From the NCBI GenBank assembly GCA_009869945.1, contig WIXG01000140.1, forward strand, positions 1 to 64,000: a DNA stretch of 64,000 nucleotides, given 5' to 3'. This stretch comes from Mesaphorura yosii. Taxonomy: Eukaryota > Arthropoda > Collembola > Poduromorpha > Tullbergiidae. This document shows positions 1-64,000 of this stretch, piece after piece (the stretch's first letter is position 1; each line of letters opens with the position of its first letter). Under the pieces are notes generated by a model. That model did no database searches. It had not been told where the DNA came from and saw only the letters and a program-made list of their open reading frames with translations. Made by a program: the position numbers and the translations under genes.

Positions 1-213
1 CACTGGGCACGGTTGGAACTTTGGTGGATTTGGTAGGCCAAGTTTGGTCGATTCACGTCGCAAACCTTTTGAGTTCACCATTCGGGATATGGTGCTGATG
101 CTTACGTTGATTCCTTCCTCCGCCAACTGCTTCTTGATGTCGCGAAGCGACATACCAGTTTTGGAAAGCTGCTTAACACTGGCCTCCACTTCGGGGGCAA
201 ATAACTTCGGCAT
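1..213 (-). CDS. Transposase N-terminus (HTH region), cut by window edge
   Basis: The frame starts at ATG (213-211) and gives 71 residues before the window ends. It begins MPKLFAPEVEASVKQLSKTG, followed by MSLRDIKKQLAEEGINVSIS and TISRMV. This looks like the first helix-turn-helix of a Tc1/mariner-like transposase, which binds the terminal repeat. There is no stop in the visible part. The catalytic domain is not visible, so activity cannot be assessed. It could instead be a domesticated HTH protein, but the repeat-like end with a flanking TA at 360-362 favours a transposon. Confidence 0.6.
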   Translation of the reverse strand, partial: MPKLFAPEVEASVKQLSKTGMSLRDIKKQLAEEGINVSISTISRMVNSKGLRRESTKLGLPNPPKFQPCPV

Positions 214-360
214 CTTAACAGAATTGTTAACCGAGTGAACACGACAGGGACAAAAAAGAGGATGAGCTAGAAGTCTTGTGTGTAAAGTTTTGAAAATACT
301 GCGTGGTACACAAGTTATGCGAATAAAACGTGTGTTTCAAAAAGGGTGCCCCATCCTCTG
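1..360 (-). mobile_element. Tc1/mariner-type DNA transposon, one end only
   Basis: The element runs off the left edge of the window. Read on the minus strand, its outer end starts CAGAGGATGGGGCACCC right beside a TA dinucleotide at 361-362. That is the usual arrangement for Tc1/mariner elements: a terminal inverted repeat beginning CA, inserted at a duplicated TA. About 145 bases further in, an open frame begins with a helix-turn-helix DNA-binding region, as expected for a transposase. The second terminal repeat and the catalytic DDE/D part lie outside the window, so family, integrity and length cannot be judged. The insertion lies upstream of, or within an intron of, the receptor gene that follows. 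Confidence 0.7.
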
Positions 361-362
361 TA

Positions 363-823
363 TGCAACAACACAGTTTAAAAATACTGGTTGCGAATGAA
401 TAAAGAAGATTAGGGAGATTGAAAGCGCAAAATTATGGCTTAGGAGGAGTAATTTGCCTGATTTACGTGAGCATTGCCTACGCTGGTTAATCTGCAAGTA
501 ATCCACCGCCTGTAGTGTGTAGACTTGTCTAGACGCACACGCTAGACACAGGCAGCCACTAACAAGCTCACTTGTGTAAACTTCAAACTTGGCTAGAATT
601 TAAGCCGACGCGGCCGCCCGAAGGGAAGCTAATGGATAGCGGATCAAAGGAGATTTGCTCAAAACTCTACCGTGTATCGCATTGCAATTTTGCAATGCAA
701 CTGCGATTCAGCTGACATTCTCGATCGCATACGTATTTATATTTTTCAAAGAGGTATTTTATAAAGATGCTGCCCTTATTTGTAAGCCTGTCATAATATT
801 TTTCTATGTTTGTTGTGTTGCAG
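363..823. other. Non-coding stretch, probably intron of the receptor gene
   Basis: No exon is recognisable. The stretch ends in a good acceptor (tgttgcag at 816-823) that opens the first receptor exon visible here, so it is most likely the 3' part of an intron into which the transposon at 1-360 inserted. Exons for TM1-TM4 are not in the window. Confidence 0.5.
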
Positions 824-3800
824 AGCATGATTTTCCACGTGGAGGTGCATCCCATTTACAAATCATTTCAGCAGTGCGTTACATTCGGATTCTTCTCCAC
901 GCCCGAGGAAGAAATGATCTACAACATTCTGTCGCTGATTTTCATGTATTTCCTTCCGCTCGCCGTCATCTTTTTCACGTACGGAATGATCCTCTGCAAA
1001 ATAAGCAGGAAATCTCGCCAGCAGAGAGAATCGCGTAAGTCAACCACAACCGCGAAGAATTTCTATTAACACATTCGCATTCTTTGTCCGGCCGAAATTA
1101 AAATTCGAGAATCACGAATTCACGAATTGCGGATTCACGCCGTGCCTGCGAAAAATTCATTACACATTATTATTACAGGGCGAGATTTGACACAGGCGAG
1201 TGGCCGGATTTTATTGCGGCGCAACGAGGCGCTAAACCACATGGAACGGGCCAAAAGCCGGACTCTTCGCTTGACGTTTGTGATTGTAAGTGCTCTCGAT
1301 CCAATTGCACGACGGCTGCGGTTTGAATAGCTGGAGAGCAGCGAGCGCATTCTTTCACTGGCTGGTCTTTTTAATTAGGTTTTGTGCTTCGTGCTCTGCT
1401 GGACTCCGTATGTGGTCATAACACTCTGGTAAGGAAACTAATTTAATTCCAATTACTTTTCCCACATGAGACTCTGCGTATTGCCAGTATCACTCATCTT
1501 TTACGACTAGGCCTTAATTACACCCGTACGTTATTAAGTTTTATGGCTCTCGAACCCGTTTTCTCGTTCAAGGCCGGCCCACTTTTCATTAAGACGCGTG
1601 ACTCTCGTGCGGCCAAGCTTTGAGTGGTCCATAAACGAATTTCGAATTATTTTTTATCCTGCAGCCCGAAACACGTGCAGAAATGCGACAGGAACCGTTG
1701 TTGTCCTTTGAGCAGGAACTTTTTAATCAGGGGGCCTTTTAAGAAGTTTTTAATAACAAAATCTGCAGCGGAACAGCAAAGTTTATGTGGATTGGAAAAC
1801 TGAGAAGATGCGGAGAGGATGTGTGTTAACATTGAAAATTAATATGATCGCACGGCACGACCGATTTTCCTTTTGTTCACGTGTTCCATTTTCATTGATA
1901 GAAACCTTCCGGCTTCGGAAACTTAGTTTTATTAAATCTGGACCCCGAATTCCGCGCGCGGAGGTTCAATAAAACAGCAATTCGAAACATGTGCCGTGCT
2001 CATAATTTCGATAATAAAATCAGTTTTCTCTGCAGCAAGTGAAAGTTAGTGAAAGCAAGCAGTGTCGCTACTGGATTGCTGGTAAACATGTCCCGGACGC
2101 TCCTTGGAACTCAATAACCCGTATCTGAATCCGGTTCCGCGCTCGTCCCTCAAATATTTATAAACTCAAAATCAAATTCCATTTCTGTCCTGCATGGAGC
2201 TCCGCGTTTTGCATCCAGCCTTCCAACATAGGGAAAGTCAAATTCTCCCAAGTCTCCAAAGGGAATACGAGATCAGTTCCATTTTGTAAAAACGTGGAGA
2301 GAAAAACGAGTAAAATTTTGTTTCTGCATAATGCATAAAGCATGATGAAAATGCAGAAGAATTTGTTGCGCCAATTTGACATTCGTCTCGACCGATTTGA
2401 TGAGACGAAACGAAACGAGACGAGGAATTAGGCGAATGCGAGTGTAAAGCAGAACTAGAACGTGACCGTAACATCTTAAGGAATCACAAATGCTCAGCGT
2501 GCGGGCTGACATTTGACTAAAGTCGTGATTCGCGAATTCAGCCCTCTTTCTCTTGCACGTCGCGTCGCCCGCCTGTCAACTCTTTATTGGTACAAATTCA
2601 GACTCCCGCCGTGTCGCGCTGCGCTGACTGACTTTCACGAGACGAAAGGTGACACGCTTTCCAGGCCATTCCAGCACGGCACGCGCACAATTTTTCAATT
2701 TTGACTTTTTTTTGGACTTTCTTTGACTCGCTTGACGTCATGTCACGTCACGTCAAAGAAGCACACGAATCGAACGAAAGTTCGATAGTTCGAAGTTAAT
2801 ACAGATTTGCGCGCAGATTAAAGGGAATTATACAAAATCACGTAATGCAGTACGAAAACGAAAATCGAATCTGAGCGCGTGCGAAATAAATCGCGTTGTG
2901 GTCGTTTCTCACTTTTCAAGTGAATTGTAAATTCAGAACAAAAATATAAACAATGCAGTGCTCTGCCTGCCTGCCTGCGAGCGTTGCTTTCTTGTCTCAA
3001 AGTGAAAGTCAAAGAAAAGGACCACCACTACCGCCCGCAAGAGTGGTTCGCAATGATCTAGTATTATTAGCTGAAAGTAAACAATTCATGAAGCACGAGC
3101 ACATGCACGGGCGCACAGACGGCAGTGATTTACGAGTTATGTGCAAATATTTCATCGCATGAATACCAAGTAAAAGGCGAGATGACGACGACGTGTTTCG
3201 TGCTTCGACTTCGTCCAGTGCCTGAGAACTTTTTTAGATATCTGTCGCCAACGCCAAATAGGCCAAATTCAGTGTTGACAATTATTTATTGACGACTCCA
3301 TTCGAATTTTAGTGGCTACGTTTGTTGTGGCCATCGCAGGAAATGACCGATTGGCAAGCATGACAAGCAATGCTTTTGCAGTCGCTATTACGTCAATCTC
3401 TAACGATAGAGTTGCTTGCTAGAGTTTGAGGGCTGTTTTTGAGTTCACACGGGCGAATCCTCACACGGCCGCGCATATGTATAAAATCCTCTCAGGTCCG
3501 TCGGCTGGAGTCGGCGAGGCGAGTTGCTGAAGTGGAACTGGAAACTGTGGAAATTAAAGTACTTCATGCGTAAAGTTGGTCGGGCAATAAACAAATTGAC
3601 TCGTCCTTTCACGGAATCGGACAGGCATAAAGTTTGAAAACAATTCAGCTATTCATATAGGCCAAAGCCAAAGGCAGGGATTCGTGTCCCACGTTTTCGT
3701 TCATTGAGACTGAGAAAGGAGCCGAACTCGAAAGTCTGGACAACTTTCGTCATTACCTAAACTTTTATGATTTATGTCGCCAACCTCGACTTTGACTCCA

Positions 3801-4980
3801 CCAAATCCGTCTCACTTTTTTATTGTCTGCAGGTACATGTTTGACCGCGCGAGTGCGAAGCAGCTGGACGGGAAGATTCAGGACTTTCTCTTCATAATGG
3901 CGGTGGCCAACTCGTGCGTGAACCCGCTCATTTACGGGACGTACACGCGTGAGTGCCGCGAGTCGGTCACGACGTGCTGCGGCCAGTCAAAGTGCTGCGA
4001 GACGGAAGACACGCGCCGCCAGCAGCGTCTGGCGCTCCTCCGCACCGCCTCGCGCAAGTCAACTGGTAAGGACTCCAATGAGATGATAATCAACCAGCAA
4101 GCAAACGTCCGAAAGGGATTTTTAAATTCTAAAAGTGAGAATGAGGAACTTTCACCTCCCCTTCTTTTTTACTTTCACTTTTCACTCACGTTAACACAGC
4201 GCGCGGCATGCCGAGTGGCACTTCCAGGCTGTTGGCTAATTAAAATTACCTTTGTGGTTTCAGATGTTTTAGTTGTAGAATTTCTCACTTCCGAATCCGA
4301 CTCCGGACTCTGTCTGGAAATGGAAATGCCACTCGAACGAACCCGCCCTACGAATGGGAACGTGGCTCTTTTAAAAATTTCCACTGCCTACGCGAAATGT
4401 CAGCGGAAAAGTTCAGTTTCATCTTGCATCCGTGTTTATTTAATTGTTCTGTGGTTGCCTATGTGGTCTGCTTACAGATATCGATTTGATTTATTTTGTT
4501 TTAATTTCATATCGTGCTTTGCTTTAATTAATTTCAGCTTCGTTCCGCCTGGGCACGACGACCGCTCCATCGACGCCTCCCGTGCAGCAGGGTAACCAAG
4601 ACTTTCACTTCCCACAGTCCGCGGCGGCGATGCAGAGGAACAATTCGAGGGGCGTCACGACGCGAAGCGTCAAATTGAAGCTCCCCGAAGACAGCCGCGT
4701 TCGCGACCGCGATGACCCCGCTCTTGTGGTAGAATTCTCCGCGCACACGCCGCGCGAAGAGTCGAAATCCAACCACCTCCGTTTTCAGCCCTCCACTACG
4801 TACAAGCCCTCGAACGTCACAAATATTCCGCTGACTCACTACAACCGCATTAACCTGGAGAATCCCATCGACAAGCAGGCGCAGACGCAGCCTTGCTGCA
4901 CGGCGTTTGGGAAAAAGACGACCTGCACGTCCCTCGTCTACCGAACCAATCACGGCGCAATTCCTGGACCCAAGGTTTAA
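824..4980 (+). CDS. AKH/corazonin/GnRH-family neuropeptide receptor (GPCR), 3' part
   Basis: A class A G-protein-coupled receptor of the adipokinetic hormone/ACP/corazonin/GnRH family. Exons read as 824-1034, 1179-1285, 1379-1428, 3833-4065 and 4538-4980, with phases that join cleanly into 347 residues. The first exon holds extracellular loop 2 ([16 protein letters not shown]) and TM5. Next come the third intracellular loop ([14 protein letters not shown]), TM6 ([17 protein letters not shown]), and TM7 ([12 protein letters not shown], the NPxxY motif). The tail is long, Ser/Thr-rich and contains a Cys-rich stretch ([10 protein letters not shown]) that may be palmitoylated. TM1-TM4 lie upstream of the window. 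The intron between TM6 and TM7 is about 2.4 kb. The family is clear, but whether the ligand is AKH, ACP or corazonin cannot be decided by eye; FDRxSA after TM6 leans towards AKH/ACP receptors. Confidence 0.87.
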
Positions 4981-5186
4981 TTCCTGGAAATTGGTTGCTG
5001 ATCTCCTGCACCAATCGAATCTAATCCTGGCAGAGCTTATTGTTTTGTATCTGGACTCAAAATGGATCAAATATTTATTTTAGCCTACGACAGCTCAACA
5101 AATGATACCTGCATATTTCTGTGTGTGTGATAATACAAGTAAGCGTTCCGGAATGTATATTAGTGTGAAACTCCAATAATAATAGT

Positions 5187-5192
5187 AATAAA
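5187..5192 (+). terminator. Poly(A) signal AATAAA of the receptor gene
   Basis: AATAAA lies about 207 bases after the receptor stop codon and only about 104 bases before the 3' end of the oppositely oriented PDIA4 coding region. The two 3' UTRs probably overlap or abut. Confidence 0.5.
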
Positions 5193-5295
5193 ATTCTATG
5201 TTACGTTGTTCACATCTTGACTCGATCACAATTTCACAATTCCCATTCGAAGTTAGGAGATAAGTAAGCATTAATCAGTACAGGTTTGGCGCTCG

Positions 5296-7902
5296 TCACA
5301 GCTCATCTTTTGGACTCGGCGTTGGTTCGCTCTCGCCCTCGGTCGCAGCGTTGATGCTGGTGGGTTCAGGCACCGGCTCTGGCTTGCCCAAACGACGCTG
5401 TTCGATGAAATCCTGCAAAGCAACACAGATTCCTCTTAAACTCGTAATTAAAGCCGAAGCCAGCGAATGAAGAAAGGCAAAAGCGCCGAAATAAATTCAT
5501 CACTTGCCTTGACGTGTGAGTATGATCGATCTCCTTCGTAGAGGTATGGCTCCTCCTTCCTCGTGCCTTTGATGAAAAATATTGTCGGGTACCCTTTCAC
5601 CATAAAGCCCGGTGGCACATCTAACATGAAAGGAAGGAGTTGCAACTGAGATCAAGATCAACTCATTCATTCAGCATCCGGCACTGCACGTCAGTCCTAC
5701 CATTCGTCGTTCCATCCATCTTGGCAAAGAGAAGTTTTGATGAACTCATGTTCTTGGCCAACTTCTTGAACGTCTTCTCAAACTCTTTGCAGTGCCCACA
5801 CCTGAGACGAGTTTAGAATTTATCAGCCTCATGCCTGACCTTATACGATTTCAGATTTCGCCGTGTGGGAAGCGTGTGATCATACATATTCTTACCATGG
5901 CGCGTAGATGTAAAACACGACGTCACGAGCGTGGTCGTCCTTCTTGTACACCTCCTCCTCAAAGTTGTCGGCCACCGCAATAAATACGGGACCATCCTGC
6001 CTGCTTGGAATCGGCTGGGATCTCCAGACTGGCTTCAGCTTGTCTACAAAATGCAAATGCAATGGAGCAAATCTTAATCAGACTCACGTGGTTGGCTTGG
6101 CTTACGGTCTTGCGCTTGCTGCACAAAGCTTCGCAGATCACTTCCATCAAAGTCGTCGACGGGGTCCATCCGATACTTGACCAGATTGTGGTCGTACCAT
6201 ATTGCATTCACGTCCACTCCCGAGTCGTCCAATTTCACGGCTTCTAGTTCTTCATTGTAGTCGTCTTCGTTTGAAATTGCGAACCTGGAATGCATTTCCA
6301 GAATTACAATTCTGCGGCTCCGGCTCCAGTTGTAATTTATGGCGTGTCTTACGTGATGGAAGGAAAATCCTTGGCCACTTCCAGAATCTTCTTGCGCACG
6401 ATTTGACTAGCTTTCTCGTACTGGTGATCGAAGTTCGCGTCGTAGTAAACGACAACCAAAGGACGTTTATGGTAGAATAAGACTTGGTTCTGTTTGTTGC
6501 GTTGGCCAACGAGAGGCCGATAATTTACTCGAATAAATTCGGCGATGTCGTCTCCTGAGCTCGTAACCTGTTAAAAATGGAGGTAAAAGTCTAGACAGCA
6601 TGAAAAACTGTCTGTAACTTCCGCAAAGTTAACATTTTACTCACATCAGTTAATTTCGACTCGTTTTGCTCGTACTCGGAATGGAAAACGGTGGGTTTCT
6701 TCACAATCACAACTTCTTCCCGAGCACCACTGAACGCCTTGCGTACTTCTTTGTTAAAGCTGTGGACGAATCTGAGCGGTTCGCCTCGTAGAAAGTTGGC
6801 TACTGCGAAGAATTCATCGTAGAACTTCGAGTTCTTGTTATCAAACAGGCCCACGACTGTTGGGATGTATCTTTCGATCCGATTTTGAAGTTCCTGTAGT
6901 GTTTTGCAGTTTGTGGTGGGGCTCTTGAGCTGCTCCTTCATGTACGAGACAATGCCAGGCGCTTCTCTGCTTCCTTTGTACTCGAACGCCCTGCCGTACC
7001 TGAAGACTAGCAGTGTCGGCCACCCTTTAACCTTGAATTGATCGGAAAGATCTTTGGCCTTCGTCCCGTCAATTTGCGCTAGCTTTACTCCGTACTCTTT
7101 CAAACTGGCCGCGGCGTTAATGTACTCGGGTTTAATCTGCAATGAAAGGACACATCAGAAAGAATTTAGGACATTCGAGAGTTCATTCTAATTAATCTTT
7201 ACCTTCTGGCAATGTTGACAATACTCGGCATAAAACAGGACGAGAACGAGAGGCTTGGGCGTTAGAAAGTCAATGAAATTTTCTGCTGCCAACTCAACGA
7301 CACTGCTAGGCGGTGGTTTCCAGTCGGGATCGGCTCTCGCCTTCATGTAGGCCACAATTCCGTCGGCGTTCCGTTCTCCGCTATATTCCTCCGACTTGAC
7401 GCCTTTGTGAAAAAGAAAGATCGTTGGGAAACCCTGGATTCTGTACTCTTGTGCCAAGGCAGTCTCCACCGTCGCGTCGACTTTCGCCAGCGTGACGTTC
7501 ACTTCTTCAATCTTCAACTCCCGGGAAGCTTGCGAATATTCTGGTGCTAGGGTCTTGCAGTGGCCACACCAAGGCGCGTAGAACTCGACCAGAACAAAAT
7601 CTCTGGTATGAATAACATGGTTGAAGTTTTGCTTCGTCAGTATGAGGACATCCTCCTCCTCCATCAACTCGTAATTCCCGTGAACATCGGTGAGAACTTC
7701 GACATCTGACCGAAATTCATAACCAATTGCCATTAATTTAACATATGAATGGAAACGCAGAACGCTAAATTCTTATGATTGTCTTACCACCATCGTTAAG
7801 TACAAAATTCTTCTTAATCTCTACTGACTCTTCCTCATTGGTCACTTCGCCGGCCAGTACCAGTAGACCAAGTAGCACTGATAAGTAGATGTGCTTGAAC
7901 AT
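5296..7902 (-). CDS. PDIA4: Protein disulfide-isomerase A4 (ERp72)
   Basis: ER-lumen thiol-disulfide oxidoreductase that forms and rearranges disulfides in secretory proteins. Nine exons (7788-7902, 7203-7705, 6645-7136, 6353-6567, 6106-6284, 5896-6043, 5701-5801, 5508-5620, 5296-5412) give 660 residues, near the usual ERp72 size. It starts with a signal peptide (MFKHIYLSVLLGLLVLAGEV) and ends in KDEL. Three thioredoxin modules are visible: APWCGHC at about 86-89, AEYCQHC at about 201-204, and APWCGHC at about 552-555. The order a0-a-b-b'-a' fits ERp72 rather than PDIA3 or PDIA1. The second site is unusual (CQHC, with Tyr instead of Trp before it). The last intron appears to use a GC donor. 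The gene converges on the receptor gene. Confidence 0.93.
5413..5507 (-). other. GC-AG intron in PDIA4
   Basis: The exon ends in CACGTCAAG and is followed by GCAAGTG. The acceptor is tttgcag. Frame and family length require removal of this segment: splicing gives SYSHVK joined to DFIEQRRLGK, while read-through meets a stop before KDEL. GC-AG introns are a minor but normal class for the major spliceosome. Confidence 0.75.
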
Positions 7903-9629
7903 CGTCGGTTCTTAAATGTATTGATGTACTATTGACTACAAATCATTCCAGAGATTCCAGACTGCAACACATCAGCTGCTTGCCGAACTGTTTGTGGTTC
8001 TTTTTTCTAGTTGCGAGGAGAAAGACACAACAAAAAGTTGTAACCCGCTTCAATTCTGGAACTTTTCTTGTCTCGTCAGTTGAGTTGTATTGCTGTCACG
8101 GTCACTCGTGTTCCAATCAATTATTCAGGACCATTAGCGATTAACCCCACCACTTAGAAATATGCAATACCGTTAAAATTCACCACTTGGTCGCTTTCCA
8201 GTGATGGGTTATTCAATATCTAATCCAAAGCTGTGAAAATAATGAACTGTCGAAGGAGGCCTTGACTCACCGCCTCGGCTCGATGGCACTATTAACTACT
8301 AGTCGATTAACTTGTTAACTTTTTGATGTAAACTTCCGATTCCACAGGAAAGAGATGAAAAGCAGCATCACAGCACGGATGACAGATGAGACAGGATCAC
8401 AGCCTGATGCTGAGACGTGGTGCGATGCAACGTTCAATTTTGGTCTCAAGCAAGCAGGGTTGCTCGCTCAGCATCAGCAGCATGCTGTTAACAGTGAGAC
8501 ATTGACCTTAAACGTTAAACCGCTTCCAGCAATACGACTACGCAGGAGATCAACAATGAAGCCTTTGTTGCAAACTCACAACTCACGGCCGCATGATGCC
8601 CGGATTTATTGCTCCTCTGATAGTATCGTTCTTCGTGGAATTCATGATTGTGTAAATAAAAGCCTTACAAAGGACGTACGATGATTTGGCGTAAAAGTGC
8701 TTATTTTTAATTAAACGTCAGAGTTGGTGCGTACACGAATGAAGGGAGTTACAGCGCAAATCGTAGTGGTTAAAAGAGATTGCTGAGATGTACACAATAC
8801 TAGTTAAAGTATCATTAGCTATAAAACTGAGAATCAACAAGTCGTCCTTAAAATTAGGTGCCCTTGCTTTACGCTAGTTAGTCCGTACAGCTCTGCGAGA
8901 CTTCGAAGAAACTTAGTCTAAGTGTGGCCACTACCACGTTAAGTTAAGTTACAGTAATTAAAACAAGAAAGCTTCATGAATTTCAGAGAACTAATCAAGT
9001 AATTTACAAATTAAATATCACCTCCAAGTACTGGCACAATCAATATCGATACTTTTGTAAGGACAAGTTAATTGTTGTAATAAAAGTCGTTACAGTAATC
9101 GGAAGAGCACTAATGATAGTAAAAATCGGAAGTCATGCAGCAATGAAAGTCGGACAGTCTTTGATCATGACTAAAACTATTTGCTCTAAGAACGCAAGCG
9201 TACGTATAAGAAGAATGGTAGCCATACTACGCTTAAATGCTGTTCAATATTTACAACGCGAACTCCTGCTGCAACTGCTAATTAACCGTCGTGTACTGCT
9301 TTGTTCACAATAATAATCAAGTCTGATTATAACTTGGCTGCTGTGAAAAGGCCAAACATGAACATAATCTTGTAATCAAAAGTTTGAACCGTTATGTAGT
9401 AGTAAAATTATGTTAGTAGTAAAAAATGTTGATTGATTGCTCGGCAGCAACTTCGTTTTGAGAATGAGCAATGAGTGATTCGACTTAAACAATGAGGAAT
9501 GTGCTTTCCGAGAGTTGAACCGGGCTGCGTGGTTACCGTCGCTCTCTGAAAAGTGCATAAACCCAAATTCTTCAGTCACCTCCCGCAAAATAAATTAAAC
9601 TATTGGGAAATATTGCCGCCATAGTGGAC
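7903..9629. other. Intergenic: PDIA4 promoter side and gustavus 3' UTR
   Basis: No coding exon is supported. The stretch nearest 7903 should hold the PDIA4 promoter; I saw no TATA box. The part from about 8600 up to 9629 is probably the 3' UTR of gustavus: minus-strand AATAAA occurs near 8603-8608. An open frame at 8355-8684 (+) has no recognisable domain. Confidence 0.45.
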
Positions 9630-10942
9630 TTACTTGTAGAGGAGATACTCCCGGATGGCGGGAGGCAAGTCAAGCTCATTTAGTCTATGCAGCCTCTCTT
9701 TCGTTACACATTGGCGAATCACTCTTCGACAAAGAAACTTCAACGGGAGGGGTTCGGCTGCAAGTGCAACGAATATGGTCAATTAGTAACTTATTACAAT
9801 TACACTCAGCCATTCAACACTAGCCTTAGTTGAGGTTGTGACTTACGATCTAAGCCGCCGATGTATTTCATCGTAATTTCGCAATGTCCCCAAACGGCCG
9901 AAACAATTGGAAATAATGTTTTTCCTTTCAGTCCACGGAAGGCAATGCCGAGATACTGACCTTCCACGACGAAGGCCAAGGTGCCTTCGTCCATGTCGAG
10001 AACAACTGCAATTCAATGCGTACACATTAATTTTCTACTTGTAGCCAGTAGTGAAGCCGATGAAACATTCGGCATACCTTGAAAGGTATCGGGGACTATA
10101 AAGTTTTCGTCGGGCTTAAGCAAGGAAGGGTAGGTGGTGCCGGACGCAGTGTTTTTGCTGTCGTGGAAGAGTTTATTTCTCCCGAGGTCCCAACCCCACG
10201 ATTGGTCATTGCTTCCGACCAAACTCTGCAAGTAAATGAGATCGTAATCCAGAAATTAGCATCAAGGGCGTTTAGACAGAGCTTTTGAACTGTGTACAAA
10301 TAATTATTTACCTGGTATCCCACGGAATTAAGCGGGGCATCTTGTGTGGCTACGCCTACGACGGCATGAGTTCCTCGTTGTCTAAAACAAAGAGTAACAT
10401 TGATTAATTGTCAGCGTTGGCACATGACAAGTGTTTGAGGAACAGGAGCTCTACGTACCTTGTGGACCAGTGAATTTCCCAAACGTGGAGTCCTTTCACG
10501 AATCCTGTTCTTCCTCGAATGCAATCTGTGCTCTGAGCCACCGGGTGACGATGGAATGTCAACTTATCATCTTCCTGTAACATCAGAAGAGAACACGAGT
10601 TTATGGTTTTTGCAATCGCAAACGCCAAAACAAAAATAGAAATTGCAATACGAATGTGTTCACGCACCTTAACAAAAATATTAAGTGATCTATCCTCTGA
10701 ATTCCACGAGTATTTTAGCTGCAGCTCTTTTGCAGCAGTCGGCATGTCCAAGAGCATATCGAGACGGGCTGGAGGTGTTAATTCTTCCGCTAGTTCTCGT
10801 GGACCTGGTGTTCTGTTTGCTGCTTCACGGCCAATGGCCTTTCCACCTCCAACTAAACCAGAAATCAAAGATTAAGTGACTACTAATCAAGACAATCCTC
10901 CAGCCTCCAGCTCGCAAACGAACCTGAAACTTTCTGCCCCAT
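9630..10942 (-). CDS. gus: SPRY domain-containing SOCS box protein (gustavus / SPSB1-4)
   Basis: Substrate-recognition subunit of an Elongin B/C-Cullin 5 ubiquitin ligase. In flies gustavus binds Vasa and Par-4-like targets through a short Asn-containing motif. Seven exons (10924-10942, 10668-10852, 10459-10574, 10312-10381, 10078-10225, 9847-10005, 9630-9757) give 274 residues, matching vertebrate SPSB1/4 (about 273). Diagnostic pieces: the start [28 protein letters not shown] joined to [51 protein letters not shown]; and [20 protein letters not shown]. The SOCS box at the end has [16 protein letters not shown] and ends YLLYK. Start chosen by homology; the first intron donor (GTTCGT) is weak. 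The frame stays open upstream to 11267, so a longer N-terminal isoform is possible. Confidence 0.94.
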
Positions 10943-11267
10943 GCTCATTCCACGAAGTCGTCCTCGTGTACGTGGGATATTTTGACCAGCGCGAAAATAA
11001 TGAGAACCGGACGAGGAAATGATGGTGGGAGTCACTGGAAACCCAAGCGAAGAAGGTGACTGCGCACACACTGCTGCAGTGGTAACTGAGTTTGAGTCAG
11101 CGGTACTTCGTCTTGTCGAAACGAAGTGTGGTAGCTCCGCCGTGGGTGAGGTCAGGTAGAAATTGGTTCGGGTGCCCGCAATTCTTGATTCAGGAAACAA
11201 ATGGGGACAGTTAAATGAAGAGCTGGAACGGGGAGAGCGTCTTTCTAGTAGATTGCGATGCTGAAGC
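10943..11267 (-). other. gustavus 5' exon: UTR or N-terminal extension
   Basis: The frame of the gustavus start codon stays open upstream for over 300 bases to an acceptor (ttttgcag) next to 11267. The translation is Ser/Arg/Thr-rich and ends [15 protein letters not shown]. It either encodes an isoform-specific N-terminal extension or is simply 5' UTR with no stop. A donor-like GTAAGT (12015-12020, minus strand) could end an upstream non-coding exon. Confidence 0.45.
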
Positions 11268-14200
11268 CTGCAAAACACAAATTGACGTCCAAATTAGAAT
11301 TAGACTAGAAGGTTGTTAAACCAGAGTTTGCGATTTGCGTGTGTGCTTGACCGGTCAAGAATTAATTGTATTTTAACGTTAGACTTCACGAATAAAGAGC
11401 AATACGCAATACTTCGCGGTACAAAAATACGATTCCACACTTTGTTTACACTTTGCGAACTCAAACGCGATAATGAAGTGCTTGAAGCGCTGATATGAAT
11501 CGCTTTGCTGCAGGGTGCATGTGTGCTGTGCGGATACCGATGCCTATGGATTTACGACGCATCAATCCTGAGCTGAGCTCCGCTCGTAACTCACCTTCGA
11601 TCTTTGGTTTTAAGATTACATTCATGATTATTCATTATTGAACACTCCTCTTCTGGTTCTAAATTAAAGTCCCGTGCAGAGCAGAGCCAACCTAATTGGA
11701 CAATGAAACGATGAAAGGGAAAATCACTTTTTCCTTTTCGGATAAAACTATCAAGCAGTACTTTGATTGGATTGCACGTTGCAAATTGGATACTAGAACG
11801 GCAAAAATTATGCGTCACTAAATTCAACTCCACTCGACAATTGATTTAACCTTAATGCTTAACCAGGATATGATAAACTGAAACTAAAATCAAAAGTAAA
11901 GGTAAATGCTAAATGCACTTGGGAAGGATGAGTTCACTACTTAATTAAATTAAGCACAAGCACATGGGTCCATCGTCCACGCTAACTTGAACTTGATACT
12001 TGAATTAAACTGCAACTTACTCCAAGAATGAAGCAACGCCACGCTGCAGGTAGGCTGCAGAGGCGAAGAATCGATTCTTTGTCTGAGAACTGGTTATAAG
12101 GCATGGGAGTCAGTCATCACGTTATAAAAACAACAATAAAAAGCGCAATAATGCGCCACCTTAGTCACTGGTCAGGCCTACACATTGTCAGAGGCGCAGA
12201 TCACATCATCGCGTGTGAGAAAAAAGCCCAAGCGCAGTGCTTTGCGTTTGCGTTGGTAATGAATTTGCGACGACACGACTGGTGAATTGTCTTATCACAA
12301 GGAAAAGTCTGAGTATTTGCTGCTGGATGCACAAACAACAATTCAATGTTAGCTCATTGCCAAATAAAGTGCACACGATTATCCAACACTGATTACGATT
12401 GCACGTACCGCACGAGGGTCTTGGGATTGGGCAGTTTGGGGTGCTAATGCTAATGCTGGTGCAGTTGGACCGAGCCCCTGCCTAATAAATTGTATTGGTT
12501 ATTACCTTAAATGACTTGTACTCTAGACGCGCTGTGGCACTTATCCATTGTTAATTGTGATTGCAGCCAGATCACTGCCGACCAGCCATTGTATTGTGAA
12601 CGGCGGATGCATTTTAGTTGCTTGGTTGTAGTCTTAGTTGGTTTGACTAACTTTGGCAGGCTACTTGCAGTACTTGCAGATGATTATTATCGTGGCGTGG
12701 TGGTAATGATAATGACTGTAGTAGTGAACGTGAACTTAACACCAAGACTGTAAGATTTGTTTCCTTTATCCTCGCAACAACTTCAAGAATACATGGCGAG
12801 AATATTTATACATTTTATTTGGGTATGTAAATTGTGAGCGTACTAAGCGTACAACAGAGAACAGACTGCTGCAGCAGCAGTGGAAGGCAGGCAACCCAGC
12901 AAGGTCAGCTCGATCGAGTCTTTCTTCGTCAGAACCACAGCCACGGCTGAAAAACAGTGCTGCTTAGAGCATTTGCTTGGAGTATTTGGAGTTGGAACCC
13001 CGTGCCAGCAGAGACTGTATTCGTAGTTACAAGCAGCTAAGCTAAGCCAACGCACATACGGTACAAGAACAAAGTTGTTCCTGCTGTAGTTCAGTGGGGA
13101 TCGAGCAACACAATTATGTTTATGCTACGCTACTTCGTTCGCTTGGAACGGAGCGCGTGCAGGCAGGCAGCAGGATTCGTCATCAGTGCTTGCTTGTTTG
13201 GTAGGGTTCAGGGTTTATGCTAACTAAACATGGCATGGCATGGAAAAAGACGGCAGGCAGGCAACAGATTGCCTAAGAGAATTCTCATCTTCTTTGTCAG
13301 CCAAGCCAGAACTATGTTGCAAGCATGCAAGCATGCACGGATACAAAAACAGTGTTCTTGGAGCGAGACTGTTTTTTCGAGTTGATTTGTAGCATTAAGT
13401 TTCTATTTCCATATGTAATCTAAGGCCAGGCCAAGTTCTCATTTGCCTTTGCCTTGCCTTGCTATTTCCCTTTTCGCTGTGGGGCTGCGTGCATGCTTCG
13501 AGCGACTGCGACTGAAACGATAAAACGACTAGCCTGGCCTTGCCTCTGCCCATTATTGAGATATTTACACAATTTACTGATTATTAATAAGTAACAAGTC
13601 TCACAAGCACAGGGCACAGGGGGCACAGGCTGCTGAATGGGAATCAACGTTCGTTGAGTTTGGTTGGATTCAGGCTCAGGAGTTCAGCAGCATCCGGTGC
13701 GAAATGCAAAAACACAATCAAGCGCATGTGTTGCACTTTGCATTGAGAAGCCGGAATTTGGTTTTATTGTCTTGTTTCCGATTGCCGCGCGGCTGGCAAT
13801 GGCAATTGGGAATTAGCAAATTTGTGCATTACCTTTACCTTCGTCTTGTCGGAGGCGCGTCCTTCCTTCTCCTTCACCCATTCTCATCGCGAAATGCGAA
13901 ATGCGAAAAATTGCACAGCACAGCACTCGTCAACAACGCGAATCCCCAAAGGTCTCAAAGGTAAAGATGATCGCTCGATGGCTCGCACGGCACAAAGGTT
14001 AAGTGTTATTGTTAGTTGAGATTGAGAAAAATGCAACAATTAATTGTGGTTGTCTGCCTGCGAGCTGCGACCTGCCTTGCAATGAGATTCAAGGCCCACA
14101 ATTCACAATCCACGACCACGACAAGCAAAGCACGTACACGCTCGAGCTCGTTCTTCAATCACAATCACAATTGCAATAAATCCCAAATCCTGTGTGCCTG

Positions 14201-17200
14201 TGTTCTTGGGCTCATTCTGAATACTAAACAGGATCAAGGCAGAATCAGAATGCAGTAAAAAGAACGGAGCTTCTTCAATCGATTCAAGTACAGAAATATT
14301 CAAAAACGTAAAAACACTGTCGCGTTCGCGGCTGGCTTAGTTTAACTGCTCAAATACAAGTGCAAATGACAAACAGAGCTTGAACTTTGACTAACGAAGG
14401 TTGACAGTCGCAGTCACTTATTTGTGGTTGTGGTAATGACAATCCGCAATGCAACCACCGCATCAACCAACTGGACGTAATCTGATGACTGATGACTGCT
14501 GACTGATAAAGTGAGTACGACAACAGCAGCTACCCGATTAACATAAACTATAAACAGAGTCCTCGCCTGCCTACCAGTCGCTTGTCATCGCATTCGCATT
14601 CATTTCATGTTAATGCTTTGCTCTTCCAAAGTTCCGCTATGCTCGTTGCACGCTTGGGCCAATGAACCAATGTAAACAATCAAAATAAAATATGACTGAC
14701 CATCGCATCGCATGAACGATTTCACGTACGCACACGACGGGTGCACCGACGTGGACGTGTAGTTCGGTATCAGTCACAGCCACGAGACGCAATTCGCAAT
14801 TGTCGCGATTCGCTATCATGGAGCGTCAAAACACGCCACGCCGTGCCGTGCCGCACTCAGACTTGACTTAGAACAGAAACATAGCAACAAGCAATAGCGA
14901 ATGCGAATAGGCATAGGATAAGAGAACCAACCATTAGCAGGAGCAGGAACCGAGTTCAATTTGTTTTTGTTTACAAGTCGTTGTTCGTCGTCGTTGTCGT
15001 CAATTCTCATTCTCTTTCGTGTTACTTTTGCAGCGCTGCGCTGGCAAAATCGGAATGCAGAGCTTGCAAATTCAAATCGAGTTGAGACGTCGAGTGGCAG
15101 TGACGTAATGGGCTATCAAGTGGCAGGCAGATGCGGATTAGTCGTAAAAATAAAAATGACCTGCCAGGCTGCGCGTACGAGGACGAGTTGAGCTTAGCAG
15201 GATTAGAAAGCATGGGATGAGACGGGACAGACAAGACAAGACGCTTCTGACTCGTGAGGCCGAGCCGCGTGTCTATGAACTCTGATGGGCAGGCACGCAG
15301 AGTTCAGGCCACGAAAGTGCATTCATTCTGGAGACTCGGAATTCCGAATTCCGAACCTGGAACCGGAGCCGGAAAGAGAAAGCGTCCGCGCAGCGCAGTG
15401 TTAGCGTGCCCGAACGTCGCGTCTCTTCAGGCCAGGCTCAGCGTACGGCGTAACGAAAAACTGCACGCTTGCACAACATCTTCACCGTTTTAGTCGCATT
15501 ATTACGTAACAACAATGAATTTGCTTGCAGAAATTGGCAAATTGTCACCTGTTTAAATTTGAGTTTATCCAGAAGGCGCCTGTGTTTGCGTTTGTGTTTG
15601 AATTGGCGTTTGGCTGTCTTCTCATCCAATCTAAATGCGGATGCTGCAGAATTTCCGAGGTGGGAGGGCGCCGGTCGCCAAACTGATGAGGATGATTCTG
15701 ACGCCGGTGCGCGTGCTGCCCGTATAAATGTCCCGTGTTAAATCGGGCCGTCTGAATCCAATGTGCGTGGGCGTGGGTGCAGGACAAACACACAAACTGA
15801 TGCTGGAGCTGGTTGTAATTGCAGTTGTAATTGTTGACAAAACACAGAGTCATCGGCTGAGAACACAGCGCACAAATTAACACTCGCCGGGGAATCGCTT
15901 GTACGGGCAATGAGTCAGGAGTGTTGATGTTGTTTCGGCTCGGTGGTCCATTTCTGCTCAGTAGTAACACCATTTGCACTTGCACAAGGCGACGACTGCG
16001 ATTCGTTCATTTGCGATTGCGGCTCCGACGGCGTCATGAACACTGGCCCACTTAAGCTTTGTCGTCGTGTTTATGAGTCGATTGTTTGTTTACGATTTAT
16101 GACCGGACTGACGAATGGATGGCTAATTTATCTATCGGCTCCGTATCCAAAAATTATCGCTGCCCGGTCACTGCTTCACTGCTGCTTCGACGCACTGCTC
16201 CTTGGCACTATTTTGCTTTGCTGTGAATCGGGAATCAGGAGGAAAGTCAATAGACTGGCTTGGCTGGCTGCTCCAACGATTGGTTCGGTCTTGTCTCGCT
16301 TTCGCCTTTCGCACAGCCACTGCGTTTCGGTTTCCCGTTTTCGGTTTTCGGGCAGTTGCATGCAAATATGTAGGAACGGCAGCGGCGGTGCACGGAGCAC
16401 AGTGCAGCCCTGCTCAAAGAAAGGGTTTACGAATCGAGTTGGCAACGAGACGAAATCAATGCGAAACTCGACTGTCGACTCCTTCGTCGCTGCTTCAGCG
16501 AACAAGCGGTGAGTGTTTGTGTTTGCATTCGCGTTCGCGTACGCACGAGTAAAGTAAGAAGTGAGACTGAGAACAGTGAAGAGAAGAGGATCGAAGCTAT
16601 TAAGCAGCCAAGTGCCAAGTGTGGATGGCTGAAGTGCGGCTCACTCGTATTGATCGCATTTCGCTACTCACACGCGTACGCGTACTTGCATACAACTGGG
16701 AGTGGCGTGAGTAATGAGTCAAGCCGAAGCCGAAAGCACGAAAACAGTCGTCAGTCAAGTCAAGTAAATAGTCAACTCAAGGCAAGGCATTATAAATAGA
16801 AACACTAACGAGCTAAAAAAAATAAAGATGCATTGAGCAGCATTTTAATCGCAATGCCTGTCGTGGCTGTGGTCATTTTGACGTCACGAACTGCGCTTAA
16901 TGTCCGTTAATCAGCTGCACTTTGACCCGACAAGCTCGAAGCGGGCTTGATAAGGCCAGGCCAGTGGCCAGTGGATTTCTTGAGAATTCCAATGCCAAGC
17001 CAATACAAACACAAACCGCAGAAGAAGAAGCAGAAATGGAATGGAAATGAATAGTTGGCTTTGCCTTTGGCCGTGGTTCAAGAACCTGTGTTGAAATAAT
17101 TCATTCAGAGTCCAGATCGGGATTCAAGATCAAGCTTAGGGCCCTTCTTTGTTTGAATAACGGAAAAGTACAGGCCATTGAACAGTGAATGGCCGGCCGC

Positions 17201-18030
17201 TGGACAGTAAAGTTGAGATTCAAGGTGTTGGAGGGTCTTTGCTTTTACTTTACTTTGTTCATGGTCAAAGGCAATGGCAATGGCAATGGCAAATCCAAAA
17301 GGACAAACGACAAAGGCAAAGGGTCTGTTCGGGCCTCGGCCTTTTCCTTCATAACTGGAAAATGGTAAATGCCCTTGCATGCCCTCTGGAATTTGTAACA
17401 TTGTAGGGAGTCGCAGTCGTACCCGTTAATTTATAATTTATGCCTGGATAATTGCCTCGCCTTGCCTGCCGGTTTACGCAATGCAATTGCCGATTGACGC
17501 GAGGCCGCAAAAAATCAGACAACAGGTTTCTGGTTCTGGTTCTTGCACGTATGTAGCCTCGTGGCAGATGATTAGCATCCTCGTCATCAATTCTCAAGGA
17601 CCTTTCACGATTATGATTATGGCTTTTAACTAAACTCAATTGAATAAACATGGAGATGGAGATGAAGAAACGAAGATCTGCATTCGCAATCGCAACGGCG
17701 CGCGCAAGTCGTAACTCTTCCAGCTTCTGTGCAGCTGATTCTCCGCCGAGGTCATGCCTTATCGAAACCGGCAGTAATGGCATGCCGCTGTCTCTGATTA
17801 TCAGTTGCCAGAATGATTGATGATGGGCAGCAATTCAACATCTTACAAATCTACAAGCTGATCGAAGAGGAAGCTGTGTCTTCATCTTTCATATTTTGAT
17901 GATAAACACAAAGTAAACTGACGTTTAAATCGCATCATTGCATTGCCACTTTTATTGCCTTTCCGTAATCGTGATCCAAGATAGTTAATTTAAAAGGGAA
18001 GTAGCACCAGCCACTAGCGAAGCTGCAGTC
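11268..18030. other. Intergenic stretch without recognisable genes
   Basis: About 6.8 kb in which I see no coding exons, tRNA genes or transposon ends. Open frames are short, mutually overlapping and lack domains. The DNA is full of short reiterated words (gcaatg, cattcgcatt, ggcaggca), e.g. 13252-13262 and 17273-17291 (ggcaat repeated). The part near 11268-12100 probably contains 5' UTR and promoter of gustavus. Confidence 0.5.
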
Positions 18031-19236
18031 TTAGCGTGGGCACATGACGCCCCGACCACCATCCACAGATAATGTCACACCTGCAGAAGCAGAAGAAATG
18101 ATAAGCTGTAACTAATTTGACAAAAGATAAGGACGATGACGAGAAATGTGAACAAACCTGTGAGAAATCCAGCCAACTTATCACTTGCCAAGAATACGAT
18201 TGACTTCGCGACCTCCTCGGGGGTCCCGACACGTTGCAGCGCATGAGTGTTACGTGAATGCTCCAGAAACCTACAGGAGGGCAGCACAATCACATGATTA
18301 ATAGCTGCCAGTTGGGCGGTTAGGCGGTTAGGTGCTCATCGTCTTTTATTTGCAGTTTACTCACTTCTGGTAGGTTTCCTCGTCCATTCCCGCCTCCCGA
18401 TGGCAGTTGGTGACAATCACGCCCGGATTGACCGCGTTCACTCGGACATCGGGCGCCACTTCCAGTGCGAAGCATCTCGTCAGCTGATCTAAGGCAGCCT
18501 TGCTCATGCAGTACGATAACACGCCAGGAAACTAACGCCACGGGACAAATACACGCGGATGAATTAAGTCTACTTAATTAGCTTAAGTTTTACTTTGGCA
18601 GAAGTTCTTACCGATCGCAACCCTGTGACACTCGACACGTTGACGACATTTCCTTTGCTCTTGCGCAAATGCGGAGTCGCAGATTTCAAAGTCAGAAACA
18701 CGGACCGAGTGTTGATGTTCATTTGTCTGTCGTAATCTTCCACGGATAACTGTTCCAAGGAGCCGGCAACAAGAATCCCTGCAGAGTTCACAACCACGTC
18801 CAACTGTCCGAATTTTGCGACCGTTTCGTCAACGACTCTTTGGCAGTCGGCTTCCTTTTCCAAGTCAGCAACTATTTGAAGAATCTGCAACCGAAATCCG
18901 AACTTATCCGATATCCTGCCAATCCGCTGCATCTAATTTCCGTAATTTCGAGGCATTTAACCTCACCTTGGTCGAGTCTCCCAAATTGGCCGCGCATTCT
19001 TGTGCAGTTTTGTCCAGATTTGCTGCGTTGCGTCCGCAAATCGCCAGTCGGCAATGATTTTTGGAGAATTCGATCGCGGTGTGTTTCCCGATTCCACTGC
19101 TGGCACCTGAAAGTGTGCAGTTCCTTTAATCAGTCAATTCACAACCAACTCGGGTTATTCGAGCCTTGTATCCGTCGTTTTCGTTACCTGTGACCAGGAC
19201 CACTTTTCCATCCAAGCCGGTCTCCAGGCTACTCAT
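18031..19236 (-). CDS. Classical short-chain dehydrogenase/reductase
   Basis: NAD(P)-dependent oxidoreductase of the classical SDR family; substrate unknown. Six exons (19188-19236, 18967-19106, 18612-18884, 18365-18531, 18158-18270, 18031-18080) give about 263 residues, a normal length. The Rossmann motif is TGASSGIG (about residues 16-23). Then come NSAG (the NNAG-type structural motif), catalytic Ser in NVSSVTG, YCMSK (the YxxxK catalytic pair) and NAVNPGVIVT. The protein ends DGGRGVMCPR. It resembles the FabG/3-oxoacyl reductase-like SDRs common in nematodes and arthropods. There is no signal peptide or membrane segment, so it is probably cytosolic. The first in-frame ATG gives a short leader (MSSLETGLDGKVVLVTG) typical of the family. 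Confidence 0.9.
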
Positions 19237-19996
19237 TGCGCGGATGCAGAAGTTTGAACTCACTTGGCACAATCTCTGTTATTAAATGATTAAATGTAAG
19301 ACAAACTCCTAGTGGATCAATAAAGCTGGCTATTTTCGATTAGATTAGAAGTCTTACATAACTAGCTGTTGTCTTGCTGCGTTGGCTGTCGTCGACACGT
19401 TACGTAATTAATCGCAACAGTAAACAGTTCCCATCTGTTTCTGTGCTTCTGCTTTGAATCCAAGAATCGTGAAGTCGGAGTTCGAACCCGGCTCGTCGGC
19501 TTCCACAGCTCGGCAAGAGCTTGTCTTTGTTGATCTAGTTGGTCTGACCAAATATTATGCTTCAGCTCCGCTAGGCGCCTGTTGGGTCATGTATTACGTT
19601 CATGTTTGTCGGCCTTGAGAGAGTCTTAAAAGTTCAAGGCTACACACAGTCACTTTCACCTAAACAGGAAAGGGACGCTTTTGCTGGAGTACAGAGATCA
19701 CAATCACAACATCATTCACGTTGTTTTGCTCGCATTGTCCTATGTTCGCTGCGTCTCTCGGCTCTCAGGGCCCTCGCACCTGAGGTACCTGTGCCCTGAC
19801 CTACATAAGATTCGATGATCCCCAGATTCCAGGTTATGTAAAACACACATTACGAAATGCACCTTACCTCCTCCACTGCGAGTGTGGACGCGGACGCGGA
19901 CCTTGAGATGGTTGACGGGTCAGGTAAATTGGGTCAATCTTGTTTGGATGCATTTCGAGATGCATGACGAGGACAACAATGAGTGTGTAGCGTGTC

Positions 19997-20004
19997 TATA
20001 AAAG
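19997..20004 (+). promoter_or_regulatory. TATA box (TATAAAAG) of the repeat-protein gene
   Basis: A consensus TATAAAAG lies 204 bases before the ATG at 20208. Transcription would start near 20028, giving a 5' UTR of about 180 bases. Strong TATA boxes are typical of tissue-specific, highly expressed genes, which suits a secreted structural protein. The divergent dehydrogenase starts at 19236, so the intergenic space is about 970 bp. Confidence 0.55.
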
Positions 20005-20207
20005 GCTGGAGCGCCATGCCAATTTTTTAGTCCAGGCGAGCATCTTGCCCATGAAAGAGCCGTGTCCTCGTCAGTCGCCGTCGTGTCCTTCGCTTAATTG
20101 TTGGTTGACAACTTGTGGTCAATTTCCTGCTCGTGGTTCGAGTCTGGCCTTTCACTTCATAAAGGCTGACACCTCATCTGGAAAATCAAAAAGCTAGTTG
20201 GATCAAA

Positions 20208-23200
20208 ATGGTAAGTGTCAGAATTCAGAACTTAGAAGGCGAATTTGATTAGTTGATGTCAATGCTTTGTGGTGTAACTTTTAGCGTTTTAGCCTTAACT
20301 GACGGTGACAACTTCATAATACCGTTATCACGTCGTAAAAGCTTTTAATGCTACTGTCACAAAAATCGTGCATGCTCCGACAGTCGAAAGGGTTCAATCC
20401 TTTCGTTCAAGGTCGTGATATTGAACTCCATTGAATCCTGCCTGCGCTGCGCCTGCCCTCCATGACTCCACGCGGCTTCGGGTTCATTTAACTGTTTAAC
20501 ACTTTCAACTTTCTCTTTACCTTCGAGTTCCGAGTAATCTAATAATCCCCTTTTCGTGAGTAAAACGTAACCGACCAGACTTGAGTTTTGAGAATTGAGA
20601 CTGACATGAAACGAAATACGAAACGTAATCTCTGTGATGTACTTGTTTGTATACAGATTCGCTGCTCGGGCGTAGCATTTTTGATCCTCCACGTGGTCTG
20701 CTCTTCTACTTTCGCCTGGAGAACCGATTTCATCTCGGCGACGGCGAGTGATCCGTCATTGCCATTATCCGCTATAAAGAATCACGAAAGCTTTGACGAT
20801 TTGACAAGTCTTCTCGGAAGAGAAAGCGGAGAAAGTAGTCAAAATCTAGCTAAGCTGGCTCCGAATGCTCTTCAGCACGCCCACGTCGAAGTCGATGACA
20901 ATGAAATGTCATTCGGAGATGTCATACGTGAGTACACTTTAAATAAAATGTAAAATGAAGTAAAGGTCAATGAATCGAGTTATTTGAAGCGTAATAAAGT
21001 CGGTTTGAGGTCACCGCGAGCGAAACAGTCACTGGAGACTTTGAAAACTCGAAACTATCATTTGTCACAAATTCAGACCGACGACTCTGAGTTCCTTCAC
21101 GGGCGGCCAACATTTGGTTAATTCTCCGTAATTTCATTATTTAACGACCAACTGTTTCATTTTGCAGCGGCAACAGCTTGTTTTCAGTTTTGTTTATGCT
21201 TATGACGTATGGTTTTGCAAAGAACGCGAACTACGAAGTTTAACTTTTACCTTTTACTTTTCCCACAGACGCAGACGCCTCGACCGCTGGGGACGTAGAG
21301 CAATGGCAATGGCACACCAGCTCCAGTCTCAACCAAGACTCGGTCGACTCGGTGGTTGCGGTCGACGACGATGTAGATGCAGCAGAAGAAACTACGCACA
21401 AGGAGAGATCGGTGAACCCAGCAGCACAGGCACAGGCACAAGCACTGGAAAAGGGAACGTCATTAAACTCAAGAACTGACAAACACGTGGTAATTAAGAA
21501 CTTTAATCTCACCGGACCGTTTCGAAGCACTGTACTGCACTGCACTTTCATACATTAAGCATTAAGAAGGAAACAAGCCGACCAACTTTTATGGGTTTCT
21601 TGTTCCTGCTTTTCTTCGTTTCCCCAGGCGCCGTGGTCCAGAAATACTGCAGCAAAGTTGGAAGACGAAGACGAAGGAGATGACAAGTCGATGATCTCCA
21701 AAGACAAAGACGGGAATTCCTTGACACTGAACCCGGAAGATTTGCTCCGCCAATTTGAAGACTTGTGGAAGCACAACCGATTTATTAATCCAGGCTCTCT
21801 CCATTCACGATCACGGCAACGGCAACGCCGATCAACAGACACCCTTGAAGTGGAGGTTCCGGGCAAACTGGAAAATGTCGACGGAATTGAACTTGATGCG
21901 GAGGAGCTGAAAGGTTCGCTTGCCCAACAAATACTTTTCGCAATTGTGAAGCAGTACGTTAAGAGAATGCTCGACAACCTGCTTTCTATAAGAGAAAAAT
22001 TCGCATTTCGACTTCTGCGGTTAACTTCTGGAGACGATTTCTTGCGGCTGCCCGATATTCTTCAAGATTTGAGTGTAAGCCCTGAGCGCCCGCTTTTTCT
22101 CTTGGCAGGAGGCGCCAAATCGGCGAAAGAGCAGGTCGTCGAAGCTGCAGCCAGCAGTTTTAGCTCCGAAGGTGAGTTGAAGTTGCTGGTAGCTGCAACT
22201 AATTAATTGCAACTATAAATGATGAGTTGGCTCGCATTCTAAGGACCTGTCACAGTCACAACGCTGAAGAGAAGAGTGACGACAATTTCAGGCGTGAACA
22301 GCAACGGACGTCAGCAGGAACCAAATAAATCGCAATTGGCTGGCGGTGAAATTTCGTTGTTTAGCACCATCACAAAGCCCCAACCCCCCATCAAAGAAGG
22401 AAGTTCACAGCTGCCTGAATTCCATACCGTTCCAAATCCGCTTATTATCTCGTACTTAGAAAAGGAGCCAGGTAAGGCGCCAAATTATTCCTTTATCTAC
22501 ATACACTCACTGTACTGCCCAGCTACCCAGTGAGTACGTTCCTCAGTTTCTGAAGCCCCTTGCTGCGACTTTCTCCTCCAGATTCCCAACCCGCATTCCG
22601 GGCAGCAGCGATAGAAGGAGTGGACTCAGATTCCGCCCACGAAGCACGAGAAATCAAGGTTAACGTTAAGCAGAATCAGAACGTGGATGCTTCGACGAGT
22701 GGGGCTGCTGGAGCGAACGTAAACGTGGAGCAGAGTCAGAATGCAGCAGTTAATGTCGGATCGGGAGTGGATGGCCTTCCAGTTGGCTACGGGGCAGGGG
22801 CGGCTCCGTCGATGGATGTGAACGTGAACCAGGATCAGAATGCGAACGTGAACAATGTTGGTGGAGGCGACGGTGGAATTCCGATCCCGCTCATGAGCTC
22901 AGGCGGAGTCAGTGTCAACGTGCACCAGTCACAAAATGCCATGGTCAATGCCAACAGTGAACTCGGAATCGGTTCAGGACTCGGTTATCTTGATTCTGGA
23001 TATCAGCCTGGCTCGGTGGACGTGAACGTGGATCAGAATCAGAACGCGGACGTTAATGTTCTTGGCGGCGGTGGTGGCATCAACATGATTCCACTTGGTG
23101 GCAACGTGGGCGTCGGCGTCGACGTGGATATCGACCAGGCACAGAACGCTATGATTAACACTGCCTATGCTGGCACTGGCCCGGAGTTCCTTGGCCATCA

Positions 23201-26108
23201 ACCTTCTTCTGCTCCTTCGGTGGATGTCAGCTTGAGTCAGAATCAGAACGCGAACGTCGACGTTTCGAGCTTGGGCGTAGGCGTGGGTGGGCTCACCGGA
23301 GGCGGTGGCATGAATTACTTGACAGCACCCGTAGGCAGCAGCGGTGGCAGCACAAGCGTCAATGTGGATCAGACTCAAAACGCGATTGTCAATGCCAACG
23401 TCGACAGCGGGCTCCCGCTAGGTTACGGTGCCATTGGGCAGCCTGGCTACGGCTCTCAACCCTCAACGTCGGTGGATGTCGACATGAGCCAGAATTCGAA
23501 CCTCAACGTCGACATTGACAACGATGGCTTAGCCGGAACGGGTTTCATGCCTCTGGGTGGCGGCATCGGTAGCGGAACCAGCGTAAATATTGACCAGTCC
23601 CAGAATGCTGACGTCAACGTCGACCTTGCCAACGTCGGTGATGGGATGCACGGCTACGGCTATGGAAATGGCATAAATCCTGGCGTCGGTGGCGTAAATG
23701 TGAATCTGGACCAGACTCAGAACGCGATAGTGAACGCCAACACGGCCAACGCTAACATTCGACCGGGACTCGGACTCGGGTACCTTGGCGGCACTGGAGA
23801 CATTGGCAGCTCCGTGAATGTGGACGTGAACCAGGATCAGAACTCAGCTGTGAACGTGCGCCCAGGCTACGGCTACCTTCCATCGCGGCCAGGATACGGC
23901 TACCAGCCCTCCAGTGTGAACGTGGACGTGGACCAGTCACAGAACGCCGTGGTCAACACCGGCGTAGGCGTGGGCACCGTCCCGGTGCTGGGTTATGGCT
24001 ACGACTCCGACCTGTCTCCGTACGTGCCCCTGCCAACCACAACGAACCTGAACCTGAATCAGGACGCTCACATGGCCGTCGCGGGTTCGCAACCACAATT
24101 CGGAGGCGGAGGGTCCGGTGTCAATTTCGGAGTGTCACAGAATCAAAATGCGAACGCAAACGTTGGAGTTGTCACTCGGCCAGGAGCTGGACCAGGCTTT
24201 GTTCCTGTCCCGGTGCCCTACGCGCCATACACGCCTTTGCCCTCGACGTCCGTGAATGTCAACCAGAATCAAGACACAAGCGTCTCGACGTCGACGAGCG
24301 GTGGTCAGCCGACGTGGCCGGCCCCTGCACCAGTGTCATTGCCCTTCAGGCCTTACCCAGGAGGGCCACAGCCGTCGTCCGTCAACGTGGACGTGAATCA
24401 GAATCAGGACGCAAGTGTGTCCGTTGATCAGCGCCCTTCGTCATACATTCCGCATCCGTACGGGCCACTATTGCCAATGCCATCGCAGGTGCTGCCCTCC
24501 TCAACGTCTATCGACGTCGACATGAATCAAGACACAAACGTGAACGTGAACGCGAACGCTCCGCACTCACAGTCTCCGTTTGCAAATCCTCTCCGACCTC
24601 CGTACCCGTACGGGCCATCGCCGCTACCATCGGCCGCTGCGTCTGACATTGACGTGAGCCTGAATCAGAATCAGGGCACCAGCATTAACGTATCGCCCCC
24701 CGTCGGGGTCGCGGGCACGGGTCCGTACGGGCCTTATCCATACCAGCCCACGTACGCGTACGGCCCGGTTCTGGCTCCGGCACCGATCAACCCAAACGTG
24801 GACGTGAACGTCAACATGGACCAGAATGCCAACATCAACGTTCGACCCAGTGACCAATTCTACCCACGGCCCGGTGGGTCTTTCGTATCGGTCCCCTCAC
24901 CCGCACCGTTTTTTTGGCCATCATCGCCGGCTTCTGTGAATGTGGACTTAAATCAAGCCTCAAACGCTGGCGTGTCCGTGTCAGGAGTCCAGCCTGCAGG
25001 GTACGGCGCCGGCGGCCTTTGCGCGCATCCGTACCCGTATCCGTACGGCGGTGGTGATGGTGGTGGGACCAACGTCAACATAGACCAGACCCAAAACGCA
25101 AACGTCAACGTGAGGCCTGGCAGTGGCAATGGCGGGTTCTACCCGGTGCCAACTCCATACTGGCCAGCGCCCGGACCCACACCTTCTTCGGGTTCCGATG
25201 TGGACTTGAATGTGTCGCAGAATCAGCAGGCAGATGTGTCCGTTACCGGGGGCGGCCAACGTCCTTCGTACGCGTACGGCCCGCTGTATGGCGGCGGTGG
25301 CTACGGCCCAGGGCCGGGGACTGTGACTGGGCCAGCAACAAGCGTGAACATCGACCAGACGCAAGATGCGGTCGTCAACGTCAACACACGTCCCGGCTAC
25401 GCCAACGGCAACGGTTACGGTCCAGTCCCGTACCCGTACGGGCCTGCACCTGAATTCGTACTCGCGCCGACTTCTGTCGACGTTGACGTGAATCAGAATC
25501 AGCAGTCGGGCGTGTCAGTTTCAAGCGCCCAGCCTTATGGGCCAGCGCCTGTGGCGGTGCCGGTCCGTCCAGCGTACCTGACTCCAGCGGCGCTGGCAGG
25601 GACAGACTCGCAGACGAATGTCAACGTTGAACAATCCCAGAATGCGGCTGTAAACGTGCGGCCAGGCGCAGGCGGGTATCAGCCAGGGCTACTGCAAGTG
25701 CCTGTGCGGCCCTACGGCTCAGGCACGGGTTCGTCAACGTCGATGAACGTGGACGTGAACCAGAATCAGGCAACAAGCGTCTCCGTGGCAGGGTCGGGTG
25801 GCCAGCCTTATGGAGCGGGGCCGTACCCGTATCCTGGACTTACAGGGTTTCGGCCTTACGATGAAGGATTAGCCGTTGATGGCGATCAATTTTGGGCAGC
25901 TCTGCTATCAGGACAGTTTGACAGCGGGCCGTACCTCCCCGTGAACGACTACGTGGCCCGCCCGACCACCGTTCAGTACCTCCGCCCGCGGCCGTACCTC
26001 TCCGCCTTCGCCCAAGCATTCCTCGACCAAGTCATGAGGCAGGAGGACCCGCAATGGCGCCCGCAGCAGTACGACGAAATCGTGCCTTATCGCGAAATCG
26101 AAGTCTAG
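20208..26108 (+). CDS. Large secreted repeat protein, 27 Val/Asn/Gln repeats, no known family
   Basis: I do not recognise this family. Six exons (20208-20210, 20657-20927, 21269-21489, 21628-22171, 22292-22471, 22582-26108) join in frame to 1,581 residues. Exon 1 codes only the initiator Met and is followed at once by GTAAGT. Residues 1-23 form a signal peptide (CSGVAFLILHVVCSSTFA, then Trp). Residues 24-431 are acidic, low in Cys, with a helical-looking segment (QQILFAIVKQYVKRMLDNLL) and an RQRR furin-type site at about 230-233. Residues 432-1475 carry 27 repeats with core S/D-V-N/D-V-D-Q-x-Q-N-A-x-V-N-V, separated by Gly/Pro/Tyr-rich linkers. A 106-residue unique tail follows. The mature chain has one Cys (about 1220). 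An extracellular matrix, cuticle, egg-coat or fibre role is inferred from secretion and composition only. Confidence 0.88.
22656..25787 (+). repeat. Array of 27 coding repeats of about 30-50 residues
   Basis: Each unit has a 12-16 residue core such as NVNVEQSQNAAVNV or DVNVDQNQNADVNV plus a variable linker. N-terminal linkers are Gly-rich (LGGGGGINMIPLGG). Towards the C-terminus they become Pro/Tyr-rich (YAYGPLYGGGGYGPGPG, YPYGPAP). Two core types alternate for most of the array: QSQNA/QTQNA cores ending VNV, and QNQ cores ending VSV. At the DNA level the units are diverged, so this is not a recent tandem expansion. Confidence 0.9.
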
Positions 26109-26203
26109 AATCTGGAAACACGAGGAAGACGAAGCAAAGTCCCTCTCAAAGCTGCACACACGACAGTTGTTTGACGCTTAAATTCAGTTAGCATTTAGCA
26201 CGA

Positions 26204-26209
26204 TTTATT
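26204..26209 (-). terminator. Poly(A) signal (minus strand AATAAA) for ETHR
   Basis: TTTATT on the plus strand reads AATAAA on the minus strand, about 295 bases past the ETHR stop codon. It lies inside the presumed 3' UTR of the opposing repeat-protein gene. Confidence 0.45.
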
Positions 26210-26315
26210 CAAAATCCCAACTTCAAATCACAATTCTTCTCAGTTCAAAATACGCCGTCACGACAAAATGACATTTGACATTGGGTACAAACATTTAAAC
26301 TGAGTAAAATTCAGT

Positions 26316-26321
26316 AATAAA
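26316..26321 (+). terminator. Poly(A) signal AATAAA of the repeat-protein gene
   Basis: AATAAA lies 208 bases after the stop codon at 26108, with a second one at 26350-26355. With the opposing signal at 26204-26209 this predicts overlapping antisense 3' ends of about 100-150 bases. Confidence 0.5.
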
Positions 26322-26503
26322 TTATTTTGTGAATTTTGTCACAAGCCCGAATAAAAATGGAACGTTCACAGTAATTGCATTAAGCAGAATGCACATTAGC
26401 TCACATTTTAAGCATTAAGAATGTCAGCTCCAGCTGACGAGTTGATCAATTGACTAGAATTAAGGAACGAATAGATTTCAGTAATTCAGCACGCCATGCC
26501 AAT

Positions 26504-29500
26504 TCACAGCATGCTTTCATTTCTTCCTCCGAGGAAGGAGCCGCAAAGCGCCGCCGACGTCGATTTCTTCGGGCGACAGTTATTTGGGAGGATCAACGTC
26601 GCCCCGTTGGCGGTAGCAGTGGCTGCGCAGGAGGTGGGGTCGTCTCTGATCATTTGGTGGTTGTAGACTGGCTTCTCGATATAATTTCGACTGTGACGAG
26701 TTGTCGCCCAGTTGTAAGAGCCGTGACCTTGACAGCCTTGACTGCTTCCGCTGCTGCTGCTGCTCGCGCTGTTCCGCGCCGCCTGCGCCTTGCCTTGATG
26801 AACAGCCGCACTGGCGTTGTTCTTTGAGTGGTAGTGCGTTGAGTACCTGTAAAGCGATGCGTGCCCACAATCGAGTTTCCTCACTCCGTTCTTCCTCACT
26901 AGCGCCATCGTTAGCTCCGGCGACGTGGATGCGGACGTGGAGATGGTCGTTGGCGTGTTGTTGTTGTTGATGTTGAGTGGCAGGTGCACGGACGTCGTCG
27001 TCGTGAGTGTGAGGAAGGTCCCGTTCCGGTGGAAGATAAACTGCTTTCCCTTCCGACCGCAAAGGCGGCGAAAGCCGTTGCGGAACTTTGTGCTCATGGT
27101 GTTGTAAAGGATGGGGTTAATGGCGGAGTTGATGTAGGACATGATGCGGCAGAAGTACAACGCGTTGTAGTACGCTTCCGAGTGATTTTCCAGCAATTCG
27201 CCAGCGTCCGTGAACACCGCCAGGAGCGTCAGGAGGCGAAAGGGAAGAAGACACAGGAAAAAGACAAAGACGACGGTGCCCAGCCTGCAGGAACAAAATT
27301 ACTGCTGAATTGCCTATAAATTAAGTGATCGAGTAAACTTACATAAGGACGACTTGTTTCCTCCCACGCTGGTTTTCATTCTTGACGGTCAGCTCGGACT
27401 GATCCATCGTCAGCCTCTTCGAGATCATCCAGAACGTGATGAGGAGGATGACGAGCGGGAGGAGGAAGAAGAGGATGACGGACGAGATTGTGTAAAAGTC
27501 TGGCCAGAAGGTGCCCGCCACGACAATGCACTTGGGCTCCAGCTCGCCATTCTCGTTCTGCCACTCGTGGTACTCCGTCATCAAATACGTCGGGCTGCAA
27601 TGCAAAAAGAGAAAATATAAAGAATACCACCGCTGCTGATAAGAAGATAGCAAATGCAGTGCTGACATTGAGAACCGTCTATTTTCTATTGCCAAGCGCG
27701 AAATATGAAAAATGAATTTTATTGTGCAGTGTCTATCAAAATTCCGGGTTCCGGGATGCGATTTTTTTGTAGCCGGTCGTCATCGTCAAATTCAAATCTG
27801 ACGTGAGCGTGGCTTGCATTTCACGGCCCACGCACGCGAGATGAAGAGAGAGAGAAGATAAATGAGTTTCCTATGTACGAGTATCGCAATTCTGGAAAAG
27901 TGGAAGTGAAATTGATGGAGAAAGCATATCAGTAAACATCATAAACTAATGCGAAAGGGAAGGGGCTTTCGGATGTTTGAAGCCTTTTTGGGCAGACAGG
28001 CAGGCTTTTGTCATGAAAATGGTGAAGTGATGGATGAATAGAAATGAAGTCTCGTTATTAGGTTTCCGAAAACAACGGGGTACGCGAGACGAGTCGTGTC
28101 TGGTTTGAAATTTAAAGCCAGTTCGGAATCGACCGAGCCCACTCTAAAGAAAACAGAGCAGGCATTGGAAATGACTTCACAAGGGCCAGAAGCCAGGAAC
28201 TCCCGTACGACGGTCAAAATTGGACTCCTCAACGTTAACAACATAGGACAAGTTGATGGTTATTAAGCTATTATCAAAGTCAACGTAAAATAAACCTGCA
28301 ACTGAGGACTTTTCACTTATCAACTGTCTTCGCTGGCAGCTGAACTGATAACGCGCTACGCCCCCTTGAATTGCATTCTCACGACGACCCGGGGCCGAAA
28401 CCGAGACTCATTCAGTTCTAGATGAAAGGCTTTGATCTAGAATTGAACGAACTATCAGCCTGAACTTTGCAGCACTTTACAATTTACAACTTTGTCACTA
28501 AAATTAGTATGAAAAGTGGAAAATCACACACAGAAGCAGGGCTGGAGTTTCGACTTTGGATTTGGCTGGAATGCTGCAAACAAGCCTGTTTGACTTCTGA
28601 TCGTATCATGTTTCACGTATGTTGAGTGATATTGGGTATTAATTCAATTACTGTATGCTGTCTCGAACTTTCACGACTGTCACCTGCCCCTACTTTGACT
28701 TTCATGGAATTTGGAAAATGTATTGTATTGTCAAAGGAGCCGTGTGAGTGCGGACTTTATTGTATTGGCTTCTCGTCTGCCAACTTTCTGGCTTTTGCTT
28801 TCACCCATTTAATTTTGTCGGCAGTCTTTTGTGTGACAAATTTCAAAGGAGGCAATAAAGTAGTTAAATGCAAAGGTTTTAGTTACCTTGAAATGGCGAT
28901 GGCTGAAATCCACACGACTGAGCAAATCCAGACGGCCCTGGCTCGAGTGCAGACGTAATTGGCCTGCAGGGGCGAGCAAATCGCGTAGTAGCGCTCGAAG
29001 CTGATGGCCAGGATCGTCAGCACCGAGGCATGACAGACAATCAACTCGAGGACGGGCACCAGCTTACCTGAAATGAAACAATTCAAAGGACACGATGCGA
29101 TTAAGGGAATTAACTCAACTTCTTCACCTCTTCTTCCTCTCCACTTTTCTCTTATTCTCTTTCATTCACATTTACTCTACTTACATTTAATGCTCTCATT
29201 TTTGTCGGAATAAAACAAGTTTAATCTGGCAATAACCGGGCGCTGTGGAGCTATTTACTTTCGCGGTAGTTTTGGCCGTGACAAACAACTCTACAAGAAA
29301 AGTTTACATTTACATGATTTACATGAACATGGAAAGGTTTCCCGACTCAATTTCCAGCAGTAAATTTCAACTTTATTCACCAAACCGCACAACACAGGAC
29401 TGCGTTATTAAATTTCGGTTTCGCCAATTTAGAAAGTGAGTTCCGAAGAATTTAGTACACGAAGCAAGAAAGTTGATCGTGGTCGTGGTAAAATGAAGGC

Positions 29501-30401
29501 AGGCATTCCGAATTAATGACGAAGAGGTAGCGCAGTCTTAAGAATGAAATTCTTTAGTCTGACATCTACACAAGACGAAGACGCAAGTCGTAAATGGAAA
29601 CTGAGGCAAGACGATGATGACGCAATAGGAATTAGAACCCGCACGTGCACTGCACTGCACTGCACTGCACACCGTGCAGAAGCAATAATTAATGTCCTCG
29701 TCAGAGTCGTCGTGAGAGATACAGAAACAGAGACAGAAACCGGATCCAATTAAACTTTGAATACTGAATACTTGGAAGCTTAAAGGTTAAAGGAATTAGA
29801 GCTAGAGCCAGCTATTCAAAAACAAAAAAACTTCCCACGTGGAAGGAAAAAACAAAGGGAAAATGGATTATAGTCTTCGGAAACCTGATCTTTTTCGAAT
29901 TTGCCATTGTTTTTCAGTACAGTGCATTCATTTGTAGGGAATTGGGTCAGGATTGAATTGCTCACGCGCCCGTCAAATTTGATGACCGCCGTAAGAAAAC
30001 AACAAGACAATTATATAGGTTTACTTACACATGGTTGGGCCAAATAGCCAGATGTCTGGTTGGTAGAGGACTTCAAGCAGGGCAGTGGGCGTGATGATGA
30101 GGATGACGAGGAGGTCGGCGAGGGAGAGGTTGACGAGGAAGTAGTTGGTGGAGGTGCGCATGTCACGCGAGGCGCAGATGACGAGCATCACCATCGCGTT
30201 GCCGACCGTGCCCGCAATCAGAATGATGATGATGACCACCGAGACCACGACGCGCGTGTACAGCGGAAGCGATGACGAGAGCGATTCAATTACCGACGTG
30301 TAATTGAACGCGCTCTCGAGCTCGTTCTCGACCTGCGACTCCAGCTGCAGAAACTCCTGACCCACTTCGATTAACGTTGACCCAGCACTCTGGTTCTCCA
30401 T
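26504..30401 (-). CDS. ETHR: Ecdysis-triggering hormone receptor (class A GPCR)
   Basis: Receptor for ecdysis-triggering hormones, related to TRH and neuromedin-U receptors, coupled to Gq in insects. Four coding exons (30029-30401, 28887-29067, 27343-27594, 26504-27284) give 528 residues. The N-terminus has an N-glycosylation site (NYTS). TM1 has GTVGNAMVMLV; TM2 NLSLADLLVILI; the conserved Cys is in GPTMCKLVPVLEL; the DRY box is ERYYAICSPLQANYVCTRAR. TM5 is followed by RKQVVLMLGTVVFVFFLCLL in TM6, and TM7 ends NSAINPILYNTMSTKFRNGF, a strong ETHR signature. The C-tail is long and Ser/Thr/Asn-rich. An acceptor at 30417-30420 shows that the 5' UTR is spliced. Only one set of TM4-C-terminal exons is present. 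Confidence 0.92.
29646..29670. repeat. (TGCAC)5 microsatellite in ETHR intron
   Basis: Five perfect copies of the pentamer in the first coding intron of ETHR. Nothing indicates a function. Confidence 0.8.
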
Positions 30402-33233
30402 TGCTCGGACAGGGCACTGCAAATAAACGTTACGCAAATTTAACGCCTTTGTTAAGCACCGTCGTTTGCAAAAGTAAGAAGCACTGCAATTCGACGCGGA
30501 GAAAGTAAATAGCAAGCAGCGAAAATAAGGGCAAATGGCAAATGGAGAATTGCGAATTATTCGGGCATTCGCATTCTCATTGGCCATTGACTTACTTTCG
30601 CCTTTCGCATTTTCATGAAGAGGCAGTCAGCATGGAATTAAATTCCAAAGTGGCAGTTTGCATTCGCATTCTCAGTTCGCGATTCCATCGATCACTTTCC
30701 TAAATTAAGATGACACAATTCTCTTCTCAACGACGCGACGACGACGCAGGTCGATGCTGCTAAATTAAGTAGCGAATTCGAATTGTGGACGCCAAACGAC
30801 TTGTTTTGAAAAATCGAAGTCAATTACTACGTCGTCGATTTGATTTGTTTTCTATCTCGTTATTCTGGCTTTTTGCTGTCTATTCGTGTCTCGCGTGTTT
30901 TGCTTTTTACGTACATCTCATTTGTGCCGTGCCACCTGCGTACGCATTGTGAAAGCCTGTCACTTTACTCTACGGTGCGTCACGTTACACGTGTCGTACT
31001 GATGAAATGAGCAATGAATGTCAATGGCACACGTACACCTGAAAAGAGTGGCTGAAAGCAGAAGCCATTCAAATGCGATCACGATAATTTCGTAATGTAC
31101 GAGCGTAAATGCGTGGTAAAAATAGCTTGTTTCTCGTTTACTCTTCCTTTCTTTTGTTCCACCCGGCCAGGCCTTGGCTTTGGCTAATTCGCAATGGAAC
31201 GGCACTCGGCACTCGCTTTTCCTGTGAAATTTCTTTTGGTTAAGTTCGAGTTCGAGACTCAACGAAAATCCATACTCGAGCCTCTTTAATTCTGGGCATT
31301 TTGAAGTGTGTCGTGTCGAGTATCGAACGGTGAAGGCACGAGTTGTCAATAGTCAATAGACGCTGAATATAATCGTTGGACCCGAATTCTACGAAAATTT
31401 CGTTCAAACGTTTCGTTTCGTCAAATACGAGCGTTGTAATCGGATTATGAAGAAATAACATTTTGAGGTTCACTGTTCGTGCTCGCGTGTGCGTTCATGC
31501 TAAATTAAAAGCCTGGAGGGGACCGCAAGCGCAGAAGCAGTTAAGTGAGATCCAATTTCGCATTCCGGATTTATTATATTGAATATGGAATGAGACTTCG
31601 TGCGTAATCATTTCACGACCAACTCTTTTGTAGACAGACGAAAAGAAAGCCGGGACTTTCGCTTTATACATTCAGCCCGACGGCGTAGTTTAATGATTGA
31701 TCGGTCTCGATCCTGCCATGCTTGGCCGGATCGCCAACTTGTGGCATGGCATGGCACTCGCTACCGTTTGCTTGCGTAGTCGTCATAAATTAAGAGCCGC
31801 AGACTCATTCTTGCGGCAGGATGTTTATTTGAAGAAGTTGACTCCATATTTTCCTCTTTTTCGAATTTGCAACCGCACTGCCCGAATAATTTATTCAAAA
31901 ATTTACAGAAAAGACTGCAGTAAAAATTTCAGTCCTCCGTCGTTTTCTCTTCAGATTTGACCCGTTCCGGTCGTTCATTAATTCATTGTACTGCACTCAC
32001 TGGAGAAATGAGTCCAAATCTGAATGGATGGAATAGAGGCATTCAAGCGAAAAAGGTGAGAGGCTAAGGCTGTGATGGAAATTTGATCTCATTACTATGC
32101 AGTCGGGAATGACTGGGTGGCCTGGCCAACATTTCTGGAGTGTGCAAGGAAACAACTTCACTGCCGCCGCCGCTGCTGCCGCTGTTGGTTTTTGCATTTA
32201 CGTCATGATTCTGTCACAACAAAACAGTCACAGCCATAGCGCAACGGTTGCATTAATTTGCAATTCATTTCTCCGTTTTTCCGTCCAAAATACCGGAAAG
32301 TCTCTTCTCGAAAGAGTCCAATGCAGGAGAAAGTTAAGCCCTGATTGAGGTCAGCGCAGGTGTCGTGGGCGGACGCCGACGCAGACTTTGAGAATGCTGA
32401 TGCGAATGCGGTCAATCCGCGGCAATCTGATCAGGATGCATGCATAAAATTTAATTTGGCTTGCGCGTATGCATATTTCGCTATTTGGCGTGCTGAAGAA
32501 CGGTATGCAAGATTCTGGATTCATTTCTTGGAACCTCCTTTGCCTTTGCGGCATAATTGAATTTGTTCTGAATGAAAAATGCTAATATGATTGAAAGTTC
32601 TCGAAAGATGATGTATGCTTTTGGCTGTATTTACTTTTCTTTGCAGAATCCGGTAAGAACGAGATGAAATGGCAAATAAAATTATGACGAATTCGTATTA
32701 GCATCAGTCACACAAGTAAATAGGAAATAGGAGAATCGTGTACTCTCGCAAATCTGAGCAAATCAATCTTGTCGCCATTAAGTAGGGCATGGGGCATGGA
32801 AGAATATCATTGCATTATTTTGGAGCACCGTCTGTCATTCATAATATGCTTTTCTTTCCAAATCTCATCGCTCTTCTCATTCACAAATTCAATTTACTGC
32901 GTCGTCGGCAGTCAGTCGTCGTGGCCTTCAACCGAAAAAAGTCGGGAAGCGAAGGAAGAGAATGAAATTATTGTTCGTCCATTAAAAAATTTAATGCATA
33001 CTTGAGAAAATGCATCCGAAAAAATGAAAGCCACGCAAAATTCACTTTCACAGTCTTCAGTTTTTTTACAAGCCCCACTTTCCCTTTTACTACGAGTGGG
33101 CTTGGGTTAGCTTCGGCTTCAGAGAATCGCAAAGTGTGTTCAATGTCAAATGAAGGGGACAAGCCACAACGAATTTGAGTGAAGTATGAATTCATGTATG
33201 CAAATTCAGACAATTGAGTAGTGAGAAAAATGT

Positions 33234-33254
33234 AAAATGCAAAATGCAAAATGC
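33234..33254. repeat. (AAAATGC)3 tandem repeat
   Basis: Three perfect 7-base copies in intergenic DNA. It is an example of the short-word reiteration seen throughout the non-coding parts of the window. Confidence 0.7.
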
Positions 33255-35555
33255 AAAACGCTCAACATGAAAAAGCTTTCAGGATTTAATTGGATCAGAT
33301 TTTGAAGCAATGCTAATTGCGATGAAAATTCAATGTAAATTACAGCTTGTTAGTTCTACCTCGCAGCAGGAGAAAGAGCACAATTTTGATGTGTAATTTT
33401 TCCTATTGTTTTCGGTAAAAGCATTTTAATGGCCATGCAATTGCCAATTATGGGATGAGAGATAAGACAGCCGGCTTACGGTTTACGCAGATTTGAAGAC
33501 GGGAAGATTTCTCTGTGCACAGCACAAATTGAAAAATGAGATTCAAATGAGATTTTCACTGCTTTCACTTTTCCTGTTGAAAGAAAATCTGCTATTTGGC
33601 GAGCAGGAATATTGAAACTGCAACACAGCACAGGACAAAATGAGACAAAACGAACGTCGACGGGTGACTGACGCTGGCGTTGTTTGCTGAATGGAACGGA
33701 GCCGAACAATGAGCGAGGGCGAGAGACTCTTGACTCTTTTATATGAACGGAGTAAGTTGCGGTAGCCGTGTCATAGCGTAGCGTTGCTTTCTCCCGTGTC
33801 TCGACTCCTCCACCGTTTGCTTTCGCTTCTCTTCTCGATTCCGGTATTCTCAGTTTCCTCAGGCTGAAACCACTTTGTAATGGCCATGCCAGCGTGGTAT
33901 GCCGTGAAAGTGGAAGCTCGTTGCTTCTTGTTTCTTGCCTTCGGCTGGCAGGTATTTCCCAGTCGCACTTGGTCTTTGTCCCACACGCTTCTGCTTGCAC
34001 ACAGATTTACAGCGTGTCACATCAATGGGTCCGTGATTTACAGCTGCCGATATTGAGATCGGACGTGATTTTCGAGGCTTAAATTTCGAATTTAAGAGTT
34101 GGGCAACTGAAAAATGAGTTTCGCGGTGCGATGCAATGCGATTCATTCTTTGCTTTATCGCAGGAATCAGGCCGTGTCTTTATTGCTCTGCACCACACAG
34201 TACTGCAATCGGATTATCCGAATTTAAACTTGCTATTGCTCGAATGTGGGCGCTGGACAGAGTGCCCCTTTTAATTCCAGTTTGACCCGTACACGAAATG
34301 AAATGAAAACTGGGTCGAGCTGCGCCGATTGAAGTTGGTCAGATTCAATAACAAAGTCATGGCGCGGAATAATTCCATCAAAACACGTCCCGGCGCGAAT
34401 AATTGGTTTTAAATTTAATTGTCTGCACTCTGCGATATCTAGTATGGGAAGCCAAAAGTGGGACAACGTCCATCCTTTCTAATAACGTGAACCCTGTGAT
34501 TTGCTTTCGCAGGTTTGCTAGTTCCAATAAGTCAGGACCAAAAAGCAAACACGACGGAGTGTCGAGCCGTGACTAATTTAATTTTCCTGAGGTAAATAAA
34601 TTTATTCGCCACTGCTGCTCGCATTTGCTGTTGACGCTGCACTTGACACGTGGTGACGTGGCATATTCGAATATTTCACGCTTGGGCTTTTAATTCTGAG
34701 TCCCCACTTCTTTGTGGATTATGGATTCACAAAATCATTCGTATGTTCTGTGTTCGACTTTCCGGTCTTGTCCACGAATTTCCAGATCATTTTTTTCATT
34801 CGAGTCGGGTTTGCATCTGCATTGTTTACATGTGAAGAAGACAAAGTCAATGAAGTCAGTCATTGTGTCAAAATGTCAAGAGAACTTTATGCCGCTACGA
34901 CACACGTGTGCCGAGAAAAACTTAATTAATATGTAAATTAGGCCGCTGGCCGACGCGATCCGCAGATTTCAAGGGCGAAGCTCTGCTCAGACGAGAGCAG
35001 ATTTTGTATCTGCGATTGGTGCATTCACATTATCAGCCTGAACAAATTTCTACTGGCAAACTGCGTGTGTGTGTTTAATTTCTCGGAACTGGCTTTAGAA
35101 ATCAAAAGCCCTCTTGAAAAAACAATTCTCGGCCAACTTTTCTTTCAAGTTGTGCCCGAATAATGTGCGTCATGTGAGTCACGACTATCAAAGTTGGCCA
35201 ACACTTGCAAGTCATCTCAGTTTATATTTCAGTCAGATTTCTCGGGAAATTCGTTGTTACACTTAACTGATTTAATGATCGTCCAACCCAGAGAGAACCA
35301 AGATTCGCTGATATGCACGGGGCACGTGGAGCGAGGGGAAATTGTCGCTGTGAAACCTGAAAGCGAGTGTAGCACTTTCGAAAGATCACGGACACAGCTT
35401 GTTTGAGCAACAATTTCCCGGATGATTTTCCCAGTTTGTCGGGCTCGACGCTCCAAACGCATACACACATATTTTCCGGACCGCACGCGCACGTGCGAAA
35501 TCTTAGTGTGATGTGCAAAGCAATAATAAACGCGTGCAGACTTTGGAACACTTTC

Positions 35556-35561
35556 TTTATT
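35556..35561 (-). terminator. Poly(A) signal (minus strand AATAAA) of the ZP gene
   Basis: TTTATT on the plus strand lies about 440 bases beyond the ZP stop codon. It is a plausible end of the 3' UTR. Confidence 0.4.
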
Positions 35562-36000
35562 TACCAAATCATACAAAATTAAACAATTACAAAGTCACAA
35601 AACGTTTTCAAAAGTCAACTTGACGAGTTGCGAGTGGGTGTCTCTGGTGGGACTTAAACACTAAACACTACCACTACCTACTTTTGCATGCGTCGCCGCA
35701 AATTAGTATGATTAAAGCATTCCAGTAATTCAGGCATGAAGAAGCGTGCAAAAACGTTACGCTGAATGAATGAGGGCATGGCGCAAAGGTCCGGCGCGTG
35801 GCGTGGCAAGGAGAGTCGGCGCGGGAAAAGTCTTCCAAGGTCTTAAAAGTACTAAAAATACAAACAATTCTGACAACCAGAAAAATAAACGTGACATTTT
35901 CTGTCTTTCTCGTTCTTAATAACAAACCGAGCGAGCTACTACAACACGAAGTAGGTATTGGCGCATAAATATTTGGTGTGTCCTAGAAAGGAAACATAGG

Positions 36001-39000
36001 TTAGCACTTATCCATTTGGCGCTGTCGACGGAATGTGCCATAAATCGCAAGTGTGACCATCGTCAGGAGAATTGTGACGGCGACAGCGAGCACAACGCCC
36101 ATCAGCGAAAAGCAGTCTGTGTGACAATTACCTGAAATGAAGAGAAGGGGAGAATGAAAGAATAAAAATGAATGGGCCGGCCGGAAAATTGATATAAAGT
36201 AGAAAGCGTCGATCAGCTTTCTTTCATCTTTCTTCTTTCTATCCTGTGTCGCGTGTCACACGCAAGACGCGAACGCGAGTCAGCAAATATCCCGCATCGC
36301 GTCATTAAATAGCCACTTGCCATAAACAGCAGCGGATCCGCTTCCCTCGAATCCGGGCATGTCATCTGGGCCCACGACGTGCACGACGCGACGGAGTCTC
36401 AGCGACTCGGAGGCCACTGGCACGCCAGTGCCTCCAGTTTGGTTGTAGTTGGCTGACCGTCTGGCCCTGCTGCCGCCGCCGCTGCTGCTGTGCTTGGCAC
36501 TGATGCTATTCCGCTTCACGCTGCTTCGCTTCGACGTGGCTTTCGACAGCCGTGACTCCGCCGCTCCTGCTTCTGTCGACGACTCGGTCGTTGGTCCGGC
36601 CGTCGTGCTCGTTCCGGCCATACGAAGCTCCTGCTCAACAACAGGAACATAAAGCTAGAAATAAACAAGTTGAGACAGACTAAATGGTAATTAATGTTGC
36701 AATTTGTTAGACTGGAGAAACTAGAGATTAGGAGCCTACTTCTGTGTGGTCCGGACACTCTTCGCATTCGCCCTTGCAGAGGCTCACCGTGCACTCGAGA
36801 AACAAATCCATCACGTCCGGAAACTTGAATGCCTACAAATCATTCGGAACGGGAAGTCAGGTCAGTCAAGCACCGTGCGTGCACATTTTAAGAGCTCCAG
36901 AAGAAGTAGTAGAAGTTTCTCATGGTCTTACCGCCAAGTAGGCGTACGCGAGCACGGTCGTGCTGGTCTTCTGCTTGAGCCATCCTCCCATCAACTTCGG
37001 CTTAACTGCGCAGCCATGGCTAAGAACACAACAATAAATCATGTTTCATTCCTGGAAGATACGCGTGTACAGCGTACACGTCAGGTACCCCTTCCAGTGA
37101 AAGCAGTACGAGTAACGGGCACGAGTAAAACAAGGGAGACGGGAAGGAAGAGAATTCAATTAATCAACTCGAAGCGTTCATTCGAAGCACGAAATCAGAA
37201 ATCGCTCAAATGACGAGTCGTGGAATCATAAATTGAGAAAATTGGTTCGGAGTATTTTGAAATAGAATACGGCGAAGGCGTGTATTGCATCTTAATTAAA
37301 AATCTCGACTGGATTTACTTGTCACTGAGCACAATTCGGTTCGCTGGCGTTCCGTCCGTTGCTACGCAGTTCCTGGAAGACGAGAGCCAAACGAGAGATC
37401 GGGGTTAGGTCAGGTTATTATGTATTCTTATGTAGAATAAGGCCTTGGCTTGGCTTCTAAGATTTAATTAACTAGCAGCTATCTTTGTCTTTGCTTTGCC
37501 TCGACTTACCTGACAAGCAGATCGAAGGCGGTGTCGCCTTGGACGGTGACAACGGCTGTCAGCATTTCGCCGATGCGGACGAGTCCTTGGACTGTTTGTG
37601 CGCGTGGACCTCTTCCTGACTGTAATGAGAAGTAATTAGATTCAAGATTCCCGTACAGTAGTACAGCGCTGGTTAAATTCTTCCACGATTATGCACCGAC
37701 CTTAGCATTTCATGCATGAAAGATCAAATTATCTTTTCTTTTGCATTGCATCACTTCAATGCCAGCGTGTGGCTTACATTTACATCCTCATAAGAGAAAA
37801 CGACTATTAACACTGGACAGGGCAATGGACATTTTAATCTTCAGATCAAGGACCCTGGTCGACAGGACTTTCATTGTATACCTAAGCTTAATAGTTAATG
37901 GAAGGTTGATAAAAGAAACGAGAATTTAATTCCAGAGTCGTGCTCTTTGCGTGCTTTGTCGGGTGGTCGGTTTACTTTACACTTGCGCATTTCATAGTGC
38001 AGCGCAATGGTGGATTATGTCTCTGGCTCAGTGATTCAGTGATGGAGCTTTAGCTAACACACGCTTTGAACTGCGTAAACAAATCTGTGTACTTAAGAGC
38101 CAAGCCTATGAGCCAGCCAGTCATGTATCACATTTCCTGGATTTTCAAGGCAGCGGCAGCAGGGAATATTAAATCCCCGGTTCATTCGCCCTTGACGACG
38201 GCGGCGTGGGCATTTAATTATGCTGCACAATAACAGCAATGCACAATGGACAGTGCATGAAATGGGAACCGTGAAGCGTAAATACGCAGTGCAACCTGTG
38301 TACTGTGAAATTCGCAAAATATGCGAAATGCGAGATTAATATGACTTTCTCTTCTCTCGTATTTCATAATTCAGAGTGCAGACTCCCTCAATTTCACCTT
38401 CAGCTTATTTGTTGATGCAAAAATTGCAGATGAAAGTAAATAAAATCAGGCCGTATTTCATATTTCCGCGCAGCGTGTGCAAGTTAACGTTCGTGCACCA
38501 ATTTCTATATTTCTAAATGTCAAATGCTGTTGCTACCTCCTGCCTTCTTCCTTTGATTAAACTCGGCGTCTATGCGGCCGTCTGTCGAGTGCTCTGCTCA
38601 CTCTGCGTTAAACTGTTTCGCTTTGCTGCGCTGCTCTTTAAAAGGACCTCTGCCTCCACTCCACCGACTTTTATCGACATCGATCGACAATTGGATTACG
38701 CGCGCTTCTACTCGCGAGTCGCCATTTTCCTTTGGCCTTTGCCAATTTCCACACCCGCAACCAATCCGAAATTTTGCCAAGGCTTCTGCTGGCACCTGAC
38801 TCAATTTAAACTTTTTGTTAATTCCTTTTTGAAGAGGAACCCTCCATTTAAGATTTAACCGTGCGTTATAATTACATTTCCAGGAAAACGCGGCGTGTTC
38901 AAGTGTGAACTAAAACTAGGGGAAAGTGGGAAGGAAAATTACAAGCTGCGAATCAGCAGACTGCCTGGTTTGATTTCACTCCCACGCACGCGCACTTTGT

Positions 39001-42000
39001 GCTCAGGGCCTTGGAAATGAATCCGGATTAATTTGTGGTGTCGGCTTCCGCATTGCGTTGGCTGACGGAGGATTTGCTCCCATTAAAAGCAAGTTAGTAA
39101 GGGAGTGCGAAAGTAAGCCCAGAAATGAAAAGGATTCAATTTTCTGGCAGAACCTCGGGCTGGCCAATCTCTTCCGGAAGCTGGAGCGTTTCTTGGAAAG
39201 TGAATTAATGCTTAATGCATTTGCAGGTTTGACCTTTCAGAACCCCAATCGAAGGTCAAAACTGTCAAACCACACCTTGAAATTTATTCTTAACCCATTC
39301 GCAAAGGAAACTTGTTAGTCAATTCAACTCACTGCCTCCAAATACAGACCCAATTTCGAGTTTACAGGACGCGTTTCGAAAGAACGACAATGACAGCACA
39401 CAGCAGTAAAAATAGTCTGTCTGACAATACATCACATCAAGAACGCATGATTGGTTTTCAGTCCACACGGGGGCCACAATAAATTGGCAATTAGGCGATT
39501 CTTTGTTCTGAGCTCCAAAATTAGAATTGAGAAATTGGTCCAGAAACATGTAACATTAATTAAATGCTAAATGCTGACTAGACTAAATGCTAAAGCTTTT
39601 TTTACGAGGCGAGTCGAGGTGAAACTCGTGCGGTTTAGCCAAGCGTGCAACTGCAATGATTAAGCTCGAGGACATTGTGTAGGAGGAATTTCACTTGAAT
39701 CGGAGCCGGCCGCCTGACCCAATTCCTGGATTGGATGAAGTGTGCTTATGCTTATCCACTTCAAGCGAGCGGGTGAAGGCGCGGGTGTCCGATTTTGAAT
39801 TCTGCGAGGGTCGCCCGACCTTGGAGTTGTTATTGCAAAAGTGGAAGGCTCAGGCGAGATCAAAGCGAAACTTCCACATCCGCGATTCGCAATTCGTGAT
39901 TGTGATTTGCATCCGACCGATCGCATCAACATGCAAAAGTAATAGCAATAATCAAAGGAGGACAGATCTAAGCTTTGCTTTTGCTTACGCAAGCAGGCAG
40001 GCGCAAGTGAAGTGGAGATCAAATGCAGAGTGTTCTCGAAGCAATGAGCATAAAAAGTGGAGTGATCGAATATCGGAGTTTCTGGCATTGTCATGTCATA
40101 TGAGGAGTGTCAACAGCCAAGTCAGAGATTCTGTCGGAGATGATAGCGAGCTGTTGCCTGCTTTGTGTTCCTTTGCTGCTTGGTTGGCTGCCTGGCGCTG
40201 CGCTGGTAGAGCGGAGCGCTCAACAGGTGCAGCCGTGAGCGAGAGCAGTGAGGAGGAAAGGAAAAACACAAACACAGTTCGGTTCGGGTAAGCGGGCAAT
40301 TTCTGCCGGTGAGTTTCCACAGGCAGGTACGGCACAGCACGACAAAGACAAAAATGATATTATGCACGCATATATTATGAACATGATTGAGAGTGGCAGT
40401 AATTACATAACAGTAACGTTCGCTTCCCGCTTGTGTTTGTGTTTCGCAAAAGCGAAAATTTCGAAAAGCCAATCTCAGGAAAAGCACTTTTTAAATGCAT
40501 GTGCTCAGCACACGGATGGAACGTGAATCTTACAACGCGAAGGTAAGGTGAATGAATGGGCCGACTGGAGTCAAAAATTTAAAAATTCTTTCTTCATAAT
40601 TCACGATTCACGACCGACTCGCGAATTCATTGATCGAGTAATCAAACTTTCTTTGATGCTTCAAATCTTTGCAGGTGCGATTATTGAGGAAAGGCAATGA
40701 CTGACTGAATCACAAGCGCAAGACAAGGAAATGTCCATGGCAATGGAAGTCACAAGTTCGTGCGGCAAGGTCGAAATGCTTGTGACGATTTGTTCCACTT
40801 TCTGTACGTATGTTTACTGCCTGTCAAGTCAGACAACCCACTCCACGACGCACGCACGCACTCCAAAGTATAGTCACACGGCAACTGCAGTGACAAATTT
40901 CGAAGAGCCCACGTAAAAGTATTGGTTTCGGTCTAAATATGGAATATTGGACAAGTGTACTCTGCCAGCAGCAGCAGGAAGAGTAATTCAAGCAGTTTCG
41001 TACCCTACCGTACCCACTCGGCGTCTAATTAAATTCCACAGTAATTAATTCCGATCCTCCTCCGACTCAATTCTTAATTTATACTCCATCGGTTAAAGTC
41101 AAAGTGGGAAAAACCCGGACGTCTTTGGCATTGGTAGTGGCTTTCCACGAATTTGGCAGGCAAGACGCGTGGTCGCAATTCTGTTTTCATGCTAAGCCAC
41201 GAAAAGCGTGCAGAATTCGCATTGACTTTCTGACTCGCGACAATGCCAATCTTAGCATTCGCATTAACACAACACTCAACGCTCAGCACGAGATGAGACG
41301 ATATTTGACATTCTTGTTGTTGATGAAATGGAAATAATCCGAATACAAGCACGAAAATAAACACTAGGCTCTTGTTTCACAACGTGCCGTGATCAAAATA
41401 GGATCAAATCAGCACAGCACTCGGATCACTTTTTATACAGGCAGGCGCAGTGCAGTGCATTGCAAATGGCAATGGCACAGTAATTTAATGCGTTCAACTT
41501 TCATTTCCATCTGTAAATCTGCCAATCTGCATAATGTCATCGTCACTGCGATCATTACTCATGCCGTGCCATGCATTATTCGTGCATTATTCATCTGCAT
41601 CGGTGAGATTCAATAAACTAGAAGAGGGATTTAGATAAAGATGAGATCGTCTTCGACCGACTCCTTTTCTCATATCTCCTTCTCTACTTTTGTCCTGTCA
41701 GCCACACAATAACACATCTCATAACGCATAAGATCGTTACAATCAGTGAATGTGGGCAGAGGTAGACAGACGTGGACATTGACTTTGCGTGTCTTACATG
41801 GACGAAACATGAAGGATTCCAAAACCTTGACAATGCAGTGCAAATCATTTTTCTGTAACGCAATACAGAGATGAAGACTCGACAGGCTGAACCGCACCTC
41901 CGCGCAGCGCTGTAGCGCACCGCATCTCCTTTCTAATTATTTATTATCAAAGATGACTCGGTTCGGCTCTCCTGCACTGTGTCTTGATAGTCTTGAAAAG

Positions 42001-45000
42001 GGAAAGTGGCTTACGTGTAATACGGTTTCGATGATAAATGAAATGGATTCGCGTATGCGTACGCGTTGATTGAAGAAGAAAAGAGAGAATTTATGCGCGC
42101 ATCATTAAGAGAAGAGGAAAGAAGATCGGATCTCCCACTGTAATTATGTTACGGTAATACCCAACCCAATGTGGCATGCGGCTGCGATTGATCTCCGTAC
42201 GTACAGCACAGCACAGCACACAAGACAATGCGAGATAGCCAGGTTTCTGCTCTCCAAGTTTTATTACGCTCATAATTCCCTGCACTGCATTCGTCTTGTT
42301 GCTTCTGTCTCCCTTTCGTGAATGACAATGCATTTACTACAATGCATTTAAGGTAAGGCAGAAGATTTAAAGAAGATTCGCAGCGAGCTATGAATAGAAA
42401 TTGACAGGACGAAACCCCGAAACGAATGAAGAAATCCCGAACGCGCCACGACGCGCGCGGAAAGTTTCCGTTCACTTTTCCAATTCTACGTCGTACAATT
42501 TCGTATTTAGAATTTGGACGGCTGGCTTTCATTTTATTGGCAACACAAAAGAAGGGCTTTTCGCTTGATGTTTCACGAAGCCAGCAGTATATAGCATCAG
42601 CCTTGATCTTGTCACGCCTGTCTTTCGATCCATTCATATTCATGGAGGAATACATATTTGGGAAAGGCAAATTGCAAATGGGAAGGTTGTGCGAATCGCG
42701 AGTTGGAAAATTCTATTCTTGGAGCACCTTTCAGCCCGCCATTCTTTTGTCTCGTCTCCCTTGGCAAATATAAAGACTCCTTTGACAGAGGTTTCCATCC
42801 ATTTGATTTTAAACTCTGGCATTTAAGGCAGCCCACTCGAATTGAAATCCCGCAACCCGAAATAGAACGATCAGGTAATAATAGAACCGGGTGGTCGTCG
42901 CGCGTCTGATCGACATTAAATTGAGTGGGCTAGAAATAAAACTTTTGCGACGCAATAACATGAATTTTGAGGATTGTAAGAGAAAAGTTGCAGTGTAAAG
43001 TTTTCAAATTAAACGGGCTAACGAGAGTGCATGCAGTTTTGGGGGAAATGCACGTGAACTTGGCCCCTCGTTCATTCATTGTTTCAATCGGCGCGGCGGT
43101 GCTGACTTGCCGTGAGTGAATGAGACCAGCCAATTCGCAATCAAAACTGTGGTTTCCATACACAGAAAAAGTTTTAAAGCTTGAGTTTGTAGTGTTTGAG
43201 CTTGTTCGAAATTTCAGCTCGTACTGAATGAAAAGCTCTCATTTCGTTAATGGCCACTTGAGCGGAATTGCGGAATGCGAGCGCAGCGCAGTGCACAAAT
43301 GTCCAATCAAACAAGCTACAAATCAATACAGGACAAGGTTCAACTATTTTTGTGCCTTGTAGCTTGCAGTGCAAATCAGATACATCACAAATCTGAATCG
43401 TGAGTTGTGAATTGTGAATGGGCCTCATTTGAGAATCACCGTAATTTGTAAGGAAAATACTAACAAATGACTAGGCTCATGACTCGGCCGACTCGTAAGC
43501 CGACACGACAATGGAGAATTCAACATTCAGCATTCAGATTCACGATATGAAGAGGACGAAAGCGAGAGGCACAATTACCTAACAAGATTAAATAAGGCAA
43601 GGCGAGGGAAATGTGCGCAAGACTCAAGTAGGCGAGCACTGTGAAGCAACAAAGTCGTGAAGTGAGTCGTGTCTTCTTCAAAAGCGTGAGTAATTTCGCA
43701 GATAAAGTGCCCAATTTACCAAACAGCAAACAAGCGGTGTGGCATCATCTCGAGAGAGAAAGAAGCAAAGCACAACAATCGGACGTAATTTGATTGCATT
43801 ATGCAGAAAAATGCTAAGTCAAACCACGGCCGCCTGTTGCAAATATTTATTTGCACATGCAAATGCGAATGTGAATTCTGCATGCATGCGTGTGACCACA
43901 ATGCAACAGCAAAAGAAAAGGGATTTCGACCACTTCAGAAGCGCCACTACTTAAAATAGCTGCTGGTTTATGAGCACAATAAATAATTGTCATGTTTCGA
44001 ATCGTGAGAAGACGGACGGACAGGCAGGCAGGCAGCAAGAAATTTACATAATCACATTTCCGAGAGGAATTATTCTCTATTTTCCTTTTATTCTGTTGTG
44101 ACCATTCTGACACACGTGTTTGAATGGGAATGATTAATGCAATGCGCCAAGTGATCTTCTTAATGCATTATGCATTGTATCAACTGTTTTTAAGGAGGTG
44201 AGCTCTTTTCTCTTGCGAAAGATGAGACTGCAAACTTCAAATGCCTGCGACTGTGCCCGCGTTATTCATCTTACCTGAATCTCCAACGCCACGGACGCCG
44301 TGTCTCCGCTGAAAGTGAGCAGTTTCTGGTCCAAGATGTTGACGCTCAACGGGAAAGACACAGTTTGCTCAAGTTTGCCTGCAGAGCGCACGGAAAAGAA
44401 TACAGAAATGCATGAGGAAGAGGCACAATTCAGGTACAATCAAATCAGACACAATTCAACATGATTTGGGCGTGTCGCATTCCGATTCCTCAATGCGTGT
44501 ATAACAAACAATTGCCGTCATCACCGTCTTCGCGTCGTCATCATAAAATTCGTAAATTCGTATCTTACTCGTGGCTGTATTCGTATTTGTCTTTTACCTT
44601 CCCAGAGACAGTGAATCTTCCTGGCCGCGTCCCAGAGCTCCTGCACGCCGGGCTCGGCGATGATGACGAGAAGCCCCTCCACGTACGCCTCCCCGCCGTT
44701 GTTGAGCCCCGCGTCGACGAAGGTGACGCCACACTCGCCCGTCGTCAGGTCGAACTGGTACATCTTCTGACCCGAGTTGGGCGTCACGAAACGGCAGCTC
44801 GGGTCCGCGTAGTGTCCCTGAATAACAAATAGCGAATAGCAAACACGTTAATTAATGGCTCATTGTTCGCATTTCGACTTTCAGGCCAAGCAATTAATCA
44901 GCGAATCTTAACTTGCCTTTTATCACTAAATCTAAATCTGAGTGGGTGTCAGACTATTTACTTTCGTCTGAACTTCGAACCCGATATCAGACCTTCAAAT

Positions 45001-48000
45001 CAGCCTATCACGTCCACACTTTCATAATACACGAACGACGAATCTCACCTTTGCGTACACGACGCCATTAAATTCCTGGTCGAAGGTGATTCGCACAGTC
45101 ATTCGCTCCTTCCCGCACGCGACGTCGATCCCCTCGATCATTGGCGTGCGGAGCGGGTGGAACTCGTCTGCCAGCGCCGTCACGTCCGTTGCGCCGACAG
45201 ACTCGTCCATGCCTACGTTGGCGCTGGAGCCTTTTGTGGACGAAGGCACAGGCGCGGGCACGGCTCCGGGACCGGCTACAGTTGGTTTGGCGTGGGCAGA
45301 GTCGGACATCGTTTGCAGCGTCACAGTCACCTGCGTCGAGAAGGATCACAAGTTTATTCAAAGACAGCGATCAACATTAACAAATTCGCGCGAAAAAATA
45401 GCCGTTGCATTTCCCTTTCCAAATGTGGCGCCGGAAAACGGACCTTATTTGTACCTTTCCCGTGAATTAAAAGCAGCAATGCAAGTAGCAAGTAGTCATC
45501 ATTTTTAATTAATCATCAATTGTGCAGACGCGGACTTGAGAGACATGCGCTGGCTGTGCCTGTGATTTTGGTGCTCAATCTACATGCTGTGCTGCTGCTG
45601 CTGATGCCAATTATTTCGATACGTGAGGAGGAATTAGCACGATGCTCGATGAATGGACACAAAATGAGAGATTAAGCCGGCCGGGTTCATTACAGCAGAA
45701 TACGAACATTGACTGACTTCTCTTACGAACGGCAGGTAACAATAGCTCCAAGAAAACAATGCATCGTAAAAGGCAGACGCAGTCGCAGTGTTCTTGTTCT
45801 TGTATCGATAATCAAATTTAATAAGACGTAGGCGGGCGTGTGTTGTGGTTTCGTTTCACTGCGTTGTGCTGCGCTGTTGTCCCACTGACTTATGAAAAAT
45901 GATTACGACGTACGCGTACAACAAGGATGAGGATGATACCGGCAGAGTCATTAATAATAATCTTCTCTCCTGCCTGTTTTAGGCTAAATGTGCGCATTAA
46001 CGTTATTAAATTGTGAAGTGTGCTGAATAGCAGAAACAGAATCAGACCGATGTTGCTGCTGGTACGGGCGCGATTTTTTGCGTATGTGTTTGTGTGAAAT
46101 CTTTTCACTTTTTCTTTTAATTATCGTGCTCTTGACAGACCTGACAAACGCATATCGCATGCACTTTGCTGTTTGCTATTTTTTGTAGTCATCTTCAATA
46201 AAAAGCTAAACAATGGAAAAACACCGCAAATTAACTCAGTAGTGAGCCGACAGGGATCAAGTTACTGAATTTCATGCGGCGAACTGAGGAAGAACAGAGC
46301 CGAAAGTTAATTTGCCAAGCGGAAAAGTTTGCTGCTTGAAATCGACTCGAGTCTCGAGTGCCCTTGAGATCATGATCTCCAAAATTCCGCGGCGTAATTT
46401 CCAATTAAACGGGAGCTCTAAAGCTGATGAGGCTTGGGGTGGATTAAAATCTATTTTCGGTTCAGAAACCGTAGTGCGTTGAGGTTGAATGTTGAAATGC
46501 GGCTATGTGGCTGCGGCATGAAGAATGTCAATGACTTCTTGCTGCGAGCGCATTCAGGAAGAAGCCTCCTAAAACCCTCGTCTCACTTTCACTCTAATGA
46601 CAGTCGTAAAAGTAACGTAAACCGTAAACGTACGGAGAGAAGGTAATTTGCAATTCAGCAAGTAAGCGAGAGGTAATAAAACTGAAACCAAAATTGAAAT
46701 GAGGTTGAGTTAAATGCGGCTTTAAAATTAAACACAATGCTAGGGCTGCTCTCATGCCTCATGCCGTTTGCATTTAGAGTCATTAAATCAAATCGTCCTC
46801 AACTCTACACTGCGACTCAAATCGAACGACCCGTGAAGTCGTCAGTTCAACTTTCTTCTCGTTAACGCGTGCACGGTCCAATCAACATGAGCATCAACAA
46901 TAATGCGAAGGTTCATCCGACGTTTTCACATCGAGTAGAAAATGCATGACAGAATTCGTCCGTTCTTTGACCATTTCATGAAGACATGACATGAACTGTG
47001 TTCCGCATACACTGCTCGTGACATTTTGACACTGCGTTGTTAAACTTTCATGTGGCCAGCGCATTTGCAGAAACAAATGCGAAGTGCGAAATGCACGCCG
47101 CGCGTGTCGTATCGTCGTTTGGCATTTGACAAGTCCGAATTCACATTCGGATTTGCATGTGCAAGGGAATGATTCCGGAGCCGAAATCGAAAGGACAATT
47201 TATGATTGTGGATTGTGTCATCTGCCAAATTGTTGCAGCTGCAGACAGGCGTCCAATTTCATATACTACTTTACGCTTATTTTATTGTGGTAGATTCTCA
47301 AACCGCCATTCATTTCACTCCACTTTTGAGGAAATACACCAAGACGTCTAAAAGTATTTTTGCAGTAGTGCATTAATGACTCATTCAATTAAACGTTTCT
47401 TGACTCTCGAAAATAAAGACTATCTTAAGTGAATGTTAAATGCAAAGCCTTGTGTTTAGATTTCCGTTTCTCATTGACGGCACTAAAATTCGATGACGGG
47501 AGATTCGAGAAAGGAGATTTTACAATAAAATTCAAATGCGAATGCAGCAAGTTTCTAGGAATTTTATTTTGGGCCCTTCACATTTCGTGTTTCGACAGAA
47601 TCGAGAGAATCTACAGGCGTGATAAATGCGAAATGATTCTCGTCTGGGGTGAAAGACGACAGAACCAGCAATTCTTCTACTCGAAGATGAAATACTCATG
47701 AACTCATCTTGCGTCACAGCGCATTAGCACGAAATGTGTGAAATAATAGCATTCAGCATTCTTATTACAGAAATACAAAAGTATTTTCAAGTGCGTGCTA
47801 AAATGAAGTCCGGGCCGTGTTTACTTTTCCGTGGTTTGTCGCTGCGAATCAACTTTTGTGACGTGACGGAAGAGCGTCGATGAACAAACAAGCAACGGAT
47901 TCGGAAAAGAACAAGCAGAATTCCAGAATGAAGACTGATTTGGTATTTTTGTAACAAAATCAAATCTTGTGCGTACATGACAAAAGAAATATTTATGAAC

Positions 48001-51000
48001 TCGAAACTTTTCAACCGAAAACTTGTCTAAGCAGACGAGATTATTTGCTTGCTATCGAGAAGACCGACAGAAACACGAAAGAAAGTTTTGGGATCAGAAG
48101 AATATTTTTCAGGCATAAAATTTTGGGTGCAGCGCAAAAAATCCGTCTGCGTTGTAGGCGGATGAACGTGTGAGATTTTTTTTACAACAGTTTTCTTGTT
48201 TGCCTACCCGGAAAGGTTACCTGAGAAACGAAAAAGTTCAAGCATCACCTTCGTGGAAGATTTTTTTATGAGCGAGCTAGGAATAACCGATTCGGATCAA
48301 ATTCAGCATGCAAAAGCACGTGCGGGCCTGATTTATGTTTGGCCCAGTTTTGGGGCGCTTTTTGTAAGGCTCAACCACGATTACAAAAGTTTCTCGCTGA
48401 ATCTCGATTTCAATAAGCACATTTCCGAAATCTTGATTTCGGTCTGGTTCAGTGCAGACGTGAAACGAAGAAACTTTCTCAGGTATTCTTTGACCTGCTT
48501 TTGGTTTGCTTTTTATAAATACGCGATTCGATTATTATTACGATTCTATTTGATTCGATTGAGAGCGACAACAGCAGAGATTAGTTTATCGGGCTTCCCA
48601 CGACGACGACCTGAAAAGGTAAATAAGCTGAAGCTGTTTATTGCGGCTTCATAAGCGAAAGCCACACGTGCCGACTGTCGGGCACCTTTGCTCTTGCTCG
48701 TGGAAAATACGATTATTGAGAGAGGAAGAGGAGATGAAAAAAGTTTGACCTGCCTGATCAAAATTGGCAAAATGCGCCCGGAATTCGCGGAAGTAATGAA
48801 GAAGAAAGACATTTTGCGTGGGACAAAAACACTCAAATATTTCTGGGCAGAACGGCCAAAGACAACAACGTGAGACTCAAGGTTGTTCCTTAACCTACCT
48901 GGTGAAAGGTTAACGAATTCTGCAGGAATAGGAATTTGTGAATATGTGTCAACAAAATTACAAAATGGTAATGGTTAAATACGGCACGAAATCTTAGAAG
49001 CTCCGGCGGAAATTGCACACTTCATTACGAAAGAAACCTTGTTTCCTTGAACGTAAACAACGTTTCGGAGGATTTCCAAATTTCTGGGAAAAACAGCAGC
49101 AAAGCTTGTGAAAATTGTGAATTACTCAATCGTGAATTACAAAGTACAACTTTATGCGGTAAACAATCATGAACTTGACAGGAGAGCTCAGTGCTGGGCT
49201 CAGTCCAGGCAGGCAGGCGTCAAACAAAGTTCCGCAATGCAATCAAAACCAACGAAAACGCAGGAGGCGAGTGGTTCGGGGGCAGCTCCCTCCCAGGCAG
49301 GTCGAATTAATTGCTTCAAAGACCGAAAGCCAACAGCAAATAAAGGAAAGGTCGTTCGCATTCGAACCGCACGCGCCTTCTTGTTTCGCGAATTAAAATT
49401 CGCCTACCAAACGTGTGATGTGTGAATTTTCCCACTCGCATTCGCATTCGCCGAGCCGAACGAAAATTAGCCTTCTAAATATTCTGTTTCGGGAGAATTT
49501 GAGAATCCTCCAAGCCGAAGCATGCAACAAATTCCTTTCCGAGCTCGTCCCGTAAAAAAGAAATGAAGCGTATGAGAAGCTTCAGGAAGCAGTAATCAGC
49601 TTTCTCTTTTCTCTTCTGCTCCTGCCTCGTGGCAACACAAATTGACATCGTCACTCTCAAATAAATTACGAAGGACGGCCATGAAAAGTAAACAAACAAT
49701 TAATTTTCTTTCACTTTACTTTATCCACGAGTTTCTCCAATCTGCGTGTCTGCGTCTGCATTTATAAGAATTCAGTCGAAATGCGAAATACGCAATAGAA
49801 CGAACAAAAATGCTCACGCGGAAAAAAAGCAGCGCGAAAGGATTACGTCGAATAAACAAAGGCGAGAGCACATTTGAAGGCTTATTCGCTTTAAGTAAAA
49901 TTCAAAGTGTTTCTGTTGCTTCATTGAAAGCAGAACCAGGAACAAAAGACCCGCGCCCTGCCCATTGTCTGTTTACCTTCTTGAAAGACCAGGCCACGCT
50001 TGGCTTGGCTTGTGGGAACAAAACGAGACGAGGCACAAACTGCGGCTAGAGCACGTAGGAGATTAATCACCGAGAAAGTTTGTTAATGCCAGGCAATGGC
50101 TACAAACACCGTAATGAATTAGGAATCTCGCTTTGTACTTTATACAACGACGCCTTAATAAAATACGGGAACACGAGCAAAGTTGCGAGTTGCGAATTGC
50201 GAATTTAGGAACGATGATGAATGGATGAATGGACGGGCAGAGGCAGCCAGTAAAGCAAATTTTGTTTGCGTAAGAAAAGTAAGTAAGCGCGTTCGTAGAA
50301 AATACCACGCAAATTGCAGGCAATGGCAATCACCCTGTTCGGAGTTCTTTGGAATTTTTCTCGTTAATAATGTCTTGATGTAAGAAATGTTTCCAGAAAG
50401 ATAACCCAAAACAAGGCAAGGAAAAGACTAAAGAAGGGGACGACCACGCAAATCGCCGTTCTTACCTGTGGCAGATTGGAAGGATGCGGATGCTGCATCT
50501 GCATCTGTGACGTTGAAGACGGAGCGGGCACGGACATGGGCATATGCATGAGCACCTTCGCCGTATCGGACCCCATTTGCATCTTAGTGTGGGCGACGAC
50601 CGTCGTCGGAGGCAGCGACGTGTTGGCAATCGTCGTCATTGTCGTCGTGGTGGTCGTCGCCGTCGCTGGAGTCGGACCCGGCTTGACGAGCGGGCGGTTA
50701 ACGCTCGCAGCAGTCAGCTGGATGGTTGGCACGGGGTAGTGGTAGCCCATCACCTGAGACAAGACAACAGGACAAAGGACAAATTAAATCGCTGTCACGC
50801 TTCCTTTAGCCTTGCTGCCTTAATTAAACCACAACTTGTTGTTCGTGAGTCGTGTCTCGTGGGAACAAAAGTCGGTCGACCAAAATTAAGTAACTCGACA
50901 ACAAAAGGCCGCAAAGGCAGGGCAGGCAGGATGCGATCATCTTTTCATCTCGCGACCTTGCCTCACTTACACGACTCCAACTCGGCAGCGGATGATGTAA

Positions 51001-51443
51001 ATTAGATTCGTAATTCGCAACTCAATACTTATTAATTAAGATTATCAACGCAAACTATTCACAATGTTCAATTCAAGGTCACCAACCTCCGTGAGACCAA
51101 AATTCTCAAGTTTCTTGCTTCTTTCAAGGAAGCGTTTCGAGTTTCGTGTTTCTAATCGAATTTTCTCTTGGCAAAAGTGAGCAAAAGTTGCGAATTGCTA
51201 ATTTATATATTTTTAATTAGTTTGTAGCTCTCTCACCTGAGGAACTTGTTGCGAGGCTGCCGCGACGTGGACGTGGCTGTACAGGTGATGCTGATTGGAC
51301 GCAGCTGCGAGCGACGGCGACTGGAGCTGCGACTGATACTGATGCTGGTGCTGCTGCTGGAGGTGGTGATAACGACTCGAAGAAAGCACGGCGTGGCTCG
51401 TGAAACACGCAAAGAGCAACCAGGACACAAATAACTTCATCAT
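36001..51443 (-). CDS. Zona pellucida (ZP) domain transmembrane protein
   Basis: Apical extracellular-matrix protein of the cuticlin/ZP class. Eleven exons (51237-51443, 50466-50753, 45049-45330, 44598-44817, 44275-44378, 37510-37619, 37319-37372, about 36931-37019, 36740-36832, 36321-36654, 36001-36131) give about 636 residues. Residues 1-22 are a signal peptide (MKLFVSWLLFACFTSHAVL). A His/Gln-rich segment and a Thr-rich segment follow. The ZP domain is at about 230-482: VACGKERMTVRITF, GECGVTFVDAG, KIHCLWEGKL, NCVATDGTPANRIVLSDNHG, CAVKPKLMGGW and ECTVSLCKGECEEC. A furin-type site RARR is at about 545-548. One membrane segment (LMGVVLAVAVTILLTMVTLA) and a short basic tail end the protein. 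The architecture fits polymerising arthropod and nematode ZP proteins, but I cannot assign an orthologue. Introns of 6.6 and 5.1 kb separate exon groups. Confidence 0.9.
36132..36320 (-). other. GC-AG intron in the ZP gene
   Basis: The donor reads TATG then GCAAGTGG and the acceptor is atttcag. Splicing joins SAAVYG to NCHTDCFSLMG and brings the transmembrane segment into frame, whereas read-through stops after about 13 residues. This is the second GC donor found in the window. Confidence 0.7.
37620..44274 (-). other. Large ZP-gene intron, 6.6 kb
   Basis: No nested gene, tRNA or transposon end is recognisable. The sequence is AT-moderate with many short reiterated words (gcacagcacagcaca at about 42203-42221, cattcagcattcag near 43521). 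Open frames up to about 200 codons occur, e.g. 39695-40291 (+), but show no domain, splice support or plausible composition. Confidence 0.5.
44021..44035. repeat. (CAGG)n short tandem repeat
   Basis: Almost four copies of a tetramer. The same ggcaggca word recurs at 13252-13262, 49208-49217 and elsewhere. Confidence 0.6.
45331..50465 (-). other. Large ZP-gene intron, 5.1 kb
   Basis: No nested gene recognised. An open frame at 48196-48654 (+), 152 codons, has no domain and no obvious promoter or poly(A) context, so I treat it as chance. The intron separates the Thr-rich segment from the ZP domain. Confidence 0.5.
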
Positions 51444-52777
51444 GATTCGGCAGTAATTAATTAATTAATTTGTGACGGATATTTTAAAGTCTCAACGTTT
51501 CAAGAGTTTGTTCGTTCGTTCGATCGTCCTTGAACGCTTGTGCTGGTGGGCTGAAAGCTGAAAGTCAGGGAAGGTCAGGTTTTCTGGAAACTTTCTTGGC
51601 TTTGGCTTGGCTTAGGTTATGGCGTGTCTCATCTCGCCTCAAGTCTTTTCACTTTCACAATCCAAGGCCACGATGGCAACGGCCAAGAGCCAATATCCGA
51701 AACAGGAAAGAAAGCACAAGACAAATCCAAATTCACGTTCAATTCACGGGTGGATGAATAATTGACAGATAAGAATAAGATGTGGGTAGGCGACAGAGGA
51801 AGTTGAAGTTGAAGATGATCTGTAAATTCGGAAACCTCAAATCTGACAAATCATCTGTTTATATACGGCAGCGGTGGTGTGGCAGCGGCAGAAGACCAGG
51901 GCAGGTACGACACGGCACGCATTTCATCACAGCCACGGTACAAAGGGACTTTCCGACTTATCACTCATCTTCGTTCTCATAATTGCAGTGCGGATAAAAT
52001 AAAAGTGATGCACCCGCACCCAACTGCAATGTGCAATATGCCCATGCGATTTGTGTACCAGGCCAAGAATAGGAACAAACGCCTAAATTGAATGTGCGTG
52101 TAATACACGCTTACATTTACGTGCGCTAGTGGCTTGCTTTGGTTTGGCCCGCAGAGATGTGGTTCATACATCATCAAAGATCGTTCAGGTGGTTGCGTTC
52201 TGATTCCAATACTCGCCGCATCGTGGTGGTATCGTACTTGGCTTATGGCTCATTGCATAGTGTTTGAATTAGAAATCTCTCACGGCCTGCCTATTTTGAG
52301 TGAATGCTGAGCCTAACAATGCGAGCTCACCTGGATCCCATCATCATCTCAAACAATATGAAAAGGCTCATGAGCCCAGCCGTGCAGGGGGCCGCGTATC
52401 ATACCCATCGCGCTCCTTTTCTTCTGCGCCTAGTCTTCTTTTCTCTTGCCTTGATTTGGCAACAGGAATTCTAATTCCATTGTTGCCCTGCTGCACTCGT
52501 GCATTCTGCATGCACTCTTTTCGTCCTTTCCCTGCCTCGTCGTATACGTGTGCAGTCGCAGGCCGTCCGTGCTCAAGTGCTCATGAATCAAAGCACACTG
52601 GCTTGCTGTGCCTCGCTTAATTTCTGTCAACTATGTCACGACGTCGACGCTGGTCCAAATTGTTAGATTGCAAAATCCCCTTTGCTTCTCATTCTCAACT
52701 TTGCATTGCGATAATTTTTCATTTACGTTCTTGATCGTCGTTAATTTCCGCTCATTTATTGTTCTTGTTGCTTGCCC
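51444..52777. other. Intergenic: ZP gene 5' side
   Basis: Presumed 5' UTR and promoter of the ZP gene near 51444. Nothing else recognisable. ATTAATTAATTAATTTG at 51454-51470 is a short AT tetramer run. Confidence 0.45.
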
Positions 52778-53010
52778 TTAAATGTCGATGATACCCGCGG
52801 AGCTGCCGCTGCTGCCCTTGCTCTTGCACTAAAATCGTAAAATCTCGAGCGTTTTCCATCCCATCAGCTTCACAGCCAGGTGTCCTCAGCCGTGATCTTA
52901 AATGCTTCAATTTTGGTTTAACGTAGTCTGAAGTTTACCGGCACATCGTACAGCATTGCGAGCCACACCGAGATGAAAAAGAAATAGACAAAGATGCTCA
53001 TAGTAATCAT
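52778..53010 (-). CDS. Possible 40-residue membrane micropeptide (two exons)
   Basis: Not assigned to any family. Exon 1 (52939-53010) codes MITMSIFVYFFFISVWLAML plus YDVP and ends at a GTAAAC donor. After a 110-base intron ending ttttag, exon 2 (52778-52828) codes CKSKGSSGSSAGIIDI and a stop. A minus-strand AATAAA (TTTATT at 52755-52760) lies 18 bases beyond the stop. The first exon is one strong transmembrane helix; the tail is polar with a PDZ-ligand-like end (IDI). Without splicing, exon 1 reads on for six residues to a TAA. An acceptor-like cag 10 bases before the ATG leaves open that this is the 3' end of a longer gene whose other exons I did not find. Support is structural only. Confidence 0.35.
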
Positions 53011-55340
53011 TATAGCGGTGCTGTGTTAATGTGCTAATGTGAAGATGATTATGACGAATGACTTTGGTTTACAAATATTAATTGAACTACAGCGCCTGAC
53101 AAATATTAACGAACAAAGAATCAAGTTCATGAAAGATGAACTTGAAGGATGCAGCATTGGCACAATGGACAAAATCTATCAACTCGGATCTCGGATTCAG
53201 ACGGAGTTAACTGAGGAGCCGCCAGGAGTCAGACGGGAACCGAATGAATGAAGTCAATGCTCGAGTTTTAGAAAGCCTACCGCTTCATTGTGTTGCCAAT
53301 TTTCGCACAATGGTCGTAAAACTCGAAGAATGAATGGCTAAAGTGGTAAAATGAAGAAAGGTTGAATAAAACGAGTCTTCGTTATTTGCGAAATGGGAAA
53401 TGGCAGTTCAAACGAAACTAAGCGATTGTTGACTGATTTTATAGCCTGTACTTTAGCCTAAATGTTCATGATGAAAAGAGAAAACTAATTCATTCGACGA
53501 CACAAAACCCAGGCATCAGGCGGATGTCGACACAAAAGGTCCGATGAGGAAGACGCAAAAGTATTTAAAACCCTGGTCGCTAGGCTTGGCTTTCAGTCTA
53601 ATTTTAACGAGGCGCTATTAAATTAAACTGCGAGTGAGTATCTTGTCGCAACGCATAAATTAAATTACGCATCGGTGAATCAACTGAACTCCTTTCCTCT
53701 TTCCTGTCTAATTACATCGCAACATTCAACATTGCAGGCTGCATGCAGCGATGATATTTGTGATGCAGTTAATAAAGAATTCGAATCGAGCACAATGACG
53801 AAGACGATGATATGTGAAATTTCACTTTTCCCGTCAGACAATTACCATTCATTTGTGCTGCGTGGTGTTTTACATTGCTTTTGGTCAAAAATGCCATGTA
53901 GTTATGAATACGCTCGTAAAACGGCTGCTCCATTGTGACGTGATTACAGACAGACAAGATGCCGAACTCTTTCTGACATTCGGCAGACGCCAAGTGAGCC
54001 TTCGCCTTTTGATACTTTACAGACTCTTCACTCTATTTGAAGTGAAGCTGGAGCAGAGCATTTGCGTTGATCTCGTTTAAATGTCAATCAATCATCCTGG
54101 ACGCTTATAACACGAGTAACAATGGAATTGGTGAATTGGCCTTACAATACCTCGCTTTGAGTTTCAATTTAAGAAATGAGCTTTGAAAATGCACGTGCCG
54201 CATAAAATAAGATCAGATCATCTCTAACCGGGCAAGCAACAGGCAAGGCATGGCACATGACATCTGTAATTATGAATCAGCAAATTAATGACGTTCGAAC
54301 CGTATAATTAAGCGTCGAGCCTCCAGCGCAGCGTCAAGATTTCTTCAATATCTCCACGCCACGTGTAGTCTATAGAGTTAATTTATTGTTCTCTGAAACA
54401 TGCATTCTGCAATTTGTATTTGCTGTAGCAATGAACACGAATTCGAATTTAATTAAAATGTGCGGGCAAATATGCAAGCGGAATAATTGCATTTTGCTAA
54501 TGACCGCACGGAATGCCATTCATTTGTTGTAATTTAGTGGCTATCATGATGTATTGTCAGTTAGTTTTAACTACGAGTTACGAACCTAGCCTGCCCGCAA
54601 CAAGTCCCATGTTCCGTGCTTGTGTAGCATACGTAGTACAAAGAAGTAAGTTGCAAGTCCAAACACGAACGGTCTCCGGCAGTTTGTTATTTCCTTTGTT
54701 AGCTGAAGTATGAACTTGAAATTCGTATTTGAAGCGGCAGACGAGCCTCACAATGGGGTGATTCGTGATTCGAACACAAATATCTTAAGCTAAGAAGTTA
54801 TGATTTTAGAAGATTTAATAGCTTGATAAGTCCAAATCTCGAGTATATGGCCTTAATTTTCCTCGTATCTCAATATGCCTTAAAAAGTTAACTTGAATTT
54901 TGAATTTCGAAAAGCTGAAACCAAAACTTCCCTCTCAATTTAAGAGTAATCGCAACCACTGGACGCTGTTATATTAAAGAGTCGGCGCTTATATTTTCTC
55001 ATCACTACCCAATACATTAGGGAATTTAAGAGGACGTGAAGCCAACTCACGAGGGCTCTTAAGTTTACGTGCATATGAACGTTTAACAGCTTAACAGTTT
55101 AACGAAGCCGAATCGCGAATCCCCCCAATAGCAATTCGTTGTTGATGTTTGTGTGCTTTGCTCTGAGACCTGGGAGCGAGTTGGATATTCCATAAACTTA
55201 ATTTAAATCTCAGTAATTTATAATTTTTGATTAAGTTAACTTCGAAGTGCTCTATTTGGTGATTTATAACAGCGCGGTATTAGCGCCATTGATTTTATTG
55301 GTCAGCCTTGGAAGTGCTGGAAGACAGTATCGGGAACAAG
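53011..55340. other. Intergenic stretch before FANCD2
   Basis: No gene recognised. A minus-strand open frame at 53769-53993 has unremarkable composition and no family match that I know. The last few hundred bases should contain the FANCD2 promoter; no TATA box stands out. Confidence 0.45.
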
Positions 55341-58300
55341 ATGAGGAAGCTCGGAATTGGTCGCCCCAACAAGCGCCTTCGCCCAACGGAGGCTCCACGC
55401 CAAGCGTTGCTTTCACCACCTGCAGTATTCGACGAAGACGGCGGCGACGGAGGAGGAGGAACTGCTAGCCAAGGTCTGAACGTGCTACATTCAACAGCGA
55501 TTGGGTCGCCTTCGAAGAGAATCGCCTTGTCCGATCCCCTAGACTCTGATGACGAAATTTTGTGTCCCTCATCATATCCCGTGTCACGGCCAGTACGCAG
55601 TCAAATTCCTCCAAGCCGTCCAAGTCCACGCATATCTCCGACTGTAATCCCTGAGTTGGCGTTAGCGAACGGGAGCCAGAACATTGATGAGGACACACAA
55701 AACGGGCAGCGCGCTGCGAATGGAAACACAAACAAGAGACGCGTTCATCAAGATGTGCCGGCCGCCACGAACGGGAACACGAATATACAAACGCCCGCCG
55801 GATCTCAGCACTTCTTGCAGCCACAACGCAAAGGAAGAAACGCTCCCGTTTTTGTAAACACATCTTCCGGGTACCCCGACTTCTCAAATGTCCTTCATGA
55901 CTATGGATTCGTATTGTCAGCGCCTGCCGCCAGAAATTACATGCGTGAGTTTCATAAGAACTGTAGAATTTGTTGCGGTAGCTTTTTTATGTTTTTCTAA
56001 TGGCATGAGGCACGGGGCCTGATACTTACAGAAAAGAGTGAGCTTCTATTTCGCAAAGAACTGCATGATTGGATTGACGACCAGTTGAAGAAAGAACCGG
56101 AAGGAGCCATGAACCCGGGGATGAAGTTCATTGCAGCTATGAGGACCTACTTATCTACTCACGCAAATCTCCGGCATAGTATGACTCCAACACAGCACCC
56201 TGATTTGGTCCCTCAAAGAAGTTTACTCCACAATTTGCTTTGCATTCCGACACTGCAGCCGTACCTGCTGGAGATAATCTTTCCAGCGTTGGCCGAGGCG
56301 TGCTACTCTGCTGGGTAAGTTACGCTCAAGATAATTCAAGATGAAAGAGGGTAGATCTAACAGCTCACTATGAATTTAACAGAAGCGAACAGGAAACGGT
56401 TGACACTTTGGTGAGCATTGTTCACCAGCTTAGATGGATACCGAAAGTTGTTGACACCGAGAAGTTTGTGACTCCAATCTTGGATTTCGTGAAAAGCGGC
56501 ACCACCGTAGCGCAAAAGCAGCTGATTTCAAACTTGCCCGAAATTATTCCCGAAGACAAGCACCAACGAATTGCAGACACCTTGAAGTGAGCCTAACAGA
56601 GCTTAAAATTTTGATTTTGTTTTGGACTTATTTTGTGTATTTTTCCAGGTCACTGCTAGACAAGCCACAAGAGGCTGAAGTTGTTCCAGCCATCATGGAT
56701 TGCTACTCAAGCTTAGACGTGCCCCCAAAAGAGTGGATGAAAGTTCACGAAGCTGCACTGTCGCAGATGTTTAATTCTTCTCTCGCGGCGTACCCTGCCT
56801 TCTTTTCCTTCCTATTTAGGACGGAGGATCCTGTGATCTTGAAGGAGGTATGCCCATTCTGGTTAGTAAATGTTCTTACATGTACTTCATTTCTTGTTTC
56901 ATGCATTCGTTAGACAATTTCCAAAATGAGAAAGAACCTACAAATTACTCCTCTCACGCAAGATGCAAAAACTCCGGTTCACATGGTCGAAATTGTGGAG
57001 AAACTCCGATTTTGTGCAGCGATGAATGCACAGCTCATTCCAATATGGGTCAAGGTAGACTACGGATTAAGATGATAGACACCATTGCCCTGATTTAATA
57101 CTTACTGACTGTGGCTGTAGCAAGTGAAGCAAGACATCGAGGACGAGGACCAGCTGCAAGAGTTGCAGCCGGTTGATATCATTATGCTGCTGGTATTTGC
57201 TGAGTTCACGAAACCTCCGATCACCACCCTCAATCTCTTGTTTTCCAAAAAGGACATCGCCATCAAACTGTTTGATAGTCTTCTCCAACATAATTTACCA
57301 GTGAGTCATGTATTGTAACTGTGCATTCCACGCATTAGTGGCTAACTTCTCTGTTTACTCTCCCTTCAGATCCTGAACCAAGTTTTCAAGACTCTATTGA
57401 CTATCTGCTGCCTCGCGATTCGCGGCAAAGAGACACATCCGGTTATGGAGCACATACTTTCGTCAGTGACACTGATACAGAGGATTGCCTAAATTGTATA
57501 CGCTTTACGGATTCTGACGATGCTTCTTGCTTCTTTGCAGAAATTTATTCCTTCGTTTAAGCATCATTGAGAGTCAAGAAATTGCGTTCCGATTATCGAA
57601 TTTCCTTATGGAGTCTACCGCAGGTCGCCTGGCCAGTCTGAGGATTCTTACCCAACTTGCCACACAAAATCCAACCCGGTTGCTACACTTTTCAGCTCAT
57701 TTGATGGTTAGAATGTTAACAGTTCGTGTGGTTTGGCCTCGTGCTTTTGTTTAACGCGAACCTCCCTATTTTTTCAGTCTGTCGTAGCAAGCGTCATGCG
57801 GTATCCTTCTGGTCAGATTAAGCAACTGATGAATGTACTCGCTATGTTGGCCAACGTTGAAGGCAACAGAAGCTCTGAAGCATTTGGTTCTGAATTGGCA
57901 ATATTTCTAAGAAAGCAATTAACTCATTTCACGGACTCAACTCGGTGCTTTGGAGTTCTGGGAACAATTGCGACAGTGAAACAAATGTGCCAGAAGGACG
58001 AGAAGGCGACCGGCACAAATAACGGTAATGCACTTGAAAAGGGGTCAAAGTGTTAAGATATGGTGACAGAATATAATTTATTGTTTGCTTCAGGAAAAAT
58101 TAAGGAATTTCTGGATTTGGTGTGGTCTCTAGTCGAGAGAGAAGAGGACGCCTGTTTATTGTTTTTCGATGAACTCGCAGAAATAGCCGAGCTGCTACCC
58201 AAGTCCATACTCAAAAAGTATCAGACAGTAATGGCCGAAAAGTTTGAGGTTTGCGCAATTTGATTTAACTCATTTAACCCAAAAAATCGCTATGTTGTTT

Positions 58301-61204
58301 CGGTTCCAAAGAATGACTTTACTCACAGAAATATTGGACCGCTCCCACTACTGAGCCGAAAGCAAATGCGAAGGATGAAATTGGACTGAGTCTGTCAGAC
58401 TCATTCGATGCCAACAGAGAATTGGAGAAAGAACAGATTTCTATTTCGTTTCAAGAAAAGCCTTTGGGCATGAGCCCTCTGGTTGCGCCCTCGCATTTGC
58501 GGCTGGTGGGTCGCCTGGTTTCCGCAAAAGAAAACGGAGATCTGTCTGAAATTGATGCAATTCTGGGTTGTCCTGTTGTACTTCCTGATGTCGAAAGTAT
58601 GAAAGTTTCCAATAGGAAAGGACTAGTCTTCCGCTTTGCTTAATGCAGCCAACTCCTAATTTTTTTTGTTTACAGCTTATTACGAAGACTCGAAGAAACT
58701 GAGCGAATGCTCGTACGACCAAAAGAAAAAGCTCGGGCTCTATTTAATCTTGGGCATCAACTTTTTTCGAGAGTCCATCTCAGCATTCATACAGCAAACC
58801 GACCCTGAGCTCAGAATCAAAATCTGGCTGCGTCTGACAAACGTGGCATTTCTTCAGCAGATGTTGGTCAAAAATTTCCACCAGTTTCCGTGTCTTCCGA
58901 AGGCGTATGTGGAAGAAGTGAATGCTACACACCGTTTTGGCTTCGGCACGAGCTCGAGCAAGCAGAAACCGTTGGGTGATATTACGCTGAAAAAGAAATT
59001 GTCGAAACCTGCAAACAAAACGCAGAAAGAAGATGCTGACACTACAAAGCAGACGACGAAAAAGAAGCCAGGCAAAGAAGCGAATCCTAAGAACAAGATC
59101 GTGGAGTTGGAAAATTTAATCCAACCGAAAGTTATTCTGCCGTATTTACGACGATTCGATAAAGCGGTAATGTTTATGCTTATTCCGTGAAATTTCCAAT
59201 TTATGAACGATAGCTGTTCCGGCAACGACAGGTCTTCAGTCATCTGCTGAAATTTCCGTTAAACGATGAGCCAGAAGTTGACTTCTCAACGATTGTACAG
59301 AATATTTCGACTTCGCCTGCTACTCAGCTTCAAGAAGTTGCAAAATTCAGTCCCGTCACACTTGTGATGCTGTTGACTGAAATTAATCAGCAGACAAAAG
59401 ATCAAAATTCCACTTTCGATGTGTTGGAGATCAAGAATGTCGTTTCCTCAATTTGTTCTCATTTAGAAAACATTGAGTCATTGTACGAAGTAAGTTTTGT
59501 CGTCCCTCACCGTCACGGCGGAATCCAAATAAAAGGAGAACAATTTAAATGATGCGTTGTTCATTTTGTTTCAGGGAGATAAAATCGGTTCAGAGTACGA
59601 AGGCCACTTTGAGGCGTGTTTTCGCCTTTTACTCCACACATTCGGCTTAATTCTGGAGAGAACGCAAGCCCGTCCAGCTAAGGAGCGAAAAGATATTTTC
59701 CAAAAACTTGTCACAAAGGTCGAATCGCGTATAAGTTCAGAAGGAGTAACTGAAGATTCATTTTCAAAGATCTTGAAGAACGTTGCTCAATATTTTGCCA
59801 ACTTTTCAAAATGTGTAAAATCTCCATCAACAGCGGTGGAGCATTTGCTGTTGCTAAAATATTTGGACGATTTAGCGGAAGACGATCAGGTCGTTCCATG
59901 CATTGGTAAGATTTTATTCTATTATGACAATTTGAAATGCCTGAAACAATGCTCTTGCTCTCATTATAGAAAGTGTGTCGAAGGCGTATTTGACGAAGAA
60001 TTGGACACTGGTTTCTTCTCAAGTTGATCCAATTCTCAAAACCTGGTTAAGGAAAGCTACCGATCCGCTGTCTGTTGTTCAGGAGCTCACCCAGTCGCTG
60101 ATTCGACATAATGGGGACTGCATTATCGAAGAATTGCCTTGCAGGGAAACGTACAAGTCCTGCTCGAGACTGACTTTTCACATTTGGTACTCTGCGCTCA
60201 TGTCGAGTCTTAGCTTCCACGTCTACAAACGCGTAAGTTTTGACTTCGGCGTTTGTGCCTGGAATTCGTGTTTGTGTGAGACTACTTTTGGCGTCTTGAC
60301 CATTTGCGCAGGGAAAGGCGATGAAGACGCCAGACGACATGTACGAATTTTGGAACACGGCTTTATTAATCTTGAAGGATTTGTTCATGGTCATTCAGGA
60401 CTGTCGCACAAACAACTACCTCCTGCCTTTGCTGAAGGTACAAAGAATCTTCAATTAACATTTGCCATTCGCTAATACTCAATGACAGAAATTTTTCTCT
60501 TAGTACACGCGACAATTTTTTGAGGCCATTAACCTCCACTGTGTCAAGAAGCTCCCTATAATCATCCAACAGAGAGATTCTGGTGAAGGCAGACAATTCA
60601 TGAAGAACCTTCAAAATGTTACTCGAAAAGTGCAGATCGTTTGTGCTCATTCGAAGGTAAGCAAAATTACCCTCAATTTACTGCTGGAATCTGGATTGTC
60701 TCGAAAACGTCTGATTGGTATTAGGTTGCAAAAGACACGAGCTTGTTGAAGTTTGTCCCGCTGCTCCGCAAAACTCTGGAGGCCCTCGTATTCCGTGTGC
60801 GAGAGTCCCTGGCCGAGTCCGGATTGGCAGGCGCCTTTGTACTCGGGTCCCTGGTAAGAAATCAAACTCCAGGGATACTTACCTAGCGCGTTTCATTAGC
60901 TTAAATGCGTATTTTTATACAGAAACACAAGAACATTGATGGCCATATCATCAATTCTCAGCCGTATATGAGGGATGATTCTGACGATGAGGATGTGGAC
61001 TCAAACGAAGAAGCCGAGGAAGACGATGACGATGGTGACAGTGACTTGGCCACTGACGCTGCCCAGTTGCCGATGCCCGTACCGTCAACCTCTCGACATG
61101 CGACAGGGCTTCAACTTTCAGATGACGAAATGGAGGAGGATGTGCCTTCTGTTGACGACGAAGACGAAAATGCACCGAGTGACATCGAAATGGAATTCTC
61201 ATGA
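55341..61204 (+). CDS. FANCD2: Fanconi anemia group D2 protein
   Basis: Central DNA interstrand-crosslink repair protein. With FANCI it is monoubiquitinated and clamps DNA. Nineteen exons run from 55341-55944 to 60923-61204, joining in consistent phase to 1,529 residues (human about 1,450-1,470). All introns are 47-87 bases. The order of conserved segments matches the family: LHDYGFVLSAPAARNY, VHQLRWIPKVVD, ISNLPEIIPEDKHQ, DIIMLLVFAEFTKPP, HLRLVGRLVSAKENGDLSEI, LGCPVVLPDVES, FFRESISAFIQQTDPELR and VAKFSPVTLVMLLTEI. The lysine in IFLRKQLTHF (about residue 669) aligns with the human monoubiquitination site in VIRKQLSS. A Lys-rich loop (about 950-990) and an acidic C-terminus are also typical. 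The first 200 residues are low-complexity Ser/Pro/Asn. The start codon is the first good ATG, but an upstream exon is possible. Confidence 0.95.
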
Positions 61205-61263
61205 ATGAATGAGCTTCTCTGTTAAATAATGCAATCCAAATGTCTTAGTTTTGAACTTTTTCT

Positions 61264-61269
61264 TTTATT
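61264..61269 (-). terminator. Poly(A) signal (minus strand AATAAA) of PSME3
   Basis: TTTATT on the plus strand lies 131 bases past the PSME3 stop codon and only 60 bases after the FANCD2 stop. The two convergent genes must have very short or overlapping 3' UTRs. Confidence 0.5.
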
Positions 61270-61399
61270 AAACAAGATTCTTCAGAAGTTCATAAAAAGC
61301 CATCAACATTTCAGAACAAATTTAATGAAATTCTGCAGTCTGCAGGCTTCTCGAGTCAAGAAAGTAAGACTTAAGATTTCAATAAGTAGACATAAGAAG

Positions 61400-62649
61400 T
61401 TAGTACAAATTTTCGGAATTTGAAGTCCGAGGCTTGACAATTTTCTCCATATTCTTAATGATGAGGTCGTACAGTGCAGCGTAGTGGTTGCGCACCTCAC
61501 AAAGAACAATTCGCAGGCTAACAAACTGCTTCTCGTCGATTTCCTCCACGAGCTTTCTGTAGTCGTCGATGTGAGGGAACTTGGCAATCTGCAAGTCATT
61601 AAATGATGATATGATGATGCCAATTATCAGATTTAAATCGTAACCCAATCAGAACATTAATAGCTTACCTTCGAGATAATTTTTCCACGATTAATGTAGT
61701 AACGAGAGATTTGTTCGTAAAAGGTGGCCGCTTCAGCTTCCACTGTTCTTATCTCTCCCAGCGTGTCCTCTTGAATTGATACGCCGAAGTTGTTTCCATC
61801 CTCAATCTTTGGAATGAGAAATGTCACCCACATCTTCAGCTTTTAATTTCAAATGAAAAGAAAGCATAAATTCGCGTCATTCGTCATTAAATACATGTTC
61901 CAAGATAAGTGTGAGGATAAAAAGGATTTTAGACTAACCAAGTTTGCATCTTCAACCAAGCCGCGAATGTAAGGTTTGACAATATCAATGAGTCTGCCAA
62001 TGTTCTTGTTGCAAAGAACTGCACCAGTCGGGAGAGCGAGGACTTTGGTTCCGGCAACCGGGAAGCCCGGCACGTCAAACTCGCCGTCTTCCTCAGCTTC
62101 ATACTTGCGTTTCTTTCCAGCAGCCGCCTTCTTCGGGTTTACCCCTTCGTGATTATTTGTGTGTTGTTTCAGACCTCTAAAGTGTCAGAATAATTTATCG
62201 ACTTATCCACTGCGTTTTCGTCCTAACGTGCTAACCAAAACTGCTAATATTGATATTCCAATGCCTACCTTGCAATCGCCTCCGCGTCGGGAACGGGAAT
62301 ATTAACTGCTTGATGAAATACTGACAAATCCTGAGTATCGAAATCCTTATCGAGGATGTCGTTCAGTGCCAGGATCTTGGTTGGGAACTTGGTCTTGACG
62401 AGATCTTCAGACTAGGACGAATTAATAGATTAGTACAAGCAAGCGCAGCCGGTGGCTACTATTTTAGCTTAATCCTACCGAGTAATTATTTACCTGCTTT
62501 TTAACCGAAGCCACATACTGCTCTACTCCCTGGAAAATTAAGTTAATCAATTAATTTCAATTTCATTACACACTAACACCGATAACCAATTTCCGATAGC
62601 AATATCAACTTACTTGACTCAATTGAGCTGGTTGCTTAAGCGCAGACAT
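61400..62649 (-). CDS. PSME3: Proteasome activator complex subunit 3 (PA28-gamma / REG-gamma)
   Basis: Nuclear homoheptameric 11S activator that caps the 20S proteasome and promotes ubiquitin-independent degradation. Six exons (62614-62649, 62494-62529, 62269-62411, 61939-62176, 61669-61839, 61400-61588) give 270 residues (human 254). Visible hallmarks: KTKFPTKILALNDIL near the N-terminus, VNIPVPDAEA, and a basic nuclear-localisation patch GKKRKYEAEEDG in the homologue-specific insert. Then come TKVLALPTGAVLCNKNIGRL, the activation-loop region KMWVTFLIPKIEDGNNFGVS, RYYINRGKIISKIAKFPHID, EIDEKQFVSLRIVLCEVRNH and the end PRTSNSENLY, nearly identical to human PRSSNAETLY. It is the single REG of invertebrate type, not alpha or beta. 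It converges on FANCD2. Confidence 0.96.
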
Positions 62650-63247
62650 CACTTCCGGAGCCGTTGGGGTTGCTGGAATTTGCACGAATATCCCGGTGTA
62701 GTTGGAGGATCAGTTGATTAGTAGATTAATTAACTTTTAACTACATTAAAACAGCAGGAGTCAATGTTATGTTCGTTTTGAACGACAGAACAGACGACGG
62801 GTACTTTTCCTCCGTTGCCTCTGCTGATTCAGAGCATGCATGTGTCGATTCTCGATTCCAGCCAGCCAACAGAAGCGTTTAAACTGCCTTGCCGTGAGTT
62901 GCAACTACAACGGCACGAAAGCAGGAGTCCCACATTTATTACGAATGAGGCATTTACGAGACTTTTGCTCGCGTCTTTTAGCGCTGATAATTTACGAAGT
63001 GAAATGAAACAGGTTAGAACGCAATCATCTCAACGAATCATACAGAATTTATTCAATTTGATACTTTACTGGATATTCACTTCACACAGATTCACCATGT
63101 TATAATTTTATAATACGCATTATTACAAGACAATCGCAATAATTACTTATTGGAGGATGAGATTAATCAATCAATAAGTCAATTAATGGAGTCCACAACG
63201 GCATGAAAAATTCGGCAACAATTTTTGTGTTTCTAGCGTCTTCATTC
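62650..63247. other. Intergenic: PSME3 promoter and U1-70K 3' UTR
   Basis: No coding exon. The right part is the probable 3' UTR of U1-70K, with minus-strand AATAAA near 63048-63053. The left part is upstream of PSME3. Confidence 0.5.
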
Positions 63248-63989
63248 TCACGTTTCATAAACTTCTCCGTCTCCATTCGCGTCTTCTTCTTCCTTGACAT
63301 GAGCGTCGTAGGGTCCGTCGTCGTCGTACGGCCCGTAAGACTCGTAGTGTGGGTAGTCGTCGTGTGGCTCTTCCTTGACCTTGATCTGGCCATCCTCCTC
63401 TGTCTTGACCCGGTCCCGATCTCGCTCCTTCTCCTTCTTGATCTTCTTCTTGTCCTTCTCATTTCTGTCGCGTGACCGGCTCCTGTGCTTTCGTTTCTTG
63501 CTGCTCTTGTCCCTATCACGCTTGTCACTCTTGTCCTTGTCCTTGTCCCTGTCCCGAGACTTCTCCCGGGATTTGTCACGATCTTTTCTGTCGCTCTTGT
63601 CTTTGTCCCGGTCCTTATCTCGAGATCTTTCACGCCCTCGTCGGTCAACCTTGTCTTTGTCCCTCGATCGTTCCCGATCTCTTCTGTCCCTTCCCTTGGA
63701 GCGGTCTCTCTCTCGTCGATCTCGGTCAACCTTGTCGTATCTGCCTTTGGACCTTCGAAAGGCAAAATTGAACAATGTAGATTCCTGTAACTGTAATTTT
63801 CCTGAGCTCAATTCAAAGTGCAATTGAAATACCTGTCACGATCACCACGATCGCGGCGATCTTCTCCAATTGATAGGCCCCGATCTCGCGGATCCGCATC
63901 ACGAAAACGGTCGCGGTCGGCGTCGTCTCTTCCAGAAATCTTCACATTTACGTCGGGGCCACCCCGGCGAGTTCCTCCAAGTCCGCCAC
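63248..63989 (-). CDS. SNRNP70: U1 small nuclear ribonucleoprotein 70 kDa, C-terminal part
   Basis: U1-70K binds U1 snRNA stem-loop I and helps recognise 5' splice sites. Two exons are visible: 63833-63989 and 63248-63752. The first begins at an acceptor (ctttctgcag) with GGLGGTRRGGPDVNVKISGR, which closely matches the segment after the RRM in vertebrate and insect U1-70K. The second is the mixed-charge low-complexity domain made of RD/RE/KD dipeptides (KDKDRDKDKSDRKDRD), with a short KKRKHRSRSRDR stretch. It ends in an acidic/Tyr tail (YGPYDDDGPYD, then DGEVYET). The RRM lies to the right of the window. The dipeptide region could resemble other SR-like proteins, but the GGLGGTRRGG motif decides the call. 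Confidence 0.9.
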
Positions 63990-64000
63990 CTGCAGAAAGG

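Follow-up and report, generated by a model that had tools for sequence, protein, structure and literature searches.

Gene organization at the locus

Within the window, a 64,000-nucleotide stretch of Mesaphorura yosii DNA, we modelled from sequence a gene for a large repeat protein on the forward strand (20208-26108). Its six coding exons encode 1,597 residues, indicating that the length of about 1,581 residues given by a first-pass annotation was slightly low. Exon 1 (20208..20210) contributes only the ATG. Together with this ATG, exon 2 (20657..20927) encodes a hydrophobic signal-like segment (residues 1-21). Exon 3 (21269..21489) falls within an acidic segment (residues 22-233, pI 4.8), exon 4 (21628..22171) runs from residue 166 on and is followed by exon 5 (22244..22471), and exon 6 (22582..26108) carries the repeat array, the C-terminal segment and the stop codon. 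All five introns (446, 341, 138, 72 and 110 bases) have GT-AG borders. The exon phases are compatible and the joined frame is free of stops, whereas the same frame left unspliced contains 39. Around the last exon, an uninterrupted reading frame runs for 1,184 codons (22554-26108). A TATA box (TATAAAAGG, 19997..20005, + strand) lies upstream, and two poly(A) signal-like hexamers, starting at 26316 and 26350 (26316..26355, + strand), lie downstream. Judged by these signals, the locus looks like a real and complete animal gene, and both the six-exon structure with matching phases and the TATA box of the first-pass annotation were recovered.

Other genes were seen in the same window. A PDIA4 (ERp72-type) gene ending in KDEL lies about 12 kb upstream (5296-7902, - strand). 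Its best named matches were from Orchesella dallaii (62% identity) and Folsomia candida (59%); named crustaceans reached at most 49% among the 120 matches listed, and one match without an organism name (478 residues, jgi) showed 68% over 71% of the query. Overall, these matches fit best with a springtail source. Exons resembling a rhodopsin-type GPCR occupy 640-4980 (+ strand). The segment 3771-4595 gave a 7tm_1 match below the cut-off and a weak match to the apelin receptor (E 7e-5), and 640-1038 had no Pfam match; by eye, we take this gene to resemble an adipokinetic/GnRH-type receptor. Exons of at least one rhodopsin-type GPCR were also found at 26504-30626 (- strand), with the 3' end about 400 bases downstream of the repeat-protein gene on the opposite strand; the best PDB matches of 30021-30626 were orexin and neuromedin-U receptors. 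At 9650-11300 (- strand) are exons of what is presumably, by eye, an SPRY-domain protein like gustavus/SPSB; two pieces of it scanned against Pfam gave no match. The window further contains a Tc1-type transposase-like fragment at 1-213 (- strand; best HTH_Tnp_Tc3_2, E 3e-4, below the cut-off) and an exon with a FANCD2 match at 58660-59190 (+ strand; E 7e-13).

Architecture of the repeat protein

The protein consists, in order, of the signal-like segment, the acidic segment, a segment modelled as helices, the repeat array and a short unique C-terminus (residues 1511-1597; 25845..26108, + strand). A signal peptide was reported earlier; by composition, a hydrophobic signal-like start is present at residues 1-21, and its identity as a signal peptide is a prediction. 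The acidic segment closes with RQRR (residues 230-233; 21820..21831, + strand), a furin-like motif at which the chain may be cleaved. There are three cysteines in the whole protein, two of them within the signal-like segment. The array is nearly free of Lys and Cys and has a pI of about 4.1-4.2, and His makes up 0.7% of the exon-6 protein. Past residue 25, the Kyte-Doolittle 19-residue mean peaked at 1.04, which by this crude test indicates no transmembrane segment. In 80-residue windows, the Gly maximum was 19/80 (23.75%), and none of the 1,497 windows reached 25%.

The exon-4 segment was modelled with AlphaFold2 from a single sequence and gave helices at a pLDDT of 47. A fragment with three repeats, modelled with eight internal-repeat rows, gave a pLDDT of 43, and no more than two of its repeats showed short strands. 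At such poor confidence, both models are uninformative.

Twenty-seven cores with strict alternation

The array (residues 447-1491; 22653..25787, + strand) spans about 1,045 residues and contains 27 linker-separated cores of 15 residues each, aligned on the first Gln. This agrees with the 27 repeats over more than 1,000 residues counted in the first-pass annotation. The core pattern is V-n-V-n-V-n-Q-x-Q-N-A-x-V-n-V, in which the n positions are Asn, Asp or Ser; written more narrowly, it is V-N/D-V-N/D-V-N/D-Q-x-Q-N-A-x-V-N-V. The first Q position is Gln in 26/27 cores and the second in 23/27, and Val stands four residues ahead of the first Q in 24/27. The two faces of such a segment differ sharply: V, I, L, M or F occupies 120/216 positions on face one vs 6/189 on face two. 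Face one is composed mainly of V (94), Q (49), A (26), T (15) and I (11), and face two of N (91), D (41) and S (27). These position counts bear out the Val/Asn/Asp/Gln core proposed earlier. The Fisher test for the alternation gave p 2e-34, a value overstated because the cores arose as copies of one another. An amphipathic beta strand is expected to show just such strict alternation, here over about 15 residues, and we infer that the cores adopt this form.

We composed a core-matching expression post hoc from the cores themselves. It recovered all 27 cores (29 matches counting overlaps) and gave 0 matches in the rest of the protein. When the array region was shuffled 5,000 times, a mean of 0.017 matches and a maximum of 1 resulted, and two further matches occurred elsewhere among all six reading frames of the 64-kb window. 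Tandem Repeats Finder (score 50) did not list the array at this locus, indicating that the agreement among the cores lies at the protein level and not at the DNA level.

The linkers, described earlier as rich in Gly, Pro and Tyr, change in composition along the array. Linkers 1-13 contain 31% Gly, and linkers 14-26 contain 23% Pro, 17.5% Gly and 8% Tyr. Core-to-core spacing ranges from 20 to 50 residues, with spacings two through six at 32-36. Similarity averaged 0.494 between cores two apart, above the mean of 0.432 for all pairs (permutation p 0.0008, with eight lags tested), whereas neighbouring cores showed no such excess (0.403). It therefore seems, from this pattern of similarity, that the array expanded partly by duplication of a two-core unit.

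To assess constraint on the cores, we compared all pairs of the 27 by an uncorrected Nei-Gojobori-type count. This comparison, which is made among repeats of one gene rather than between species and on non-independent pairs, gave pS 0.756 vs pN 0.339, the latter biased downward because the cores were chosen by motif. Synonymous sites are saturated, so the core copies should be old, and the protein pattern has nonetheless been kept. These data suggest that the core motif is old and under purifying selection, and the contrast between pS and pN provides the strongest evidence here for a function of the repeat.

Searches for relatives and for further copies

The exon-6 protein had a sole Pfam match at E up to 1, to DUF6470 (E 0.14), which is below the cut-off; the N-terminal 476 residues had none at the same limit. 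Chitin_bind_4 (PF00379) was thus not matched at E up to 1 by either the exon-6 protein or the first 476 residues, and no spidroin N- or C-terminal domain was among the Pfam matches at this limit. Three-core fragments gave no Pfam match for any of eight members (0/8) at E up to 10. The exon-6 protein matched nothing in NCBIfam and PHROGs or among PDB sequences, each at E up to 1. A three-core profile, from an alignment that draws on 24 of the 27 cores, returned four PDB matches with E 0.8-7 (a chitin elicitor receptor kinase and antibody chains), which we attribute to chance.

We then searched 5.8 billion proteins, taking as candidates those that share exact 5-residue words with the query and have 0.55-1.75 times its length. 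No relative of the whole protein was found at E up to 0.01 among 7,988 scored candidates, which were those with the most words in common with the query, and none of residues 165-440 was found at E up to 1 among 4,571 scored candidates; a search of this design may miss relatives that are distant, unannotated or outside the length limits. Its only positive control was PDIA4, a conserved, non-repetitive enzyme, whose springtail relatives the searched set does contain. Bacterial or viral origin was considered and rejected: pattern searches with the exon-6 protein gave 30 and 297 matches in bacterial and viral contigs, of which tblastn confirmed none, and these collections, being prokaryotic or viral, are uninformative on animals. 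Exact-word and topic searches of the open-access literature found no description of the core motif in print. The earlier failure to tie the protein to a known family therefore held across Pfam, NCBIfam, PHROGs, PDB and the 5.8 billion proteins, none of which gave a significant match.

In the springtail's own genome (93.0 Mb, 1,127 contigs), exon 6, exon 4 and the C-terminus (query 25854-26108) each matched only themselves. A core DNA pattern gave 13 matches genome-wide, 12 of them inside the gene, vs 4 for the control. With a looser DNA pattern, coding for V[ND]V[ND]V[ND]Q, there were 17 matches, 5 inside the gene and 12 outside. The 12 outside exceed the 4 of the reversed control. All 12 sit in frames of 29-113 residues, none holding a core, and six-frame inspection of the surrounding 6 kb at every one of these sites revealed no core either. 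A multigene family was therefore rejected, and the gene is apparently single-copy in its genome.

Matches to the R&R cuticle domain numbered 66 in this genome, indicating an arthropod, and many of them are carried by one contig, C314. In one stretch of this contig, a frame from base 736 encodes 559 residues that begin signal-like and include both a long low-complexity region of Ser, Ala, Gly and Thr and an R&R-type segment; this is perhaps a large structural cuticle protein. An odorant-receptor test on the genome gave no match, but its control likewise matched nowhere, so that absence does not follow.

Proposed assembly and alternatives

We consider it probable that this apparently single-copy springtail gene encodes a structural protein, secreted and silk-like, whose chain is an alternating block copolymer. 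Every core would supply a single beta strand of 15 residues; pairing would take place between chains, and the paired strands would stack as cross-beta sheets, held by Val packing and by ladders of Gln and Asn side chains. The flexible linkers would supply extensibility. The acidic array would stay soluble until a change in pH or ions, and its low pI suggests that assembly is triggered by pH or cations. The N-terminal propeptide would be cut off at RQRR on secretion, ahead of assembly. The product may be an extracellular fibre or coat, such as a cuticle surface layer, an egg coat, a spermatophore stalk or an adhesive. Springtail cuticle is described as containing glycine-rich structural proteins (PMC9861782), and stalked spermatophores are described from springtails (PMC5821437). 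Long alternating strands tend to be avoided by natural proteins; if the block-copolymer reading is right, the gene would represent a new sequence solution for animal beta-sheet materials, in which such strands are used 27 times per chain, and a concrete candidate gene for materials of the springtail surface, egg or spermatophore.

A more tentative possibility is an orphan, secreted springtail functional amyloid, its 27 amphipathic V/N/Q strands closing like a zipper to give cross-beta fibres. A Gln-Gln-Asn ladder would join the strands, the origin would be lineage-specific, and the material would be unique to these springtails.

Two further readings appear unlikely. The cores could instead build a curli-like functional amyloid within one chain, consecutive cores stacking as beta-solenoid rungs so that the molecule itself is a short fibril. 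The strand-like cores, the Gln and Asn at fixed positions, which resemble curlin repeats, and the run of five successive spacings of 32-36 residues after the first would suit such stacking. It is opposed by the overall variation in spacing and the Pro-rich later linkers, and Pfam gave no curlin match at E up to 1, or at E up to 10 with three-core fragments. The AlphaFold2 model with internal-repeat rows gave no solenoid, a result of little weight at its pLDDT. The protein might alternatively be a resilin-type elastic cuticle matrix, mostly disordered and cross-linked through tyrosine, with the cores as weak sticky points; this we also hold to be improbable. Resilin is marked by repeats of the GGRPSDSYGAP type together with an R&R domain. 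In the repeat protein, motif matches to such repeats number 0 (YGAP 0), and Pfam gave no R&R match at E up to 1. The Pro/Gly/Tyr-rich linkers of its second half, the 66 R&R matches in the genome and the glycine-rich cuticle proteins described from springtails (PMC9861782) fit an elastic matrix; a disordered elastomer, however, would not need the strict alternation seen in the cores.

The antifreeze proteins of springtails are small and form G-x-x bundles from long arrays of this tripeptide. Polyproline-II antifreeze proteins are made by Collembola, according to one report (PMC10235112), and the array is partly Gly-rich, but its G-x-x runs do not exceed four triplets and its size and architecture are unlike those proteins, making an antifreeze or ice-binding role highly improbable. 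A non-functional locus (an open frame arisen by chance, a pseudogene or an artefact of the assembly) would accord with the lack of a detected homologue and with a gene model drawn from sequence alone, and is just as far-fetched given the 1,184-codon frame, the six phase-matched exons with GT-AG introns, the TATA and poly(A) signals, and the restrained nonsynonymous change beside saturated synonymous change among the cores.

Comparison with known systems

Squid suckerins alternate beta-forming, Ala/Thr/His-rich blocks with Gly/Tyr-rich blocks and prolines. The repeat protein shares with them the alternation of blocks inferred to form beta structure with Gly/Tyr-rich ones and prolines, and differs in composition, with its low His content (0.7%) and GGY occurring only twice. 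Curlin (CsgA) is a bacterial functional amyloid with strand repeats, conserved Gln, Asn and Ala, and hydrophobic alternation. The cores described here have the same conserved residues, hydrophobic alternation and, probably, strand form. They differ from it in their Q-x-Q-N spacing, the absence of a central Gly turn and the long linkers; curlin is bacterial, whereas this is an intron-bearing animal gene with no Pfam curlin match at E up to 1.

Lacewing egg-stalk silk is composed of Gly, Ala and Ser. In one source, low-complexity repeats of barnacle silk-like cement proteins and of lacewing cross-beta egg-stalk silk are tied to nanofibres or cross-beta silk (PMC5099703). The protein described here is comparable in its low-complexity repeats, but the barnacle repeats in that source consist of Gly, Ala, Ser and Thr, in contrast to the Val/Asn/Asp/Gln strands found here.

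A further close comparison is with the silk-like structural proteins (SLSPs), which one survey defines by a signal peptide, no transmembrane segment and at least 25% Gly per 80-residue window, and describes as mostly lineage-restricted, with many origins (PMC4944945). Such lineage restriction fits the absence of relatives here. The repeat protein is likewise repetitive, predicted to be secreted, equipped with Gly-rich linkers, devoid of any known domain and apparently lineage-restricted. It differs in its Gly maximum of 23.75%, narrowly under the defining 25%, and in its ordered blocks, which are V/N/Q strands, with AAAAA and GAGAG absent. Lineage-restricted silk-like repeat proteins are thus a known general kind, on the evidence of that survey (PMC4944945), and what appears to be new here is the core motif, which was matched by no searched family. 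Because its Gly peak lies below 25%, a screen for 25% Gly in 80 residues misses this protein, and similar ones may be overlooked elsewhere.
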